A DNA stretch of 64,000 nucleotides, from positions 1-64,000 of the forward strand of contig NZ_NRRU01000013.1 of assembly GCF_016583785.1 (NCBI RefSeq). Direction: 5' to 3'. Every line of letters starts with the position of its first letter. Positions within the stretch are counted from its first letter, which is position 1. This stretch comes from Rubrivivax gelatinosus. Lineage in GTDB: Bacteria; Pseudomonadota; Gammaproteobacteria; Burkholderiales; Burkholderiaceae_C. The translations under genes and the position numbers were made by a program. The notes below the pieces were generated by a model. The model ran no database searches and was not told the origin of the DNA. It was given only the letters and a program-made list of their open reading frames with translations. Shown one piece after another: positions 1 through 64,000 of the stretch.

Positions 1-9
1 CCCCGCCCC

Positions 10-852
10 ATGAACGCTCCCCTGCCCGTGCTGGCCAATGTCGCCGAACAGGAGTTCACGCTCTCGGCGGCCGACTTCGAGCGCATCCGGCAGCTCATCT
101 ACCAGCGCGCCGGCATCAGCCTGCACGCCGGCAAGCAGGCGATGGTCTACAGCCGCCTGTCGCGCCGGCTGCGCGAGACGGGCTTCCGCGACTTCTCGAG
201 CTACCTGCAGGCGCTTGAACGCGGCGGCTCCGATCAGGAATGGCAGGAGTTCGTCAACTGCCTGACCACCAACCTGACCGCCTTCTTCCGCGAGGAGCAC
301 CACTTCCACGCCCTCGTCGAGGACCTGCGCGCCCGTGCCTCCAAGCCGATCCGCATCTGGTGCAACGCCGCCTCGACCGGCGAGGAGCCGTACTCGCTGG
401 CGATGACCGTCGCCGAGACGCTGGGCAGCTCGGCGCAGGTGAAGATCATCTGCAGCGACATCGACACCAAGGTGCTGGCCACGGCCTCGCGCGGCGTCTA
501 CGGCGCCGACGCGCGCGGCCTGTCGCCCGAGCGCCTGAAGCGCCACTTCCTGCGCGGCACGGCGCAGAACGAAGGCTTCATCCGCATCAAGCCCGAGCTC
601 GCGCGGCTGATCGAGTTCCGCAGCTTCAACCTGATGAGCGCGAGCTGGTCGGCACTCGGCGACCCCTTCGACATCGTGTTCTGCCGCAACGTGATGATCT
701 ATTTCGACAACCCGACGCAGCGCAAGGTGCTCGAGCACACGCATGCGGCGATGAAACCGGGCGGCCTGCTCTACGTCGGCCACTCGGAGAACTTCACCGA
801 CTCGCGCGACCTGTTCAGATTGCGCGGAAAGACGATCTACGAGCGCGTCTGA
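10..852 (+). CDS. cheR: Chemotaxis protein methyltransferase CheR
   Basis: A cytoplasmic SAM-dependent enzyme that methylates glutamates of chemoreceptors (MCPs) and so sets receptor sensitivity. The 280-aa protein has the usual two-part CheR layout: a helical N-terminal domain (about residues 15-80), then a Rossmann methyltransferase domain. The family segment NLTAFFREEHHF is near residue 88, the SAM-binding stretch WCNAASTGEEPYSL near 117-130, and FCRNVMIYF lies about 50 residues from the end. Its length is normal for the family and the start is inside the window. It is followed on the same strand by cheD and cheB, so receptor methylation, deamidation and demethylation are encoded together; the rest of the chemotaxis cluster presumably lies to the left. 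Confidence 0.96.
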   Translation: MNAPLPVLANVAEQEFTLSAADFERIRQLIYQRAGISLHAGKQAMVYSRLSRRLRETGFRDFSSYLQALERGGSDQEWQEFVNCLTTNLTAFFREEHHFHALVEDLRARASKPIRIWCNAASTGEEPYSLAMTVAETLGSSAQVKIICSDIDTKVLATASRGVYGADARGLSPERLKRHFLRGTAQNEGFIRIKPELARLIEFRSFNLMSASWSALGDPFDIVFCRNVMIYFDNPTQRKVLEHTHAAMKPGGLLYVGHSENFTDSRDLFRLRGKTIYERV

Positions 853-902
853 GCGCGCTTGCGAAGCAGTCCCGACTCAAGATCCGGTCCGAACAGGACG
901 AT

Positions 903-1583
903 ATGACGACCATGTCACTCGCCCCTTCTTCCGCGGTACAGGCCGCTCGTGCGCCCGCCGCCGGGCCGTCGCGCCTGGAACGCCTCAAGAGCGCACCGCG
1001 CCGCCCGGGCGAGGCATCCTTCTTTTTCTACGACTCTCACTTCCGCAACGAAGCGGTGAAGGTGCTGCCCGGCGAGTTCTTCGTCTACGACGAGGACATC
1101 CTCGTGATGACGACGCTGGGCTCGTGCATCGCCGCCTGCCTGTGGGACCGCGAGAAGAAGCTCGGCGGCATGAACCACTTCATGCTGCCCGACGCCGGCG
1201 GCAGCGCCGACTGCGGCCGCTACGGCTCGTTCGCGATGGAACTGCTGATCAACGAGATGATCAAGCGCGGCGCGACGCGCTCGACGATGGAGGCCAAGGT
1301 CTTCGGCGGCGGCGCGGTCATCAGCGGCATGAACACGATCAACGTCGGCGAACGCAACACCGCCTTCGTGATGGATTACCTGCGCACCGAGCGCATCACG
1401 GTGGTCAGCAAGGACGTGCTGGACATCTATCCGCGCAAGGTGTGTTTCCTGCCGCACAGCGGCAAGGCAATGGTGAAGAAGCTCGCCTCGGCCAACACCG
1501 AGGCGCTGGTGGCGCAGGAACGTGCTGCAGCCACCCAACGCGTGCCCGCCGGCAGCAGCGGCGGCAGCGTCGACCTGTTCTGA
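903..1583 (+). CDS. cheD: Chemoreceptor glutamine deamidase CheD
   Basis: CheD deamidates specific glutamines of chemoreceptors to glutamates, creating methylation sites, and in some bacteria also interacts with CheC. The 226-aa protein carries the expected catalytic Cys in [13 protein letters not shown] and the catalytic His in GGMNHFMLP, followed by the conserved KVFGGGAVI segment. About 60 N-terminal residues precede the core, longer than in short CheD proteins. The ATG at 903 lies just after AGGACG, which can serve as ribosome-binding site. It sits 50 bp after cheR and 34 bp before cheB, consistent with one operon. Confidence 0.95.
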
Positions 1584-1617
1584 GGACGGCGCCGCACAGG
1601 CAGGAGAGAACATCAAG

Positions 1618-2703
1618 ATGAGCAAGACCCGTGTCGTCGTCGTCGACGACTCCGCCCTCGTGCGCGGCCTCTTGGCGGAGATCATCAACCAGCAGCCCGA
1701 CATGATCTGCGTCGGCGCCGCGTCCGACCCGCTGGTCGCGCGCGAGATGATCCGCAACCTGAACCCGGACGTCATCACGCTGGACATCGAGATGCCGCGC
1801 ATGGACGGCATCGACTTCCTGTCGCGGCTGATGCGGCTGCGGCCGATGCCGGTGGTGATGGTCTCGACGCTGACCGAACGCGGCGCCGAGGTGACGATGA
1901 AGGCGCTGGAACTCGGCGCCGTCGACTTCGTCTCCAAGCCCAAGATCGGTGTCGCCGACGGCCTGCGCCAGCTCGGCGACGACATCACCGAGAAGGTCCG
2001 CACCGCGGCCAAGGCACGTGTGCACCGGCTGGCGACGCCGGCACCGGCCGCCCCGGGCAGCAGCCCCGCCAAGCCGGCGATGGTCAGCCCGCTGGGCCGG
2101 CTGTCGACCGAGAAGATCATCTTCATCGGCGCCTCCACCGGCGGCACCGAAGCCACGCGCGAAGTCATCACCCAGCTGCCGCCGGACGCGCCGGCGGTGA
2201 TGATCACCCAGCACATGCCGCCGGGCTTCACGAAGAGTTATGCCGCCCGCCTGAACGGGCTGGCGCGCATCCGCGTCGCCGAAGCCGTGGACGGCGAACG
2301 TGTGCTGCCGGGCCACGCCTACATCGCGCCGGGCGGCCTGCACCTGTCGGTCGAACGCTCCGGCGCCAACTACATCGCCCGCGTGCGCGACGGCGACCCG
2401 GTCAACCGCCACAAGCCTTCGGTCGAGGTGCTGTTCCAGTCGGCGGCCCGCGTCGTCGGCCAGAACGCGCTCGGCGTGATGCTCACCGGCATGGGCGCCG
2501 ACGGCGCGCGGGCGATGCGCGAGATGCGCGACGCCGGCAGCTGGAACGTGGCCCAGGACGAGGCCACCTGCGTCGTCTTCGGCATGCCGCGCGAAGCGAT
2601 CGCGCACGGCGCCGCGCACGAGGTGCTGCCGCTGACGCGCATCGCCCCGGCGCTGATCGAACGCCTGCGCAGCACCGCCGGCATGGCGACGACGCGCGTC
2701 TGA
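1618..2703 (+). CDS. cheB: Protein-glutamate methylesterase CheB
   Basis: A response-regulator methylesterase that removes methyl groups from receptors when phosphorylated by CheA, giving adaptation feedback. The 361-aa protein has an N-terminal receiver domain with acidic residues D10/D11, the likely phospho-acceptor D56 in DVITLDIEM, and the conserved lysine in VSKPK. The C-terminal esterase domain shows the catalytic blocks GASTGGTEA (Ser), TQHMPPGFT (His) and TGMGADGA (Asp). The start is supported by CAGGAGAG eight bases upstream. It is the third gene of the cheR-cheD-cheB run. Confidence 0.97.
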
Positions 2704-2810
2704 CCCCGCAACCACGGGCCGCGGCGCGGCCCGGTCCTTGCTGCCCCCGTAGCCATGGGTCCCGGCCCGCACGCCTTCATGCGTGCGGCTAGCATCGGCG
2801 CCCGGTATTG

Positions 2811-3614
2811 ATGCAAGGAACGGATTTGGACGCCTCGTGGGTGAACGCCATTGCCGGCTTCGGCGTCGGCACGGTCGTGGGCATCACTGGCGTCGGCGGC
2901 GGGGCGCTGATGACGCCCATCCTGGTGCTGCTGTTCGGCGTCGCCCCGGCTTCGGCCATCGGCACCGACCTCTGGTTCGCCGCGATCACCAAGACCGTCG
3001 GCGGCTTCGTGCACCACTCGCGCGGCACCGTCGACAAGGAGGTGCTGAAGCTGCTGTGCATGGGCAGCCTGCCGACCTCGATCGCGACGCTGGCCTGGCT
3101 GCACCTGAGCAACGCCGCGCAGCTGAAGAGCGGCATGCTGATGGCGGCACTCGGCGCGGTGCTGCTGCTGACCGCCGTCGCGATGCTGTTCAAGAAACGC
3201 GTGCAGGCCGTCGGCCTGAAGCTGCGCACGCTGTCGCCGCTGGACTTCAAGCGCGCCCAGCCGGCGATGACGGTTCTGGCCGGCGCCATCCTCGGCCTGC
3301 TGGTGACGCTGACCTCGATCGGGGCCGGCGCGCTGGGCGCGGTGATGCTGGTCTACCTCTACCCGTTCCGGATGACGCCGACGCGCCTGGTCGGCACGGA
3401 CATCGTGCACGCGATCCCGCTGACCATCATCGCCGGCACCGGCCATCTGCTGATGGGCAACGTCGACCTGCTGCTGCTGGGCACGCTGCTGATCGGCTCG
3501 ATCCCCGGGATCATCCTCGGCTCGCACCTGGGCTCGCGCCTGCCCGAAGGCGTGCTGCGCCCGGCGATCGCGACGCTGCTGGTCGTCGCCGGGGTCAAGC
3601 TGCTGCACGTCTAG
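2811..3614 (+). CDS. TSUP/TauE-SafE family membrane permease
   Basis: A probable inner-membrane permease of the sulfite exporter TauE/SafE (DUF81) family, members of which move sulfur-containing or other organic anions. The 267-aa protein has about seven to eight hydrophobic segments in two repeats. The first repeat has the family signature GVGGGALMTPIL near residue 27, and the second has SIGAGALGAVML. The substrate cannot be read from sequence. The start is uncertain: ATG 2811 was chosen, but TTG 2826 preceded by AAGGA is possible. It converges with hemW, the two genes overlapping by four bases at their 3' ends, so they are separately transcribed. Confidence 0.85.
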   Translation: MQGTDLDASWVNAIAGFGVGTVVGITGVGGGALMTPILVLLFGVAPASAIGTDLWFAAITKTVGGFVHHSRGTVDKEVLKLLCMGSLPTSIATLAWLHLSNAAQLKSGMLMAALGAVLLLTAVAMLFKKRVQAVGLKLRTLSPLDFKRAQPAMTVLAGAILGLLVTLTSIGAGALGAVMLVYLYPFRMTPTRLVGTDIVHAIPLTIIAGTGHLLMGNVDLLLLGTLLIGSIPGIILGSHLGSRLPEGVLRPAIATLLVVAGVKLLHV

Positions 3615-4849
3615 AGGCTGCGGCCTCGGGACGGCGCCAGGAACAGCTGCTGCAGGTCGGAGAGGAAGTCGAAGCCGCGCACGCTCGGCGCCAGCCGGCC
3701 GTCTCGGTGTTCGAGCAGGCCCCGTTCGAGCGCCTGCGTCAGCCCCGGCTCCAGCGCCGTCGGCGCCAGGCCGGTGCGCTGGGCGAACAGCGCCGGCTCG
3801 AAGCCGTCCTTCAGCCGCAGCGCGTTGAGCATGAACTCGAACGGCAGCTCGGCGGCGCCGACCTCGTGTTCGTTGGACACCGCGTTGCCGGCGAGCGCGT
3901 GCTCGACGTAGGCCTGCGGCTCGCGCCAGCGCACCTGGCGCACGATGCGTTCGGCGAACGACAGCTTGCCGTGCGCACCGGCGCCCAGGCCGAGGTAGTC
4001 GCCGAAGTGCCAGTAGTTCTGGTTGTGCACGCAGCGGTGGCCCGGGCGCGCGAAGGCCGAGACCTCGTAGCGCGCCAGCCCGCTGGCCGCGGTGCGTTCG
4101 GCGATCAGGTCCAGCATGTCGCTGGCGAGGTCGTCGTCCGGCAGGCCGGAGGGCGGCGCCGACGCGAAGCGCGTGTTCGGCTCCAGGCTCAGGTGGTAGA
4201 TCGACAGGTGCGGCGGCGCGTAGGCCAGCGCGGTGTCCAGTTCACGTGCCAGCGCCGCCAGGTCCTGGCCCGGCAGCGCGTACATCAGGTCGAGGTTGAA
4301 GGTGTCGAAGGCGCGTGCCGCCTCCTCGACCGCGGCGCGCGCCTGGGCGGCGTCGTGCACGCGGCCGATCGCCACCAGCGAGGCGTCGTCGAAGCTCTGC
4401 ACGCCGATCGACAGCCGCGTGACGCCGGCGGCGCGGAAGGCGGCAAAACGTTCGCGCTCGAAGGTGCCGGGGTTGGCTTCGAGCGTGACCTCGCAGCCCG
4501 GCACCAGCGGCAGGCGCGCGCGCACCGCAGCCAGCAGCCGGTCGATCAGCTCGGGCTCGAGCAGGCTGGGCGTGCCGCCGCCGATGAACACGCTCTGCAC
4601 CGGCCGGCCCCAGACCAGCGGCAGCGAAGCGTCGAGGTCGGCGATCAGGGCGGCGACGTACTGCGCCTGCAGCGCCGCGTCGGGGCGGCCACCGCCGCCG
4701 GCGATCTCGTGCGAGTTGAAGTCGCAGTACGGGCACTTGCGCAGGCACCAGGGCACGTGCAGGTACAGCGCCAGCGGCGGCAGCGCGTCCAGGCGCACGG
4801 CGCCGGGTTTGAGCCAGCGCACGGCGACTTCGGCGCGGGTATCAGCCAA
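3611..4849 (-). CDS. hemW: Radical SAM heme chaperone HemW (formerly annotated as CPO III-like)
   Basis: A radical SAM protein of the HemW family, which binds haem and is thought to deliver it to respiratory enzymes. It is often misnamed oxygen-independent coproporphyrinogen III oxidase. The 412-aa protein has the cluster-binding motif CLRKCPYCDFNSHE (CxxxCxxC) near residue 35, the glycine-rich FIGGGTPSLL, and ANPGTFE in the SAM-binding barrel. The C-terminal HemN domain is present. Its start overlaps the end of rdgB by eight bases, which suggests translational coupling in an rph-rdgB-hemW operon. Confidence 0.93.
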   Translation of the reverse strand: MADTRAEVAVRWLKPGAVRLDALPPLALYLHVPWCLRKCPYCDFNSHEIAGGGGRPDAALQAQYVAALIADLDASLPLVWGRPVQSVFIGGGTPSLLEPELIDRLLAAVRARLPLVPGCEVTLEANPGTFERERFAAFRAAGVTRLSIGVQSFDDASLVAIGRVHDAAQARAAVEEAARAFDTFNLDLMYALPGQDLAALARELDTALAYAPPHLSIYHLSLEPNTRFASAPPSGLPDDDLASDMLDLIAERTAASGLARYEVSAFARPGHRCVHNQNYWHFGDYLGLGAGAHGKLSFAERIVRQVRWREPQAYVEHALAGNAVSNEHEVGAAELPFEFMLNALRLKDGFEPALFAQRTGLAPTALEPGLTQALERGLLEHRDGRLAPSVRGFDFLSDLQQLFLAPSRGRSL

Positions 4850-5483
4850 GGTGCCAGGCTTCGCGCAGCATGGCGCTCATCTGCGCCGCAGCGCGGGCCC
4901 GGTGGCTGTGCGCGTTCTTCGTCGCCGCGTCGAGTTCGGCCACCGTCGCGCCGAGTTCGGGCACGTAGACCAGCGGGTCGTAGCCGAAACCGCCGCTGCC
5001 ACGGCGTTCGGCCAGCAGTTCGGCGCTCCAGCGGCCCGACGCGACCAGCGGCTCGGGGTCGTCGGCGTGGCGCAGCGCGACGATGACGCTGACGAAGGCG
5101 GCACGGCGGTCGGCGACGCCGGCCATGCGCTCCAGCAGCAGCGCGTTGTTGGCGGCATCCTGCGCGGCGCGGCGGGCCTCACGGTCGGCCAGGGCTGCGG
5201 CTTCGGCCGGCAGCGGCGCGTAATGCGCCGAGATCACGCCCGGCGCGCCGCCGAGCGCGTCGACGCACAGCCCCGAGTCGTCGGCGACAGCGGCGCCGCC
5301 GGCGGCACGCGCGGCGTGGCGCGCCTTGGCGAGTGCGTTCTCGACGAAGGTGTGGTGCGGCTCCTCGGCTTCAGAGATGCCGAGTTCGCCCTGGGGCACG
5401 AGTTCGATCGCCAGCGTGCCGAAGAGCGCACGCAGTTCCTTCAGCTTCTTCGCGTTGTTCGACGCGAGCACGAGGCGCAGCAC
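4842..5483 (-). CDS. rdgB: RdgB/HAM1 family non-canonical purine NTP pyrophosphatase
   Basis: A house-cleaning enzyme that hydrolyses dITP, ITP and XTP to monophosphates, keeping deaminated purines out of DNA. The 213-aa protein begins with the family signature LASNNAKKLKEL, followed by VADDSGLCVDAL (catalytic and metal-binding acids), GSGGFGYDPL and a C-terminal SHRARA motif for base recognition. Length is normal with a full N-terminus. It lies 12 bp after rph and overlaps hemW by eight bases, so the three genes are likely co-transcribed. Confidence 0.95.
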   Translation of the reverse strand: MLRLVLASNNAKKLKELRALFGTLAIELVPQGELGISEAEEPHHTFVENALAKARHAARAAGGAAVADDSGLCVDALGGAPGVISAHYAPLPAEAAALADREARRAAQDAANNALLLERMAGVADRRAAFVSVIVALRHADDPEPLVASGRWSAELLAERRGSGGFGYDPLVYVPELGATVAELDAATKNAHSHRARAAAQMSAMLREAWHLG

Positions 5484-5495
5484 CGCCTTCGCTCC

Positions 5496-6224
5496 TCAGG
5501 CCGCCGCCAGCGCCGCGCGCTGGGCCGCGACGAGTTCGGCGATGCCCTTGCCGGCCAGCGCCAGCAGCGCGTCCATCTCGACGCGCGTGAACGGCACGCC
5601 TTCGGCCGTGCCCTGGACCTCGACGTAGTGGCCGGCGCCGGTCATGACGACGTTCATGTCGGTGTCGCAGGCCGAGTCCTCGATGTACTCCAGGTCCAGC
5701 AGCGGCGTGCCCTCGACGATGCCGACCGAGATCGCGGCGACGTGTTCGCGGATCGGCGAGGCGGCGATGCGGCCCTGGGCCAGCAGCCACGTAACCGCAT
5801 CCTGCGCGGCGACGAAGGCGCCGGTGATCGCCGCGGTGCGCGTGCCGCCGTCGGCCTGCAGCACGTCGCAGTCGATCAGGATGCTGCGCTCGCCGAGGGC
5901 GCCGAGGTCGAAGACGCTGCGCAGCGAGCGCCCGATCAGGCGCTGGATCTCCTGCGTGCGCCCGCTCTGTTTGCCGCGGGCGGCTTCACGGTCGCCGCGG
6001 GTGTGGGTGGCGCGCGGCAGCATGCCGTATTCGGCCGTCACCCAGCCCTGCCCGCTGCCGCGCTTGTGCGGCGGCACCTTCTCCTCGACCGACGCGGTGC
6101 ACAGCACCTGGGTGTCGCCGAAGGCGACCAGCACCGAGCCTTCGGCATGTTTGGTGTAGTGGCGGGTGATCGTGACCGGGCGCAGCGCATCGTGGGCGCG
6201 GCCGGCGGAGCGGACGAAGGTCAT
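5496..6224 (-). CDS. rph: Ribonuclease PH
   Basis: A phosphorolytic 3'-to-5' exoribonuclease that trims tRNA precursor 3' ends. The 242-aa protein has the full family set: [13 protein letters not shown], the [18 protein letters not shown] loop, the [14 protein letters not shown] helix, and the catalytic region [17 protein letters not shown]. The ATG at 6224 gives [12 protein letters not shown], matching the usual N-terminus (RxxGR), although no strong ribosome-binding site is visible. It heads the rph-rdgB-hemW run. Confidence 0.96.
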
Positions 6225-6378
6225 GGCAGGAGAGTCGCAAAACGAAGCCGCCATTGTCGCCGCCCGGCCCCATCGTCCGTCGAACCAGAACCCCTCCTGG
6301 AGGGGCAGGGGTGCGACCTTCAAACTGGAGCCCCCTCGCGGAGGGGGCTCGGGGAGCGCACAGAAAGGATCGCTGCAA

Positions 6379-6420
6379 GCGATCAGGAAGTCATCGCTTC
6401 TGCGATGACTTCCTGATCGC
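6379..6420. repeat. Perfect 19-bp inverted repeat at the 3' end of the PP2C gene
   Basis: Arms 6379-6397 and 6402-6420 are perfectly complementary, with loop TTCT. The right arm contains the last codons and stop of the phosphatase gene. Between rph and this repeat (about 6285-6350) are two more short GC-rich hairpins built on CCCCTCCTGGAGGGG and CCCCCTCGCGGAGGGGG. There is no T-run, so it is not a classical intrinsic terminator. It could terminate or stabilise the phosphatase mRNA, or be a dispersed REP-like element. Confidence 0.7.
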
Positions 6421-7299
6421 TTCGTTGATCTCGCGGATCGACCGCTCGATCTCGGCTTCGTCGAGTTCGTCCGCCGGCTCGCCGGCCATGCTGGCCTGGA
6501 TCGTCGACGCGAAGACCTGGTCGCCGAGCGACATCGTCGAGATGCCACCGGAGCTGTCGCCGTCCTCGGCGCCTTCCCATTCGACGGCGATGCCGGTGAC
6601 GTTGTCGCTGCGCGCGCCGCCCAGGCGCAGCGCCTGCTCGACGAGTTCGGGCACGGCGTCGGAGATCGGCCGCTGCGTCAGATGCTCGGTGATGACGGCG
6701 TCGCTGACCTGGCCCCACAGCCCGTCGGAACACAGCAGGATGCGGTCGCCGGCCTGCATCAGCAGCGGGCCGGCGGTGTCGACGACCGGCTTGCCGGGGC
6801 TGCCCAGGCAGGTGAAGAGCACGTTGCGGTTGTAGCGCTCGCCCATCGGCACGACCTGCGACAGCGTGTCCTGCAGCTCGGAATAGGAGTGGTCGCGGGT
6901 GCGCGCGATCAGCTTGTCGCCGCGCACCATGTACAGCCGCGAGTCGCCGCAGTGTGCCCAGTAGGCCGAGTGGCCCTGCAGCACACAGGCGACGACCGTG
7001 GTGCGCGGCGTGTCGACCAGCGCACGTTCGGTGGCGTAGCGCAGCAGCTGGTGGTGCGCGGCGATGATCGCGTCGTGCAGCGTGCGCATCGGGTCGCGCA
7101 GCGAGGGCCGCGCCTCGCGCTGGAAGACCGCCGCCAGCGTCTGCAGCGCCAGCTGCGCCGCGACCTCGCCCTCTGGATGCCCGCCCATGCCGTCGGCGAG
7201 CGCGAACAGGCCCGCGTCACGCGTGTAGCAGTAGCCCATGCGGTCTTCGTTCTTCTCGCGGCCGCCCTTGCGGCTGACCTGGTAGACGGCGAAGCGCAT
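6391..7299 (-). CDS. PP2C-family serine/threonine protein phosphatase
   Basis: A metal-dependent protein phosphatase, likely the partner of the kinase encoded immediately upstream. The 302-aa protein shows all main PP2C motifs: [20 protein letters not shown] (metal-binding Asp and Gly), [21 protein letters not shown] and SDNVTGIAV. About 60 C-terminal residues after the catalytic domain are acidic and helical ([15 protein letters not shown]). It starts six bases after the kinase stop, so phosphatase and kinase form a two-gene unit. The final codons overlap the perfect inverted repeat at 6379-6420. Confidence 0.93.
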
Positions 7300-7305
7300 C
7301 GGGCG

Positions 7306-8274
7306 TCAGGCCTTTTGCCCGGTCTTGATGGTCTCGATCTGGAGCTTGAGCCGCTCGCTGAAGCTCAGCTTGGTGTAGCGGCGCTCGGTCTCGCGCGCCA
7401 GTTCCTTCTGCAGCGCGAACACGCTCTGCGGGCGCGACAGCGGGTCCAGCGACATGCACCACTCGGTGACCTCGATCAGGTTGTCCGAGTAGACGTTGCG
7501 CAACCGCGAGAGCGACAGCGCCAGGCGGTCCTTCTCCAGGCGCTGCGGGGCGTCGTTGGGCGGGTAGCCCTGCATGCAGGCGTAGATGCAGGCGCCGATG
7601 GCGTAGATGTCGGTCCAGGGGCCCAGCGAGCCGTCGCGGCGGTACATCTCGGGCGCGGCGAAACCCGGCGTGTACATGGGCCGGATGAAGTTGCCTTCCT
7701 TGGACAGCACTTCGCGTGCTGCGCCGAAGTCCAGCAGCACCGCCTTGTTGTCGTTGGTGACGAAGACGTTGGCCGGCTTGATGTCCAGGTGCAGCATCTT
7801 GTGCTGGTGCACGATGCGCAGGCCGCGCAGGATCTCGTCGAACAGGCTGCGGATCGTGCTCTCGCGGAACACCTTGTCGCGCTTCAGGTCGCGCGCGGTG
7901 ACGATGAAGTCCTGCAGCGTGTCGCCCTGCAGGTAGTTCATCACCATGTAGACGGTCTCGTTCTCGCGGAAGAAGTTCAGCACCGAGACCACGCTCGGGT
8001 GGCTGATCTGCGCAAGCGAGCGGCCTTCTTCGAAGAAGCTCTTCAGGCCCAGGCGGTACAACGGCTGCTTGTCGGGCTTGACGCGCGGCGTCAGCTCGCC
8101 GGCCGAGCGTTCGGCCAGCGACGAGGGCAGGTATTCCTTGATCGCGACGAGCTGCTTGTCCTGCCCCTCGGCGAGGTAGACGACGCCGAAGCCGCCAGCG
8201 GCGAGCTTCTTGACGATCTGGTAGCCCCCGACCACGGTGCCCGAAGGCAGCGGAGCAGGTTTGGGCTTTGACAT
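7306..8274 (-). CDS. Serine/threonine protein kinase
   Basis: A Hanks-type protein kinase of 322 aa consisting of little more than the catalytic domain, without a clear membrane anchor or extracellular sensor. The glycine-rich loop LAAGGFGVVYLA and the ATP-binding lysine in VAIKEYLP are in the N-terminal 50 residues. The catalytic loop is HLDIKPANV (HLD instead of HRD, common in bacterial kinases) and the metal-binding motif is LDFGAAR. A coiled basic tail ends the protein. Paired with the PP2C phosphatase downstream, it probably forms a reversible phosphorylation switch; its substrate is unknown. Its start is divergent from yicC across 30 bp. Confidence 0.92.
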   Translation of the reverse strand: MSKPKPAPLPSGTVVGGYQIVKKLAAGGFGVVYLAEGQDKQLVAIKEYLPSSLAERSAGELTPRVKPDKQPLYRLGLKSFFEEGRSLAQISHPSVVSVLNFFRENETVYMVMNYLQGDTLQDFIVTARDLKRDKVFRESTIRSLFDEILRGLRIVHQHKMLHLDIKPANVFVTNDNKAVLLDFGAAREVLSKEGNFIRPMYTPGFAAPEMYRRDGSLGPWTDIYAIGACIYACMQGYPPNDAPQRLEKDRLALSLSRLRNVYSDNLIEVTEWCMSLDPLSRPQSVFALQKELARETERRYTKLSFSERLKLQIETIKTGQKA

Positions 8275-8304
8275 AATCGCCGGCTTTTCGAGGGGTGGAA
8301 ATCG

Positions 8305-9204
8305 ATGGCCGTTTATAGCATGACGGGGTATGCCAACGCCGCTTCGGCGCCCGCGTCCGACGGCCCGTCCAAGGCCTCCGTGACCGTGGAGGCGCGGTCG
8401 GTCAACGGGCGTTTCCTGGACCTTTCGTTTCGCATGCCCGACGACCTGCGCGGGCTGGAGCCGGCGCTGCGCGACCTGCTGGGCACGGCGTTCCGTCGCG
8501 GCAAGATCGAGCTGCGCATCTCGACCGCGCGCGACAACGACAGCGCCTGGCCCAACCCCAGCTCCGAGCAGCTGAACCGGCTGGTCCGGCTGGAGGCTTC
8601 GGTGCAGGGCTGGATGTCGCAGGCGCGCGGTCTGTCGGTCAACGAGGTGCTGCAGTGGTGCCGCAGCGGTGCCGGCAGCGAGCGCCTGGACGAACCCGCA
8701 CTGGAAGCGGCCAGGCTGTGCATCGAAGGCCTGCGCGACGCCCGGGCACGCGAAGGCAAGCGCCTGGTGGCGATGCTCGTCGACCGCCTGAACAAGCTGC
8801 GCGACCTGGCCGACAAGGCCGAGCCGCTGCTGCCCCAGGTGGTGCAGCGCCAGCAGCAGCGTTTCCTGGAGCGCTGGAACGAAGCGCTGCACAACGCCAA
8901 CGCCGGCGCCACCGTGCCGGCGAGCGCGCTGCAGGAGCGTGCACTCGCCGAAGCCGCCGCGTTCGCGATCCGCATCGACGTCGCCGAGGAGCTGACGCGC
9001 CTGCGTTCGCACCTGGACGAGATCGAACGCCTGCTGAAGAAGGGCGGCGAACTCGGCAAGCGCCTGGACTTCCTGATCCAGGAACTGCAGCGCGAAGCGA
9101 ACACGCTGGGCTCGAAGTCGCCGGCGATCGAGCTGACCGCGATCTCGGTCGAGATGAAGGTGCTCGTGGAGCAGATGCGCGAGCAGGTGCAAAACATCGA
9201 GTAG
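8305..9204 (+). CDS. yicC: YicC family endoribonuclease
   Basis: A YicC-like protein of 299 aa, a family conserved in bacteria and described as an endoribonuclease affecting RNA stability. The N-terminus MAVYSMTGYANA and the C-terminal stretch around LGSKSPAIELTA and EQVQNIE are typical of the family. The gene is complete. In betaproteobacteria it is usually followed by gmk and rpoZ; here gmk is absent and an integrase begins 198 bp downstream, so the 3' end of yicC is the probable left attachment point of an island. I recall that some mobilisable islands in gammaproteobacteria also target the yicC 3' end. Confidence 0.94.
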   Translation: MAVYSMTGYANAASAPASDGPSKASVTVEARSVNGRFLDLSFRMPDDLRGLEPALRDLLGTAFRRGKIELRISTARDNDSAWPNPSSEQLNRLVRLEASVQGWMSQARGLSVNEVLQWCRSGAGSERLDEPALEAARLCIEGLRDARAREGKRLVAMLVDRLNKLRDLADKAEPLLPQVVQRQQQRFLERWNEALHNANAGATVPASALQERALAEAAAFAIRIDVAEELTRLRSHLDEIERLLKKGGELGKRLDFLIQELQREANTLGSKSPAIELTAISVEMKVLVEQMREQVQNIE

Positions 9205-9312
9205 GTTTTCGGGGGTGTTCGGGGCGTCCCAAAAACGCACCTAACCCCTTGATGTTCCTGGGATTTCGGTCACCAGGACGTCTCAGGCGGTTCCGCCGAA
9301 GTGCGTGAACCG

Positions 9313-9383
9313 TGTGAGGTTTACTGTGAGGTTCGAGCCCGAACCTCACACCTCGTCAGCCCATCCGGGCGGCGAACCTCACA
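9313..9383. repeat. CGAACCTCACA inverted and direct repeats beside integrase 1
   Basis: Four copies of one motif lie in 71 bp before the integrase start. TGTGAGGT is at 9313-9320 and TGTGAGGTTCG at 9325-9335. After a 4-nt loop, the exact inverse CGAACCTCACA is at 9340-9350 and again at 9373-9383. The middle pair forms a perfect 11-bp hairpin. Placement between the presumed attL and int suggests arm-type integrase or AlpA binding sites, or an operator for int. GGAACCTCACA recurs once at about 12900. I could not define the attachment core in 9205-9312. Confidence 0.6.
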
Positions 9384-9402
9384 CCCAAAACGGAGAACTA
9401 CC

Positions 9403-10719
9403 GTGACTGGGACTGAGAAGAGCATTACCGATCGGACACTGCGAGCCTGGCTCGCGGCCGGCCCCACCAACAAGAGCATCGGCGACGGGCTGACGTTCAT
9501 CGCCAGCGACGCGTCGGCGGCCGTCGGCAAGGCGTCGTGGATCCTGCGCTATCGCATCGGCGGGCGGCAGCGCGAGAAGGTGCTGGGGCGCTACCCCGAC
9601 CTCTCGCTCAAGGACGCACGCGAACTGGCGCGACGCGACCGGGCGCAGGTGCAGCAGGGCGTGGACATCGCGGCTGCCAAGCAGGACGTGAAGGCGCGGC
9701 TGGCGGACGCCCGGGACGTGCGCGAACTCGGCAAGCTCTGGCACGCGCGGCACATCGCGGAGCGCTACAAGCACCCGAAGGTGGTCGAGCGCATTCTGGA
9801 GCGGCATGTGTACCCGGTCATCGGCACGGTGCAGATCGTCGACGTCCGGGAGCACCACATCGACCAGGTGCTGACGCGCACCGTAAAGCGCGGCGCGCCG
9901 ACGATCGCCAACGACGCGCTGCGCATCCTGTTCCGGATGTTCCACTTAGCGATGAAGCGGCAGTGGGTGGACCGCAACCCCGCGGCGAGCTTCGACCTCA
10001 GCGACGCCGGCGGCACCGAACGGCCGCGCGAGCGCTGGCTCAGCACCGCCGAACTGCAGGCGCTGGCCAAGGCGATGCGCAACACGCCGAGCTTCGGCCG
10101 CATCAACGAGCTGTCCGTATGGCTGCTGCTCGCGCTGTGCGTGCGCAAGATGGAACTGCTGGGCGCACGCTGGGACGACTTCGATCTCGAAGCGGGCGTC
10201 TGGCTGCTGCGGCCCGAGCGCACGAAGACCGGCGCCCGCATCGAGATCCCGCTGACCGAGCCCGTGCTGGCATGGCTGAACGAAGTGCGGCTGCTCTCCT
10301 GCTGCAGCGACTACCTCTTCCCGCCGAGACGCCGCGTCGGGATCCGCCCGGACACAGGGCAGCGCAACCGGTTCCCGCACGTCAGCCCCGACACGCTGAA
10401 CCTGGCACTTCGGCGGCTGGAACTCGACGGCGTCGAACACTTCACGGTCCACGACATGCGGCGCACCGCACGCAGCCACATGGCCGCTCTCGGCGTCGAC
10501 CGCTTCGTCGCCGAACGCTCGCTGAACCACAAGCTGCGCGACGTCGAGGGCACCTACAACCGCTACGACTACTTCGACGAGCGGCGGCGGGCGCTGGGGG
10601 TGTGGGCCGAGATGCTGAGGAGACTGGCGGCCGGGGAGGTCGAGGAGAGCCAGGAGACACCGCGGGGCCGGTTCAGGATGTCGAAACAGGCGGATGGAAA
10701 TGCCGAAGCCAAGGGCTGA
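9403..10719 (+). CDS. Tyrosine recombinase/integrase (DUF4102 arm-binding type)
   Basis: A site-specific recombinase of 438 aa likely to integrate and excise the element at the yicC 3' end. The N-terminal arm-binding domain (about residues 10-95, with ILRYRIGGRQREKVLGRYPD) is followed by a core-binding domain and the catalytic domain. The visible catalytic residues are the first Arg in CVRKMELLGARW, HDMRRTARSHM (HxxR) and the Tyr in YNRYDYFDERR. GTG 9403 is chosen as start because GGAG lies seven bases upstream; longer in-frame extensions run into the repeat region. It is followed by an AlpA-like gene, a common pairing in islands of this type. Confidence 0.93.
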   Translation: MTGTEKSITDRTLRAWLAAGPTNKSIGDGLTFIASDASAAVGKASWILRYRIGGRQREKVLGRYPDLSLKDARELARRDRAQVQQGVDIAAAKQDVKARLADARDVRELGKLWHARHIAERYKHPKVVERILERHVYPVIGTVQIVDVREHHIDQVLTRTVKRGAPTIANDALRILFRMFHLAMKRQWVDRNPAASFDLSDAGGTERPRERWLSTAELQALAKAMRNTPSFGRINELSVWLLLALCVRKMELLGARWDDFDLEAGVWLLRPERTKTGARIEIPLTEPVLAWLNEVRLLSCCSDYLFPPRRRVGIRPDTGQRNRFPHVSPDTLNLALRRLELDGVEHFTVHDMRRTARSHMAALGVDRFVAERSLNHKLRDVEGTYNRYDYFDERRRALGVWAEMLRRLAAGEVEESQETPRGRFRMSKQADGNAEAKG

Positions 10720-10862
10720 GCGCCATTGTGCGATCAGGCGCCCGGCGCGCTTGGCTGAGAGGGTCGCGACCTGACGGGACCAGGATTTCCGGCGGAATCC
10801 AGCGGCGCCGGCGAACACTGCGGGACTAGAGTGAACGCGTGGCAACGCCCCTGGAGAACGCC

Positions 10863-11090
10863 ATGCCGTACAGCTTCAATGCCCGCAGCCTTCGGCCATC
10901 CGCGGAACCCGACGGCTTCATGCGTCTGCAATCGGTCATGCGACTGACTGGCCTAGGGCGGTCGACGATCTACCGGATGATCAACCGGCAGACGTTCCCG
11001 AAGCCGGTCCAACTGAGCGAGAGGTCGATCGGGTGGCGGCGGGTGGAGGTGGAGGAGTGGAGCAGGGGCAGGCCTGCGGCCACGCGGTGA
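10863..11090 (+). CDS. AlpA family DNA-binding regulator/excisionase-like protein
   Basis: A 75-aa winged-helix protein of the AlpA family, whose members bind near int or att and act as activators or recombination directionality factors. The characteristic run MRLTGLGRSTIYRMI is followed by FPKPVQLSERSIGWR and a terminal RRVEVEEWSRGR. GGAG at 10853-10856 supports ATG 10863. The gene follows integrase 1 by 143 bp and is the obvious candidate to control its excision. Confidence 0.88.
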   Translation: MPYSFNARSLRPSAEPDGFMRLQSVMRLTGLGRSTIYRMINRQTFPKPVQLSERSIGWRRVEVEEWSRGRPAATR

Positions 11091-11497
11091 AAGGTAGGCT
11101 GCGCCAGCGACTGCTCCACCCCGTCTGCTGTCGGTCGCGCTCAGGCGGCGAATGTCGGCGGCTGCCGGAAGCAGACTTTCGAATGCAGCGCCGTTGCCCG
11201 GCAACTCACGCACGAAGATGCGACCGACGCCGTGCTCCTGATGCCGTACGAAGACCTGCGGGCACTCCAGGTCAGCGTCGATAACACCGACAAGCTGGGG
11301 CTCGCCCGCGTCAACTGGGACGGGCCGCGCTACGGGCGCGTAGTGGACTCTAGCCAGGCCACGCTTCAGTCGGCATGTCGTTGTACGAAGCGCGAGCGTA
11401 CTTGGCGCACGCCAACCTCCAGCGGCCGCTCGGCCGGACGTGGGACGAACTCGCGCGCATGCAGCGCGGCCGCATGGTCTCCTGACGCGGCCCAACC
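11091..11497. other. Stretch without a convincing gene
   Basis: About 400 bp between the AlpA-like gene and the RES toxin. On the plus strand a reading frame from about 11239 and a short frame 11375-11485 (36 aa, starting MSLYEARAYLAHANL) look like pieces of coding sequence interrupted by a frame change, perhaps a gene remnant, but I recognise neither. Confidence 0.4.
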
Positions 11498-12079
11498 TCA
11501 CGGAGTAAGCGGCACCTTCGCCCCGCGGATGGCATCCGCCGCCGCTCGGTGCATAGCACCCGACGGGTGGACCAGCGGCAGCTTGGTGAGGAGCCGGACG
11601 CAGCGCATCGCCAGCGAGCCGAACAGCACGACGCAGTCCGAGCCGTACTGCTGCGCCGAACGGTAGGAGATGCCGCTGTAGCCGGCGTTGCGCGCCTCGC
11701 CCGCCAGTTCCTGGGTCTCGCGGTAGCGCAGCGACTGCAACACCGGCCAGGCGCTGGCGTGGAATCGCAGGTCCAGCAGGCGCAGGGGCGCCGTCGTCTG
11801 GAGGGTGAGCAGCCCGCGGCCTGCAAGCGTCGACATGGACAGCGAGGTGGCCTCCCGCCGCGCAAGCGTCTCGTAGACCGCCGCCTCGCTCGTCTCGGCG
11901 AAGTACGCGACCTCGTCGTCGACCAGATCGAACCGGTTCAGGAGGAGGCCGCGGGGCGGAATGCGGAGCGGTCCGACCGCCACGGCGCCGCGGCGCGACC
12001 GCAAGCGCTGCACCCGATACAAGATCCTGGGCGCCGGAAGGATGAAGTCGGGTGCGTGTTCGAGTTCTGCGAGCTTCAT
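11498..12079 (-). CDS. RES-domain toxin
   Basis: A probable NAD+-consuming toxin of the RES family (ADP-ribosyltransferase-like fold; related proteins such as MbcT degrade NAD+). The 193-aa protein has the three family positions in order: Arg in ILYRVQ near residue 20, Glu in AETSEAAVYETLARR around 80, and Ser in GISYRSAQQYGSD near 140. It starts nine bases after the antitoxin stop, the usual antitoxin-first order for RES-Xre modules. Toxicity is inferred from family membership. Confidence 0.85.
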   Translation of the reverse strand: MKLAELEHAPDFILPAPRILYRVQRLRSRRGAVAVGPLRIPPRGLLLNRFDLVDDEVAYFAETSEAAVYETLARREATSLSMSTLAGRGLLTLQTTAPLRLLDLRFHASAWPVLQSLRYRETQELAGEARNAGYSGISYRSAQQYGSDCVVLFGSLAMRCVRLLTKLPLVHPSGAMHRAAADAIRGAKVPLTP

Positions 12080-12088
12080 GGGCGAGGG

Positions 12089-12559
12089 TCAGTTGCCCTC
12101 ATGCTCAGCGATGTCGAGAACACGTTTGCCTTGCCCTTGCTCGATGGCCGCGCGTGGCGTGACGCCGCCAAGAGCGCCGTGGGGCGTTTCCAGGAAGGCG
12201 AGCAGCGCCCAGCCTTCGGTCGTGCCGAGCGCAGCAGCGAGTTTGGGCAGCAGCGGCCAGACCAGCGGCTCGAACTGCCACCGGGGCAGGCGGAAACCGC
12301 GCTTGGTCTGGGACAGGCCGATGCACCGGCCTTTGGCGATCCAGGCGTTGACGGTGACCCGACTGGTGCCGGCGAGTTCAGCGGCCTCGTCGGTCGAAAC
12401 CATGTCGTCGGCCGCCAGGCGCGCACTGCGTGCGGCCAAGCTACTGTTGAGCAGGGCGCGAGTCGCTTCGAGACTGACGTAGTCGGCAAGGCCGGGTCTG
12501 GGGGTACGTGTGTTCCCGACTTGGGAGTCGGAGGGGAGATGCAAGGAATCTGTCTTCAT
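12089..12559 (-). CDS. Xre/MbcA/ParS-type antitoxin
   Basis: The partner antitoxin of the RES toxin. The central HTH is STDEAAELAGTSRVTVNAW. The C-terminal toxin-binding domain includes LPRWQFEPLVWPLLPKL and the family-typical LAFLETPHGALGGVTPRAAI. The start is uncertain: ATG 12559 gives 156 aa, a normal length, but no strong ribosome-binding site precedes it. ATG 12652 or 12643, nearer the promoter-like region at 12691-12720, would add about 30 residues. Such antitoxins usually repress their own operon, and a tandem 9-bp repeat lies upstream. Confidence 0.8.
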   Translation of the reverse strand: MKTDSLHLPSDSQVGNTRTPRPGLADYVSLEATRALLNSSLAARSARLAADDMVSTDEAAELAGTSRVTVNAWIAKGRCIGLSQTKRGFRLPRWQFEPLVWPLLPKLAAALGTTEGWALLAFLETPHGALGGVTPRAAIEQGQGKRVLDIAEHEGN

Positions 12560-12690
12560 GGGTCCGGGGGCAGCTCGCTGGAATCGGCCGCCCAGTAGGG
12601 AGTCAGGGGTTGTTTCCTGGCCGTGGCCGGCGACATGGAGCATCGTCTCCATGACTGGGACGACTACAGCTAAGGTGGAGGCGCCGGGTC

Positions 12691-12720
12691 TCTCGTTAAT
12701 CTCGTTAAGTTGGATTTTAT
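12691..12720 (-). promoter_or_regulatory. Tandem 9-bp operator-like repeats and -10-like box upstream of the RES/Xre operon
   Basis: On the minus strand two adjacent copies of TTAACGAGA (12708-12700 and 12699-12691) lie directly downstream of a TATAAAAT stretch (12720-12713) in an AT-rich patch within GC-rich DNA. This fits a promoter with antitoxin-binding repeats over the start site. No good -35 at canonical spacing was found. Confidence 0.5.
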
Positions 12721-12912
12721 AGTAAACCCAGTCGGAGGCAAATCCAGCCCAGCCCTGCGCGAGACAAGCCTCCTCTTGCCAGCCCGCCTGCCGTCTGTAT
12801 TGGGTCGGCGCTTCATGGGGCGCAGTACCCCGCAGTGGCTCCACGCGCTACGTCCAACTCCACCGACGCGGTCCTGAACGGACTCCCGCAGCGTCGCCCG
12901 GAACCTCACAAA

Positions 12913-12978
12913 TTGCCGATCGGTCATTATCCGGTTGACATCAGGGCATGCGCGCCTCAGACTTACCGATCAGTAATT
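12913..12978 (+). promoter_or_regulatory. Pair of 16-bp operator-like repeats upstream of hipBA
   Basis: TTGCCGATCGGTCATT (12913-12928) and TTACCGATCAGTAATT (12963-12978) match at 13 of 16 positions and start exactly 50 bp apart, just before the hipB start. The spacing of about five helical turns suits cooperative binding, as in other HipB-autoregulated promoters. TTGACA at 12935-12940 could be a -35 box. Confidence 0.45.
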
Positions 12979-12991
12979 CCTTGGTGTCGCG

Positions 12992-13267
12992 ATGCCTCCC
13001 TCGACACAAAACTTCCCGCTCGGTCATCGAGACTCGTCCGAGATCTCGATCCGCTCATCCGCCGAACTGGGCGCCACCATCCGCGGCCAACGCAAGCAGT
13101 TGGCCCTGACGCAACTGGACCTGGCCGGCCTGGGCAACACCGGCAACCGCTTCATCGTCGACCTGGAGAACGGCAAGCCCACGGTGCAGTTGCAGAAGGC
13201 GCTGGACATCCTGGACCTGCTCGGACTGGAAGTCGTGGTGCGCAGCAAGGCGTCGCGTTCGCTGTGA
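12992..13267 (+). CDS. hipB: HipB-like Xre-family antitoxin
   Basis: A 91-aa helix-turn-helix protein expected to neutralise HipA and repress the operon. The HTH covers LGATIRGQRKQLALTQLDL through NRFIVDLENGKPTVQL, and the C-terminal ALDILDLLGLEVVVR is the usual HipB strand-forming tail. It is followed after seven bases by hipA. The start codon is uncertain, because no good ribosome-binding site precedes ATG 12992 and the first 20 residues look poorly conserved. Confidence 0.85.
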   Translation: MPPSTQNFPLGHRDSSEISIRSSAELGATIRGQRKQLALTQLDLAGLGNTGNRFIVDLENGKPTVQLQKALDILDLLGLEVVVRSKASRSL

Positions 13268-13274
13268 GGAGCCG

Positions 13275-14534
13275 ATGATGGACCCGCGGCCCGATCGCCT
13301 GGACGTCTGGTACGGCAGCGAGCTGGTCGGCACGGTGCACGACAGCATGCCGCTGGCGTTCGAGTACGCGCCCGGCTGGCTGGCCGGTGGGCAGCGCATG
13401 TCGTTGGCCACGATCGCGCTGCAGCCGGGCCGGCAGGACTCGGCCGCCGTGCAAGCCTTCTTCGAGAACCTGCTGCCCGAAGGCGACCTGCGCGAGTACC
13501 TGGCGGCCCAGCGCAAAGCCTCGACGCTGTTCTCGCTGCTGCTCGAAGTGGCGGGCGACACGGCAGGCGCCTGCGTTCTCGTACCGCCCGGCCAAGTGCC
13601 CGAGCCACCGCGGTACGAGGCGACCACCTGGGAAGCCATCGCCGCCATCATCGGCAAGCGCTCGGCGTCGGCGATCGACCTTCAGGGCGAAGGCGCGCGC
13701 ATCTCGCTGGCCGGCGCGCAGGACAAGACCAGCATCGCGCTCTTCGATGACGGCGTGCCGCGCCTGCCCAAGGGCACCTCGCCATCGACCCACATCCTCA
13801 AGCCCAACATCCGCCGCCTGGCCAAGGTGTGGCATTCCGCCGCCAACGAGGCGATCGTGATGCGTGCCGCAGCCCTCTGCGGGCTGCCGACGGCCGAGGT
13901 GTTCTACGAGCCGCTCACCGAGTCCTGCGTCGTGTGCCGTTTCGACCGCATGGCGCGTCCGGACGGCACGCTGGCGCGGCTGGTCCAGTACGACCTGTGC
14001 CAGCTGGCCGGCACGCTGTCGGACCGCAAGTACGAGAAGGAAGGCGGGCCGGGACTGGCCGCCTGCGCGGAGCTGGTCAGACGCTACAGCGCCCAGCCGG
14101 CACCGGACCTGCGCCACCTGGTGCGCTGGGTGTTCTTCAACCTCTACGTCGGCAACAACGACAGCCACGCCAAGAACCTGTCGCTCTACAGCTTGCCGGG
14201 CCAGGGCGTGAGGCTGACGCCGTTCTACGACCTGATGTGCACGCGGTTGTATCCGGGCCTGTCACCGGAGTTCGCGTTCGCGATCGGCGGCGAGGCACGC
14301 CCCGGTGAGCTGGGAGCGGACCACCTGACCCTGCTCGCACGGCAACTCGGCATGCAGCCGCGCTACCTGAAGCAGCAGGCCGCCGACGTCGCGGCAAGCC
14401 TGCCTGCAGCGATGAGCCAGGCCGTGCAACAAGTCGCCCCGGCGCTGTCGCCTTCGGCCCGCACGCTGGCCGGGCGGCTGGAGAAGTTCGTCGCCTCGTC
14501 GACGAAGAAGATTGCGGCGCGGCTCATAGCCTAG
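13275..14534 (+). CDS. hipA: HipA-type serine/threonine kinase toxin
   Basis: A 419-aa kinase toxin. In E. coli HipA phosphorylates glutamyl-tRNA synthetase and causes growth arrest and persistence. The N-terminal subdomain has the HipA signature FFENLLPEGDLRE. The kinase core includes ISLAGAQDKTSIAL, STHILKPN, the catalytic loop GNNDSHAKNLSL and the metal-binding FYDLMCT. All key residues appear present, so it is predicted active. GAGGAG upstream supports the ATG pair at 13275/13278. It forms an operon with hipB. Confidence 0.92.
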   Translation: MMDPRPDRLDVWYGSELVGTVHDSMPLAFEYAPGWLAGGQRMSLATIALQPGRQDSAAVQAFFENLLPEGDLREYLAAQRKASTLFSLLLEVAGDTAGACVLVPPGQVPEPPRYEATTWEAIAAIIGKRSASAIDLQGEGARISLAGAQDKTSIALFDDGVPRLPKGTSPSTHILKPNIRRLAKVWHSAANEAIVMRAAALCGLPTAEVFYEPLTESCVVCRFDRMARPDGTLARLVQYDLCQLAGTLSDRKYEKEGGPGLAACAELVRRYSAQPAPDLRHLVRWVFFNLYVGNNDSHAKNLSLYSLPGQGVRLTPFYDLMCTRLYPGLSPEFAFAIGGEARPGELGADHLTLLARQLGMQPRYLKQQAADVAASLPAAMSQAVQQVAPALSPSARTLAGRLEKFVASSTKKIAARLIA

Positions 14535-14715
14535 CTGCCGGGCTCACACGCAGCGATCCAGGCGCCCGTAGCCAACGACCGCTGCACCAGGCGCTGCATG
14601 CCGCTGCAAGGCGGCCCACCACGACTGCACAGTCCGACCTGGTCACCCGTTGAGCGTTTCGTTTATTTCGAATACGATCGCGAGCATAACCATTTGTGCA
14701 GCAGAGCCGTCCACC

Positions 14716-15183
14716 ATGACCCAGCCCACCACCTTCGAGGCATCCCTTCCGGTTGCGCGGGAGGTCGCTGCGGCCACCCAAGGACAGCGGGAACTCGCCG
14801 CGTTCCTTTCAACCCAGTCGGACACCCAGCGGATCCAGATCTTCGACGAGAAGAACGAAGCGCACGCCGTGGAGCTGCCGACGTCGGCCCTGCGCCTGCT
14901 GGTCGACATCCTGTCCGAGCTTGCCGACGGCAACGCAGTGAAGGTGGTTCCCATCCATGCGGAACTGACCACGCAGGAAGCGGCCGACCTGCTCAACGTG
15001 TCGAGACCCCATCTGGTCAAGCTGCTGGAGACGGGCGCGCTGCCGTTTCACAAGGCAGGCAAGCACCGGCGGGTCTGCTTCGCCGACTTGATGGCATACA
15101 AGGCCGCGCAGGAGAAGCGCAGCGCAGAGGCGCGGCAAGAGCTTGCCGAGCAGGCGCAGGCGCTTCAGATGGGCTACGACTGA
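14716..15183 (+). CDS. Excisionase-type HTH protein, antitoxin-like, without a visible toxin
   Basis: A 155-aa protein with an acidic N-terminal half and a C-terminal MerR/excisionase-type HTH: IHAELTTQEAADLLNVSRPHLVKLLETG, then LPFHKAGKHRRVCFADLMAYK. Proteins of this layout usually sit directly upstream of a PIN-domain toxin and act as its antitoxin. Here 110 bp of apparently non-coding DNA and an opposite-strand gene follow, with no PIN gene. ATG 14716 was preferred over 14650 because MTQPTTFEASLPVA resembles the normal N-terminus. Confidence 0.75.
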   Translation: MTQPTTFEASLPVAREVAAATQGQRELAAFLSTQSDTQRIQIFDEKNEAHAVELPTSALRLLVDILSELADGNAVKVVPIHAELTTQEAADLLNVSRPHLVKLLETGALPFHKAGKHRRVCFADLMAYKAAQEKRSAEARQELAEQAQALQMGYD

Positions 15184-15293
15184 AAAGCATGCCCCTCGCT
15201 GCAGCACTCGGGTCACACAAGCAAGCGCGACGGAGAGTCCGGTGCATGCGCGCGCTAGACCATCTCGTCTCGCAACACGGCCGGCGCACGCAC

Positions 15294-15608
15294 TCAACCT
15301 GCGACCAGGATCTGGCCAAGCTTCAGCAAAGCAGTAAAGACGATCAGCGGCGCAAGCAGTCTCCATAACCCGACGGTGGTGAGGCGATAGCGCTCGTTTG
15401 CGAAGACGGCCCGCGCGAGCCTCCGGATGGCCAGAAAACCGCAGCCGGCCAGCCCAACCATGCCGACGAGCCCCGCGTCGGCCGGAACGGCGCAGATGCA
15501 GGCGGCGATCCCGGCGGGCCAGGCCAGAGCATCGACCGCCGACACGATGCGACGCCCAGGCCAGACATGCAGATCGGGTCGGGGGCCGCGCACGAAGAAG
15601 AACCACAT
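15294..15608 (-). CDS. Small membrane protein of unknown function
   Basis: A 104-aa protein with two or three hydrophobic stretches (about residues 27-60 and 82-101) and a basic N-terminus and middle. I do not recognise the family. It lies downstream of the sensor-kinase operon on the same strand, separated by a hairpin (15681-15708), so it may be a separate transcript. Coding is supported by the length of the frame and by the clear membrane-segment pattern; both are moderate evidence in GC-rich DNA. Confidence 0.5.
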   Translation of the reverse strand: MWFFFVRGPRPDLHVWPGRRIVSAVDALAWPAGIAACICAVPADAGLVGMVGLAGCGFLAIRRLARAVFANERYRLTTVGLWRLLAPLIVFTALLKLGQILVAG

Positions 15609-15680
15609 GGCATCGCTCCGTTCAGAACGGCGCGTCGGCGCCGCCGACGAACAGTCTGCGGCACCATCCGGTGAGGCGCC

Positions 15681-15708
15681 GCGCTGGATTCCGACGTAAA
15701 TCCAGCGC
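15681..15708 (-). terminator. GCGCTGGAT-type hairpin downstream of the sensor kinase gene
   Basis: Perfect 10-bp arms GCGCTGGATT (15681-15690) and AATCCAGCGC (15699-15708) with an 8-nt loop, 46 bp after the kinase stop codon in the direction of transcription. There is no T-run. A hairpin with the same arm sequence occurs at 47694-47721, also just downstream of a minus-strand gene, so this is probably a transcript-end structure shared within the element. Confidence 0.5.
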
Positions 15709-15753
15709 CGCAGGCGAGAGGAAGCACCTCGCCCTCAACAACCTGGGGGACGG

Positions 15754-17214
15754 CTACGCGCGGTCGTCTGCGCTGGCGAGCGGCAGCATCGCCGCGACCC
15801 GCGTTCCTCCACCGGGCACCCTGTCGATCGTCAGTTCGCCAGCGTAAGCCGCGACCCGCTCGCGCATCCCGACGAGTCCCAGACCCGAAGTCGCAGCGAC
15901 AGCCGCCGGCATCCCAACCCCGTTGTCCTCAACGACGACGCGCACCCCGGCGCCTCCCACTGTCCGCGCAAGCGTCACAGAGCACTGCGTCGCTTCGGCG
16001 TGCTTGACCACGTTGGTGAGCGCCTCCTGGATCAGCCGGTAGACGCCGATGGCCTGGTCGTACGACAGCGGGCCGATGTCGCGGTCGACCTTGAGCCGAA
16101 AGCGACAACGCGGGTGGATCTCGTCGTACTGTCGGACCATCTCCTCGACCGCGCCCGCCAGGCCGAGTGCGTCCAGCACCTCGGGCCGAAGCTGCTTCAC
16201 CATCGCTCGCGCCCTGCCGTACAGGTCGTCGGTGAGGCGTGCGATCCGCTCTGCGGCGTCCGCGGCTGCGTGCATACCCTGCCCTCGCGCGTCTTCCGCC
16301 AGCGACGACGCGATGAGGCGGATCGACACCAGCGCGGCGTTCAGCTCGTCGTGGATCTCCACTGCGATGCGGCGACGCTCCTCCTCGACCAGCCGGTTGC
16401 CGCGGGCGATCAGGCGGCGCTTCTCGGCGTCAGCGGCCGTGAGCCGCTCGACGGCCTGCTGCAGTTCCCGGGTGCGTTCTCTCACCTGCTCTTCCAGGTA
16501 CTGCCGGCTGAGCTTCACGGCGCGGGCCATCGTCGCGATCGAGGCCTGCAGCTCGCCCAGTTCACCGGAGACACGCGGAGTCAGCGTGACGGCGTAGTCG
16601 CCATCGCGGATCGAACGTAGCGCACCCATGGCGTTCTCCAGCGGCCTCCGCAGGCGGCGGGCCATCAGCAGCCCGGCCGCAGCCCCCAGGGCCGCCGCCG
16701 CCAGCACGAGGGCCACACCCAGGAGCAGGCGACGCCGGGAGCCGGCCAGCAACGGTTGCGGCGACAGGTCCACCTGCACCCATCCCAGCCAACGGGCCGT
16801 ACCCCGCACGCCCGGTGCCGTGTCGTACAGGTCCACGTCGAGCGGCTTCAGCGAGATCGGTGCCTCGAAGCGCCACTCGGCCACCTGTCCCGGGCGCGAA
16901 CGAACTTCGACGACCGGCCAGCGTTCCGCGTCGAGCACCCGGGCCGCCGCGACCACCGGATCCGCCTCGGCAACACCGCGCAGCGTCGCCTCGACCGCTG
17001 ACGTGTTCCCCGACACGACGCCGTACTGCACCGCCTCGGCCAGCGTCACCGACAGGAAGCGGCCTCGCTCCTCAAGAGCCTCGTTGACCTCCGTACTCGT
17101 GACCACGTAGAGGACCACCGAAACCACCAGTGCCATCGCGCACGCTGGAACGAGCACCAGGGTCAGAAGTCGTGCGCCGAGGCTCCAGGACGAGGGCGGG
17201 AGCAGGTTCTTCAT
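15754..17214 (-). CDS. NarL-class membrane sensor histidine kinase
   Basis: A 486-aa inner-membrane kinase. A first membrane helix (about residues 12-35), a periplasmic sensor region of about 120 residues and a second helix (about 160-188) are followed by HAMP, a coiled coil and a HisKA_3 domain with the phospho-accepting His in IAVEIHDELNAALV. The ATPase domain has EALTNVVKHAE (N box), VVEDNGVGMP and GLGLVGMRERV. The start overlaps the end of the solute-binding-protein gene by four bases. The partner is most likely the response regulator at 21119-21757, and the periplasmic ligand may come through the neighbouring binding protein and TonB receptor. Confidence 0.92.
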   Translation of the reverse strand: MKNLLPPSSWSLGARLLTLVLVPACAMALVVSVVLYVVTSTEVNEALEERGRFLSVTLAEAVQYGVVSGNTSAVEATLRGVAEADPVVAAARVLDAERWPVVEVRSRPGQVAEWRFEAPISLKPLDVDLYDTAPGVRGTARWLGWVQVDLSPQPLLAGSRRRLLLGVALVLAAAALGAAAGLLMARRLRRPLENAMGALRSIRDGDYAVTLTPRVSGELGELQASIATMARAVKLSRQYLEEQVRERTRELQQAVERLTAADAEKRRLIARGNRLVEEERRRIAVEIHDELNAALVSIRLIASSLAEDARGQGMHAAADAAERIARLTDDLYGRARAMVKQLRPEVLDALGLAGAVEEMVRQYDEIHPRCRFRLKVDRDIGPLSYDQAIGVYRLIQEALTNVVKHAEATQCSVTLARTVGGAGVRVVVEDNGVGMPAAVAATSGLGLVGMRERVAAYAGELTIDRVPGGGTRVAAMLPLASADDRA

Positions 17215-18092
17215 GGCCGATCTCCCAGGCGGCGCACGTCGTCGTCGACGACGATGTCCAGCGAGCGCGCGACGCTGTCGTTGACGGCTGCGCGCCAGAA
17301 GCGTGGGTACTGCGGCACCGGCGGTTGCCGGCCAGTGGCCGCGTCGACGAGGGCGGCGAGCTGGGACACCAGCCCGTCGGCATCGGCATAGGCGGACGCC
17401 AGCGTCCCGGCCCGGACCAAAGAGGGCGAGAAGCCGATGACCGGCAGCCGGCGCCGGTAGCTGGCCTCCAGCAGCTCGCGCAGGCTGGCGGGCGTGTAAA
17501 GCGTCGCGTCCGGGAACAGAAGCAGCGCCTGGGCATCCTCGACGCGAGACAGCAGGCGCGACATCGTCTGGGCCGGGGGCGCCTCGGCGACCAGCAGCCG
17601 AAGGCGCGCCTCGGTCGCCGCGCGCTGAAGCTCGGGCACCAGACCTGCCGAAGCAGGTGACACCAGCGTCGCCACCGTGATCTCGCGCCGGAAGATCGCG
17701 GCGATCAGGCGCATCTGCTGCGCGGGCGAGGCCTCGGCATAGACGGCCGTGCTGCGCAGGCCGCGCGCCGCGAGATCGGGCCGCAGGCGCTCGTAGCCCT
17801 GACGCGAGACCAGAAGAGAGACCAGCAGCGCATCGAACCTCTCACCGGCGGCACGCGCCAGTGCCTGAGGCCCCAATGCGACCAGAACGCCCGGCGCCCT
17901 GAGCCGCGCAACACCAGGCGCGTAATCGTTGGCCCCGGGGAAGCGCGCCTTGATCCGCTGCAGCAGCTCCCGCGCTTCTGCGTTCTCCCCGGCCATGAGA
18001 CGAATCTCCGGGCCGGAAGCACCCAGCGCCCGCGTCAGGCAGGCGCCAGCCAAAGCGGCCAGCCGCGCAGCGAAGGCGCGCCGATCGAGCAT
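17211..18092 (-). CDS. ABC-type substrate-binding protein without a transporter
   Basis: A 293-aa periplasmic binding-protein-like product of the DUF534/ABC_sub_bind type. It has an N-terminal export signal (MLDRRAFAARLAALAGACL, with an RR pair reminiscent of Tat signals). Two-lobe features follow: VLVALGPQALARAA, FRREITVATLVSPASAGLVPE and LPVIGFSPSLVRAG. No permease or ATPase gene is nearby, so it is more likely a sensory or accessory binding protein for the sensor kinase, whose gene it overlaps by four bases. The ligand is unknown. Confidence 0.8.
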   Translation of the reverse strand: MLDRRAFAARLAALAGACLTRALGASGPEIRLMAGENAEARELLQRIKARFPGANDYAPGVARLRAPGVLVALGPQALARAAGERFDALLVSLLVSRQGYERLRPDLAARGLRSTAVYAEASPAQQMRLIAAIFRREITVATLVSPASAGLVPELQRAATEARLRLLVAEAPPAQTMSRLLSRVEDAQALLLFPDATLYTPASLRELLEASYRRRLPVIGFSPSLVRAGTLASAYADADGLVSQLAALVDAATGRQPPVPQYPRFWRAAVNDSVARSLDIVVDDDVRRLGDRP

Positions 18093-18102
18093 CGACGCGC
18101 GC

Positions 18103-20217
18103 TCAGCGCATGCGGGCCGACAGCTGGAGGTAGCCCTGCAGACGGCTGTCGTATCTCCCGTACAAGCCGCTCGGATCGCCGTTCGAGTAGGTTGTCACCG
18201 GCCGGTCCAGTCGTCGCACGCCGGCCGCGAACGACCACCGCCAGCCGTCTGTCGCCCACTCGCGACCCAAGGTCAGGTCTTCGCGCCCGTATGCCGACTC
18301 GGCCAGGCCGTTGCCCGAGGCTCCGACGTAGGCGGCGGAAGCAAACCAGCCAGCGGCGAACTCCCGGCTCACTCCCACGGAGCCGCTGTGTCGGGAGTAC
18401 TGCGAGCGCTCCAAGGGGTGGCTGGCGCCGCGGCTGTCCAGGTAGGCGTAGTTCACGAACGCGGAGCTGCGCTCGGACAGCTGCCAGGAGAGCTGCACTT
18501 CGGCCCCCTGCAACGTGACGCGGTTGTCGTTCGTCGGTGGCAGGCCGGCGAGGTTGGTCCGCTCGGAGATGAGGTCGTAGAGCCGCTCCCGGAACACCCG
18601 GGCGTCAAGCATCAGGCCGGCGTCGGGCACGTTCAGCAGGTAGCCGACCTCGCGCGAACGGACCTGCTCGCTGGTCAGCGAGCCGGGCCCCACCCGGCTC
18701 TGGTAGAAGCGCGCCGTCGTCGCACCGCCCAGCGGTGGATCGAGGTCCGTCAGCGTGTAGCTCCAGTTGGTGCGCTGTTCCTGGATGTCGGGGCTGCGTG
18801 TGCCGTGCGACACCGCAAAACGCACGGTCTGGCGAGGCGACAACCTGAAGTTCGCCGCAACACGCGGAGAGAAGGTCGAGGGCGATAGGTCGCTGTCCTC
18901 GTAGTAGCCGCCGATGTTGAGCGTCAGCCAGTTCCGCGGCCGCAGGTCCACGTTAGCAAACAGCCAGTGCAGGCGGCTGGTCACCGAGCCCCCGAGGAAG
19001 GTCTCACTCTCGCCGCCCTGCCACCGCATGCCGGCTCCGGCCACGACACGCAGAGTGTCGGAGGCGACGAAGGTGTCCTGGATCTCCAGGTCGGTGCGGC
19101 TCTGCACCGCATCCTGGTTCAGCGTGCCGCAGACAGGTTGAACCGCCGCAGGTCCCAGCGCGGCAATCGCCTGCAGCGCCGCCAGCGCGAGCAGATCGTC
19201 CTGTGGGCGGCCACCCGCCGGCTGCTGACCCGCGAGGATGGCGTTGGCGTAGGCCGGGTTGGCTCGCCACATGGCGTACATCTCGGGGAGCAACGCCACG
19301 GCGGGTGGGCAGCTGCGCCAGGATTGCCGGTTGCGCTGTCGGGCGTGAGTCAGTTGGACCTGCAGCTCGTGCCGCGGCGACAACTGCCAGCGGCCGAGGG
19401 CGCCGAGATAGAGGTCACGCAGCTGCCGGTCGGGATAGCTCTGCTGGAAGTCGTCGGCGAACTCGACTTCGGACTCGCCGGAGACCACCGCCCCTTGAAT
19501 GTCCAGCGACGCGGCGTCGGAGATCCGCGTCGACGATCGCAGGTTCAAGCGGTCGAGCGTCAGCCCGTCGTGCCCGGCCGGGTCGCGTGCGAGTTCGTCG
19601 TATCCGCTGTCGCGGCTGCGTGCCGCCGTGAGGCTCAGCGAGGTGCGCCGAAGATCGAGCCCCGCGCGCGCCACCGCCTCGCTCTCCTGCGTGCCCAGCC
19701 TGAGGGCGCCGTAGGCCTTGCCGACATCGGCCGGATGGCGGGTGATGATGTTGACGACGGCCAGCATCGAGTTGGGCCCGTAGCTCGCGGAACTGGGCGC
19801 CCGCGTGACCTCGATCCGGTCGATGTCGTCGATGACGACCGGCAACTGCGACCAGATCACCTCGGAAAACGCGGGCCGGTAGACCGAAATGCCGTCGATC
19901 AGCACGTTCATGCGCCGGGGCGACAGCACGTTCGTGCCGTGATAGCCGATGCGGTAGGCGGGGTCGGTCCCGCGCGTCACCGCCATGCCCGGCACGAAGC
20001 GCAGCGCCTCGGCGATCGACGTGATGCCCCATCGCCGGAACATGTCCTGGGTGATTACCGTCACGCTGGCGGGCACGTCGGCCAATGACTGCCTCAGCCG
20101 CGTCGGCGTGATGACCACCGGCATGCCGTCGACCGCGGGATCCGGCTCAACCGGCTGTGACCAGGCGTGGCCCGCAACCAGCGAGGCGGCGACGATCCAG
20201 GAGTGACGGTTCCGCAT
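18103..20217 (-). CDS. TonB-dependent outer-membrane receptor
   Basis: A 704-aa outer-membrane receptor with signal peptide (MRNRHSWIVAASLVAGHAWS). A plug domain follows, starting VVITPTRLRQSLADVPASV and including IAEALRFVPGMAV and NVLIDGISVYRPAFSEV, then a 22-strand barrel of normal size. It ends ...QLSARMR, without the aromatic last residue common for barrels. The nearest type is BtuB/FecA-like and the ligand cannot be read. It lies 10 bp from the binding-protein gene and just after the CPBP gene, so CPBP protease, receptor, binding protein and kinase form one minus-strand operon. Confidence 0.92.
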   Translation of the reverse strand: MRNRHSWIVAASLVAGHAWSQPVEPDPAVDGMPVVITPTRLRQSLADVPASVTVITQDMFRRWGITSIAEALRFVPGMAVTRGTDPAYRIGYHGTNVLSPRRMNVLIDGISVYRPAFSEVIWSQLPVVIDDIDRIEVTRAPSSASYGPNSMLAVVNIITRHPADVGKAYGALRLGTQESEAVARAGLDLRRTSLSLTAARSRDSGYDELARDPAGHDGLTLDRLNLRSSTRISDAASLDIQGAVVSGESEVEFADDFQQSYPDRQLRDLYLGALGRWQLSPRHELQVQLTHARQRNRQSWRSCPPAVALLPEMYAMWRANPAYANAILAGQQPAGGRPQDDLLALAALQAIAALGPAAVQPVCGTLNQDAVQSRTDLEIQDTFVASDTLRVVAGAGMRWQGGESETFLGGSVTSRLHWLFANVDLRPRNWLTLNIGGYYEDSDLSPSTFSPRVAANFRLSPRQTVRFAVSHGTRSPDIQEQRTNWSYTLTDLDPPLGGATTARFYQSRVGPGSLTSEQVRSREVGYLLNVPDAGLMLDARVFRERLYDLISERTNLAGLPPTNDNRVTLQGAEVQLSWQLSERSSAFVNYAYLDSRGASHPLERSQYSRHSGSVGVSREFAAGWFASAAYVGASGNGLAESAYGREDLTLGREWATDGWRWSFAAGVRRLDRPVTTYSNGDPSGLYGRYDSRLQGYLQLSARMR

Positions 20218-20221
20218 GTGC

Positions 20222-21088
20222 TCACCTCGCTGCATAGGGGTAGGTGAAGCCGAAGAAGTGCACGGCGTTGAGCGTGAAGTGCGCGACGACGGCGGCCTCG
20301 ATGCCGCCATGGCGATACGCGAGCCCGTAGCCGACCCCGGCGGCGCCCGCAGCCAGCACCAGCGCCGGCCCGCCGCCGGCGTGGGCCAGGCCAAAGAGGA
20401 GGCTGGCCAACGCGATCGGCAGCCAACGCGCCGACGGACGCGGGCCGAGCGCCACCGCGAGGCGCTCTTGCAGGAGCCCGCGGAACAGCGCCTCCTCCAT
20501 GACACTGGTGAGGAACGCGTTCGCGAACATCCACGCCGGCGCGATGGCGGGCAGCTTGGGAGCGAACCCGATGAAGCCGGAAGCCCAGACGCCGCCTACG
20601 ACCGGAACCGCGGTGGCCAGCCCGACGCCCAGCCCAAGCAGTAGCGCATGACGGACGTGACCGGCCGGACGATGGCACCAGAGTGCGAGCAACAGCAGCC
20701 CGGCAATACCCTTGTCGAAGTTGAGCCGCAGCGTCATCGGCGCCGAGTCCGCCGAGAGCCGGATCTGGTCCGCCACCACCCAGGGGTGGAGTCCGGGGAT
20801 GGCGTGCACGGTAAACGCGAGCGCCAAGGCCAGCGCGCCCAAAGCCGCGGCGTAGCGAGCACCGCGCTGCCGCAAGTGCACCGCGCCAGCGCACAGGGCC
20901 CACAGGGCAGCAATGGCGAGAACGCCCGAGGCCTCAATTAGGCCCGAGAGCGTCGCCGCAACGACCGCCGCACCCGCGAGCACAGCCCACGGGGCCGGCA
21001 CGCGGTGCCGATCCGGCGACCACGGCAGCCAGATCGCCAGGATCGCGGTGGCCAGCAGAAGGAATGCCACCGCCATGGCGTCAGCCAC
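20222..21088 (-). CDS. CPBP family intramembrane glutamic endopeptidase
   Basis: A 288-aa polytopic membrane protein of the CPBP (CAAX protease and bacteriocin-processing) family. All three motifs are visible in the C-terminal half: EEALFRGLLQ (EExxxR), LLFGLAHAGG (FxxxH) and AHFTLNAVHFFG (HxxxN). About eight hydrophobic helices. Family members process peptides or prenylated proteins, or give immunity to bacteriocins. Its position between a response regulator and a TonB receptor suggests a role in peptide handling or signalling, which is inference only. Confidence 0.88.
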   Translation of the reverse strand: MADAMAVAFLLLATAILAIWLPWSPDRHRVPAPWAVLAGAAVVAATLSGLIEASGVLAIAALWALCAGAVHLRQRGARYAAALGALALALAFTVHAIPGLHPWVVADQIRLSADSAPMTLRLNFDKGIAGLLLLALWCHRPAGHVRHALLLGLGVGLATAVPVVGGVWASGFIGFAPKLPAIAPAWMFANAFLTSVMEEALFRGLLQERLAVALGPRPSARWLPIALASLLFGLAHAGGGPALVLAAGAAGVGYGLAYRHGGIEAAVVAHFTLNAVHFFGFTYPYAAR

Positions 21089-21118
21089 GAGACGCGCCGG
21101 CTTCGCGCCGGCGCCGGT

Positions 21119-21757
21119 TCAGGGTTCGATCAGCCCGTACCGCATCGCCAGCCGGGTAATCTCGGCGGGACGGTGCACCCCGAGCTTCTCCTTGACCGCC
21201 TGGGCGATCGTGCTGATCGTCTTGGTCGACAGGCCCATACGCTCGGCGATCTCGTTGTTGGTCGCGCCGGTAGCCAGTTGCACGAAGATGTCCAGCTCGC
21301 GCGCCTCCAGCCTCGCCCGAGGAGACTCCTCCCCGCGCAAGCCCAGCAGAGCCAAGCGCTCTGCGATGGCCGGCAGGAAGTAGGTCTTGCCATTTGCCGC
21401 CGCGTGGATCGCGGCCGCCAGCTCTGCTGGCAGGGTGTTCTTGGTGATGAACGCGGCGGCCCCGAGCCGGTAGGCCTCGCGGATCACCTCGTCCTGATCG
21501 AACTGGCTGTAGAAGACGATGCGCGCTGCCGGAGCGCGCTCCCGCAGGCTGCGGGCCACGTCGAGACCCGTCGGCCCGGGGCCGAAACGAACGTCCAGCA
21601 CCAGAACGTCGGGTTTCGCTTCCAGATACGTGGAAACAACCTCCTGAGCGCACTCCACCTGCCCCACGACTTCCACGTCGTGGCGCACCAGGGCTGCCCG
21701 CAGGCCTTCGATGATGACCGGATGATCGTCCGCGAGCAGCACTCGCACAGGGGCCAT
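21119..21757 (-). CDS. NarL/LuxR-family response regulator
   Basis: A 212-aa two-component regulator. The receiver has D10/D11, the likely phospho-acceptor D55 in VLVLDVRF and the conserved Lys in FITKNTLP. The GerE-type HTH runs ELDIFVQLATGATNNEIAERMGLSTKTIST to EKLGV. It is the first gene of the minus-strand block leading through CPBP, TonB receptor and binding protein to the NarL-class kinase, its expected partner. Divergent from the gene at 22010. Confidence 0.92.
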   Translation of the reverse strand: MAPVRVLLADDHPVIIEGLRAALVRHDVEVVGQVECAQEVVSTYLEAKPDVLVLDVRFGPGPTGLDVARSLRERAPAARIVFYSQFDQDEVIREAYRLGAAAFITKNTLPAELAAAIHAAANGKTYFLPAIAERLALLGLRGEESPRARLEARELDIFVQLATGATNNEIAERMGLSTKTISTIAQAVKEKLGVHRPAEITRLAMRYGLIEP

Positions 21758-21913
21758 GTGCCCTCCAGGATCGGCGTTGATCTTGTTCTACCAGCACTCC
21801 CGCCGAGCGGGCGCGGTCCTGGGTGCGGATCATGTACCGGCGACCACGCGATGTGAATGAGGTCACGACGATCCCTCTGTTGATTTCCGATACAGAGAAG
21901 TCTTAGCTTCTTG

Positions 21914-21976
21914 TTGACGGAAGCTACGCGCCTCCTATCATGGAACCCAGCATGACGTTCCGCAAACTCGGAACGT
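21914..21976 (+). promoter_or_regulatory. Sigma-70-like promoter with a 22-bp dyad operator
   Basis: TTGACG (21914-21919) and TATCAT (21936-21941) are 16 bp apart and point toward the gene at 22010. Immediately downstream is the perfect dyad ACGTTCCG-N6-CGGAACGT (21955-21976), placed where a repressor or LuxR-type protein would bind. The LuxR-like gene at 22377 is in the same transcript, so autoregulation is plausible. Confidence 0.55.
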
Positions 21977-22009
21977 TTCCAACCGTGTGTGCCGACCGAG
22001 GAGCCGCCC

Positions 22010-22402
22010 ATGTTGGATGCCCACACCTTCACGCGGACCGCGGCTGCACGCCGCACCCGGCGAGCGCCTGGCCGGGGGAACGAAACCGGCCAGCGGCCAC
22101 TCGCTGCGGTCGCGCAGAGACTCCGGCGGCCCGGCGTGCATCCAATCGGTGAACAAACGGCGTTGCGGCTCGCCAGCAGCGACGGCGCCCTCCGGCTGGT
22201 CGCCCGCCGGTGGCCATCTCGGCTTTACGTGGAACGCAGCCAGCAGTTGCCCGGTGGCTCCACGGCGACCCTGTCCATGGTGTTCGACAGCGTGGGCGCT
22301 TTCGAGTCCTGGTGCGGCGTCGATCCCGCGCGGTTCGAAGAACCGCTGATGCTGGCTCAACTACGCCGGTTCGGTCATGAGGTCTTCGGCGAGCGCGGCT
22401 GA
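22010..22402 (+). CDS. Hypothetical protein upstream of a LuxR-type regulator
   Basis: A 130-aa protein of unknown function, soluble, Arg-rich at its N-terminus and more ordered from about residue 50 (TALRLASSDGALRLVARRW, FDSVGAFESWCGVDP). GAGGAG at 21998-22003 supports ATG 22010. It overlaps the LuxR-type gene by 26 bases, indicating translational coupling. I do not recognise a family; a regulator partner or small modulator is possible. Confidence 0.6.
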   Translation: MLDAHTFTRTAAARRTRRAPGRGNETGQRPLAAVAQRLRRPGVHPIGEQTALRLASSDGALRLVARRWPSRLYVERSQQLPGGSTATLSMVFDSVGAFESWCGVDPARFEEPLMLAQLRRFGHEVFGERG

Positions 22403-23150
22403 TCCAGCCGCTGAGGCTGCGGCTCCCGATCCCACGGTGTGGGACACGGTGGCGAGGCTGAATGAAACGGCCGACCAGGCCGGTGTCGTGCAACTGCTGA
22501 CCCAGGCCGCAAGTCAGCTCGGCGCCGACGCAGCCTGCTTCATCGGTTCGGTGCGCCTGTCCGCGTCGCGGCGAGCGCACCGGCTGATCGCCGCCTGCGA
22601 TCCGGCGTGGGCATCCGACTACCTGCTCCGCCAGCGCTTCGAGCACGACCCATGGCTGCTCCACGCTCGTAGGGGAACGGACCCGGCACTTGGCAGCGCG
22701 ATCCCTCCCGCTAGCGTCGATCAACAAGACACCGTCGCCGCTGCTCATACCGCTGGGCTGCGCTCGACCTGGGTCATCCCGGCCATCTCATCGGTCGGCG
22801 AGGACCGGATCGGCGTGCTGTACCTGGCCTCCGGCGTCGTGGGCCGTTTCGAACAGGATCCGCTACTGGCGTTCCGGGTGAAGGTAGTGGGCAGGTCTCT
22901 CGCGATGGAGCTTCACGAATGGCTGCACATCCAGATGCGCCGAGAGCTGCTCGCCGAAAGCCGCCTCACGGACGCTGAGATCGATCTGCTGCGACACGAA
23001 GAGCAGGGGCACGGCAGCAAGGCCATCGCGATTGCGCTCAACACAGAGCCAAAGACTGTCGACTGCAGGTTCCAGCGCATCATCGCGAAGATGGGCGTCG
23101 CAAGCCGGCGGGAGGCTTGGAGGGTAGCAAGGGTGCACGGGGTGATCTAG
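22377..23150 (+). CDS. LuxR-family regulator with autoinducer-binding-like domain
   Basis: A 257-aa transcription factor. The N-terminal part (about residues 30-180) resembles the autoinducer-binding domain of LuxR proteins (AASQLGADAACFIGSV, WVIPAISSVGEDRIGVLYL). The C-terminal HTH is ESRLTDAEIDLLRHEEQGHGSKAIAIALNTEPKTV to KMGVASRREAWRVA. No LuxI-type synthase is in the window, so it would be a solo LuxR. ATG 22377 overlaps the previous gene and lies next to the divergent two-component cluster. Confidence 0.8.
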   Translation: MRSSASAADPAAEAAAPDPTVWDTVARLNETADQAGVVQLLTQAASQLGADAACFIGSVRLSASRRAHRLIAACDPAWASDYLLRQRFEHDPWLLHARRGTDPALGSAIPPASVDQQDTVAAAHTAGLRSTWVIPAISSVGEDRIGVLYLASGVVGRFEQDPLLAFRVKVVGRSLAMELHEWLHIQMRRELLAESRLTDAEIDLLRHEEQGHGSKAIAIALNTEPKTVDCRFQRIIAKMGVASRREAWRVARVHGVI

Positions 23151-23546
23151 CCGGGCTCGACAGGGCGCAGGCAATGTCCGTTTGAACGCCATACCCGATT
23201 GCGTTGCGGCGTACCGGGAGCCAGCATCAGTGACGGATGGCTGCGGCTGTGAATGCCCCAGATTCTTGAGGAGGCTGTCACGACAGCCTCCTAAGGCTGC
23301 CAGCTCCCCCTGGACACACAACGTCCCTGCGTACAGCATGCGGCCATCCAGCGCAGCCTAGAGCATCTAGGAAAACGCTTGGGCGATTTTCATTTGCTTG
23401 ACATTTCCCCTCCAGCGACGTCCCGGCTGATCAGAAATAGGATACCAAACACCGGACCAGAAGCCGGGGGACGCCCCAGACCGTTGACGAAGGAAGTTGG
23501 CGCTCTTCCTGAAGCACCCGTACATTTAGCGCCTGCGGAGAAATTA
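23151..23546. other. Intergenic stretch with a hairpin (23269-23292)
   Basis: No gene is supported here. A perfect 11-bp stem AGGAGGCTGTC/GACAGCCTCCT with a 2-nt loop at 23269-23292, 119 bp after the luxR-type stop, may end that transcript although no T-run follows. Base composition becomes more AT-rich from about 23370, leading into the next gene. Confidence 0.5.
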
Positions 23547-24104
23547 ATGGGTATTCTTGGGACGCTTGATGAGCTACTGTTTGGCCCTCCAGGAGAAGTC
23601 AGTGGCCTGCTTGGGACTCCAATCAACTATGCTCTGGAGAATCCTGGCAAAGCAGTTTTGGCCGTCGGTGCAACCGTAGCGACTGGCGGGCTCGCTGCCG
23701 CCGCCGCTCCAACAATTGCGGCGGCGGCCGGCGGGGCCGGATTGCTAGGAGCGGCCAGCACGGGAACGGCAATTAGCACATTGTCTGGTGCTGCCCTCAC
23801 GAACGCTTCTCTTGCCGCCGTAGGAGGCGGAGCTTTAGCGGCAGGTGGTGGTGGGATGGCAGCCGGCACAACTGTTATTGCCGGTGCCGGGGCACTCGCG
23901 GGCGCTGGCGCATCATATGGCGCCATTAAGGCGACCGGTTCAACCGGACCCAAGGGCGGATCGACCCGCAATCGGAGGAAGAAGTCGTCCCCGCCTGATT
24001 TGCCGTCAGCGCACAGCAAGCCAGTGGAGGAGACTGCCGGCGTTGGGGTAAAAGTCGCACTGCCGGCCGGCTGGAAAGTGCCAAAAATCCATCGTCCAAT
24101 TTGA
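23547..24104 (+). CDS. Glycine/alanine-rich hydrophobic protein (glycine-zipper-like), unknown function
   Basis: A 185-aa protein with a short amphipathic start (MGILGTLDELLFGPPGEVSG). A long low-complexity hydrophobic Gly/Ala/Thr-rich region follows (about residues 36-128, e.g. AVGATVATGGLAAAAAP and AVGGGALAAGGGGMAAG), then a basic patch RNRRKK (141-146) and a polar tail. GGAG seven bases before ATG 23547 supports this start over an upstream in-frame codon. Codon use is less GC-biased than neighbours. The pattern suggests a membrane-inserting or membrane-lining peptide such as a bacteriocin-like or toxin-translocation segment, but I cannot assign a family. It lies just before the conjugation operon. 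Confidence 0.6.
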   Translation: MGILGTLDELLFGPPGEVSGLLGTPINYALENPGKAVLAVGATVATGGLAAAAAPTIAAAAGGAGLLGAASTGTAISTLSGAALTNASLAAVGGGALAAGGGGMAAGTTVIAGAGALAGAGASYGAIKATGSTGPKGGSTRNRRKKSSPPDLPSAHSKPVEETAGVGVKVALPAGWKVPKIHRPI

Positions 24105-24164
24105 CTGCGTCTGCTCCTAGAGTGTGTTCATCAGCCCAGCTGACGAACCCTCTGGAGGACGGCA

Positions 24165-24737
24165 GTGCACCAGCGACTCTCCGATGACGAACAGCGACCT
24201 TCCCCGCCCGCACACATCGGTGCGACGCGCAGTCTAACGGTCCGCACCGCGGCACTGGCCTGCGTAGCCGCATCCCTCGCGGCCGGGCCCCAGCAAGCCA
24301 ACGCCCTCGACGGCTGCCTCGTCCTCCTCTGCCTCGCGGCCCCCAACTGGCACGCCATCCCCCAGTGCGTGCCGCCGATCCACCAGCTCTTCCACGATCT
24401 GCGCCGCGGGCGGCCCTTCCCGACCTGCGACATGGCTGGTCCTGGCAACTCGTCGAACCACCGCTGGGCGATCGCGCCAGCCTTCTGCCCGCCGCAGTAC
24501 ACCCACGAAGTCTCCAGCGGGAGCGGCACCGAGTACGTCTGCGACTACAGCGGCGCGGTCTCGGTCCAGGTCGACGGCCAGCTCTGGAGCCGTACCTGGT
24601 GGAGCCGCGGTGACAGCGTCACCGAGTTCACCGACGCCGCGAAGGCCGGGCTCCAGGAATGGAACACGCGCTTCGATGAAGACTTCGCGCGCTGGAAGGC
24701 GAGCCAGCCTCCCGAGGCGCCGTCATGCGAGTGCTGA
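24165..24737 (+). CDS. Exported Cys-containing protein, TrbM/KikA-like, first gene of the conjugation operon
   Basis: A 190-aa protein with a signal-like segment around residues 22-45 (TAALACVAASLAAGPQQANA). A cysteine pattern follows: DGCLVLLCLAAP, IPQCVPPIHQLF and PFPTCDM, reminiscent of TrbM/KikA proteins of conjugation systems, plus CPPQYTH and CDYSG. GTG 24165 has GGAGG upstream. It lies ten bases before virB1. The TrbM assignment is tentative; periplasmic location and a transfer-related role are inferred from the signal and the context. Confidence 0.6.
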   Translation: MHQRLSDDEQRPSPPAHIGATRSLTVRTAALACVAASLAAGPQQANALDGCLVLLCLAAPNWHAIPQCVPPIHQLFHDLRRGRPFPTCDMAGPGNSSNHRWAIAPAFCPPQYTHEVSSGSGTEYVCDYSGAVSVQVDGQLWSRTWWSRGDSVTEFTDAAKAGLQEWNTRFDEDFARWKASQPPEAPSCEC

Positions 24738-24746
24738 GCGTTCGCC

Positions 24747-25244
24747 ATGCAGACCGCCGAACTCGCCGCGCTCGTGCTGGCCTGTGCCCCGCAGGTGCAT
24801 CCGGCCACGGCATTGGCGCTGATCGCCACGGAGAGCGGCGCCAACCCCAACGCGATCGGCGTGGTGGGCGGCCGGCTGGTCCGGCAGCCCCGGCACCGGC
24901 AGGAGGCTCTGGCCACCATCGGCAGTCTGGATCGCGGCGGCTGGAACTACAGCGTCGGGCTCGCGCAGATCAACCGGCGCAACTTCGCACGGCTGGGCCT
25001 CGATGCGGCGTCCGCGCTCGACCCCTGCGCCAACCTGGCCGCGATGCAGGTCGTGCTGTCCGAGTGCTACGGCCGCGCCTCTCGTCCGGCCGTCCCCGGA
25101 CAGCGCGCACTGCGTCAGGCGCTGTCCTGCTACTACAGCGGCGACTTCAGCACCGGCCTGCGTCACGGCTACGTGCGCAAGGTCGTAGGCGCAGCAGCCG
25201 CATCCCCTTCTCTCCCCGTCAGCACCTCGAAGGAGTCGCCATGA
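24747..25244 (+). CDS. virB1: Lytic transglycosylase, VirB1-like
   Basis: A 165-aa SLT-fold peptidoglycan-cleaving enzyme that opens the wall for assembly of the type IV secretion system. Catalytic Glu is E29 in ALIATESGANPNAIG. Supporting motifs are YSVGLAQINRRNF and AMQVVLSECYGR near the Cys in DPCANL. No clear signal peptide precedes the domain, which is odd for a periplasmic enzyme, but the same is seen in some VirB1 proteins. Overlaps virB2 by four bases. Confidence 0.9.
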   Translation: MQTAELAALVLACAPQVHPATALALIATESGANPNAIGVVGGRLVRQPRHRQEALATIGSLDRGGWNYSVGLAQINRRNFARLGLDAASALDPCANLAAMQVVLSECYGRASRPAVPGQRALRQALSCYYSGDFSTGLRHGYVRKVVGAAAASPSLPVSTSKESP

Positions 25245-25522
25245 AGTCTCGCCTCGTTCCGGTCCTGCGTCGCCAAGCCGTCCTGGCGGCAGCCCTGCCC
25301 GCTGGTGCCTTTGCGCAAGGGTTCGAGAAGATCAACACGACGGTCACCAACGTCAACACGATCCTAGTGACGATTTCGATCGCCGTCGTCACCATCGCGA
25401 TCATCTGGGCCGGCTTCAAGATGATCTTCCAGGGCGCCCGGCTCGCCGACGTCGCCAACGTGCTGATCGGCGGCACGCTCGTCGGTGGCGCGGCGGCCTT
25501 CGCCAGCTACATCGTCGCCTGA
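25241..25522 (+). CDS. virB2: VirB2-type pilin
   Basis: The major conjugative pilin precursor, 93 aa. A basic signal sequence with processing near AFA-QGFEKIN is followed by two hydrophobic helices (TILVTISIAVVTIAIIWAGF and VANVLIGGTLVGGAAAFA) separated by a short loop, the standard VirB2/TrbC topology. AAGGAG six bases upstream supports ATG 25241, which overlaps the virB1 stop. Confidence 0.9.
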   Translation: MKSRLVPVLRRQAVLAAALPAGAFAQGFEKINTTVTNVNTILVTISIAVVTIAIIWAGFKMIFQGARLADVANVLIGGTLVGGAAAFASYIVA

Positions 25523-25529
25523 GGCCGGC

Positions 25530-25862
25530 ATGGTCGCCGAACCGATCTACAAGGGCGCGACGCGCCCGGCGATGAAGCTGGGCATCCCGCTCGTGCCGCT
25601 GGTGCTGCTGGCCGGCACTTCGATGCTGCTGGTGCTCTGGGGCGGCATCCTGGTCAGCTGGTGGCTGGCACTCGCCGTCGTTGCGGCTGTGGCCCCGGTG
25701 CTCGTCTGGATGCGCTATGTCACGCGGCGCGACGACCAGCGCTTCCGCCAGATCTTCGTCTCCATCCGCCTGCGGCTGCACGACCGCAACCGCCGTCACT
25801 GGGGCGGGCGAAGCTACTCGCCCACCATCTACCGGGGAGGCCGCGATGCGTGGCACGCCTGA
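25530..25862 (+). CDS. virB3: VirB3-type inner-membrane protein
   Basis: A 110-aa inner-membrane component with the family start VAEPIYKGATRPAMKLGIPL, one long hydrophobic hairpin (about residues 20-60) and a cytoplasmic basic tail. It is seven bases after virB2 and overlaps virB4 by 17 bases; VirB3 and VirB4 interact and are even fused in some systems. Confidence 0.88.
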   Translation: MVAEPIYKGATRPAMKLGIPLVPLVLLAGTSMLLVLWGGILVSWWLALAVVAAVAPVLVWMRYVTRRDDQRFRQIFVSIRLRLHDRNRRHWGGRSYSPTIYRGGRDAWHA

Positions 25863-28335
25863 GACCTGGCTGCGGCGGCCGCCTCCGCCGCCCCGCCCTG
25901 CTCCGCTGCAGCCGCGCCTGTGGAAGCAGGCGCTGGCCGAGCATCCGCTGGCGCGCGTCGTGCCGTTCTCGTCGCTGATAGGGCCGCACGACGTCATCAC
26001 GCGCGGCGGCGACTACCTGCGCATCTGGCGCCTGGAAGGCGTGCCCTTCGAGTGCGCCGAGGAAAGCGTGGTGACCGAGCGCCACGAGGCGATGTGCAGC
26101 CTGCTGCGCAACCTGACCGGCGGGCAGTGGGCGGTGTGGATGCACCGCCTGCACCGGCGGGTGCATGACGCCCTGGCAGACCCGGCGCAGCCGGGCTTCG
26201 CCCGCCTGCTGTCGCAGGCCTACCAGGCGAAGCTGGCCGAGCGGCCGCTGATGAGCAACGAGGTCTACCTGACGCTGGCCTACCGGCCGCAGGCCTCGAA
26301 AGTCGGGCGCGCGCTGCAGTCGACCCGGCGCTCGCGCGAGCAGATCGCGGGCGCGCAGGCCGAGGCGCTGCGCGTCATCGAGGAGAAGGCCGCGCTGGTG
26401 GAACGCACGCTGCGGGGCTTCGGCCCGCGCTGCCTGGGCGAGCGCGTGCAGCACGGCCGGTGCTACAGCGAGGTCGCCGAGTTCCTCGGCCTGCTCGTCA
26501 ATGGCCACTGGCGGCCCGTGCCACGGGCGGCCGGCCCGCTGTTCCGCACGCTGCCGGTCACGCGGCTCACCTTCGGTGGCGACAAGCTCGAACTGCGGCA
26601 CGGCGGCGACGTGCGCTACGCGGCGCTCGTCGACATCAAGGAGTACGCCGACGACGTGCAGCCCGGCATCCTGGACACGCTGCTCTACGAGGACAGCGAG
26701 TTCATCGAGACGCAGAGCTTCTCGATCCTGCCGCGGCGCGAAGCGCTGCGTGCGCTCGACCTGCAGCGCAGCCAGCTCGTCGCCAGCGACGACGTCGTCG
26801 AGAGCCAGATCGCCGACATGGACGTCGCCATCAACGACCTCGGCGACGGCCAGTTCTGCATGGGCGAGTACCACTACAGCCTCGTCGTCTTCGGCTCCGA
26901 CGTGGCCGACGCCGGCCGCCGCGCCGCGCGTGCCGTCGGCGCGGTGGGCGAGGCGTCCAGCCTGCAGATGGCGCCGATCGACCTCGTGGCCGACGCCGCC
27001 TGGTTCGCCCAGATGCCGGGCAACTGGCAGTGGCGCCCGCGCGAAGCCAAGCTGTCGTCGCGCGCCTTCGCGGCACTGGCCAGCGCGCACAACTTCCCGC
27101 GCGGCAAGCGCGACGGCAACCCCTGGGGTGAGGCGCTGGCGCTGATGCGCACGCCCTCGGGCCAGCCCTTCTACCTGAACCTGCACAGCAGCCCAGAAGG
27201 CGAGGACTCGCTGGACCGCAAGCTGCCCGGCAACACGCTGCTGATCGGCTCCACGGGCGTCGGCAAGACCACACTTGAGATGTTCCTGCTGGCGCTGACG
27301 CGCAAGTGGGAGCCGGCCCCCCGGCTGGTGCTGTTCGACCTGGACCGCGGCTGCGAGATCGCGATGCGTGCGCTCGGCGGGCGCTACTTCAAGCTCGAAG
27401 CCGGCACACCGACCGGCTGCAACCCGCTGCAGCAGGAGCCGACGCCGGCGCGACTGCAGTTCTGGCAGCAGCTCGTGCGCACCTGCCTGGAGACACCGGC
27501 CCTGCCGTTGCTACCGGCCGACGAACGCGCCATCGCCGACGCGGTGCAGGCCGTGGCGCTGATGCCGCGCCCGCTGCGCCGCTTCTCCACGCTGCGCCAG
27601 AACCTGCCGAAGGCCGGCGCCAACAGCCTGCACGATCGGCTGGCGCGCTGGTGCCAGGGCGGTGCGTTCGGCTGGGTGTTCGACGAGGCCGACGACCACC
27701 TCGGCGACCTGCAGGACACCGCGATCGTGGGCTTCGACACGACCGAGTTCCTGGACCTGCCCGAGGTGCGCACGCCGGTCATGCTGTACCTGCTCGACGT
27801 GATGGAAGGTCTGGTCGACGGGCGGCGCCTGATCTACGTGATCTCGGAGTTCTGGAAGGCGCTCGACCACCCGATCTTCAGCGACTTCGCCAAGCAGAAG
27901 CAGAAGACGATTCGCAAGCAGAACGGCCTGGGCATCTTCGACACGCAGAGCCCGTCCGACGTGCTGCGCCACCCGATCGGCCGGACGATGGTCGAGCAGA
28001 GCGTGACGAAGATCTTTCTCGCCAACCCCGAGGCGGTGCGCGAGGAATACGTCGACGGCTTCGGCCTCAGCGAGGCGGAGTTCGAAATCGTGCGCAGCCT
28101 GGGCGCGCGCGGCGGCCGGCGCTTCCTGGTCAAGCAGGGCCACAACAGCACGCTGTGCGAGCTGGACCTGTCCGGGCTGGACGACTTCGTCACCGTGCTC
28201 TCGGCCACCACCGACAACGTCGCGCTGCTCGACGAGCTGCGGGCGCAGCTTGGTGACGATCCGTTTCGCTGGCTCCCCGAACTTCAGCGCCGGGTCCACG
28301 ATCGACGCCTTCAGGCATCGAGGAGCCGGTCATGA
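25846..28335 (+). CDS. virB4: VirB4-type secretion ATPase
   Basis: The 829-aa cytoplasmic ATPase that drives pilus assembly and substrate transfer. It has the N-terminal CagE/VirB4 domain, Walker A GSTGVGKTT (about 468-476) and the conserved late region QKQKTIRKQNGLGIFDTQSP. The Walker B region reads LIYVISEFWKAL, with Ser667 where most VirB4 proteins have Asp next to the catalytic Glu. GGGGAGG upstream supports ATG 25846. It overlaps virB3 and the following lipoprotein gene (ATGA). Confidence 0.95.
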   Translation: MRGTPETWLRRPPPPPRPAPLQPRLWKQALAEHPLARVVPFSSLIGPHDVITRGGDYLRIWRLEGVPFECAEESVVTERHEAMCSLLRNLTGGQWAVWMHRLHRRVHDALADPAQPGFARLLSQAYQAKLAERPLMSNEVYLTLAYRPQASKVGRALQSTRRSREQIAGAQAEALRVIEEKAALVERTLRGFGPRCLGERVQHGRCYSEVAEFLGLLVNGHWRPVPRAAGPLFRTLPVTRLTFGGDKLELRHGGDVRYAALVDIKEYADDVQPGILDTLLYEDSEFIETQSFSILPRREALRALDLQRSQLVASDDVVESQIADMDVAINDLGDGQFCMGEYHYSLVVFGSDVADAGRRAARAVGAVGEASSLQMAPIDLVADAAWFAQMPGNWQWRPREAKLSSRAFAALASAHNFPRGKRDGNPWGEALALMRTPSGQPFYLNLHSSPEGEDSLDRKLPGNTLLIGSTGVGKTTLEMFLLALTRKWEPAPRLVLFDLDRGCEIAMRALGGRYFKLEAGTPTGCNPLQQEPTPARLQFWQQLVRTCLETPALPLLPADERAIADAVQAVALMPRPLRRFSTLRQNLPKAGANSLHDRLARWCQGGAFGWVFDEADDHLGDLQDTAIVGFDTTEFLDLPEVRTPVMLYLLDVMEGLVDGRRLIYVISEFWKALDHPIFSDFAKQKQKTIRKQNGLGIFDTQSPSDVLRHPIGRTMVEQSVTKIFLANPEAVREEYVDGFGLSEAEFEIVRSLGARGGRRFLVKQGHNSTLCELDLSGLDDFVTVLSATTDNVALLDELRAQLGDDPFRWLPELQRRVHDRRLQASRSRS

Positions 28336-28736
28336 AGCGTCTCGCACTGTTCGTTCTTCTCGCCGGCTGCTCGGCAGCCGCTCCGGCCCTGGCCCAGTAC
28401 GTCAAGGGCAACGAGGCGGTCCGCTCCGGCCGCGCCGAAACCCCACCGCTGCTGAAGTCGATGAGCCGCATGCCGGCCTGCGCGGCCGACGCAGGCTGCC
28501 ATGCCGGGCCCTGGCACATGGTGGAGACCGCCGACGGTCTGCGCGAATGCACCGAGCCGACGGCGCGGCCGGGCACTTGCCGGCCGTCCAGCTACGGCAG
28601 CCGCAAGCTGGCGCGGCTGTGGGTCGTCAAGCGCGGCACCACCTGGCAGTGGTGCCAGTACCCCGACATGGGCAGCCGCTGCGTCGACATGCACGCCCGG
28701 CCCCCGGCCAACCTGCTGGTGGCCGTCGTCCAGTGA
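28332..28736 (+). CDS. Exported cysteine-rich lipoprotein-like T4SS component
   Basis: A 134-aa exported protein with a signal sequence and candidate lipobox LLAGC (Cys13), although a conventional cleavage after ALA (residue 21) is also possible. The mature part has about six more cysteines (PACAADAGCHAG, RECTEP, GTCRPS, WCQYPD, SRCVDM) suggesting disulfides in the periplasm. It starts inside the virB4 stop (ATGA) and precedes virB6. No separate virB7 is visible, so it could fill that role, but it is much longer than usual VirB7. Confidence 0.7.
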   Translation: MKRLALFVLLAGCSAAAPALAQYVKGNEAVRSGRAETPPLLKSMSRMPACAADAGCHAGPWHMVETADGLRECTEPTARPGTCRPSSYGSRKLARLWVVKRGTTWQWCQYPDMGSRCVDMHARPPANLLVAVVQ

Positions 28737-28760
28737 CGGCGGCAGCGCGGAGGACGAACG

Positions 28761-29819
28761 ATGTTCACCTGGCTCGGATCCCAGCTCGACACGCTGCTCG
28801 GCGGCTACGTGCTCGGCGTGGTCTCGGCGCTGGCCAGCGCGCTCGCGCCGCTGGCACTGACCGTGTTCACGCTCTGGGTGCTGCTGTTCGGCTGGGCGGT
28901 GCTGCGCAACGAGGTGCCCGAGACGCTGCCCACCTTCCTGTGGAAGGTCGTGCGCATCGGCTTCGTCTTCGCGTTCGCGCTGCAGGCGGGCTTCTACGTC
29001 GGCAACGTCGCCGACACGGCCAACGGCCTGGCGATGGGCGTCGCGTCGACCTTCGTGCCGGCCGGTGCGGACCCGGCCGTCGTCAGCTCGCCCTACGCGC
29101 TGCTGGACCAGTTCAACGACCGGGCCAGCGAGCAGGTGTCGGACATCATGAAGGAGGCCAGCATCTTCCGGCTGGACCTGCTGTTCGCGGCCGGCGTGTT
29201 CTCGCTCGGGTCGGTGGTCTTCCTCTGCATCACGCTGTTCGTGGTGTCGCTGTCCAAGGTCTTCCTCACCTTCGTCATAGCGGTGGGCCCGCTGTTCATC
29301 CTGTGCCTGGCGTGGCGGCCGACGCAGCGCTTCTTCGACAGCTGGCTGTCGATGCTGCTGAACGCCGTCGTGCTGACCTGGTTCGCGTTCTTCGCGCTAG
29401 GCATCAGCACCTTCGCGGGCAACCAGATCTACCAGGCCATCAACTCCGGCGGCGGCTTCCTGGGCGAGGCGTTCAACGTGCTGTCGGAAGCCACGCGCTA
29501 CTGCATCGTGATGATCCTGATGGGCATCGTCTGCTTCCAGGCGCCGGGGCTCGCCGCGGCGCTCACCGGCGGTGCCGCGGTGCAGCAGGGCGTGCACATG
29601 CTGCAGAACGTGCTCATGGTCGCCGGCCTGCGCTCGGTGGCCGCCTCCCGCGGCGGTGCACCGGCCGCGCTCGCCAACACCGTGCGCGCCGGCGGCGGTC
29701 TGGCCTACACGGCCGGCCGCGCCGCAAGCTCGGCCGCGCGCGCACTGCGCGCACCCGCCGGACAGGCTGTGCCACGGCTGCCGGCCTATCGCCTCGCCGC
29801 CCAGCGCGGCGCTGCCTGA
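28761..29819 (+). CDS. virB6: VirB6/TrbL-type polytopic membrane protein
   Basis: A 352-aa inner-membrane channel component with about six to seven helices, including LASALAPLALTVFTLWVLLFGWAVL and the segment VGPLFILCLAWRPTQRFFDSWLSMLLN that marks VirB6/TrbL proteins. The C-terminal 80 residues are Ala/Arg-rich and hydrophilic. It precedes virB5, the reverse of the virB5-virB6 order of Ti plasmids. Confidence 0.92.
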   Translation: MFTWLGSQLDTLLGGYVLGVVSALASALAPLALTVFTLWVLLFGWAVLRNEVPETLPTFLWKVVRIGFVFAFALQAGFYVGNVADTANGLAMGVASTFVPAGADPAVVSSPYALLDQFNDRASEQVSDIMKEASIFRLDLLFAAGVFSLGSVVFLCITLFVVSLSKVFLTFVIAVGPLFILCLAWRPTQRFFDSWLSMLLNAVVLTWFAFFALGISTFAGNQIYQAINSGGGFLGEAFNVLSEATRYCIVMILMGIVCFQAPGLAAALTGGAAVQQGVHMLQNVLMVAGLRSVAASRGGAPAALANTVRAGGGLAYTAGRAASSAARALRAPAGQAVPRLPAYRLAAQRGAA

Positions 29820-29841
29820 CCCGTCCTTGAAGGAGTCCCGC

Positions 29842-30537
29842 ATGAACCCGTTCAAGCGCCTCGTCCTCGTCCTGACGGTCGCCGCGGCACCGCTGGCCAG
29901 CCACGCACAGGGCATCCCGGTCTTCGACCGCGCCAACCTCGCGCAGTCGATCGAACAGGTCCTGCATGCCGTGACGCAGATCGAGAACCAGCTTCAGCAG
30001 ATCACCGAACTGCAGCACCAGTTGGGCAGCATGAACGGCTACCGGGGCCTGGGCACGATCGCCAGCGACCCGACGCTGAACGACTACGTGCCGCCCGACG
30101 CCCCCGCCCTGCTGGGAGCGGTGCAGAGCCGCGGCTACGCCGGCCTGACCGGCACCGCGAAGGCGTTGCGTGACGCCGGCCTAGTCTACAACTGCCAGGA
30201 CCTGGACGGCGACGCCCGCATCCGCTGCCAGGCCGACCTCGCGCGGCCGTACCAGCACAAGGGGCTGCTGCAGGACGCGATGGGCGCCGCCAACGGCCGC
30301 ATCGCGCAGATCCGCACGCTGATGTCCCAGGTGGACGCGACCACCGACCAGAAGGGCGCGCTGGAGATCCAGTCGCGCATCGGCGCCGAAAACGCCCAGC
30401 TCGCGCACGAGCTGACGCGCATCCAGATGCTGCAGGCCATGGCCGACAGCGAGGAACGCATCCAGCGCTCGCGTGACCGCGAACGCCAGTACGAGACGCT
30501 CGGCCGCACGGGCCGGGTCTCCGCCTACCTGCCCTAG
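29842..30537 (+). CDS. virB5: VirB5-type minor pilin
   Basis: A 231-aa secreted pilus-tip or adhesin component. Signal peptide to about residue 23 (SHA-QGIPVFD), then the typical long helical region QVLHAVTQIENQLQQITELQHQLGSMNG and the C-terminal repeat of Gln/Glu-rich helices ending YETLGRTGRVSAYLP. AAGGAG precedes ATG 29842. Confidence 0.9.
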   Translation: MNPFKRLVLVLTVAAAPLASHAQGIPVFDRANLAQSIEQVLHAVTQIENQLQQITELQHQLGSMNGYRGLGTIASDPTLNDYVPPDAPALLGAVQSRGYAGLTGTAKALRDAGLVYNCQDLDGDARIRCQADLARPYQHKGLLQDAMGAANGRIAQIRTLMSQVDATTDQKGALEIQSRIGAENAQLAHELTRIQMLQAMADSEERIQRSRDRERQYETLGRTGRVSAYLP

Positions 30538-30557
30538 CAGCCCCCAGGAGACGCCCC

Positions 30558-31325
30558 ATGAAAGCAGTGCCCGGCCTGGGCAAGGCCGCTGCATGGCCGG
30601 ATGACGCCGGCACGGCCGTTCCCGAGGCGGCGGACGATGCCCCCTACCGCGTCAACCGCGACTGGGAAGTCGACCGCACGCTGATGCTCGAGCGTTCGGA
30701 GCGCCGAGCCTGGCGCGTGGCCTGGACGGCCGCGGCGTTCGGCGTCATCGGCATCGCGGCGGTGTTCGTGCAGGGCCCGCTGCGCCGAATCGTCGAGATC
30801 CCGATCGTGGTCGACCGTCTCACCGGCGAGACGACGATCCAGCAGCGCCTGGACGTGGAGACCATTCCCCGACTCGAAACGCTGGACAAGCACAACCTCG
30901 CAACCTTCGTGCGGGCGCGCGAGGGCTATAGCTGGATGTGGCTGCAGCGCGACTTCGACCAAGTCGCACGCATGGCCGTGCCGACCGTGTTCGCCGACTA
31001 CACGCGGCTGTTCGAGGGTGACGGCGCGCTGCAGAAGAAGATCGGCGCCACCGAGGAGTGGCGCATCCAGATCGTCGGCGTGCGCCTGTCGCCCACTGGC
31101 CGCAGCGGCAACCGCGGCGAAGGCACGGTGACCTACGAGAAGGTCGTCCGGCTCACCGAACGCGCCCTGCCCGACGTGACGACGCGCCACGTCGCCAGCA
31201 TCGTCTACGAGTACCAGCCGCAGGTGCTGGCCCGCGAACGTGACCGGCTGGAGAACCCGTTCGGCTTCGTCGTCACCGCCTACCGCTCCGATCCGGAGAT
31301 CGCCACGGCCGGAGGCAAGCCGTGA
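30558..31325 (+). CDS. virB8: VirB8-type assembly factor
   Basis: A 255-aa bitopic inner-membrane protein that nucleates the secretion complex. A cytoplasmic N-terminus of about 55 residues is followed by one membrane helix (AWTAAAFGVIGIAAVFVQGP) and the periplasmic NTF2-like domain with AREGYSWMWLQRDFDQV and PFGFVVTAYRSDPE. The stop overlaps the GTG start of virB9. Confidence 0.93.
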   Translation: MKAVPGLGKAAAWPDDAGTAVPEAADDAPYRVNRDWEVDRTLMLERSERRAWRVAWTAAAFGVIGIAAVFVQGPLRRIVEIPIVVDRLTGETTIQQRLDVETIPRLETLDKHNLATFVRAREGYSWMWLQRDFDQVARMAVPTVFADYTRLFEGDGALQKKIGATEEWRIQIVGVRLSPTGRSGNRGEGTVTYEKVVRLTERALPDVTTRHVASIVYEYQPQVLARERDRLENPFGFVVTAYRSDPEIATAGGKP

Positions 31326-32221
31326 GCCGCCGGTGCATCCCCTGGCTCGTGTGCTCCCTGCTGGCTACCGGCTTCGCGGCCCCGGCCACCGCGGCCGATG
31401 CGCGCCTGCGCACGGTGGTCTACGACACGAACGCCGTGGTCACGGTCTCAGTGCGCCGCGGCGTCGTCACGCACGTGCTCCTGGGCGAAGACGAGGTGAT
31501 CCGGCAGCTCGCCGCTGGCCAGGGCGGCGACTGCACCAAGCCCGAGGCCCTCTGGTGCATCACGGCGCAGGCCGGCGACCGCAGCATCTTCGTGAAGCCT
31601 AAGGCGGGTGCCGCCGTGCCGAACAACGTCGCCGTCGTGAGCGACCGCCGCACGCACGCGTTCCGCTTCGTCGTCCTGGCCGATCAGGACCGGCGGGAAC
31701 CCGTCTACCGGCTCCTGGTGACGCCGCCGGCGCCGATCGGCCCGTCGCGCGGGGCCAGCGCCAACCTGCAAGCGGCGCCGCTGCCGCTTCCCGATCCGCC
31801 CTCCGATGCCGAGCGTCTGCAGGAGCGCCTGTCGGCGGCACCCGAGGTGGTCAACGCCTCGTACTCGATCGCAGAAGGCAAGGGCTCGTCGGACATCGTG
31901 CCCACGCTGGTCTTCGACGACGGGCGGTTCACCTACTTCCGCTTCCCGGGCAACCGCGAAGTGCCGGCGGTCTTCCATGTGCTCGGCGACGGCAGTGAGA
32001 CGCTGGTCAACAGCCGCATGGAGGGCGAACTGCTGGTCGTCGACCGCGTCAGCCGGCTGCTGAAGCTGAGGGCGGGCAGTGCCGTCGTCGGCGTCTGGAA
32101 CGACGCCTTCGACCTGGATGGTCGTCCGCCCGTCGACGGCATCACGGTACCAGGCGTGGCGCGGGTCCTGAAGTCGCCCGGCGAACCGACTCGCGAGCCC
32201 GGGACAGGAGAGCGGCCATGA
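31322..32221 (+). CDS. virB9: VirB9-type outer-complex protein
   Basis: A 299-aa periplasmic/outer-membrane core-complex component with a signal peptide (ending near ATA-ADARLR), the N-terminal VVYDTNAVVTVSVRRGVVTHV block and the C-terminal beta domain marked by PTLVFDDGRFTYFRFPGN and VDRVSRLLKLR. GTG start at 31322 in overlap with virB8; the stop overlaps the ATG of virB10. Confidence 0.93.
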   Translation: MSRRCIPWLVCSLLATGFAAPATAADARLRTVVYDTNAVVTVSVRRGVVTHVLLGEDEVIRQLAAGQGGDCTKPEALWCITAQAGDRSIFVKPKAGAAVPNNVAVVSDRRTHAFRFVVLADQDRREPVYRLLVTPPAPIGPSRGASANLQAAPLPLPDPPSDAERLQERLSAAPEVVNASYSIAEGKGSSDIVPTLVFDDGRFTYFRFPGNREVPAVFHVLGDGSETLVNSRMEGELLVVDRVSRLLKLRAGSAVVGVWNDAFDLDGRPPVDGITVPGVARVLKSPGEPTREPGTGERP

Positions 32222-33579
32222 CGAACGACGCGACGCACACGCCGCCGACATCCGACCCGGCCGAGCCGGAGGATGGCCGCGTGCAGCCGCTGCCGGGTGA
32301 GCCCGGCATCCCGAACGTCGCCACGGCACGAGGCCCGGCGATGTCCAGGAAGGGGCTGCTCGCGGTCGCCCTGCTGGTCGTCTCGCTGGTGACAGTGTTC
32401 GGCGTCTCGATCGCGCGCTTCGGCGCGGGCGGAGCGACGTCGGGTGAGCCGAAGCAGGCACCGGCCGCGAACCGGCCATCGGCCGCCACGGCGGAGCCGA
32501 AGCGTCTGGACCTGGCGGCACGACCAGCGTCGCCCAGCTCCCAGGCCGGCCATCTGGTGCCGGCGATCGACCCGGCAGCCGATCTGCCGGCGGAGCCCAT
32601 CGGCGTACGCCGAACGGGGGACACCCGTCCGGTGGATGGTGCGCCTCGGGCGACAGCGCCCGAGGACGCCCCCGTCCTGCTGGTGACGAGCCGCCCCTCC
32701 GAAGGCCCCCGAACGGCGGCACCCACTTCGGAGGGACACCCCGAGGAGGGCCCGCTCGACGAGACGCGCCGCAACCTGGACGCCTACCAGCGCCAGCTCC
32801 GCGAGCTGATGCGCTCGCTCGACCCGTCGGCGCCCTCCTCGGCAGTCACCCCGATGGGGCGCCTGCTCGGGAGTGCCTCCGGTCGGGTGCCCCCGAACGC
32901 AGGCACCTCGAAGGGTTCCCTCTTCGGAGGCCAGCTCGAAGGCTCGACCACACCGCGGGTGGCCGCCGGAACCCTTGGAGACCGAAGCCTGACCCTGCCC
33001 AAGGGCACCGCCTTCACCTGCGCGCTCAAGACACGCGTCATCAGCGCGACCTCGGGCATGGTGGGCTGCCAGGTGCAACGCAACGTCTACGGCGACGACG
33101 GCCGCGTGCTGCTGATCGAGCGCGGCTCGCATCTGGACGGCGAGTACCGAATCAATGCCGTGCGGCCCGGCATGGTGCGCATCCCCGTGCTGTGGACCCG
33201 CATCCGCACGCCGCACGGCGTCACCGTGGATGTCGAGTCGCCCGGTACCGGGCAGCTCGGCGAGTCCGGCATCGAAGGTCATGTCGACAACCGCTGGGGC
33301 GAGCGCATCGGCGCCGCGATGCTGCTGTCGCTGATCGACGACTCGGTGCAGCTCGTCGTCCAGAACCAGACCAGCCAGCGCGACGCCGACACGATCGTGC
33401 TGCCGTCGACCACCGGCAACACCAGCAAGCTGGCCGAGAAGGTGCTGGACAGCACCATCAACATCCCGCCGCTGATCTACCAGAACCAGGGCGGCATCGT
33501 CGGCATCTACGTCGCACGCGACGTCGACTTCTCGTCGGTCTACGAGCTGCGGCCCGGCGGGCCGCTGGAGCCGCGGTGA
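32218..33579 (+). CDS. virB10: VirB10/TraB-type core-complex protein
   Basis: A 453-aa protein spanning the envelope. Cytoplasmic N-terminus of about 40 residues, membrane helix (GLLAVALLVVSLVTVFGVSI), a long Pro/Ala-rich linker (about 65-250) and the conserved C-terminal domain starting LPKGTAFTCALKTRVISA, then FGDDGR-like LLIERGSHLDGEYR and VDNRWGERIGAAMLLSLID. The linker includes repeated SEG/EEG-type sequence and is probably disordered. Overlaps both neighbours. Confidence 0.93.
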   Translation: MTNDATHTPPTSDPAEPEDGRVQPLPGEPGIPNVATARGPAMSRKGLLAVALLVVSLVTVFGVSIARFGAGGATSGEPKQAPAANRPSAATAEPKRLDLAARPASPSSQAGHLVPAIDPAADLPAEPIGVRRTGDTRPVDGAPRATAPEDAPVLLVTSRPSEGPRTAAPTSEGHPEEGPLDETRRNLDAYQRQLRELMRSLDPSAPSSAVTPMGRLLGSASGRVPPNAGTSKGSLFGGQLEGSTTPRVAAGTLGDRSLTLPKGTAFTCALKTRVISATSGMVGCQVQRNVYGDDGRVLLIERGSHLDGEYRINAVRPGMVRIPVLWTRIRTPHGVTVDVESPGTGQLGESGIEGHVDNRWGERIGAAMLLSLIDDSVQLVVQNQTSQRDADTIVLPSTTGNTSKLAEKVLDSTINIPPLIYQNQGGIVGIYVARDVDFSSVYELRPGGPLEPR

Positions 33580-34661
33580 TGCACGCCGACATCGAAGCCG
33601 GCCGGCGCGACGGAGCCGCCTGGAACGGCGACGCCACCTCGGTCACCGAGTTCCTGCGGCCGCTGCAACAGCACCTGGACGCGCCCGGAGTGCTGGAGGT
33701 CTGCATCAACCGGCCGGGCGAACTGCTGGTCGAGACCGGCGACGGCTGGCGCACCCTGCCGGCGCCTGAGATGACGCTGGAGCGCTGCCTGTCGCTGGCC
33801 ACCGCGGTGGCCACCTGGACCGACCAGCAGGTCAACCAGGAACGCCCGCTGCTGTCGGCCACGCTGCCTGGGGGCCAGCGCGCGCAGTTCGTCATCCCGC
33901 CGGCAGTGACGCGCGGGACGGTCTCCATCACGATCCGCCGCCCGGCCGACGTCATCCGGACGCTGGACGACTTCGACCGCGAAGGCCTGTTCGCCAGGGT
34001 AACGGCCGCCGCGCGTTCCCCCACCGTCCTGGATTTCGAGCAACAGCTGCTGGAACTGCAGACACAAGGCCACTGGGCGAAGTTCTTGCGGCTGGCGGTG
34101 AAGCAACACCAGACCATCGTGGTCAGCGGCCGAACCGGCTCCGGCAAGACGAGCCTGATGAAAGGCCTGTGCGATGAGGTGCCGCGCCACGAACGACTGG
34201 TGACCATCGAGGACACGGCCGAACTGGATCTGGCAGGCCACACGAACGCCGTCCACCTCTTCTACAGCAAGGACGCCCAGGGCACCGCCCGCGTGACCGC
34301 GAAGTCGCTGCTGGAGGCCTGCCTGCGCATGCGGCCCGACCGCATCTTCCTTGCCGAGCTGCGTGGCGAGGAGTGCTTCTCCTTCGTGCGGTTGGCGGCG
34401 TCGGGGCACCCGGGCAGCATCACCACCGCCCATGCCGGCAGCTGCGCACTCGCGTTGGAGCAGATGGCCCTGATGATCCGCGAGAGCGGCGCCGGCGGCG
34501 GGCTGCGCATCGACGAGATCAAGCAGTTGCTCGCGATGGTCGTCGACGTGATCGTGCAGATCGAGCACGACGAGCGCGGCCGGCATGTCTCCGAAGTGCG
34601 GTACCAGCCGCGGGCCTTGCGACTGGCCCGCGGCACGGCTGGCTTGGGAGGCGGTCAATGA
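33579..34661 (+). CDS. virB11: VirB11-type secretion ATPase
   Basis: A 360-aa hexameric traffic ATPase. The N-terminal domain is followed by Walker A GRTGSGKTS (about 184-192), the Asp box VTIEDTAELDL, Walker B region RPDRIFLAELRGEE and the His box GHPGSITTAHAGS. Starts in the overlap with the virB10 stop (TGATG) and its stop overlaps virD4 (ATGA), so the operon is tightly coupled. Confidence 0.95.
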   Translation: MHADIEAGRRDGAAWNGDATSVTEFLRPLQQHLDAPGVLEVCINRPGELLVETGDGWRTLPAPEMTLERCLSLATAVATWTDQQVNQERPLLSATLPGGQRAQFVIPPAVTRGTVSITIRRPADVIRTLDDFDREGLFARVTAAARSPTVLDFEQQLLELQTQGHWAKFLRLAVKQHQTIVVSGRTGSGKTSLMKGLCDEVPRHERLVTIEDTAELDLAGHTNAVHLFYSKDAQGTARVTAKSLLEACLRMRPDRIFLAELRGEECFSFVRLAASGHPGSITTAHAGSCALALEQMALMIRESGAGGGLRIDEIKQLLAMVVDVIVQIEHDERGRHVSEVRYQPRALRLARGTAGLGGGQ

Positions 34662-36601
34662 ACGGCGCGCCGGACCGTTGGTCCCGTGCGCGGGTTGTGG
34701 CCGCGGCCACCTTCGGCGCCGTGACGATCTCGCTGCTGGGTGCGCTGGCGCTGCATGCCTCGGCCGCGCTCTTCCTGCTGCTGAGCGGCGCGGACGTGCG
34801 CCAGGCGCGCCCGCTGGCCTATCTGGACTACTGGCGGCTCTACGGCGACGACGCTGTGCTGCGCCGCAGGCTGGTCGTGGCCGGCACGGGCGCAGCCGCC
34901 GTCGGCTTCGTCGTGCTGCCTGCGGCGGTGTTCGCCGCCATGCGTCGAAAGCGGCCGCTGCACGGTGCCGCCCGTTTCGCGAACGGTGCGGAGATCGCGG
35001 CGGCGGGCCTGCTCGCCATGCCGGCGTCCGGCCCGGCCATCCTGGTGGGCCGGCTCGGCCGCCGCTACCTCTCACTGCCCGGACAACTATCGGTGATGCT
35101 CTCGGCGCCCACGCGCAGCGGCAAGGGCGTCGGCATCGTCATCCCGAACCTGCTGAACTGGCCGGACTCGGTCATCGCGCTCGACATCAAGGGCGAGATC
35201 CACGCGATCACGGCCGGCTTCCGGGCCGCCTGCGGACAGGCCGTCTACGCCTTCTCGCCGTTTGACGAGCAGGGCCGCAGCCACCGCTGGAATCCTCTGT
35301 CGCACGTGCGCACCGGCCCGCTGCATCGCATTGGCGACCTGCTGGAGATCGGCCAGGTGCTCTATCCCAACGACGGCGGCCACACCTCGTCGGAAGCCTT
35401 CTTCAACGACCAGGCGCGCAATCTGTTTCTCGGGCTCGGGCTGCTGCTGCTGGAGAGCCCCGACCTGCCTCGCACGATCGGCGAGATGCTGCGCCAGTCC
35501 TCCGGCCAGGGACGCTCGCTGCGCGAGCACCTCAACGACACCCTCCGCGGGCGGAGGGAAGCAGATAACCCACTGAGCGACGAGTGCGCCGATGCGCTGC
35601 AGCGGCTGCTGGGCAACTCCGACAACACGCTTTCCAGCATCGTCGCGACGTTCAATGCGCCGCTGACGATCTTCGCCGATGCGGTGGTCGACGCCGCCAC
35701 CAGCGCCGACGACTTCGACCTGCAGGACCCGCGCCGCCGCCGCATGTCGGTGTACGTGCGCGTGCCGCCGCACCGGCTGGCCAGCGCACGGCCGCTGCTC
35801 AACCTGTTCTTCTCGCAGGTCGTCAGCCTGAACACGCGCACGCGGCCCGAGGAGGACGCCTCGCTGCGCTACCAGTGCCTGCTGGTGAACGACGAGTTCA
35901 CCGCGATGGGCCGTGTCGGCATCGTCACCAGCGCGGCGGCTTTCCTGGCTGGCTACAACGTGCGCCTGCTGACGGTGGTGCAGGCGATGTCGCAGCTCGA
36001 CGCCGTCTACGGCGACAAGGAAGCGCGCACCTTCGCGACGAACCACGGGCTGCAGATCCTCTACGCCCCGCGCGAACAGCGCGACGCCGACGAGTACAGC
36101 GCCATGCTCGGCACCTTCACCGAGCGGGCGACCTCGCGCGGCCGGAGCCGGGCCCTGGGCATGCGCAGCCACACGACGGTGAGCCGCAACGAGAGTGACC
36201 AGCGCCGCCCGCTGCTGCTGCCGCAGGAGTTCAAGGAGCTCGGCAGCGAGCGCCTGGTGCTGATCCTGGAGAACTGCAAGCCGGTGCTGGCCGACAAGAT
36301 CCGCTACCACCGAGAGCCGGTCTTCCGCGACCGGCTGCGGCCCGCGCCGGCGGTGCCGGCGATGGATGTCGAGCTGCATCTCGCCCGCGTGCAGCGCCGC
36401 GTCAGCGAAGCGCCCGAGGAGATCGGGCCGGACGACGGCTTCTCGCTGGAGCAGCTCGCGCATGACTTTTCGTCAGTGCCCCCGCTCGCGGAAGACGCCG
36501 GGCCGGAAGAGATCGGCGGAGTGGTGGACGCCTTCTTCGCCCAGACGCGGGTGGCGAAGGCCGCCGCCGGGGGCGAGATCGAGCAAGTGATCTGCGAATG
36601 A
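34658..36601 (+). CDS. virD4: VirD4/TraG-type coupling protein
   Basis: The 647-aa coupling ATPase that brings relaxase-bound DNA to the secretion channel. Two N-terminal membrane helices (about 12-42 and 70-93) precede the P-loop LSAPTRSGKGVGIVIPNLL. Then come DIKGEIHAITAGFR, the Walker B segment CLLVNDEFTAMGR and the TraG motif QLDAVYGDKEARTFATNH. The C-terminal region is acidic. Typical of MOB_P/VirB systems and of normal length. Confidence 0.95.
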   Translation: MNGAPDRWSRARVVAAATFGAVTISLLGALALHASAALFLLLSGADVRQARPLAYLDYWRLYGDDAVLRRRLVVAGTGAAAVGFVVLPAAVFAAMRRKRPLHGAARFANGAEIAAAGLLAMPASGPAILVGRLGRRYLSLPGQLSVMLSAPTRSGKGVGIVIPNLLNWPDSVIALDIKGEIHAITAGFRAACGQAVYAFSPFDEQGRSHRWNPLSHVRTGPLHRIGDLLEIGQVLYPNDGGHTSSEAFFNDQARNLFLGLGLLLLESPDLPRTIGEMLRQSSGQGRSLREHLNDTLRGRREADNPLSDECADALQRLLGNSDNTLSSIVATFNAPLTIFADAVVDAATSADDFDLQDPRRRRMSVYVRVPPHRLASARPLLNLFFSQVVSLNTRTRPEEDASLRYQCLLVNDEFTAMGRVGIVTSAAAFLAGYNVRLLTVVQAMSQLDAVYGDKEARTFATNHGLQILYAPREQRDADEYSAMLGTFTERATSRGRSRALGMRSHTTVSRNESDQRRPLLLPQEFKELGSERLVLILENCKPVLADKIRYHREPVFRDRLRPAPAVPAMDVELHLARVQRRVSEAPEEIGPDDGFSLEQLAHDFSSVPPLAEDAGPEEIGGVVDAFFAQTRVAKAAAGGEIEQVICE

Positions 36602-36618
36602 CGCCAAGGAGAAACACC

Positions 36619-37251
36619 ATGCGCCCTGCCCTCAACGCACTCGCGCTCGCGCTCGCGGCCAGCGTAATGGCCGGCTGCAGCTCGGCGCCGCCACGGCCGC
36701 CCGAAGCGGACGAAGCCAGCCGGCGCCCGGCCAACACAGCCGCCGCCGTCGAGCTGCAGGCTTGCCGCAGCGGCCTGCAGAACAGCCGGATCGCCGCCAC
36801 CGAAGCCCGGCGCGAAGCAGACGTCGCCCGCACCCAGGCCCTGCTGATGCAGGCGCGCGCCGCCGCGGCGACGCCGCCGGCAGCCAACACGATCTTCGTG
36901 ATGCGGTTCCGCCCCGGCAGCAGCGACCTGGATCTGTCGGCCGACGAAGCACGCCAGATCGCGGAGGCCGCGCGCGACGCGCCGCTGGTGGTGCTGCGGG
37001 GCCGCACTGACGGTGCCCGCGAGAGCGCGGCCGAGAGCCGTGTCGCGCGCGAACGTGCGGCGACCGTTCAGGCGTGGCTGGTGCGGGCCGGGGCGGACCC
37101 GGCCCGCGTCCGGGCCACCTGGCAGCCCGTTGGCGACCACGCGGGCGACAACGGCATGGAGACCGGGCGGGCGCTCAACCGCCGGGTCGAGATCGAGATC
37201 TATCGGACCGCGCCGCGGTTCGTCGCCGCCGGCCAACCGGCAAACCCGTGA
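36619..37251 (+). CDS. OmpA-family lipoprotein
   Basis: A 210-aa lipoprotein with signal and lipobox (ALAASVMAGCSS) and an OmpA-like C-terminal domain (about 95-200): FRPGSSDLDLSADEARQIA, LRGRTDGARESAAESRVARERA and ETGRALNRRVEIEI. The domain binds peptidoglycan, so the protein probably anchors or aligns the transfer apparatus. AAGGAG supports ATG 36619; ATG 36598, overlapping the virD4 stop, would add seven residues before the signal. Confidence 0.85.
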   Translation: MRPALNALALALAASVMAGCSSAPPRPPEADEASRRPANTAAAVELQACRSGLQNSRIAATEARREADVARTQALLMQARAAAATPPAANTIFVMRFRPGSSDLDLSADEARQIAEAARDAPLVVLRGRTDGARESAAESRVARERAATVQAWLVRAGADPARVRATWQPVGDHAGDNGMETGRALNRRVEIEIYRTAPRFVAAGQPANP

Positions 37252-37287
37252 GCTTCAACGCGTGCTGCGCACGCCAGCGAGGTGACC

Positions 37288-38442
37288 ATGGATCAGGACA
37301 GCACCACCGGACCCGACCGAGGCGGCAGCGTCGAACCCGCGGACCGCGCCGCCATCGCGAAGGCACGCGCACAGACGCCGCCCCAGCGCGGCGAATCCTT
37401 CGAGCTGCGTGACCCGTTCAACGAGACGACCTATCGCGCGCCGACGATGAAGGAGATCGTCGCGCACGCCGACCGGCTGCAGGCCACACGCATCGTCGCC
37501 GTGGGCGAAGACGGCTCGCGCACGCCGATCCACAAGATCGGCGGCCATTGGGAGCGGCAGCCGACGCTGCGTCCTCACCCGCCGGCACCGGAGCAGGCCG
37601 TCAGCGACGAGGCAGGCACCACGAACAAGCGGGCAGCCCCACGCGAGACCACCGGCCGCGACACCCCGCCGCAGCCTGAAGCCTTGAAGCCTGCCACCGC
37701 GCCGACGGCCCGCGATGAACTGGAGGCACTTCGCGCGGCCCGTGCCGCCGAGATCGAAGCCGGCCTCAACGAGCGCTACATCGTCAAGCACGCAAAGTTC
37801 ACCGGCGACCTGATGCCGCTGCGCCGGACCGATTACCGCTTCCGCGGCGACGTGCAGCGCGTGGCCTTCACCGAGATGGCGTTCAAGCTAACCACCGACC
37901 AGGACCACCCGTCCGTCGCACGGTCGATGGTCGACGTGGCCGAGGCACGCAACTGGAAGGCGCTGCGCGTCACGGGCAGCGACACGTTCAGGCGCCAGGT
38001 CTGGCTGGAAGCCACCGTGCGCGGCGTTCGAGCGCTGGGCTACGAGCCCGACGCCGCCGACCTCCAACTCGTGCAGCGCGAGCGGGAGGCCCGCCAGCAC
38101 CACCGCATCGAACCCGCGCGGGAACAGGCGACCTCGCCTGCCGACGCCTCTACCGATGGCGCCAAGGCCAAGGGCAGCACGGGCCGCGGCGGTGGTGGCC
38201 GCAAGGCAGTGCTCGCGGCGCTGGAGGCGGTGCTCGTGGACCGCAAGGTTCCACCGAAACAGCGCGCCGCCGTGATGGCCGCCGCCGAACAGAACCTTGC
38301 CAGGCGGATGCGCGACGGCGAGGCGCACCGCGTGAAGGTCTACGACGCGCAGGCGCCCTCACGACGCACGGAGCCCACGCAGACGCGAGATCCTTCCCGC
38401 GTGCCGGCCGCGGAGCGTGCCTTCACTCAGCCGACGAGGTGA
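37288..38442 (+). CDS. LPD7-domain protein
   Basis: A 384-aa protein whose middle (about residues 165-265) is an LPD7 domain: YIVKHAKFTGDLMPLRRTDYRFRGD, TDQDHPSVARSMVDVAEARNW and GSDTFRRQVWLEATVRG. LPD7 is best known from the C-terminal half of large conjugative relaxases and is suspected of handling nucleic acid. Here it is a separate gene in the secretion operon, while the relaxase (42994-43926) is short. Flanks are low-complexity and charged. A transfer role is inferred from context. Confidence 0.8.
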   Translation: MDQDSTTGPDRGGSVEPADRAAIAKARAQTPPQRGESFELRDPFNETTYRAPTMKEIVAHADRLQATRIVAVGEDGSRTPIHKIGGHWERQPTLRPHPPAPEQAVSDEAGTTNKRAAPRETTGRDTPPQPEALKPATAPTARDELEALRAARAAEIEAGLNERYIVKHAKFTGDLMPLRRTDYRFRGDVQRVAFTEMAFKLTTDQDHPSVARSMVDVAEARNWKALRVTGSDTFRRQVWLEATVRGVRALGYEPDAADLQLVQREREARQHHRIEPAREQATSPADASTDGAKAKGSTGRGGGGRKAVLAALEAVLVDRKVPPKQRAAVMAAAEQNLARRMRDGEAHRVKVYDAQAPSRRTEPTQTRDPSRVPAAERAFTQPTR

Positions 38443-38446
38443 GGCG

Positions 38447-39511
38447 ATGCACGCCGCAACTACGGCCGTGGCGACCAAGCAGCCGGTCTATGCGGGGATC
38501 GAAGAAGCGATGGCGGCCGGACACCACCGCGACGACCGGCCGCTTTGTCTGTGCGTGCCGGGCGGCGTACCGATGTACCTCGCCCGGCACGGTGATCGTC
38601 TACTGGTCAAGCGCATGCCGCTGACGGGCTGGCAGCACGCGCCGGAGTGTCGGCACCACGAGCCGGGGCCGCAGCGCGACCACCGCGGCAGGGACGCCGG
38701 TTCCACTGATACGGGGGTGACGCCCGGCGTATCGAAGCCCGCTTCGGCATCTCCTGGTCTGCCGGGTGGGGCTGCCGACCAGCGCGAGGAAGTCGCCCCT
38801 GGCAACCGCATCTCGCTGCTCGCGCTGCTGCACGAACTTTGGACGCGCGCCGAGCTGACCCGCTGGCATCCGGGTTTCGCCGGCAAGCGCCATTGGGGCG
38901 TCGTTCGCCGCCACCTGTTGTTGGCCGCCCGGCAGACGCGCACGCACACCGGCATGCTCGCCGAGCGCCTGTACGTGCCGGAGGTCTTCAACGTTGCGCG
39001 CGCAGACCAGATCTGGGAGCGGCGTGAGGCCCGATGGCGGTCGATGAGCGGCGCTTCCAGCGAAGTTCCATTGATGGTGGTCGTCGGCGAGATCAAGGCG
39101 CTGCGCCACGCCTGCGGCTTCGTCGAGGTCCGGCTGAAGCACCTGCCCGACTGTCCGTGCGCCCTGCGCGAAGCGGCGTTTCGAGCCGTGGAAGCCAGGT
39201 TCGGTGACGAGATTGCCCTGTGGAGGGCTCACGGGGACGTGCACCTGGTCGCCGCAGCGACTGCGGTCGCTGCCAGCGCAGGGCCGCCGGCACTGCTGGA
39301 GCTTGCGCTGATGGCGTGCAACGCAGGGTGGATCCCAGTGGCGAACGAAGACGAACGGACCTTCTTCGACAAGCTCGTCGTCGAGGACAAGCGCTTCGAG
39401 AAGATCCTGGGCCCGGTGCGCGCCGCCCGCGATGCCACCGATGCGCATTCAGCCCCGCGGAGGACGGCGGAGATGACCGTCGAGCACCAGGCCGAAGCCA
39501 AGACCCCGTAG
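38447..39511 (+). CDS. DUF1173 family protein
   Basis: A 354-aa protein of the DUF1173 family, found in conjugative elements but without known function. The N-terminus has DDRPLCLCVPGGVPMYLARHGD and WQHAPECRHHEPG (Cys/His-rich), consistent with a small metal-binding site. The middle has LLALLHELWTRAELTRWHPGF, and the C-terminal part has NAGWIPVANEDERTFFDKLV. It starts four bases after the LPD7 gene, in the same operon. Confidence 0.8.
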   Translation: MHAATTAVATKQPVYAGIEEAMAAGHHRDDRPLCLCVPGGVPMYLARHGDRLLVKRMPLTGWQHAPECRHHEPGPQRDHRGRDAGSTDTGVTPGVSKPASASPGLPGGAADQREEVAPGNRISLLALLHELWTRAELTRWHPGFAGKRHWGVVRRHLLLAARQTRTHTGMLAERLYVPEVFNVARADQIWERREARWRSMSGASSEVPLMVVVGEIKALRHACGFVEVRLKHLPDCPCALREAAFRAVEARFGDEIALWRAHGDVHLVAAATAVAASAGPPALLELALMACNAGWIPVANEDERTFFDKLVVEDKRFEKILGPVRAARDATDAHSAPRRTAEMTVEHQAEAKTP

Positions 39512-39522
39512 CATCTCGCGCA

Positions 39523-39993
39523 ATGGCACTGGGAAATCGGACGTTGGAACTTCTGCCGGAATGGGAAGAGATGGGCGCGGCCGCGCGCGAGCGCGCCGCC
39601 CGAGAGGTCCGTGAGCTTGTGAGCCGCTACGGGATCAGCGAAACGGACCTTCGACGCGTGCTGGACGATGTCGAGCGGGAGCGCGAGAAACAGGCGCTGA
39701 TCGAAAGCCGCAGGGCCGAGCAAGCGCATCGACTAGCCCGAGAACGCGCCCTGCATGTCGCCCGGCAACTGGTCGAATTCTGGCGCATCGAGCCGCGAGA
39801 ACTTACCGGGCGCCTGCCAAGTGCAGCACGACCCGATGCGATGCTAGCCGTCAAGTACCGTCACCCTGTGACGGGCGAGTCTTGGAACGGGGCGGGTGCG
39901 CAGCCCGAATGGATCCGCCGGGCGCTGGGGAAGGAAGGCTATCGAGTCGCGGAGCTTCGCGCGGACGCTTCAACAGCGGCAGAAGACTCCTGA
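39523..39993 (+). CDS. H-NS-like nucleoid-associated protein (divergent DNA-binding loop)
   Basis: A 156-aa H-NS family protein at the end of the conjugation operon. A coiled-coil oligomerisation region (about 15-85) is followed by a C-terminal domain VKYRHPVTGESWNGAGAQPEWIRRAL (about 108-133). In typical H-NS proteins the segment after TWxG is (R/Q)GR-x-P-W; here it reads GAGAQPEW, lacking the arginine that inserts into the minor groove. It may act as a modified silencer or as a dimer partner of other H-NS proteins. A second, canonical H-NS-like gene is at 51210. Confidence 0.8.
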   Translation: MALGNRTLELLPEWEEMGAAARERAAREVRELVSRYGISETDLRRVLDDVEREREKQALIESRRAEQAHRLARERALHVARQLVEFWRIEPRELTGRLPSAARPDAMLAVKYRHPVTGESWNGAGAQPEWIRRALGKEGYRVAELRADASTAAEDS

Positions 39994-40030
39994 CCCCGGG
40001 CTTGGATACTCAAACTGATGTGGTCATCGG

Positions 40031-41650
40031 TCAAAATCCATCTGGAATGGAATGTATCAACGAGATGCTTGCTCGGTCAGAAGGTATATGAAACATCAGT
40101 TTCTCGCCTTCAGCCAGCGCCAGTGATTCTGCGAACTGACTTTCCTGAGCCCACGCATCGAAGTCACGCAAGCTTAGCGATTTAAGTGCACGCAACTTCT
40201 CAACCAGAGCAACAAAATTGAAGTATCTGGCGAGCAAGTATTGTTCCATCGCTTCATCATTGATTTCAATGTGCTGCTCGCTGCGGTGCACCGCCATCAC
40301 TATGTGCTTGAGTAGATTCTTCGTAACCGTCGGCATCTCCCCGCCGCCTAAGCTCTCACTCAAGATCGCGTGCCTGGCGTGAGCGCGTCCATGCACGCGG
40401 GGTCGCACCTGCGTGCTGTGAAGGTGAAACCACATGAAGCAGAACGCGCTAGTGTTCAAGATAGTATTGAAGATACCCTCGGCAGCGTGTTCACCGTCGC
40501 TGTGTGCGATACGACGCAGGTAACCAGGGATGCGCTCATCCTCACGGATGATCCCGAGCGCGATATCTAGGATCTGCTCACATTGTTCATTGGAAATTCC
40601 ACGCGACAATGGCTTACCTTCATCGGCGCGCATTTTCAGCACATCCTTGACAAGCTCCATTAGGAGGTCAAGATTTTCGTACTGCTTCTGGCCCTCGGAC
40701 TTTTCGCATAAGTCCATATACGCGTTCTCAATGTGGATACCGCGATTGTAATAGTAGACAATGGACTCAATGAGTTTCGGCGCATACTCATGCAGATCAA
40801 GGTAGTGCGCGCTGTACTCAAGGAAGGCACGATTCAACCCCAGATGGTGCAAAAGCAGCGCGAACAAGGGCACACGTACACCTTTGGCGGCTTTCGCCTT
40901 GGGCTTAAATTCATCCGGGATTGTATTGAGAACTTCGGCATTAGCCTTCCATGATCGAACGCTGGCTGCACTATTCTCAATGGAAGTTCTTCGAATGAAA
41001 GTCGCCACCCTGTTGCTGACCGGATCCTTGGCGAGGACAGCCTCAGCATCGAGCAGAAGATAGGCATATAGCCCCAGATCCTGGTGGATAAGCCCCCACT
41101 CATGACTTCGATAAATCCGCGGCGATATTCCCCCCCCAGATTTAAGAAACAGGTTGTCGGCGATTGCTTTGCCTGCAAGCCCACGGTCACTCAGAACACG
41201 AGCAAGACTTTGATAAAGCAGTTTTACGAATTCGGCACGAATCTCACTGTGCTCTGCAGTCTTGGCATCGGACTCGGTTCTTTGGGACGACTCAAAATCC
41301 AAGTCAGCGAGAAATTCCAGCAAATTCTTGTGCGAGCAGTACTGACTCAAATGACCCATAGCCTTCTCGTGTTCCGGCGACGTGTTGGGCTGGGTCATCC
41401 AGTCGGATTTAAGCAAGTTCAGGCACTCATAAGGCACGCAAACGAGGCATGCCTTGGCCCAGTTGTAATAGCGTTGTTTCATGGTACTCAAAACAAGGCT
41501 CAGGAAGTCCAGCTCTTCGTTGAGTTCACGATTTTCATCGTGGTTAAGCTCGGACACGTAGCCGGCCCATTGCGCATCGGTCCAACTCAAGATGGACTTG
41601 ACTGTCTTGAGAGTGGTACGCAGGTCCACGGATTCAAATTCTTCGGTCAT
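40031..41650 (-). CDS. Low-GC protein of unknown function (539 aa)
   Basis: A soluble, mostly helical 539-aa protein without signal, membrane segments or a P-loop that I can find. Cys-containing segment KACLVCVPYECLNLL near residue 68; a His-rich stretch HLHSTQVRPRVHGRAHARHAIL near 440. Its GC content and codon use (many AAT, ATT, AAA) are well below the neighbours, indicating recent acquisition. It stands alone, convergent with the conjugation operon, at a position where such elements often carry defence or other cargo. I do not recognise the family. Confidence 0.75.
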   Translation of the reverse strand: MTEEFESVDLRTTLKTVKSILSWTDAQWAGYVSELNHDENRELNEELDFLSLVLSTMKQRYYNWAKACLVCVPYECLNLLKSDWMTQPNTSPEHEKAMGHLSQYCSHKNLLEFLADLDFESSQRTESDAKTAEHSEIRAEFVKLLYQSLARVLSDRGLAGKAIADNLFLKSGGGISPRIYRSHEWGLIHQDLGLYAYLLLDAEAVLAKDPVSNRVATFIRRTSIENSAASVRSWKANAEVLNTIPDEFKPKAKAAKGVRVPLFALLLHHLGLNRAFLEYSAHYLDLHEYAPKLIESIVYYYNRGIHIENAYMDLCEKSEGQKQYENLDLLMELVKDVLKMRADEGKPLSRGISNEQCEQILDIALGIIREDERIPGYLRRIAHSDGEHAAEGIFNTILNTSAFCFMWFHLHSTQVRPRVHGRAHARHAILSESLGGGEMPTVTKNLLKHIVMAVHRSEQHIEINDEAMEQYLLARYFNFVALVEKLRALKSLSLRDFDAWAQESQFAESLALAEGEKLMFHIPSDRASISLIHSIPDGF

Positions 41651-41688
41651 GACTAAAGATCGAAACGGTCGCAGCTCGTGGCAGAATC

Positions 41689-41985
41689 TCAGTTGCTATT
41701 GCGCTCGCCAATGTGTGTGAACCGGAAGTTGTTGCTGGCGCTGGGAGCCTTGGTGCGTTTGCGCGCCTCATGACAGGGCATGATCCCTTGAGCCAGCATC
41801 GTGTGATACTGAAGCAGATGGGTCGCCATGCCGATGGCGTCGAACGTACTCAGGTTCGGGTTGTGGCTAGCAAGCGTTTTGGAAATCAGGTTGACAGCCT
41901 GCATGGGCCCATGCTCGGCAACCAAGCGATTTCCGGCGTAGGCATCCTTGCCGGCGGTCCAGGCCAAGTAGACAGGTTTCGACAT
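41689..41985 (-). CDS. Small conserved-looking hypothetical protein (98 aa)
   Basis: A 98-aa protein, MSKPVYLAWTAGKDAYAG at the start, with AVNLISKTLASHNPNLSTFDAIGMATHLLQYH in the middle and a polar C-terminus. GGAG five bases before ATG 41985 supports coding. Family and function unknown; it lies between the low-GC gene and the YedK-like gene. Confidence 0.6.
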   Translation of the reverse strand: MSKPVYLAWTAGKDAYAGNRLVAEHGPMQAVNLISKTLASHNPNLSTFDAIGMATHLLQYHTMLAQGIMPCHEARKRTKAPSASNNFRFTHIGERNSN

Positions 41986-42223
41986 AAAAACTCCAGGGCG
42001 GGCGGTTACAGATGCGCCAATCGTCGTCGTTTCAACCCCAACCCGAAAGCAAAGCTGGCTCAAGTGGGACCTTCCAACGACCGCTCCCGGGAAGGGAAAC
42101 GTGAGTTCACGGTACGGCCGTGGCCGACTGCAACCACTGCACACCGGTCGCCCTCCGCCTTCGCGGTCGCAGGGATGACCACTTGCGGCCCGCCAGCCTT
42201 GGACGCACGGCTGCCCTCGCCTC

Positions 42224-42880
42224 TCAGGACATCGGCCCCGCGTCGTACCCCCTGACGTCGGCAAGCCGCACGAGAGCAACGGCGTCTCGTTGGGTGCCGA
42301 AGATCCACTGATCAACGTCGCACAGTTCGATCGGCACCACCGATCGCTTGTCCTGGCGGTCTGCAGGCAGCGTCGGATCAGGCTTGTGCATCCTGCTCAT
42401 CAGCGGGCAGGCGTCCGCGTTGATGGTGAGCATCGTGTAGCACTCGACGATCTCGCCTGTCGCCTTGTCGGTCCAGGTGCTCCAAAGGCCCGCCAGCCCC
42501 CAGGGCTGGCCATCGGCCCGCCTGAAGCGCCACCAGCCGTTGCGCCCTGTCTCCCAGTTCGGCTCGTCGAACGACAGTGCCGGGATGATGCAGCGCCGCC
42601 CCTTGGCCCAGGCATCCCTGTACGAGGCCTTCTGGGCGAGTTCCTCGAAGCGAGCGTTGTTCGTCGAATACGTCAGCTTCGCACTCTTGGCGAACCAGGG
42701 AATCAGACCCCATTGGCCGACGACCACCTCGCGCTTGGCCTCGCTGTCGTCGCGCGCAGCACGGATGAACGGTCCCTGGGCTCGCGGGAAGATCTCGGCT
42801 ACGCTCCAGGGCTGGCGGGCACCGACATGCCAGTAGCGTTCGACGGCCGCAGCGTCGGGAGCGACGTACCGGTTGCACAT
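42224..42880 (-). CDS. SOS response-associated peptidase (YedK/HMCES) family protein
   Basis: A 218-aa SRAP-domain protein. Family members react through Cys2 with abasic sites in single-stranded DNA, forming a protective DNA-protein crosslink. ATG 42880 gives MCNRYVAP, placing the nucleophilic Cys at position 2. Also visible are VGQWGLIPWFAKS, STNNARFEELAQK (Asn and Glu), RCIIPALSFDEPNWE and SRMHKPDP (His). Location next to the mobilisation genes fits protection of transferred single strands, but that is inference. Confidence 0.85.
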   Translation of the reverse strand: MCNRYVAPDAAAVERYWHVGARQPWSVAEIFPRAQGPFIRAARDDSEAKREVVVGQWGLIPWFAKSAKLTYSTNNARFEELAQKASYRDAWAKGRRCIIPALSFDEPNWETGRNGWWRFRRADGQPWGLAGLWSTWTDKATGEIVECYTMLTINADACPLMSRMHKPDPTLPADRQDKRSVVPIELCDVDQWIFGTQRDAVALVRLADVRGYDAGPMS

Positions 42881-42993
42881 GGGCGGATGGTAGATGCACA
42901 GCCCTTCGCCACGAACCGCTCGATGAGAGGGCCCGAGGCATCGGACGCTGGCTCCTGGCGCTGAGTCAGGACGACCCGGCTTTCCGCTGCGGC

Positions 42994-43926
42994 TCAGCCG
43001 CGGTGTGGCCCACACATCTCGCGTTCCTTGTCCTGCGTCCGATCAAGCTCGCGCAGATGCGCCCGCACACCCGCAGCCAGTCGTTGATCCCCGGGCGATG
43101 CTGAACGCTGCAGCGCGTCAGCGATCTGCGACCAGGCGTGCCGGCCCTCGTCGAGGGTCCGACTCGACGCCGGGGCCAGCTGCCCAGCGGGCCGGTCGCG
43201 CAGCAGCCGGCCTTCCGCCCTCGCCCTCTGCTGCCATAGCGCGTCGTATCGCCGGGCGATCCCGCGAGTGCCCTGCCGGGTGGCCTCGGCATCGATGCCC
43301 CAGCCACGCAGCTTCTCCGCGAAGGTCTCGCGCCAGCGGTGCAGGTCGGCCTTGCGCGGGTTGAGCCGGTGGCCATCGGCGCCTTCGGCACGCACGCTGA
43401 GGTGCACGTGCGGGTTGGCCTGATGGTCGTGCAACACCATCACGACCTTGTGCCCTGCCAGTTCCTCCCGGGCGAACTCGCGGGCGGCCCGCAGCACGAT
43501 CTCGGGCTGCGTCGACCCGCGCGGCATCGACAGCATGATGTTGAACGCCTCGCGCCGCGGGCTCTCATCGCCGATGAGCGAGCCACCGTAGCGCCACTCG
43601 TCGGCCAGCTCACGCAGCGCGTCCTTGCCTCTGAACGTCTCTCCACGCTCGTTCTCGATCTCCAGCCGCCCGTTCTTGCTGATGTAGCGGAAGTGCGCGG
43701 CGATTGCCTTCATGCCCCGGCCGCCGCCGGTGACCTTGACCATGACCTGCGGCGCTCTCCGGATCACGGCGGCCTCGATGCGGCGGCGGATGGCGCCGGC
43801 CCGCTGGTGAAGCGGCGGAAGCCGTAGCCGCGGTTCGGGCCTTTCGGCCACACGACGGTTGCCGAGGTAGAAAAGCCGGTCGCCCCATTCAACCAGGACG
43901 CCGTCAATCGACTTCGGGTCGGGCAT
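42994..43926 (-). CDS. MOB_P-type relaxase (short)
   Basis: The 310-aa DNA relaxase expected to nick oriT and pilot the transferred strand. The VirD2-like domain has VTGGGRGMKAIAAHFRYISK, FNIMLSMPRGS and the metal-binding HDHQANPHVHLSVRAEG (HxxxxxPHVH). A Tyr suited to nicking (RYISKNG) lies in the first third. It is unusually short, consisting of the relaxase domain plus a helical tail; an LPD7 domain is encoded separately in the secretion operon. It overlaps the MobC-like gene by 23 bases. Confidence 0.9.
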   Translation of the reverse strand: MPDPKSIDGVLVEWGDRLFYLGNRRVAERPEPRLRLPPLHQRAGAIRRRIEAAVIRRAPQVMVKVTGGGRGMKAIAAHFRYISKNGRLEIENERGETFRGKDALRELADEWRYGGSLIGDESPRREAFNIMLSMPRGSTQPEIVLRAAREFAREELAGHKVVMVLHDHQANPHVHLSVRAEGADGHRLNPRKADLHRWRETFAEKLRGWGIDAEATRQGTRGIARRYDALWQQRARAEGRLLRDRPAGQLAPASSRTLDEGRHAWSQIADALQRSASPGDQRLAAGVRAHLRELDRTQDKEREMCGPHRG

Positions 43927-44503
43927 GTCGCCTCCTCGGGTGGGTGGAGTGGCGGGAGGGCTTCGGCCAGCGTTCGGACAGCAGTTCGGCGCTGAGCGCG
44001 AGGTGCGCGCGCACGTCGGCGTTCAGCGTGTCGAGGCTCTCGCGGTACTGGCGGGCGGCGTCGACGGCGCCCATGCGCAGCAGCGATGTCAGGTGACCCA
44101 GATGGCGGCTGACGCCGGCGAGTTCGGCGTTGGAGCTGGTCAGGGCGGCGAGTTGAGCCTCGCGCTGTTCGGCCAAGAGGACGCCGCCGTCTGCACGAAC
44201 CGCCGCGAGAACGAAGACCCCGACAGGAAGGCCTGCCGTTGCAGCGCGCGCGGCGAGTTCACGCGCTTCGTCGGCGGCCAAGCGCAGACCGATGCGCACA
44301 CGGGGCCGGCCGCAACCCACAGTCTCCGGCGAAGCTGGCTCTTCCGTCCCGCCGACACCGGCGGCCGCAAGCGCCTCGCGCACTAGCGCCGAGACGGACA
44401 CGCCGCGTGCCGCGGCGCGCGCCAGCAGCGCGGGCTTCATGCCCCGCAAGTCCACCGTGACGAGGTCACGGTGAGCAGCGGCCGAAGAGGTGGCGGAGTC
44501 CAT
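43904..44503 (-). CDS. MobC-like relaxosome accessory protein
   Basis: A 199-aa protein with two ribbon-helix-helix-like segments (VTVDLRGMKPALLARAAARGV and VRIGLRLAADEARELAARAA) and the C-terminal MobC-type motif SSNAELAGVSRHLGHLTSLLR. Such proteins bind oriT and help the relaxase open it. ATG 44503 lies 43 bp from the predicted nic site, and the gene is coupled to the relaxase gene. Confidence 0.82.
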   Translation of the reverse strand: MDSATSSAAAHRDLVTVDLRGMKPALLARAAARGVSVSALVREALAAAGVGGTEEPASPETVGCGRPRVRIGLRLAADEARELAARAATAGLPVGVFVLAAVRADGGVLLAEQREAQLAALTSSNAELAGVSRHLGHLTSLLRMGAVDAARQYRESLDTLNADVRAHLALSAELLSERWPKPSRHSTHPRRRHARPEVD

Positions 44504-44525
44504 CGCGGATGGCCTGTCTTACATC

Positions 44526-44547
44526 GGCGCCACGGCGCCTATCCTGC
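44526..44547 (+). other. Predicted oriT core with RP4-like nic site
   Basis: A hairpin GGCGCC-AC-GGCGCC (44526-44539) is followed directly by TATCCTG|C, giving CCTATCCTG with predicted cleavage between 44546 and 44547. The core equals the IncP/MOB_P nic consensus (ATCCTG|Y). It lies 43 bp upstream of the MobC-relaxase operon, as in RP4, and would send the plus strand rightward first. The rest of 44504-44765 contains further small inverted repeats (e.g. GGCAACGGTTGCC near 44688). Confidence 0.7.
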
Positions 44548-44765
44548 ACTCATCTGGACTTCAGTATTGGTCTGGATCGTTGCTTGGCCGGCGCTGGATT
44601 CGGGCCGAGTTCCAGCACGATGAGCGGAGCCCAACAAGAGCGTCGGACGCAGCCCAGCTCGGCGACTTGAAGGAAGGCGGGCCTCGGGCAACGGTTGCCG
44701 CTGTTAAGCCGCTGAACACTCGAGGGGGCCCCCGAAACGAGCAGTGCGGCCGGCACAATGGTCGA

Positions 44766-45209
44766 ATGACTGCCACGTGGACTGTGCGCACAGTCGGCCC
44801 CGACGATGCAGCGAGCATCGCCCGGCATCGTTACTTCCGGGGCGAACCGCAGGAAGACCTCGACGCCTATGCCGCGTGGGTCGTCTCGTGCATCGAGCGC
44901 GGGACATACATCGGCTTCGTCGTTGAAGCCGCAGGCCAGGTGGTGGGCGGCGCGGGTGCCGTCCTGCTCGACTGGGGGCCGACGCGGGGCGAGGCATCCG
45001 GCACTCGCGCACGCATCGTCAACGTCTACACCGAGGTGCCTTGGCGTAAGCAAGGCATCGCCAAGGCGCTCGTCGACAAGGTGATGGACGCCTGCGCCGA
45101 AGCGGGTGTCCGTGTCTTCAGCCTTGCGGCGTCGGCAGAGGCGTCGGCGATGTACCGCGCCCTGGGCTTCGTGCCCTACGCCAACGAGATGATCCTGCGG
45201 CGGGGTTGA
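44766..45209 (+). CDS. GNAT family N-acetyltransferase
   Basis: A 147-aa acetyltransferase with the acetyl-CoA motif VNVYTEVPWRKQGIAKALVDKVMDA and the C-terminal LAASAEASAMYRALGFVPYANEMIL. The substrate is unknown. It lies between oriT and the partition genes, the only plus-strand gene of the leading region. Start ATG 44766 gives a normal-length domain, without a strong ribosome-binding site. Confidence 0.85.
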   Translation: MTATWTVRTVGPDDAASIARHRYFRGEPQEDLDAYAAWVVSCIERGTYIGFVVEAAGQVVGGAGAVLLDWGPTRGEASGTRARIVNVYTEVPWRKQGIAKALVDKVMDACAEAGVRVFSLAASAEASAMYRALGFVPYANEMILRRG

Positions 45210-45442
45210 GGCTCGCCCGCGTCCACGGGCGGCAGACGTTGCCGTACTGCCTGTGTGCGCAACCACCGCGCCTCCGGCGTGCTGCACGCGCAGTGGCGAC
45301 GCTGGAGGACCTTCTGGACTACAAGGCGCCTCGTCGCGTGGCCAAGTAGGGACCAGGCCAACCCAGCACGAGGAACGCCGGCCGACAGTTTCACGGGCCG
45401 CCCTCCGCGTAGGCCGCGCCGGGCCGCAGACTCCGATAACCG

Positions 45443-46441
45443 TTATACGAGGGCGCGGACGAGGCGCAGCTGTGCGAGGCGCCCCATCTCGACCTCTGCG
45501 CGCTGGATGCCGTCCGGCAGCGAGACGAATACGTGTCCGGCGCGCCGCGGCAAGGCGTCGAGGATGACGACGACTTCTTCATCATCCAGCGTGGCCAGCA
45601 ACTGCAGCAGCTCGCGTGGGTCTCGCGCTGACGGCGGCCCGGAGGGAACCGGCTCAGCCTTAGGCTCGGGAACGGGCGGCTCGGGTGGTGGTGGCGTGAC
45701 AGCCGCAGGCGCGGGCGGTTCGGTTGGCGAGCGCCTTGCGGCCGCAAGGGCCGGCGTTCTTGGCGGGTCGGCAGGCAAGCGATCCTGTGGCGGCTCCCCG
45801 GCACGAAGATCGTCCTTGAGCCGTTGCACCGCGGCTCGGGTGACCTCCGCGCCGCTGGCCAGCCAGGCGGCCACGGCGTCGGGCTGTGCCTCGTGCAGAC
45901 GCCTCAGTTCATAGAGTTCAGCCAGCCCCCTGCAGCGGCGGCTGCGGTAGAGCTCCATCACCAGGTCAGGCGGGTCGATCAGGGCTGCAATGAAGGTGAG
46001 ATAGCCCCGTGACTTGCCGAGCCGCCCTGCCACCTCCGCCTGCGTCTCGCCTGCCAGCATCCTCCGCTGGACGAACAGCGCCAGCTCCAGCGGCTGCAGG
46101 TTCTGACGCTGCTCGTTCTCGATGACCTGGTCGTAGCTGTCGGCGGCCAGGTCGACGAAGGCGGGCACGGTCTGGCGCCCGGCCATGCGCGACGCACGCA
46201 GCCGCCGCGCGCCGAAGTTCAGCATCCAGCGGCCAGGCTCGTCGGGATGCGGGCGCACCGACACCGGCTGGCGCACACCGCGCTGGCGAATGGTCTCGGC
46301 GAGTTCGGCCAGCGGCTCGTCGTCGAACTCGAAGCGCGGCTGCTCGGGGTCTTCGTCGATCGTGTCGATCGGAAGTTCCAGCGGTGCGCCGCCGGCCGGT
46401 GCGGGCGCGGCGTCGTCCAACACGGTCAGGTCAAGCGGCAT
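45443..46441 (-). CDS. parB: ParB/RepB/Spo0J family partition protein
   Basis: A 332-aa ParB-like protein: N-terminal nuclease-fold domain with IDTIDEDPEQPRFEFDDE and LNFGARRLRASRMAG, a KorB-type HTH (SYDQVIENEQRQNLQPLELA, AEVAGRLGKSRGYLTFI), a Pro-rich linker (about 225-285) and a C-terminal dimerisation region. It overlaps parA by 11 bases. In an integrative element it probably stabilises the excised circle or controls transfer genes. Confidence 0.9.
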   Translation of the reverse strand: MPLDLTVLDDAAPAPAGGAPLELPIDTIDEDPEQPRFEFDDEPLAELAETIRQRGVRQPVSVRPHPDEPGRWMLNFGARRLRASRMAGRQTVPAFVDLAADSYDQVIENEQRQNLQPLELALFVQRRMLAGETQAEVAGRLGKSRGYLTFIAALIDPPDLVMELYRSRRCRGLAELYELRRLHEAQPDAVAAWLASGAEVTRAAVQRLKDDLRAGEPPQDRLPADPPRTPALAAARRSPTEPPAPAAVTPPPPEPPVPEPKAEPVPSGPPSARDPRELLQLLATLDDEEVVVILDALPRRAGHVFVSLPDGIQRAEVEMGRLAQLRLVRALV

Positions 46442-47243
46442 GGTGCGGCTCCTGCGGGTCGACGATCTCGGCCAGGCGCCGCATCGTCGGCTCGATCTCG
46501 GCCCAGGCGTCGCGCGCGGCGGTCTTCTTCATCTCCCAGAGCAGGTCGCCGCTCGCCTGCGCCTCGGCGACCGCCGAGCGCTTGGGGATGAACGCGAACT
46601 CGCCGGGCTTGTCGGTCAGCGGGATCAGCAGCGACTGGTGGTGGCGCACGATCTCGGCGAAGTTGGCGCGCTGGAACGGCGTGGCCTCGACCATCACCGG
46701 TAGCAGGCCCACCAGTTGCAGCGCCGGGTTCAGCAGCGCGCGGATTTTGTGTACGCCGACGCGCGGGTGGTTCAGCAGGCCCCGCACGCCGTCGATCGCC
46801 TCCTGGTTGAGCTGGATCGGCGACAGCACGAAGTCGGCCGACGCCAGCGCGGCGATGAGGCGGATGTCGGGGTTGGGGTTGGTGTCGACGATGCAGACGT
46901 CGAAGCGGCCGGCCTGCGCCCGCAGGAAGGCGCGCAGGTTGCGTGCGAACGGCGTGTGCTGCGCCGGCTGGCGTTCGAGCCAGAGCAGCGGGTCGGCGGC
47001 CGGCACGAGCACGAAGGGCTCGGCCGGCACGTCGACCTGCGCCTGGGTCAGCAGCAGGTCGGCCGTGACGGATGCCACCAGCGGACGCCTGGAGCGCTGC
47101 AGCACGCTGCTGAGGTTGCCCTGGTGGTCCAGGTCCACCGCGAGCACGCGCCGGCCGGCGCGGCGCAGGTGGTGGGCCAGCAGCGTGGCGACGGCCGACT
47201 TGCCGACACCGCCCTTCTGGTTGGCGAGCACGAGGGTCTTCAT
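46431..47243 (-). CDS. parA: ParA family ATPase
   Basis: A 270-aa partition ATPase with the deviant Walker A motif NQKGGVGKSAVATLLA at the N-terminus, VLAVDLDHQGNLSSVL, and the Walker B-like CIVDTNPNPDIR. No N-terminal HTH, so type Ib-like or phage/ICE type. Overlaps both the DUF7673 gene (four bases) and parB, forming one operon. Confidence 0.92.
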   Translation of the reverse strand: MKTLVLANQKGGVGKSAVATLLAHHLRRAGRRVLAVDLDHQGNLSSVLQRSRRPLVASVTADLLLTQAQVDVPAEPFVLVPAADPLLWLERQPAQHTPFARNLRAFLRAQAGRFDVCIVDTNPNPDIRLIAALASADFVLSPIQLNQEAIDGVRGLLNHPRVGVHKIRALLNPALQLVGLLPVMVEATPFQRANFAEIVRHHQSLLIPLTDKPGEFAFIPKRSAVAEAQASGDLLWEMKKTAARDAWAEIEPTMRRLAEIVDPQEPHHAA

Positions 47244-47626
47244 CGCGAGCCTCCGGCGTCGGGCGTGGCGGCAGCCGGGATGAGGCCCCAGGCGCGCAGC
47301 ACCTGCAGCACGCGGCGCTCGCCGTCGGGCACCAGGCGATGCAGGTCCTGCTGGCCCCAGCGCAGCGCGTCCAGGCAGGCCAGCATGTCGTCGCTGATCT
47401 CGACGTCCAGCATGCGAAGCTCGAACGGATCCCAGCGGAAGGTCGCGCCGTCGTGCACGCTGGCGATGAACCCGGCGATGCGGGCGACCTGGCCCGAGTC
47501 GTGGTGCTCGGCCAGGCGCAGCAGGCGATCGAAGGCCTGAGCGCCCTTCTCGGTCGCCGGCGTGGCGCGCTGCGTGTAAAGGAAGAACGCGTCGATCACG
47601 CGTCTGACGTCGTCGGTGTCGTCCAT
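47240..47626 (-). CDS. Hypothetical protein (DUF7673-like), first gene of the parAB operon
   Basis: A 128-aa helical protein (RRVIDAFFLYTQRATPATEKG, WDPFELRMLDVEISDDMLACLDALRW) of a kind found next to ParA in integrative elements. No catalytic motif is evident. ATG 47626 was chosen because the longer frame upstream is low-complexity. Its stop overlaps the parA start. Confidence 0.65.
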   Translation of the reverse strand: MDDTDDVRRVIDAFFLYTQRATPATEKGAQAFDRLLRLAEHHDSGQVARIAGFIASVHDGATFRWDPFELRMLDVEISDDMLACLDALRWGQQDLHRLVPDGERRVLQVLRAWGLIPAAATPDAGGSR

Positions 47627-47671
47627 GGCAGGCTCCCGCGGCCGCGGCGGCCGCACTGACCTCTGATGGTC

Positions 47672-47721
47672 GGCGGACCTGGCGTCCGCCGACGCGCTGG
47701 ATTCGGCCCCGGATCCAGCGC
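47672..47721 (-). terminator. Two hairpins downstream of the ssb-DUF932 genes
   Basis: GGCGGAC-N5-GTCCGCC (47672-47690) and GCGCTGGAT-N10-ATCCAGCGC (47694-47721) are perfect stems placed 18 bp after the DUF932 stop on the minus strand and before parA's operon. The second matches the arm sequence at 15681-15708. No T-run, so intrinsic termination is uncertain. Confidence 0.5.
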
Positions 47722-47738
47722 CCGGGGCCGGGTGCGGC

Positions 47739-48617
47739 TCAGGCCTTCAGCTTGCGCATCTCCTCGGCCAGCATCCACAGCGCGCGATTCAGGCTCACGG
47801 CGCGGTCGATGCCGTTGACGGCCCGGGTGAGCGTGCGCCGGCCGCTGGCGGCACGGCCGGGCTGGCCACCGTGGATGACGTTCTCCTGCACGCGCTGGAA
47901 GGTCGTCCACAGGTTGTGGCCCAGGTCCTCAGGCCGCCGGGCTTCGACCAGCTGCTCGGCCGTCACCGGCGCCGGCACGTGGCCGCCATCCTCCAGCGCG
48001 CGCTCGCCGAAGCGCAGCGCCAGCGCCGCGGTCGCGAACGCGATCTCCTCGCCGTGCTCCAGCGGCAGCGCCTTCATGGCCTCGGCGTGCTCGTCGACTT
48101 CGTCGAACTCGTCCAGCACCCGGAACGCGCCTTCGATGACCTCGCCGCGCACGTCGCCCTTGTGCGGGATGCGGATGTCGTCGACCACGTCGCCGACGAT
48201 CAGGCCGTTGCAGCAGACGAAGCGGAACAGCCCCGCGAGCATCTGGTACGAACTGCCGCCGTCGTGGCTGTTGATGAGGATGATCTCGTTGACGGTGTCG
48301 CGCGCCCGGGTCTCGGTCGCCTGCACCTGGCCGGCATGGCGCAGCCGCAGCATGTGCTTGGTGAACGCACGCCGGTCCTCAAGCCGGCTGTGGCCCTGCG
48401 CGGCCATGTAGGGCTCGAAGCCTTCGCGCTTCAGGCCGCGCAGCACCTCGATGGTCGGGATGTAGGTGTAGCGCTCGGAACGGCTGACGTGCTTGCCCTC
48501 GGCGAACACCGAAGGCGCCACGGCGCGGATCTGGTCCTCGGCCAGCGGCTCGTGGCTGCGCAGGACGTGGGTGCGGCGGCCGAAACGCGTGGCCAGCGTG
48601 GGATGGATGGTTTGCAT
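47739..48617 (-). CDS. DUF932 domain-containing protein
   Basis: A 292-aa protein of the DUF932 family, common in plasmid and ICE leading regions. Typical segments: VAPSVFAEGKHVSRSERYTYIPT, RARDTVNEIILINSHDGGSSYQM and GLFRFVCCNGLIVGD. The function is not established; it has been linked to phage and plasmid maintenance. It sits 80 bp after ssb and is probably co-transcribed. Confidence 0.88.
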   Translation of the reverse strand: MQTIHPTLATRFGRRTHVLRSHEPLAEDQIRAVAPSVFAEGKHVSRSERYTYIPTIEVLRGLKREGFEPYMAAQGHSRLEDRRAFTKHMLRLRHAGQVQATETRARDTVNEIILINSHDGGSSYQMLAGLFRFVCCNGLIVGDVVDDIRIPHKGDVRGEVIEGAFRVLDEFDEVDEHAEAMKALPLEHGEEIAFATAALALRFGERALEDGGHVPAPVTAEQLVEARRPEDLGHNLWTTFQRVQENVIHGGQPGRAASGRRTLTRAVNGIDRAVSLNRALWMLAEEMRKLKA

Positions 48618-48697
48618 GGTGGTCCTCGTGCAATGGATGTGGACCCCGCGGGGTCCGCGGTGCAGGGGTCCGGCGGGACGGCGCCCGCCGGAAGCGT

Positions 48698-49156
48698 TCA
48701 GGCTTGGGACTGCGGCCGCGCCGGGCGGCGGCCGTTGACGGGCTTGGCGACGGGCGCAGGTGCCGGCGCAGGCGGTTCGGCCCGGCCCTCGCTGCGCGCC
48801 CGGCGCGCCTCGGACTCGGCGCGGCTGTCGAGGTAGTCGATCTCCTCGGCCGTGAACGCCAGGCCGTAGACCTCGGCGCCCTCCGCGTTGCGGTAGTTGT
48901 TGTTGCGCACGCGGCCCGTGACGTTGACGTGGCTGCCCTTGCCCAAGTACTCGGCGGCGTTCTCCGCCTGCCGGCCCCACAGGGTCCACATCAGCGAGGT
49001 CGCCTCCTCCTCGCGGTCTTCGCCGCTGCCGCGGCGGTTGTTGGAGATCACGGTAATCGTCGCCTTCGCGACCCTGCCTTCGCGGCCGTTGACGTACTCC
49101 AGGCGGACAGGGCCGGCCAGATGAGCGTTGCGCTGCTCGACTCGAACGTTTGCCAT
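48698..49156 (-). CDS. ssb: Single-stranded DNA-binding protein-like
   Basis: A 152-aa OB-fold protein: VEQRNAHLAGPVRLEYVNGREG, KATITVISNNRRG, SLMWTLWGRQAENAAEYLGKGSHVNVTGRV and YGLAFTAEEIDYLD. The tail is Pro/Ala/Arg-rich and lacks the acidic DIPF-like SSB tip, so it may not recruit host repair proteins. Its leading-region location is typical for protecting the incoming strand in the recipient. A strong hairpin lies 177 bp upstream of its start. Confidence 0.88.
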   Translation of the reverse strand: MANVRVEQRNAHLAGPVRLEYVNGREGRVAKATITVISNNRRGSGEDREEEATSLMWTLWGRQAENAAEYLGKGSHVNVTGRVRNNNYRNAEGAEVYGLAFTAEEIDYLDSRAESEARRARSEGRAEPPAPAPAPVAKPVNGRRPARPQSQA

Positions 49157-50024
49157 GGCGATGCACTCCGAAAACGAGACGACCAGCGCTGTCCGGGATT
49201 CGGGCTGCTGAAAACTGATCCTCTCGCTCGGACTCCCTCGCTCCCGCCCCTTTGGGGCGGGCGGGGGGTGGGGTGCCTTCGGGAGCAGCGCGAAGCGATG
49301 AGCCGGTTCACCCGGCCCACCGCATTGAAGATCCCCCCACAAGTCCCCCTCGCCCGTCATGGGGGGCTTGTGGGGGGAACGCGGTGGGTCGCAACCGGCG
49401 AGCGCGCGGGTATGGAGAGAGGGCCCGGCGAGCAGCGGCAGGCGTGACAGGCGCAGCCTGGCGCGCCGGACGCCGCCAAGGGCCCGCCCACGGACACGAT
49501 CCCCGGCAGCTACGCGGCCGGCGTGACACCAAGCGAAGCGACTGGCGCGACGGCCGAGCCGGGGCGAGCACTAATCTGCACCCCGGCTGCCCTGCATTCG
49601 GCTGTTGGCTGTCTGGCTGTTCGGCTGCTGGTGTTCGGTCTTCAGCAGCGGCCCGGCGACGGGTTTGGCGGGTGTCCGGGGCGACGATCTGGCCGGTGTC
49701 GCGAAGAGCGCAGCGTCCCGCAGGGCGAAGCGGCGCCGGTCAGTTCGTCGAGCGGGCCGCGCTCACGCGCAGCGGGAGGGCAACCAGGCCCGCGATCCCC
49801 GGACACGGGACAGGGCCGCTGCCCCTCATTTCCGCCGGCGGCAACGCCGGCCTGTTCGTGTTCGCGTCAGGGATGGCTGCCCGGCAGGGGCGAGACACCG
49901 GTAAGCCGGTGGCTCGACGCGAAGCGCAACAGCCCGACCCTGCGCAGCGGGGAGACGCCCAGCCCCAGCGCCACCACCCGCCCCTGCACCGATCCCACCC
50001 CAGCCATGACAGCAGGCACAGGAC
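49157..50024. other. 868-bp stretch without a gene, with a long hairpin at 49333-49377
   Basis: No frame here looks convincingly coding. At 49333-49377 a stem of 17 bp (11 perfect bp CCCCCCACAAG/CTTGTGGGGGG plus five C-G pairs and one T-G) closes an 11-nt loop. It precedes ssb on the coding strand and could be a promoter-forming structure on single-stranded DNA or a strand initiation site. The rest (49400-50024) is GC-rich with scattered short inverted repeats. Confidence 0.5.
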
Positions 50025-50810
50025 TCACCGTCTCCCGAAGCCCAGCATCGAACGCAGCAGCCCCCCAGACCGCCGCTCATAGAACGGCTCCACCTTGTTC
50101 CTGAAGTACGCGCTGAGCCCCGACACCTCGTCCGCGACCACCGTGAAGTCCACACCCATCCCCGCCGGTACCGTCTTCTCCACCACGGCACCCGCCGCCT
50201 TGAACGTCGAACGCACATCGCCATCACCGGCAATGCCCACCACGAACCGCGGATCCTCACCGTCAGCCGGGTTCCGCATCAAGGCCAGATACGCCGCCCT
50301 CACCTGGGCATTGCCGGAAAAGTGACGTCGAAGCGCTTCCAGCATCTCGGTCGGCAACTGAGCCGGCTGACCGATCGTCACCCGCACCTCCCGGTCCAGC
50401 ACACGCTCATCCATCGGCGCATCAGCACCCATCCGCAGCAGTGCCGCGACCTCATCGGGTGCGAACTCCTTGCCGTACACCGACATCGGGTCCAGCGTCA
50501 GCGTCGCACCCCGCGTCAGCTCGAACAGCCCACGAGCCGCCATCGCCAGGTACGGAACATCCCGCGGCGTCGCCCGCTGCAAACCCTTGAGCGTCGTGAA
50601 GAACGGGATCACGGACGTCCCGTCACCCTTGCGCCACTCCTGCAGCGCCACACCCTCACCCGGCGCCAGCAGCGCTTCGCCGGCCGGACCTTCTGATCGC
50701 CCGACCACGAACACCGTCGACTGCAGCAGCAGTTCGAAGAATGCCGGACGCCGCGCCGGGTCCGTCGCAGCCTCACGCAGCGCGCGCTCGAGCGTGTCAT
50801 CCGTCTGCAT
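50025..50810 (-). CDS. SseB-like (enhanced serine sensitivity family) protein
   Basis: A 261-aa protein with an SseB N-terminal domain (about 5-120: RRPAFFELLLQSTVFVVGR, EWRKGDGTSVIPFFTTL, MAARGLFELTRGATLTLDP) and an SseB_C-type second half (VTIGQPAQLPTEMLEALRRHF, FKAAGAVVEKTVPAGMGVDFTVV). The exact role is unknown. It lies at the far end of the minus-strand leading-region block. Confidence 0.8.
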   Translation of the reverse strand: MQTDDTLERALREAATDPARRPAFFELLLQSTVFVVGRSEGPAGEALLAPGEGVALQEWRKGDGTSVIPFFTTLKGLQRATPRDVPYLAMAARGLFELTRGATLTLDPMSVYGKEFAPDEVAALLRMGADAPMDERVLDREVRVTIGQPAQLPTEMLEALRRHFSGNAQVRAAYLALMRNPADGEDPRFVVGIAGDGDVRSTFKAAGAVVEKTVPAGMGVDFTVVADEVSGLSAYFRNKVEPFYERRSGGLLRSMLGFGRR

Positions 50811-51209
50811 TCAGAGCCCTCCCAAAGCAGCAACGGCCGCACGAAGAAGTTCACCTTCAGGCCACAACGACAGCGCCTTCCCCTGCTGGCATTCCGTTTC
50901 CTTCACGACAGAGCGGCAATCACACCGAAGGGGGACACGCCACCGCAACAGATCAGCCCCATCAGCACGAGGACACGACGTGAAAACAACATCAGTGGCC
51001 AGCACCAAATCAACCACAAAGATCGTGGCCAATCGCTATCGCCATGCGTCCGGCGTTCCCTCGCCCCAGAGAGGCGAACACCCGCAACGAATCAAACACG
51101 CGACGATGCATTAACCGCTGCGTACACGGCATCGAGATGCAACATGATTGCCGCGAAAGCGAGCTGCTCCGTTATGCTCACGACTTCAACGAAGAAGGAG
51201 TGCCGAAAA
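50811..51209. other. Intergenic stretch before the second H-NS-like gene
   Basis: About 400 bp without a supported gene. GC content drops toward 50900-51200. TTGCCG (51148-51153) and TATGCT (51173-51178), 19 bp apart, could form a weak promoter for the H-NS-like gene. Confidence 0.4.
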
Positions 51210-51536
51210 ATGGCAACCAAGAAGACTGCGGCGCCGACCGCAACGTACGCAGAAATTCAGGCCGAAATCGCCCGCCTCCAGGCCGAAGCCGAAGCCCTGC
51301 GCGAGCAGGAAGTCGGTGAGGTCATTGCGGGCATCAAAGAGTCCATCGCCGCATACGGCCTGACCGCGGCCGATCTGGGACTGGCCCCGAAGGCCACGCG
51401 TGCGCGCAAGACCCCGACCAAGGCCGCCTTCGCCGACGGCAACGGCAACACCTGGGTCGGCCGCGGCAAGCGTCCCGACTGGGTCCGCGCAGCGCTGGCC
51501 GCCGGCCAGACCATGGACCAACTGCGCGTCAGCTGA
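51210..51536 (+). CDS. H-NS family DNA-binding protein
   Basis: A 108-aa H-NS-like protein: N-terminal coiled coil (about 12-48, EIQAEIARLQAEAEALREQE) and the canonical DNA-binding loop GNTWVGRGKRPDWVRAAL (about 79-96), with the GRG-x-RP arginines intact. AAGGAG upstream supports ATG 51210. Element-borne H-NS proteins typically silence AT-rich cargo and transfer genes; with the divergent copy at 39523 the region encodes two. Confidence 0.88.
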   Translation: MATKKTAAPTATYAEIQAEIARLQAEAEALREQEVGEVIAGIKESIAAYGLTAADLGLAPKATRARKTPTKAAFADGNGNTWVGRGKRPDWVRAALAAGQTMDQLRVS

Positions 51537-51599
51537 GAGCGTGCGGCCAGACGGGCCCCACTCGGCCCGCGCCCGAGCGATCGATCACCATCGATCGCC

Positions 51600-52739
51600 T
51601 CAGGCGGCCTGCACGCGCCGGAACGCCGCCCGGTAGTCCAAAGGCTCGAGCGCGACGTGTTGCGACACGTCCCCCCGAAGCATGTACAGCCGCGGTGATC
51701 GTCGGAACTCGAAGAGCCGGTAGAGCACGAACTGCTCTCCGGCCTCCTTGCTGAACTCCAGTTCGTTGCGGCTCACGATGAATGCGCTGGCATGGCCCGC
51801 GTTCGTCGTCTTCACCTCGATGTACCGAGGAGCATTCGTCTCTTCGTACGACTGGATATCGAAGCCCGCACCGTCACCCAGGCGATCTGACACCCAGTCG
51901 ACACGTGCGAACAGATCGGGCCTGCCGACCTGGTTCAGCCGCGCCTGCTCGTACTCCAGCACCCACTGCTCGCCAGCCCGTCCGAGCTTTCGGTTCGCCT
52001 GATCCCGGCCGGCGAAGTCGATCTTCCGCGGCAACCGAACCCGGCCCAGATCGGGAACGACCACGTTCTCCACTTGCGGCTGCTCGACCAAGACCGCCTG
52101 GAAGGGCCTGGCGTTCACAGGACGAGCGTCCTCCATCGCATCCGCAATCGTCGCCACCCAGGCGGCGTTCTCAAGCAGAAAACGCTGAACCGCCTTGCGC
52201 AGCAGCAACTGCGTGTTGCCCCGAGGCTTGTAGCCCGGAACGAACGGCAGGTTCAGCGCGTGCAAGACCGCCGAGACGTTCTGGAACTTCAACTCCACCG
52301 ACGCCTTGCTGCGTCCGCGCAAGCGCTGCCGCAACTCGGCATTGAAGTCGGTCTTTCGGTACGCCGAAGCCTGGGCCTCCAGCGCCAGCATCCTGAAATA
52401 GGCCTCGACCGTCGCGTCGACCTCCTCCTCGGACCAGTCCTCCCCGATGCGAACCACCGTGAAGCCCAGCGCCCTCAGCTTTGGCACCACCGTCGCCTCG
52501 CCGCCCGAGAAGTCGGATGCCCGCAACGGCCCTGCATCCGGAACCGCATAGCCGTACGCCACACCCACGATCGCCTTGGAGTCCGCCATCCCGCCGGACT
52601 TTGGGTCGACCACCAGGAAGTCCCGCGAACGGCCGAAGCCGTACTTCTCCAGGAAAACCGCTCGACCCAGCGAGCGGAACTCGTCCAGAGCCGCCTGGAC
52701 CGCCCCAGGGCTCTGCAGCTTCGATAAGGATGCCTGCAC
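51600..52739 (-). CDS. DUF3883 protein, putative PD-(D/E)xK nuclease
   Basis: A 379-aa protein. The N-terminal part (LDEFRSLGRAVFLEKYGFGRSRDFL, DSKAIVGVAYGYAVP) is found in restriction-associated proteins. The C-terminal DUF3883 domain (GRAGEQWVLEYEQARL, GFDIQSYEETNAPRYIEVKTTN) carries the D...ExK pattern of a restriction-endonuclease-like fold. No methyltransferase is adjacent. Start uncertain: GTG 52739 gives the usual N-terminus and TTG 52781 is possible; neither has a good ribosome-binding site. Likely defence-related, by family association. Confidence 0.8.
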   Translation of the reverse strand: MQASLSKLQSPGAVQAALDEFRSLGRAVFLEKYGFGRSRDFLVVDPKSGGMADSKAIVGVAYGYAVPDAGPLRASDFSGGEATVVPKLRALGFTVVRIGEDWSEEEVDATVEAYFRMLALEAQASAYRKTDFNAELRQRLRGRSKASVELKFQNVSAVLHALNLPFVPGYKPRGNTQLLLRKAVQRFLLENAAWVATIADAMEDARPVNARPFQAVLVEQPQVENVVVPDLGRVRLPRKIDFAGRDQANRKLGRAGEQWVLEYEQARLNQVGRPDLFARVDWVSDRLGDGAGFDIQSYEETNAPRYIEVKTTNAGHASAFIVSRNELEFSKEAGEQFVLYRLFEFRRSPRLYMLRGDVSQHVALEPLDYRAAFRRVQAA

Positions 52740-53056
52740 TTCGAGTTCTTGTAAGACGACTGCGCCAGGCCTCCAGCGCAAGTGAACTGCAGCTTACCGT
52801 CATGGCTCCCGGGCACCGCGGCAACCGACTTGACAGCCCTGCCCAGCATCAACTCGGCAGACGACTCGCCACCTCCGCGATCGGTCACAGCGACAGAACC
52901 GCCCTAGGAACAAGCAACCAAAGCCGAAACCTCTCGCAGGGTCGGCGACGACGCCTCAAGACTGAAAGTGGCCATTGACCTCGAATTTCTTGAGCGAAAG
53001 TCACCGAGCCCAAAGCGGTCAGACTACTAGCCAATGGGTCGTCCGTCTTCGAGACG
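52740..53056. other. Divergent intergenic region between the DUF3883 gene and the 1133-aa membrane protein gene
   Basis: About 317 bp separate the two divergent genes. I see no clear sigma-70 promoter or long inverted repeat. Poorly defined starts on both sides mean the true gap may be shorter. Confidence 0.4.
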
Positions 53057-56000
53057 TTGGCTGACCCGTCTGCTGGCGATGTGAGCGACAATCTCGAAAA
53101 GTCAACATGGGGAGTGTGGGGCGTGCATCCATTACGTAGGCTCACACGATCGGCATTGGTTCGAATCGACCACGCGCTTGGCAAGCAGCCCGAGGCAGGA
53201 ACGTCTGATTCGGCACGCTCTGTCGCAGCGCTGGCGGCAGCGCGTATCTCGAAGCTGCGGCGACTCCACGCCGTACACAACGAATACCCCGGCTGGTTCG
53301 CAAGCACCATGCTTTGGGGCGGGTCACACCCGATCATCTTCGCGGCGATCATCGGCGTCGCATGCACGATCTTGGCCTTTGTCTGTTTGCCTGCGCCATA
53401 CCCAGAATGGATAGTCATCACGTTTCCCGACCTCCCCGTCGACTACACACACGCGGCCTTCTTCGGGACCATCTGGACAGTACAGGCAACGCTCATCGCT
53501 CTCGTCTACCCCATCGTCCTGACCTTCGTACCAATCCTGCTGCAGCGGCGGGCATCTTCAAAATTTGCGCTTGGCTTCTACATGCGCGAATCAGCCGTTC
53601 TTCCGGCGGGCACCAGTTCCCTGGTGCTTCTGGTGGTGCTGTCGTTGCAGTACCTTGTCGCGTACTACGTGCCGCGAGAGCTCTTCCTCTTCAGCACCGT
53701 GTTCGATGGGCTTTGGCTGCTGGCTAACATCGGTATGACTGGTTACTTTCTGTTGAAGACCGTGCGCTATGTCGAGGAGGATGTGGGCGAAGCGACCTAT
53801 AGACGCCTATCGCTCGGTTATATCCTTTGGTCAGACCTCCAGGAAGCTGAGACGGCTGCCCTTTATGAGGCAGGCGGCCCCAACATGGGGGACTACCGAG
53901 GCGGCAAGTTGGAACCCCTTGTCCGCACGATGCCGATTACTTCCGGAGAGCCGACTGTTTCGAGGCTCCTCTCCGGCAGAAAGAAGTTAGTCGATGTAGA
54001 CCTGTTCCTTGTGAATCAGGTGGCCCGAGCGTGGGCAAAGCGTGCCGACGTTCATGTCGTGGAACACGGAGCGAAGCGGCGTCCCCCAACCCTGGAACTT
54101 CTGCCGTCGTTCTGGGGCGAATACTCCGGCCAAGTCCACATTGCCCGCGTTTCGGACGGGCCAGACCTAACGCCGCAAGAGCGTGGTGACCTCCTGCAGG
54201 CATACGTTTTCGCCTCACCGCCGAGCCGACTCTTCATTGGCAACACTAAGGGTTTATTGGAAGAACTCGCCAGCGAGGTGCAGTCGCAGTTGGAGCAAGG
54301 TAGGTTCGACGAATCGGCGTTAGCCTTCAAGAAATTGCGCCTGCTGCACGAGGCTTTCCTCCGCAACTCGAACACGGAACGGCACTCGAGTCTCGCAAGC
54401 GCCTCGGCGCCATGGGCTGCTGGACATCGCAGCATCAGTGACTACTGGCTTGACCCTTATAGGCCGCTGTTTGAGGCTGCGGCGAACAAGATTTCCGCCA
54501 ATCAGGCCCTCTGGCGCAACCTGTGCAACCTTCCTGCTGATTTGCTCCGACGTGCGAATCCGCAGGACATGCGGATGACATACGACATCCTGGAGCAGTA
54601 CGAGCTCATCGACCATTTCCTCGGTACGTGGTGGACCCGTGAAGCTCATCGGTCCCAAGCCGTCTTTGCTGCGACTGGGGCGCAGCTCCCTGAACCTATG
54701 GCCTCCGACTACAGGGAAGCCATCACATCCGTTGTCAATGGGTTGAACCTTGCGACAGTGCCGTTCGACGGGAAGGGCGTCGAGGAAGAGCAACGCTGGG
54801 CATCGCGTCTGAGGGCCACAGTGACCTGGATGGCGCACGTCGACATGTGCGCCACGCTGCTAGTACGCGCGGTCCGCCGCGGAGACAAAGTGGCGTCTGA
54901 GTGGTACAGCGATTGCCTGAGTCACTGGCTCTCTGACCGCGGTTACGAATATGGCGCTCGCCGCTTCGCCTACGCGGACGCCCGGCATTCGGTTAACGTA
55001 GGAGAGTTGGACCTTTCATGGCCAAAAGCGCGCCAGCAAATCTCCGCGGCCATTCAACGCGAAGCCACCCTAGATGACGCGGTCCACGTTCTATGGGAAA
55101 GCCTCCAGCGCCATTGGGAGGTCGTACGCTTTTCAAGCTCGCTACTTCTATTACGCTACGAAGTTCACGGCACCTTCCACGAACTCGCCCACCGGGTCGC
55201 GGGCCACGTACTGTCCCTTACGTTCTTCACTCCCGGGCCATCAGCCGATGCTCAGAGCCTGCTTGAGCCAGACCTGCTTCTGACCACGTACCTGAGGATC
55301 TGCTGCCTCGAACCACACTCTTGCGCGCAGTCCTCTTCGCTCGTCGCCCGAGTTCTGCGGAGAGGGAACGATGGCCCCGTCATCAATGGCTGGGTCTACA
55401 CGGGTCACGGTTACCAAAGTAATCTAGAGTCGCAAACAAAGCAGTTCATGACCTTGTTGCTCGCGTCGACCGATGCGGGGAGGGTTGAGCTTACCGATGC
55501 GTCCCGCCTGTGCCGAGCCCCGCATGGGCTGGGCAGGTTGCGTGAGCTGTATAGACTGCTAGCCCTACTCGGCGCCGAGGTGCGACGGCCGGTCCAGAGA
55601 GAACTGCCGCTTGCTGCGGCCGCTCTGCGCGCCAGCTTCGGCTCTCCCGTGCGCCAGGTGTCGCCATTGCTGCCATGGCGAGGCAAGTTGAAGCACCTAC
55701 TACAGGTCGTGAATGCGCAAATTGACGCCGAGCTTCGCAAGGTCTTCGTGCCACCAGACGCCGCGAGAACACTGGTGGCTCGACTCCAGGCGGAGTTGTT
55801 GAATCCAACCGACGGCAAGGCATGGAATGGCCACATGCGGACGGCCGTGGGCGCCGTGACCGTATCCAGAAATGTTTGGTCAGAGCAGTGTCGTCGCTAT
55901 GAGAAGGCCAAATTCCTGCGGCCAACCGAGGATTCGTTCCCTCCCGAGGAAATCCGGCGTTGGGCAAGGCAAATTGCATTGGGTACCCTTCGGTTAGCCC

Positions 56001-56458
56001 TCAGAGAAGCGTTGCAGATTAAAGCGGCTCGTCCGGTCGGAGGCGTCTCCGGCGGCGAGCAATTGCTGAACCTCGCAGCGGCGATTCGTGCCGAGCGATG
56101 GTCACGTGAGACACCTATCGTCCTTGTGCCGCACGGTCCAACCGGTCTCGTAGTCGACGAGATGTACTGGCAAGTCGAGGGCCGCTCAGGGCCACCTGTT
56201 GGCGTTGAGTTCACGGCACGTCAAGGCACGGATGGCCCATTCGCTCATCGGATGGTCAACGGCGCACTCGTCTTCGAGATGCAAACCCCAGATGACCGAA
56301 TCTACCTAGTGCCCGCCGCCTGGTTCGATTGCCTTGTATTTGAGCAGCACGCCGACGGCACGGTGCTGCAGCATGAGGTCCAAGTTCAGGAGCCCGACAG
56401 CGTGCTCATTCAGCTTCATTGGCGCGCTGAGCTTTCTGGGGCATTTAAGCAAGCCTAA
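53057..56458 (+). CDS. Large membrane protein of unknown function (1133 aa)
   Basis: An N-terminal membrane module with about four helices (roughly residues 92-112, 133-163, 184-205 and 212-236) is followed by about 890 predicted cytoplasmic residues, helical in the middle and with a beta-rich C-terminal end (QTPDDRIYLVPAAWFDCLVFE). I find no P-loop, nuclease or kinase motif. GC is below that of the conjugation operon. The start (TTG 53057) is uncertain; GTG 53081 or 53120 are alternatives. It is divergent from a DUF3883 nuclease-like gene and adjacent to an IS. The layout of membrane anchor plus large cytoplasmic part resembles some abortive-infection proteins, but the function is unknown. 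Confidence 0.75.
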   Translation: MADPSAGDVSDNLEKSTWGVWGVHPLRRLTRSALVRIDHALGKQPEAGTSDSARSVAALAAARISKLRRLHAVHNEYPGWFASTMLWGGSHPIIFAAIIGVACTILAFVCLPAPYPEWIVITFPDLPVDYTHAAFFGTIWTVQATLIALVYPIVLTFVPILLQRRASSKFALGFYMRESAVLPAGTSSLVLLVVLSLQYLVAYYVPRELFLFSTVFDGLWLLANIGMTGYFLLKTVRYVEEDVGEATYRRLSLGYILWSDLQEAETAALYEAGGPNMGDYRGGKLEPLVRTMPITSGEPTVSRLLSGRKKLVDVDLFLVNQVARAWAKRADVHVVEHGAKRRPPTLELLPSFWGEYSGQVHIARVSDGPDLTPQERGDLLQAYVFASPPSRLFIGNTKGLLEELASEVQSQLEQGRFDESALAFKKLRLLHEAFLRNSNTERHSSLASASAPWAAGHRSISDYWLDPYRPLFEAAANKISANQALWRNLCNLPADLLRRANPQDMRMTYDILEQYELIDHFLGTWWTREAHRSQAVFAATGAQLPEPMASDYREAITSVVNGLNLATVPFDGKGVEEEQRWASRLRATVTWMAHVDMCATLLVRAVRRGDKVASEWYSDCLSHWLSDRGYEYGARRFAYADARHSVNVGELDLSWPKARQQISAAIQREATLDDAVHVLWESLQRHWEVVRFSSSLLLLRYEVHGTFHELAHRVAGHVLSLTFFTPGPSADAQSLLEPDLLLTTYLRICCLEPHSCAQSSSLVARVLRRGNDGPVINGWVYTGHGYQSNLESQTKQFMTLLLASTDAGRVELTDASRLCRAPHGLGRLRELYRLLALLGAEVRRPVQRELPLAAAALRASFGSPVRQVSPLLPWRGKLKHLLQVVNAQIDAELRKVFVPPDAARTLVARLQAELLNPTDGKAWNGHMRTAVGAVTVSRNVWSEQCRRYEKAKFLRPTEDSFPPEEIRRWARQIALGTLRLALREALQIKAARPVGGVSGGEQLLNLAAAIRAERWSRETPIVLVPHGPTGLVVDEMYWQVEGRSGPPVGVEFTARQGTDGPFAHRMVNGALVFEMQTPDDRIYLVPAAWFDCLVFEQHADGTVLQHEVQVQEPDSVLIQLHWRAELSGAFKQA

Positions 56459-56530
56459 GCCCCCTCTGGCGTCTGTCTAGGACCTTGTTTCACTCTGGTG
56501 GACACTCCGACCTAACCGAAGGAGTTGCAC

Positions 56531-56893
56531 ATGGGTATGCCCGGGCCGCAGATGGTCAAGCGGTATGGATTGGAGTTCAAGCTGGCGGCGGTGGAGTTGT
56601 CCAGTGCGCCAGGGGTGTTGATCAAGGACGTGGCGGAGTCCCTGTGCATCCACCCGTTCATGTTGTCGAAATGGCGCAAGCAGGTGCGCGATGGAGTGCT
56701 CGTGGGTGATGCGCGGAAACTCGATGCGGAGTCTGTTGGAGAGCTTCAGCGGCTGCGCGAGGTCGAGCAGAAGTACAAGCGCCTGCAGATGGAGCATGAC
56801 CTCCTAAAAAAAGCCATCCGGTTTGCTTCGGATCGAAAGCGGAAGTCTTCGCCTTCATCGCAGCAAACCGGAAAACCTACAGCGTCCAAGTGA
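56531..56893 (+). CDS. IS3-family transposase OrfA
   Basis: A 120-aa HTH protein (FKLAAVELSSAPGVLIKDVAES, FMLSKWRKQVRDG) with a leucine-zipper region (ELQRLREVEQKYKRLQMEHDLLKKA). A run of seven A (CTAAAAAAAG near 56805) is a typical -1 slippery site. Slipping there joins the frame to KAEVFAFIAANRKTYSVQV and on into OrfB, giving the full transposase. Confidence 0.88.
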   Translation: MGMPGPQMVKRYGLEFKLAAVELSSAPGVLIKDVAESLCIHPFMLSKWRKQVRDGVLVGDARKLDAESVGELQRLREVEQKYKRLQMEHDLLKKAIRFASDRKRKSSPSSQQTGKPTASK

Positions 56894-57699
56894 TGTGTGC
56901 GCACCTTCGGGTCAGCCGTTCAGGCTACTACGCGTGGACGCGGCGCGAGCCCAGCAAGCGAGCCGTAAAGGAAGCCGAACTGATCGACCACGTGCGTCGC
57001 ATCCACGCGGCTAGCCGCGGGTACTACGGCAGCCCGCGCATCCGGCATGCGCTGCGCCACGAAGGCATCACGGTGGCGCGCAGCACCGTCGCGCGGGTCA
57101 TGCGGCGAGCGCAGTTGCAAGGCCGCAGCGCGCGCCTGTATCGGCGCTCGCGCGTGGGACAGCGGGCCTTCTTCACCAGCATCGCCAACCGTCAGCGGGG
57201 CGTGAAACTCGAGCGCCTGAACCAGATCTGGGTAGGCGACGTGACGTACCTGAGGCTCAACGGCCAGTGGCGTTACCTGGCTGTAGTGATGGACAAGCAT
57301 TCGAGGCGGATCATCGGCTGGAGCCTGGGTTCGCAGCGTGACGCGGCGCTGACCCTCGAAGCCTTCAGCCATGCCTGGCGAGGTCGCAAGCCCGAGAGCG
57401 GACTGATATTTCACAGCGACCGTGGCATCGAATACGCGGCACATCAGTACCGCCAGAAGCTGCAGCAGCACGGTGTCGTGCAAAGCATGAATCGACCGGG
57501 CAAGATGAACGACAACGCGCATATGGAGTCGTTCTTCCACTCGATGAAGAGCGAGCATCTGTACGGGCAGAAGCCGGCCGACGAGGTGGCGCTGCGGAAC
57601 TCGCTGCTCAGCTACATTCAGTTCTACAACCAGCAGCGGCTACATTCGTCGATCGGATACCTGTCGCCTGCAGGCTTCGAGCGGAGCCTTGTTTCATGA
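56890..57699 (+). CDS. IS3-family transposase OrfB (DDE catalytic part)
   Basis: A 269-aa integrase-core protein. The first catalytic Asp is in WVGDVTYLRLNGQWRYLAVV, the second in LIFHSDRGIEYAAHQY, and the Glu in NDNAHMESFFHSMKSE. HTH_21 region at the start (VSRSGYYAWTRREPSKRA). ATG 56890 overlaps the orfA stop, but the functional product is probably made by -1 frameshifting from orfA. All DDE residues present, so the element may be active. Confidence 0.92.
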   Translation: MMCAHLRVSRSGYYAWTRREPSKRAVKEAELIDHVRRIHAASRGYYGSPRIRHALRHEGITVARSTVARVMRRAQLQGRSARLYRRSRVGQRAFFTSIANRQRGVKLERLNQIWVGDVTYLRLNGQWRYLAVVMDKHSRRIIGWSLGSQRDAALTLEAFSHAWRGRKPESGLIFHSDRGIEYAAHQYRQKLQQHGVVQSMNRPGKMNDNAHMESFFHSMKSEHLYGQKPADEVALRNSLLSYIQFYNQQRLHSSIGYLSPAGFERSLVS

Positions 57700-57966
57700 T
57701 GGTGTGTCCACTTTTGAGAAACAAGATCCCTATTTGGAGCCGCCAATCGGGCCATCGCCTAACGTCGAGTCCAGCGACCGCTTAGCGCCTATTATCATGA
57801 GTGCGGCCAGCGAAAGCACCCGCTGCGCAGCGGTCGATGCTTCCAGCGATCCTCCGTCGAAGTTCTAGCCCAATACGGGCAAAGTTCGGCGAATTGACTT
57901 CCTGCCTTCCCACGAAGCCTGCGCGGTCGAGCGCGACGCGAAGACTGCTGAACCACTGGCGAATCC

Positions 57967-59238
57967 TCAGTCGGCGTTCGCCGACGCCGTCTCAATGTAG
58001 TCGGCTACGACCTGCCATCCTCCGCGAAGTTGGGCTTCGCTCTTGCCGACGTAGTGCCCAAGGGTGACGTCGCTGCTCGCCGCATGGTTCAGCATCCGCT
58101 TAAGCGAAGCACCTGACACGAGCTCTTCCGCGATGCTCGCAAAGGTCGCACGCAGACCATGGCCCTGCACGGCTGTCTTGGCTCTCTCATTGATCCACGC
58201 CAGTGTCTTCCGGGCATCGACGATCGGAAACAGCGGCTCGTCGAGCTCGCGGCTTGTGCAGTGCAGCTTCGCGATTTCAATTGCTTGTCTGGACAACAGC
58301 AGCTTATGGTCGCTCCTGTTCTTCGTGTCCCGCAAGACGATCTTGCCTGCATCGAGGTCCACGTCACCTACTTTGATTGGCTTGTATCCGTGGCGCTTGC
58401 TCCCATGGATTTCGCCGCCCCGGCACCCCGTGAGCAACTGAAAACGGTAGTAGTCGGCCGCGACCCTGGACGGCGCGATGGTCGCTGCCCGCCACCACGC
58501 GCCCAAACGCTCTGGTGGGATGGGCGCAGGGTTGCCTTTAGCGGGCGCCAGCACGATACGGTCTCGACCTGCGGTGTCGCGACCCAACGGGTTTTCCGGT
58601 ACCACGACGCCATGCCACCGCAGCACTGCGCGCAGCACCTGCATCGCATAGACCGCCTGGCGCTCGGATCGCTTGATGACGGCCGCATGCACGCCCCGAA
58701 TGTCATCGGCGGTGAGGCTTGAGAGCAGCTTCTCTGCAATCGGATACAGCTCACCATCGGTGAACCTCCTGCCCGACTTCGAGGTCTTGCCGGGCTCCAC
58801 CATCGCAAGGTAGTCGGCCTTCGTGCGTGCCTTCAATGGCAAGCCATCCTTTGCGCGACGCTTCTTTTCGACGTACTCACGAACGGCCTTCTGCAGCGTC
58901 AGTCCATCTTGGAGGCTGGCCTGCTCTTGTGCCACCACCTCGGCGCGCAACCTCGACTCCTCCCGTGCTGGCCAGTCCACACCATCGCGCGCAAGTGCCC
59001 GGATGCGCGCCGCCTCGGCACAGGCAGCGGCCAGCTTCATCTGGCCGGCCCCTTCACCGTACTCCTGCGGCAGCCGGTACTGGCGCTCGACCGCTGCCCC
59101 CTTGACCGTGTAGCGAACCAGGAGCGTACGAACCCCGTCCGGAGCGATGCGCAACTGCAAGCCGCGGTCGATAGTGAGCTTGTAGGCCTGAGCGCGAGGT
59201 CTATGGGCGTCGATCGCTCTGACGGTCAAGAGGGGCAT
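57967..59238 (-). CDS. Tyrosine recombinase/integrase (P4-like, DUF4102), associated with tRNA-Asn
   Basis: A 423-aa integrase with DUF4102 arm-binding domain (PLLTVRAIDAHRPRAQAYKLTI, LRIAPDGVRTLLVRYTVKG). The catalytic domain has its first Arg in LLTGCRGGEIHG, the region VLRDTKNRSDHKLLLS, and HGLRATFASIAEELV (HxLR), followed by LNHAASSDVTLGHYVGKSEA, with the catalytic Tyr in GHYVG. ATG 59238 is chosen for GGAG seven bases upstream; the longer frame is unsupported. It reads away from the tRNA-Asn fragment at 59399-59445, its probable target. Confidence 0.92.
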   Translation of the reverse strand: MPLLTVRAIDAHRPRAQAYKLTIDRGLQLRIAPDGVRTLLVRYTVKGAAVERQYRLPQEYGEGAGQMKLAAACAEAARIRALARDGVDWPAREESRLRAEVVAQEQASLQDGLTLQKAVREYVEKKRRAKDGLPLKARTKADYLAMVEPGKTSKSGRRFTDGELYPIAEKLLSSLTADDIRGVHAAVIKRSERQAVYAMQVLRAVLRWHGVVVPENPLGRDTAGRDRIVLAPAKGNPAPIPPERLGAWWRAATIAPSRVAADYYRFQLLTGCRGGEIHGSKRHGYKPIKVGDVDLDAGKIVLRDTKNRSDHKLLLSRQAIEIAKLHCTSRELDEPLFPIVDARKTLAWINERAKTAVQGHGLRATFASIAEELVSGASLKRMLNHAASSDVTLGHYVGKSEAQLRGGWQVVADYIETASANAD

Positions 59239-59398
59239 GCTCGGGCTCCGTGTCCGACAGGTGTCCGAAAAATCGCTGGCTCGCATGCTATCAGTCGGGA
59301 CCACCTGGCACAAGGAAGTCGACCTAACTTATTGATATGAATGAACTTTCAGAATTCCAAGAAGATGCCGGGACGTCTCACAAAGTGCTGCTTGTACC

Positions 59399-59445
59399 GA
59401 CTGTTAATCCGTAGGTCCCTGGTTCGAGCCCAGGTCGGGGAGCCA
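59399..59445 (+). other. 3' fragment of tRNA-Asn (probable attR)
   Basis: The sequence gives anticodon loop CTGTTAA (anticodon GTT), variable loop AGGTC, a complete T arm (CCTGG-TTCGAGC-CCAGG), acceptor strand TCGGGGA, discriminator G and CCA (59443-59445). Upstream of 59399 the match stops: the 5' anticodon stem is mispaired (ACCGA against TCCGT), and no D arm or 5' acceptor strand follows. It is therefore the duplicated tRNA end left by integration. Confidence 0.85.
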
Positions 59446-59481
59446 AAATTACCGAGGTGCGACAAGCACTTAGGTCGAATC

Positions 59482-59514
59482 AGAAGCCAGCCGTCGTGCT
59501 GGCTTCTTTCGTTT
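59482..59514 (+). terminator. Intrinsic terminator after the tRNA-Asn end
   Basis: Perfect 10-bp stem AGAAGCCAGC/GCTGGCTTCT (59482-59491, 59498-59507) followed by TTCGTTT. It is the normal transcript end of a tRNA gene and marks this side as original chromosomal flank. Confidence 0.8.
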
Positions 59515-59652
59515 CCGGGCCTCGGATCACACCGGGGATACTGGACGCAACGAGAATGTTTGGCTGTGAAGCGACCCGGCTTCCAGGAGGCTCCTCAGCC
59601 GGGAATGGAGTCAGCGTCAGGGCGTCAATGCGGTTCACTTTGCCGCGCTCCA

Positions 59653-60348
59653 TCAGCGCAGCAGCGCCTTGATGCGAGCCCACAGCGCAGCCTTGGACAC
59701 CGTGGTCATGGCCATCGCCTGCATGCACTGGTCCAGTCGATGAGGCCGTGCACGCAGGTCCTCCACGGCACTGGCCAGATCGGCGGCCACGCTGTCGCCG
59801 TAGGCAGCTTGGGCCTTGGCCATGGCCTGTTTCATCAGAGCCCTGGGCGGCGCCATCATCGCCAGGTCGATCAGGTCACGGCTCATCACGGCATCGTCGC
59901 GCCAGCGGTCGGAGTTGGCCAACAGTTTGCTCGCCACCATGTCCCGCGGTGTCAGCGTGGCTACGCCGCACTGGCGATCGCCCGGGCCAGGGGCGTCAAG
60001 TTCGATTCGGCCTTCGAGCACGATCTCGAACTTGATGTCGGCGCCCTCGACCCTCAGCGTGGTGCGAATGCCGTACTGGTCCGCGCGCAGCTCACGGGTC
60101 TGGTTCAGCGCGCGGTCGGCACGGGTGATGGAACGCATGCCATCCGGGCCAGTCAGTCGCTGGCGCAGGTGGCGATAGCCCTCGACCCTGGAAACAACGA
60201 AGCCGATGTCGACCGACTCGCGATATTCGCCGTAGCGCAGCGCCATGGCGCTGCCGCCGCCGAAGAGGCAGGCGTTCGCCGCCAGCAGATCGGCGTCCAG
60301 CGCCTCCAGGACGGACGCGATGCGGCGGTGATGTGTGCGCTCAAACAA
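59653..60348 (-). CDS. AbiEii/AbiGii-type nucleotidyltransferase with a changed active-site residue
   Basis: A 231-aa nucleotidyltransferase-like toxin of the AbiEii family. The GS-type motif is LFGGGSAMALRYGEYRESVD. The expected D-x-D reads VDIGF, with Gly in place of the second catalytic Asp, so activity is doubtful. The downstream KFEIVLEGRIEL and TPRDMVASKLLANSDRW segments are family-like. TTG 60348 is taken as start: GGAGG is eight bases upstream and it overlaps the HTH gene stop (TTGTTTGA), indicating coupling. Confidence 0.8.
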   Translation of the reverse strand: MFERTHHRRIASVLEALDADLLAANACLFGGGSAMALRYGEYRESVDIGFVVSRVEGYRHLRQRLTGPDGMRSITRADRALNQTRELRADQYGIRTTLRVEGADIKFEIVLEGRIELDAPGPGDRQCGVATLTPRDMVASKLLANSDRWRDDAVMSRDLIDLAMMAPPRALMKQAMAKAQAAYGDSVAADLASAVEDLRARPHRLDQCMQAMAMTTVSKAALWARIKALLR

Positions 60349-60877
60349 GCAGCCGCCCTCCGCCCAGTTGGTCCACCAGGGCCTGGAGCAATGCACGTTC
60401 TGCCGCCTCCATGCTGGACGGGTCGATGTGCCGCCAGTTGCGCTCGTACAGGTTCAAGGCATCTGCCGGGCTGACATCGTCGACGCCCTGAAGTTGCCAG
60501 GCTAGACGCTTGAGCTGCGGAAAGTCCACCAAGCGCACACGATCAGGCAGGCCGGCGGCTCCCGAAGTGGCCAGACTTGCCTGCGGATCGCGTAGTTCCA
60601 ACTGCAGCCCCACGGCATCGATGGCGCTCAAGTAGGCGCCCATGGTCACCGAAGGCTCGCCGCGCTCGATGCGGCGCAAGGTAACCCGCGACATGCCAGC
60701 AGCCTCTGCGGCCACCGTGGCGCTGACTCTCTGGCTCTCTCGATGGGCACGGATGCGCTCGCCGATGGCCCGGAGCCGGATCGCGAGAACGTCCCCGCCA
60801 TCCTGGATGCCGATGCGAGCCCGGCAGCCGAGGCCGGAACCGCTCGACCGCGAGTTCGCCTGCGCCGCACCCGCCAC
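60341..60877 (-). CDS. HTH (Xre-type) antitoxin-like protein paired with the AbiEii-like gene
   Basis: A protein of up to 178 aa. Helix-turn-helix: LRAIGERIRAHRESQRVSATVAAEAAGMSRVTLRRIERGEPSVTMGAY, abbreviated here by its landmarks AAEAAGMSRVTLRR and ERGEPS. A C-terminal part follows with NLYERNWRHIDPSSMEAAERALL. The N-terminus is unclear: no ATG lies in frame near the HTH, and GTG 60877 is the best candidate. The 5' end abuts the flotillin remnant on the other strand, so the gene may have been truncated on arrival or may have displaced the flotillin 5' end. Confidence 0.75.
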   Translation of the reverse strand: MAGAAQANSRSSGSGLGCRARIGIQDGGDVLAIRLRAIGERIRAHRESQRVSATVAAEAAGMSRVTLRRIERGEPSVTMGAYLSAIDAVGLQLELRDPQASLATSGAAGLPDRVRLVDFPQLKRLAWQLQGVDDVSPADALNLYERNWRHIDPSSMEAAERALLQALVDQLGGGRLLV

Positions 60878-60913
60878 GAGGCCTTGGCACGGGCAAATGG
60901 CGCGGCGCCCGCG

Positions 60914-62195
60914 TTGATACAACGGCAGCGGTCGACCAAGGAGACGGCCTTCGTCCGCACAGGCCTGGGCGGGCAGAAGGTGATCATGGACGGCGGCGCG
61001 ATCGTGCTGCCGGTCTTCCACGAGCGTGTGCTCGTGAACGTGAACACGCTCAAGCTCGAAGTCGTGCGCCGCGAACGCGAGAGCCAGGACCGACAAGCAG
61101 TTCTTCAACCCGAACAACGCCTTCGACGCCGAGGGTCTCACCCGGCTCACCGAGCAGACCGAAGCGCGGCGCAAGCAGCGCAACGACGTCGAGCAGGACA
61201 CCGAGGTCCAGGTGCGGGCCAAGAACCTCGATGCCTCGCGCCAGAAGCTCACCATCGAGAAGGATCAGGAGTTCGCCTCGCTCGGCCAGCGGCGCGAGAT
61301 CGAGGTCACGCGTGCCGAGCAGTCGGCGCTGATCGCCTCGCAGCAGGCAGAGCGCAGCCGCGAAGCCGAGGCCGCCAAGATCGAGGCCGAGCAGCAGGTC
61401 AGCCAGAAGCGCATCGAAGCCGAACGCGAGATCAAGGCCGCGGAGATCGAGAAGAACCTCGCCATCCAGATGCGCGAGATCGAACTCGAGCGCAAGACCG
61501 AGATGCAGCGCGCGGAACAGCGCAAGCAGGTGGAGATCGCGCGCCAGGACACGCAGATCGCGATCGCCAACAAGTCGCGCGAGCAGTCCGACGCCGACGC
61601 CGCGGCCAACCTGGCCCGGGCGGACGCGGTCAAGGCGGAAGAAGCCGTCACGACAGCGCGCCAGGTCGCGGTGGCCGAGCGCGAGAAGGACATCCAGCTG
61701 ATCGAGGCCTCCAAGGAAGCCGAGCAGAACGCCATCGCCGTCAAGGTGTCCGCCGCGGCGGAGAAGGAGGCCGCACTCGATCGGGCCGAGGCCGTGACCA
61801 TCGAGGCGCAGGCCCGCCAGGCCGCGGCGCTGGCGGATGCCGAAGGCCGACGCGCGATCAACGAAGCCCTGAACACGCTCTCGGCCGCGCAGATCGACCT
61901 CCAGGTGCGGACCCTGCTGCTGCAGCAACTGCCGCAGATCCTCGAGCAGGCCGTGCGGCCGATGGAGAAGATCGACTCCATCCGGATCTTCCAGGTCGGC
62001 GGCATGCCGGGCTCACCTTCGGGCGCCGATGCCGCCGGGACGGCCCCGCACGCGGGCGCCACCTTTCCGGAGCAGGTGATGAACTCGGCGCTGCAATACC
62101 AGATCGCCAAGCCGATCGTCGATGCGGTGATGAAGGATGCCGGTCTGTCGAACGAAGGCATCACCGGTGTCGCCCATGCCTTGTCGGCATGCTGA
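60914..62195 (+). pseudogene. Flotillin (YqiK-like) gene remnant
   Basis: The first piece (to about 61085) encodes ETAFVRTGLGGQKVIMDGG and FHERVLVNVNTLKLEV, the start of the band-7 domain without the N-terminal membrane helix. At about 61085 the frame shifts and the sequence continues with FFNPNNAFDAEGLTRLTEQT, which normally lies about 100 residues further on. The core of the band-7 domain is therefore missing. The long Glu/Ala coiled coil and the flotillin C-terminus (LPQILEQAVRPMEKIDSIRI) follow intact to 62195. A non-functional remnant with 5' loss and an internal deletion. Confidence 0.8.
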
Positions 62196-62293
62196 CCCGG
62201 CCTCAGGCGCAAGGCTGATCGGGCTGGCCGCGCCCGGACATCCGATCTCGGCCGGGCGCGCGCAGCCCTGACGGCTGGGCGGCCATTCTCCAG

Positions 62294-62310
62294 ATGAGAA
62301 TCACTCTCAT
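62294..62310 (+). promoter_or_regulatory. Fur-box-like dyad upstream of the DUF2325 gene
   Basis: ATGAGAATCACTCTCAT, with 6-bp arms ATGAGA/TCTCAT, closely resembles proteobacterial Fur boxes of the type AATGAGAATCATTCTCATT. It lies 36 bp before the start codon. Iron repression of the following gene is inferred. Confidence 0.6.
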
Positions 62311-62346
62311 TTAAGATGCGTCGCGGAAACCGACATCGACGCAACC

Positions 62347-62901
62347 ATGGCCACACCCGAGTTCGAACTGCTGCGCCACGAACACCTGCTGCTGCTGCGA
62401 GCGCATGGCCGTGCGCAGCAGCGCTGCAGCCAGGCCCTGCAGGCGCAGGCACGCGAGATCGAGCGCCTGCAGGCCCAGGCGATGCGCCTGCGCGCGGCGC
62501 TCGTCGTGCGCGAGACGGCGCTGGCCTGGGCGCAGGAGGACAAGGCCGCGCTGGAACGGGTCGTCCCCGGGCTGCCGCGGCGCGCGGCGCTGGCGCGGCG
62601 CGTGGACGAACTGCTCGCGCGGCTGCAGGACCTGATGCGCGAACGCCTGACGGCCAGGCCCCTGGCCGTTGCCGCCGGCAGCTCGGACGTGATCGCCGCG
62701 CGGCCGGACGACCAGCAGGCACTCGAGTCCAGCCTGGGCACCGCCGACCTGGTGATCTGCCAGACCGGCTGCCTGAGCCACGGCGCCTACTGGCTCGTCA
62801 AGGACCACTGCCGGCGCCACGGCAAGGCCTGCCTGCTCGCCGAACGGCCAGCGGCGCTGCGCATCGTGCACATCCGGACGGACGAGGGCGAAGCGTCGTA
62901 G
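62347..62901 (+). CDS. DUF2325 domain-containing protein
   Basis: A 184-aa protein: N-terminal coiled coil (about 10-105, rich in Arg/Ala/Leu/Gln) and a C-terminal DUF2325 domain with ADLVICQTGCLSHGAYWLVKDHC, whose Cys residues may bind metal or be redox active, and RRHGKACLLAERP. The function is unknown; the Fur-box-like site upstream suggests a role in iron response. Confidence 0.85.
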   Translation: MATPEFELLRHEHLLLLRAHGRAQQRCSQALQAQAREIERLQAQAMRLRAALVVRETALAWAQEDKAALERVVPGLPRRAALARRVDELLARLQDLMRERLTARPLAVAAGSSDVIAARPDDQQALESSLGTADLVICQTGCLSHGAYWLVKDHCRRHGKACLLAERPAALRIVHIRTDEGEAS

Positions 62902-62997
62902 GCCCAGCCGGCACGCGACGACCTGCGAACGCGGCACCGTCCGACAAGCCGACGGCGGTGCCGGGCACAGACTGCGGTCCTGACACCGAAAGCCGCC

Positions 62998-63222
62998 ATG
63001 ACCCAGAACGCGCACATCACGGGAACGGTCGAATATCGCGAAGGCGACGGCCCCAACATCGTCATCCGGCGCGGGCCCTGCGTCATCGAAGAAACCGAGC
63101 TCGACGTCACCCTGAGCTGGACCGAGGGCGATGCGCGCGGCTCGGCGGCCATGCCGATCGCCGACTACCGGCGCTACGTCGCCAGCCGGGCGATACGGCT
63201 CGATGGCGCGACCGCCGGCTGA
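62998..63222 (+). CDS. Small hypothetical protein (74 aa)
   Basis: A 74-aa soluble protein, beta-rich in appearance (HITGTVEYREGDGPNIVIRRGPCVIEETELDVTLSW, abbreviated: EYREGDGPN, RRGPCVIEE, DVTLSWTEGD). No family recognised. It lies between the DUF2325 gene and an SGNH hydrolase on the same strand, and its codon use matches them. Confidence 0.6.
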   Translation: MTQNAHITGTVEYREGDGPNIVIRRGPCVIEETELDVTLSWTEGDARGSAAMPIADYRRYVASRAIRLDGATAG

Positions 63223-63248
63223 ACCCGATCGGCAGGCCCAACGATCGC

Positions 63249-64000
63249 ATGACGGACACGACAAGCAGGCGCGCCTGGCGTCTCCTGGGCTGGAGCGCGC
63301 TGGCGCTCGCCGTGCTGGCCTGCGCCCGGACCGCCTGGCGCGTGCACGAGTCGGCCGAGCTGATCCGGCGTAGCGAGCCGCTGCAGCGCGCACCGGTGCA
63401 GCCGGCGCTGCGCCTGCTCGTCGTCGGCGACAGCACCGCGGTCGGCACCGGCGCCAGCAGGCCCGAGGCCAGCCTGGCCGGTCTTCTCGGCCAGCGTTTC
63501 CCGGGGCTGCGGATCGACAACCGCGCCCGCGACGGCGCGAAGTTCGCCGACCTCGGCGCCCAGCTCGACGGCGACGAGCGCTACGACATGGTGCTGGTGA
63601 TGGCCGGCGGCAACGACGTCGTCCGTCTGCGCGACCTGCAGGCCCTGCGCGACGACGTCGAACAGACGCTGCGCCGGGCGGCAGAGCGCGCCGAACTGGT
63701 GGTGCTGATGCCGGCCGGCAACGTCGGCAACGCGCCCTTCTTTCTGCCGCCCGCGTCGTGGTGGATGAGCTGGCGCGCGCGCCGGCTGCAGGCGCTGGCC
63801 GACGAGGCGGCGGCACGCCACGGTGCCGTACGCGTGAACCTGTTCCGCGAGGCCGCCGACGACCCGTTCGTGCAGCGGCCGGAGCTCAACGCCGCCGACG
63901 GGCTGCACCCCAGCGACGCCGGCTACCGCGTCTGGTTCGACGAGCTGATGACGCAGGCCGCCCTGCCCCAACGGCTGTCCGCCGCCGCCGTGGCGCGCTG
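63249..64000 (+). CDS. SGNH/GDSL hydrolase family protein (3' end outside window)
   Basis: An incomplete frame of 250 codons to the window end. N-terminal membrane anchor or signal (LLGWSALALAVLACARTAW), then block I LLVVGDSTAVGTGA (nucleophilic Ser), block III VMAGGNDVV (Asn), and block V DGLHPSDAGY (Asp and His). Substrates of the family range from lipids to acetylated sugars; not predictable here. The protein looks nearly complete. Confidence 0.85.
   Translation, partial: MTDTTSRRAWRLLGWSALALAVLACARTAWRVHESAELIRRSEPLQRAPVQPALRLLVVGDSTAVGTGASRPEASLAGLLGQRFPGLRIDNRARDGAKFADLGAQLDGDERYDMVLVMAGGNDVVRLRDLQALRDDVEQTLRRAAERAELVVLMPAGNVGNAPFFLPPASWWMSWRARRLQALADEAAARHGAVRVNLFREAADDPFVQRPELNAADGLHPSDAGYRVWFDELMTQAALPQRLSAAAVAR

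Follow-up and report, generated by a model that had tools for sequence, protein, structure and literature searches.

The window analysed here is the whole 64,000-nucleotide stretch of Rubrivivax gelatinosus contig NZ_NRRU01000013.1, and it carries two divergent genes near an island edge, both of which the ORF list placed where an earlier sequence-only reading had put them. The gene at 51600..52781 (minus strand) encodes a putative PD-(D/E)xK nuclease of the PDC-S36 (NOV_C/DUF3883) type, recognized by PADLOC, Pfam and alignment, and the gene at 53123..56458 (plus strand) encodes a large membrane protein, referred to below as MEM, delimited from its ORF and by alignment with a copy in Polaromonas. 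The stretch immediately upstream of MEM (52970..53122, plus strand) is conserved in the Polaromonas copy and travels with the gene, as indicated by blastn and alignment. Just 3' of MEM lies an insertion sequence of the IS3 type (56466..57736, plus strand; ORFs, Pfam rve), whose terminal repeats, near 56480 and 57729, match imperfectly (19/25 bases alike); it is missing from the Polaromonas copy, in which blastn homology restarts at 57737, past the element, consistent with an insertion directly 3' of MEM. Pfam also bore out the integrase noted earlier at the island edge, a tyrosine integrase at 57967..59313 on the minus strand (Arm-DNA-bind_3, E 8e-9; Phage_integrase, E 5e-5). An AbiEii nucleotidyltransferase gene (59653..60396, minus strand; Pfam E 2e-20, PADLOC AbiEii E 9e-71) represents further defence-type cargo, and the suggestion that the divergent genes occupy a cargo position for defence is supported for PDC-S36 and MEM alike.

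The nuclease-like protein matched the whole PADLOC profile PDC-S36 (E 4e-99, covering 4-279 of the 280-position model) and Pfam PF13020 (NOV_C/DUF3883, E 4e-21), so that its initial assignment to DUF3883 was right. Residues E271, D308, E322 and K324 were invariant in 11 aligned PDC-S36 sequences, and a separate check found the same residues in a twelfth (L032) that had been dropped from the alignment; this pattern fits the PD-(D/E)xK nuclease character proposed for the protein. Its start codon is uncertain, with homology starting near residue 15-19. The window protein belongs to a long form, shared with L034, L036, L037 and L055, that has an extra N-terminal region with weak similarity to ScoMcrA (residues 22-110; 5zmm, E 0.006). 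A relative was present in 1,215 plasmid records.

The MEM ORF is intact and can be read from a TTG at 53057 (53057-56458, plus strand) as the 1133-aa protein first described. However, translation probably starts at the GTG at 53123, because the Polaromonas upstream stretch holds stop codons and the Polaromonas ORF opens at the matching codon, from which the protein is 1111 aa long in the window and in Polaromonas. Hydropathy in 14 members, together with the structure model, confirmed a very large protein with four predicted membrane helices (53333..53752, plus strand), at about residues 71-89, 118-140, 157-177 and 187-209, with hydrophobic stretches at about 71-89, 122-140, 157-175 and 187-205. 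The second helix, TM2, contains the motif W-x-x-Q-x-T-x-x-A-x-V-Y-P-x-V, the columns of which were invariant in 14 aligned sequences. Conserved polar residues sit in this helix. The N-terminal 250 residues, including the membrane helices, are the best conserved part of the protein, with 45% mean pairwise identity. The middle region, residues 211-867 (53753..55723, plus strand), is modelled as a short beta-containing segment followed by helical repeats, and VIA-align matched it only with generic helical-repeat proteins, none of them specific among the matches listed. The order of parts was constant along the family alignments, the shorter L019 excepted. The family is under purifying selection, with dN/dS of 0.07-0.27 in the C-terminal part across 7 mutually non-independent pairs, and no positive selection on this part was seen in those pairs. 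MEM had no family match in Pfam, NCBIfam, PADLOC, PHROGs or PDB sequences.

The cytoplasmic part of MEM had been called motif-less, a description that does not hold for residues 868-1111 (55724..56455, plus strand): no sequence family matched, but structure comparison of the models gave a predicted HK97 major-capsid/encapsulin fold. For the full-length model of the window protein (pLDDT 70), capsids, encapsulins or engineered shells, judged by title, made up 32 of the 50 rows listed by VIA-align, and the best capsid-type match was 2e0z (Z 10.7 over 190 residues, rmsd 4.1); Foldseek with this full-length model returned no match at E<=0.001. A second test of the fold used the C-terminal domain of relative L022, which is 15% identical to the window domain and was folded alone (pLDDT 85, pTM 0.80). 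Foldseek against the PDB gave 119 matches at E<=0.001 (best 3.6e-8), and the best 50 of the 119 were capsids, encapsulins or engineered shells without exception; a viral structure library gave 148 matches at the same threshold. VIA-align reached Z 12.3 over 214 residues, with Z>=8 in 443/992 chains, and a fold family missing from the VIA-align lists was not taken as excluded. The HK97 topology, with N-arm, E-loop, long spine helix, and P- and A-domains, was found in both predicted models, which were built from different sequences. HMM searches with the C-terminal domain matched no capsid family and no PHROG capsid. Comparison by hhalign with encapsulin and phage-capsid alignments was negative, and carries no information because encapsulins and capsids, compared with each other as a positive control, likewise gave no match. 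In the plasmid-borne subfamily the C-terminal domain alone aligned weakly (probability 5.6%), and the full length aligned at E 1e-37. The L019 protein, encoded next to a defence gene, is only 916 aa long, most of the HK97 part being absent. In the family the HK97 part averages 32.5% pairwise identity. We regard the HK97 major-capsid fold of residues 868-1111 as well supported at the level of prediction; the capsid link, as modelled, is structural only, and no sequence-level link was found.

The Polaromonas protein is 77% identical to window MEM, and the DNA is 79% alike over 52970-56465. Since Polaromonas shares this stretch and has no DUF3883 nuclease within 10 kb on either side, the sequence comparison indicates that the MEM gene moves alone, as a module spanning 52970-56465. 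MEM was rare in the genomes sampled (2/300 in the order, and 2/369 and 3/398 in two other samples, the window genome included each time). Its relatives sit in Tn7-like elements, on plasmids and in two prophages (L023 and L011), and none was found in the phage genomes and viral contigs searched. In the L023 prophage a terminase gene lies about 7 kb from MEM, with integrase and methyltransferase genes in between. Many relatives have defence genes nearby: MEM stands between BREX PglX/PglZ/BrxL and a PDC-S58/ApeA-like gene in L015, between DrmD-like and DruE-like helicases in L022, and between type I restriction-modification genes in L010; it lies near LmuA/LmuB (Lamassu) in L013 and about 4 kb from Gabija in L004, and it starts 4 bp past the end of a DrmMI-like gene in L019. 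The Tn7-like element of Paracoccus p420573 that holds a MEM relative also holds type I restriction-modification, a plasmid relative adjoins a CBASS-like operon (by annotation), and a gene annotated as an S-4TM effector is near one plasmid relative.

With one BREX and two DISARM-type loci among the 18 main-family loci with flanks, MEM is not a general member of such operons. No complete known defence system was found at 8/18 of these loci (L012, L014, L016, L017, L018, L020, L021 and L026), the neighbours of the last six having been assessed by eye only and neighbours for PADLOC scanning having been picked by eye. No partner gene recurred across the main family among ORFs of at least 70 aa. Neighbours were shared throughout only among near-identical Cupriavidus loci; the other shared clusters were ABC-type ATPases, aldehyde-dehydrogenase-like proteins and pairs, and small ORFs within 1.8 kb were common only to L020 and L021 and to the window and L012. 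Divergent upstream ORFs recurred in the plasmid subfamily (L051, L057, L058 and L059), where they are probably shared plasmid backbone. Some members are on enterobacterial plasmids from clinical samples, and MEM may alter phage sensitivity there.

A defence role for MEM is probable. Our preferred reading, to which we give a probability a little under one half (about 0.45), is that MEM is a mobile defence of one gene, acting alone through a membrane effector, and that its capsid-like domain either detects phage capsid protein or assembles together with it. The four-helix N-terminal membrane unit would be the likely effector, joined through the helical-repeat region to the cytoplasmic HK97-fold domain. 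On infection, this domain would bind to, or assemble with, freshly synthesized major capsid protein of the phage, its scaffold or its procapsid, and the engagement would cluster or rearrange the membrane unit, so that the inner membrane is breached and infection is aborted before virion release. Because the tail is predicted to fold like a phage shell protein, it may detect or jam the assembly of virus shells; anti-phage activity, a capsid trigger and membrane damage as the output are what we infer from the architecture and its surroundings. A broader formulation is a little more tentative still: MEM could be an immune protein built on a viral capsid fold, a membrane-anchored phage-capsid relic, carried by cells, plasmids and prophages, that joins or reads the capsid assembly of an invader and causes membrane failure or assembly arrest, which would make it a prokaryotic equivalent of restriction factors derived from capsids. 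The literature searched held no described member of such a defence principle.

It is possible, if unlikely, that MEM acts instead as a capsid poison, with the tethered HK97 domain entering procapsids as a faulty subunit and blocking head assembly, the helices being a mere anchor and cell death unnecessary. This mode of action is conceptually like that of retroviral Gag-derived restriction factors and agrees with the predicted fold. When L020 or L021 was compared with L022, third-position identity fell from about 80% to about 60% in the HK97 part, and dS was 0.79-0.80 there versus 0.31-0.36 elsewhere, as if the C-terminus had been exchanged, which is expected of a part matching different phages. 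The exchange is suggestive only, because identity in the first 75 codons was also lower (67-71%). Moreover, the membrane-helix N-terminus is conserved beyond the needs of an anchor (45% vs 32.5%), and a poison leaves the 600-residue helical middle unexplained. HK97 proteins form capsomers, and we also consider, with considerable doubt, that all the domain does is to bring MEM together as a pentamer or hexamer surrounding a membrane pore, with a trigger other than capsid, such as DNA ends, ions or a phage tail event. Such self-assembly is compatible with a chain that has four membrane helices and with the constant order of parts (L019 excepted), but nothing seen points to another sensor, and the helical middle had no specific relative among the matches listed.

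A role outside defence, as a transporter or envelope-stress protein, appears quite improbable. Polar residues are conserved in TM2, and two relatives bear transporter labels, 'chromate transporter' on a plasmid (L052) and 'MFS transporter' at a matched place in Pantoea; however, no transporter family was found at Pfam E<=0.1 in 16 rows that include L052 (the Pantoea place lies outside them), leaving the labels without family support where scanned, and this role is also hard to square with a 1100-aa protein that combines four helices and a capsid-like fold and whose mobile gene often lies near defence systems.

An undescribed two-gene system of PDC-S36 and MEM, raised by the sequence-only reading, is very improbable and we rejected it, since the divergent arrangement in the window is not a conserved adjacency, the Polaromonas module ends between the two genes, and the genomic overlap is minimal. 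PDC-S36 occurred in 19/300 genomes of the order and MEM in 2/300, and the window genome, counted in both, was the only one with both families. A search of the fetched MEM loci with the nuclease (tblastn) found it beside just one other relative, in Paracoccus p420573 (L053), a second co-location whose arrangement differs: that nuclease is 39% identical, tandem rather than divergent, and separated from the MEM relative by an IS5. The other possibility raised at the outset, two single-gene systems, agrees with PDC-S36 matches anywhere in only 3/21 (strong) and 2/21 (weak) MEM-bearing genomes or records, and the nuclease is best treated as a separate single-gene defence candidate.

No description of a MEM-like protein was found in the literature searched, which was mostly without subscription papers and included the available text of PMC12458937, PMC13190303, PMC8346489 and PMC9712102. 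Cellular HK97-fold proteins in this literature are encapsulin compartments or prophage capsids, and none is described as a membrane immune protein. If the tail does read or jam capsid assembly, host immunity would be recycling viral architecture to recognize a component that is hard for the virus to alter.

Among known proteins, encapsulins, which self-assemble into icosahedral shells, share the predicted fold of the MEM C-terminal domain, and the best PDB matches were 2e0z, EncA and the Brevibacterium encapsulin. Encapsulins, however, are stand-alone shell proteins of about 30 kDa with cargo operons, whereas MEM has 1111 aa and four membrane helices. Next to an encapsulin gene there is a dedicated cargo gene with a targeting peptide; among the ORFs compared around MEM, no neighbour recurs across the main family. 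The nearest described membrane version that we found, in the available text of PMC8346489, is an encapsulin of Family 3 from Mesorhizobium biosynthetic clusters, extended at its C-terminus by 4-5 TM segments; there the order of parts is opposite to that of MEM and the context different. Phage major capsid proteins of the HK97 lineage also have a fold like that of the MEM domain, with T5, T7, HK97 and T4 among the listed VIA-align rows. They are encoded in head-morphogenesis operons with portal, protease and terminase genes, unlike MEM in the loci read by eye, and the MEM domain, unlike them, is fused to membrane and helical parts. MEM differs from CapRel in that its candidate sensor itself has a predicted capsid fold and its candidate effector is a set of membrane helices; the CapRel sensor domain is not known to have a capsid fold. 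According to the available text of PMC9712102, CapRel is capsid-triggered and pyrophosphorylates tRNAs, and Lit, PifA, Pycsar and CBASS are discussed alongside it; newly made major capsid protein, the trigger proposed for MEM, would be like that of CapRel, Lit and PifA. No described TM-effector family matched beyond chance level (Pfam and PADLOC, 16 MEM rows). S-4TM and other membrane effectors, some of which may form a pore on activation as MEM may do, resemble MEM in their four membrane helices, their regulatory part in the cytoplasm and their defence-rich neighbourhoods, but in MEM one gene encodes both the helices and a large regulatory region.

The putative nuclease gene (51600-52781, minus strand) and the gene for the large membrane protein, which we call MEM (53057-56458, plus strand), are divergent open reading frames, and MEM is followed by an IS3-type element and then by a tyrosine integrase. 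ORF calls and domain matches thus confirmed the back-to-back arrangement beside an IS and an integrase described in the sequence-only reading. At 44-50 kb the G+C content is about 0.70-0.72; at 53-57 kb it is 0.59-0.60, a drop in keeping with foreign cargo. In a Polaromonas MAG, locus L012 is 79% identical to the window's DNA over 52970-56465, and the match resumes at 57737-57788; judging by these limits, the conserved unit is MEM with about 150 bp upstream, the nuclease lies outside it, and the IS was inserted afterwards. MEM probably starts at GTG 53123, because stop codons interrupt the upstream frame in Polaromonas and, from this start, the two proteins have the same length of 1111 aa. Elsewhere in the window, mobilisation and maintenance-type genes at 42994-49360 (a relaxase-like ORF recognised by eye, and a ParA-type ATPase and SSB domain found by domain scan) suggest an integrative element with the studied region as its cargo end. 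A 539-aa ORF (40031-41650, minus strand), set in a 52% G+C stretch within a 70% G+C region, had no PHROG match and no family recognisable by eye, and is likely foreign cargo. Adjoining the integrase (59653-61255, minus strand), an AbiEii nucleotidyltransferase (E 9e-71) and an overlapping HTH ORF form a probable AbiE-type toxin-antitoxin pair.

The nuclease is not new but an already known candidate. Its product matched PADLOC PDC-S36 at E 4e-99, with the entire profile covered, and Pfam NOV_C at E 4e-21, and residues E271, D308, E322 and K324 were invariant in 11 aligned sequences, as expected of the PD-(D/E)xK nuclease that had been proposed; a relative outside that alignment (L032) also has their equivalents. 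The N-terminus showed a weak likeness to ScoMcrA (E 0.006) and to a type IV enzyme profile (E 7e-5). Of 300 genomes of the order, 19 carried a relative, the window's own included, as did 1,215 of 72,556 plasmid records (61% identity for the best among the matches listed). They are widespread on enterobacterial and Acinetobacter plasmids, and one (L055, 4481-7134) lies near an aminoglycoside resistance gene.

The possibility that the two genes form one defence system, raised from the sequence alone, did not hold up. When the nuclease was searched by tblastn against the fetched MEM loci, whose flanks were of unequal length (short for L013, L019 and L020), only one further adjacent case was found, on the Paracoccus plasmid p420573, where a 39% identical nuclease stands in tandem with the MEM relative with an IS5 in between. 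The annotation tables of four loci outside that search (L056-L059) contained no DUF3883 gene. Among the 300 genomes, MEM was present in 2 and PDC-S36 in 19, with the window genome as the sole overlap, and across 21 MEM-bearing genomes or records a PDC-S36 match anywhere was strong in 3 and weak in 2. The limits of the Polaromonas module, the lack of a nuclease beside the other relatives checked and this overlap all count against a two-gene system; the pair is ordinary as a pair, and MEM is unusual as a protein.

A genome-collection scan with three query sequences yielded 16 MEM loci, and further relatives were found in 2/300, 2/369 and 3/398 genomes (window genome counted in each set). Plasmid searches returned 2 records with the window protein as query and 301 with the L015 member; ten plasmid regions among the matching records were inspected. 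Most relatives are 1040-1200 aa and alignable along their length. The exceptions are L019 (916 aa, most of the HK97 part missing), L013 (cut by a contig end), the fragmentary L027, and the Cupriavidus copies L003, L024 and L025, which are cut short. The alignment of the enterobacterial plasmid subfamily to the main family spans 996 columns (E 1e-37). Pfam and PADLOC scans of 16 MEM-family rows gave no informative match, and so not the clear match to a known transporter or metabolic family that would have counted against the sequence-only reading. The four membrane helices noted earlier were recovered as hydrophobic helices within the first 210 residues; of their loops, the one following TM2 is basic, unlike that between TM1 and TM2, and the positive-inside rule would then place the long C-terminal part in the cytoplasm. 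In 14 main-family sequences W118, Q121, T123, A126, V128, Y129, P130 and V132 (TM2) and W198 and N202 (TM4) were invariant; with distant members added, no column was fully so.

The window's MEM, modelled by AlphaFold from 14 sequences (pLDDT 70.3), showed a helical-repeat middle, for which no specific relatives were found, and a mixed alpha/beta C-terminal domain for which an HK97 capsid fold is strongly predicted. Foldseek of the full model against the PDB gave no match at E<=0.001. VIA-align of the same candidates assigned 32 of the 50 matches listed, by title, to capsids, encapsulins or engineered shells, covering about residues 875-1110 (best Z 10.7); most of the remaining rows were helical-repeat proteins aligned to the middle of MEM. 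The corresponding domain of the relative at L022, folded alone (pLDDT 85.2, pTM 0.80), had 119 Foldseek matches in the PDB at E<=0.001, the best at 3.6e-8; the 50 listed were without exception engineered shells, encapsulins, or capsids of phages or satellites. By VIA-align the phage HRP29 procapsid scored Z 12.3 (214 residues), T5 12.2 and the HK97 prohead 11.3, and 443 of 992 chains had Z>=8. A viral structure library added 148 matches at E<=0.001, the named ones listed being capsid or head proteins save two "uncharacterized", one "Gp15" and one "structural protein". No similarity to capsids was found by sequence, so the link is structural. For the plasmid subfamily, the C-terminal domain alone aligned with a probability of 5.6%, and the capsid fold is not confirmed there. 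Values of dN/dS of 0.07-0.27 in 7 pairs indicate purifying selection on the domain. In comparisons of L022 with L020 or L021, identity at third codon positions goes down across the domain from about 80% to about 60%, and synonymous divergence more than doubles over codons ~850-1140, which suggests that past recombination exchanged the C-terminus.

Neighbours within about 7 kb were examined at the 18 main-family loci that have flanks, those scanned being picked by eye as informative; seven of these loci adjoin or lie close to established defence genes. Scans identified BREX (L015); a DrmD-like helicase, a type IIG/DrmMI-like methylase and a DruE-like helicase (L022); LmuA/LmuB (L013); type I R-M (L010); Gabija about 4 kb away (L004); and a DrmMI-like end 4 bp upstream of MEM (L019). 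Annotation indicated type I R-M on p420573 (L053). In the window, the defence-type neighbours are PDC-S36 and AbiEii. These neighbourhoods support the proposed defence-type cargo position, and MEM is a probable defence protein. Two relatives lie in prophages, one with terminase, integrase and primase (L023), the other with a CI-type repressor and primosomal protein (L011), and Tn7-like transposition genes occur at L010, L014 and L053. No complete known defence system was found among the proteins scanned at L012 and L014, or by eye at L016, L017, L018, L020, L021 and L026, and no neighbour recurred across the main family. One plasmid relative adjoins genes annotated like a CBASS operon. On the E. 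coli IncF plasmid pCTXM15_020026 (L056, 1-13173), HsdR, an S-4TM effector, a PDC-S06 ATPase, VapBC, the MEM relative and CcdAB are clustered in what looks like a defence hotspot. On a Ciceribacter plasmid (L004, 8495-19462), the MEM relative near Gabija has two uncharacterised genes on one side and, on the other, the gene for a 1335-aa protein whose N-terminus is LmuA-like, possibly an undescribed operon.

In the most economical reading, a single MEM protein would combine sensor and effector: the capsid-like cytoplasmic tail would read or join phage capsid assembly, and the four-helix membrane unit would act as effector. We infer this mechanism, which allows a direct one-gene test; the tail may sense, poison or merely oligomerise. 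MEM is not an encapsulin, because of its size and membrane helices, nor a phage head gene, because of its genomic context. A literature search, with subscription papers largely outside its coverage, found no description of a defence protein of this architecture. The nearest published relative in plan among the literature searched is a Family 3 encapsulin that carries a C-terminal extension of 4-5 TM helices and occurs in biosynthetic clusters (PMC8346489). That capsid proteins can set off bacterial immunity is established: new capsid protein activates CapRel by binding to it directly, and capsid-linked findings are discussed for Lit, PifA, Pycsar and CBASS (PMC9712102). The novelty, if the reading is true, would be a defence protein that itself carries the capsid fold.
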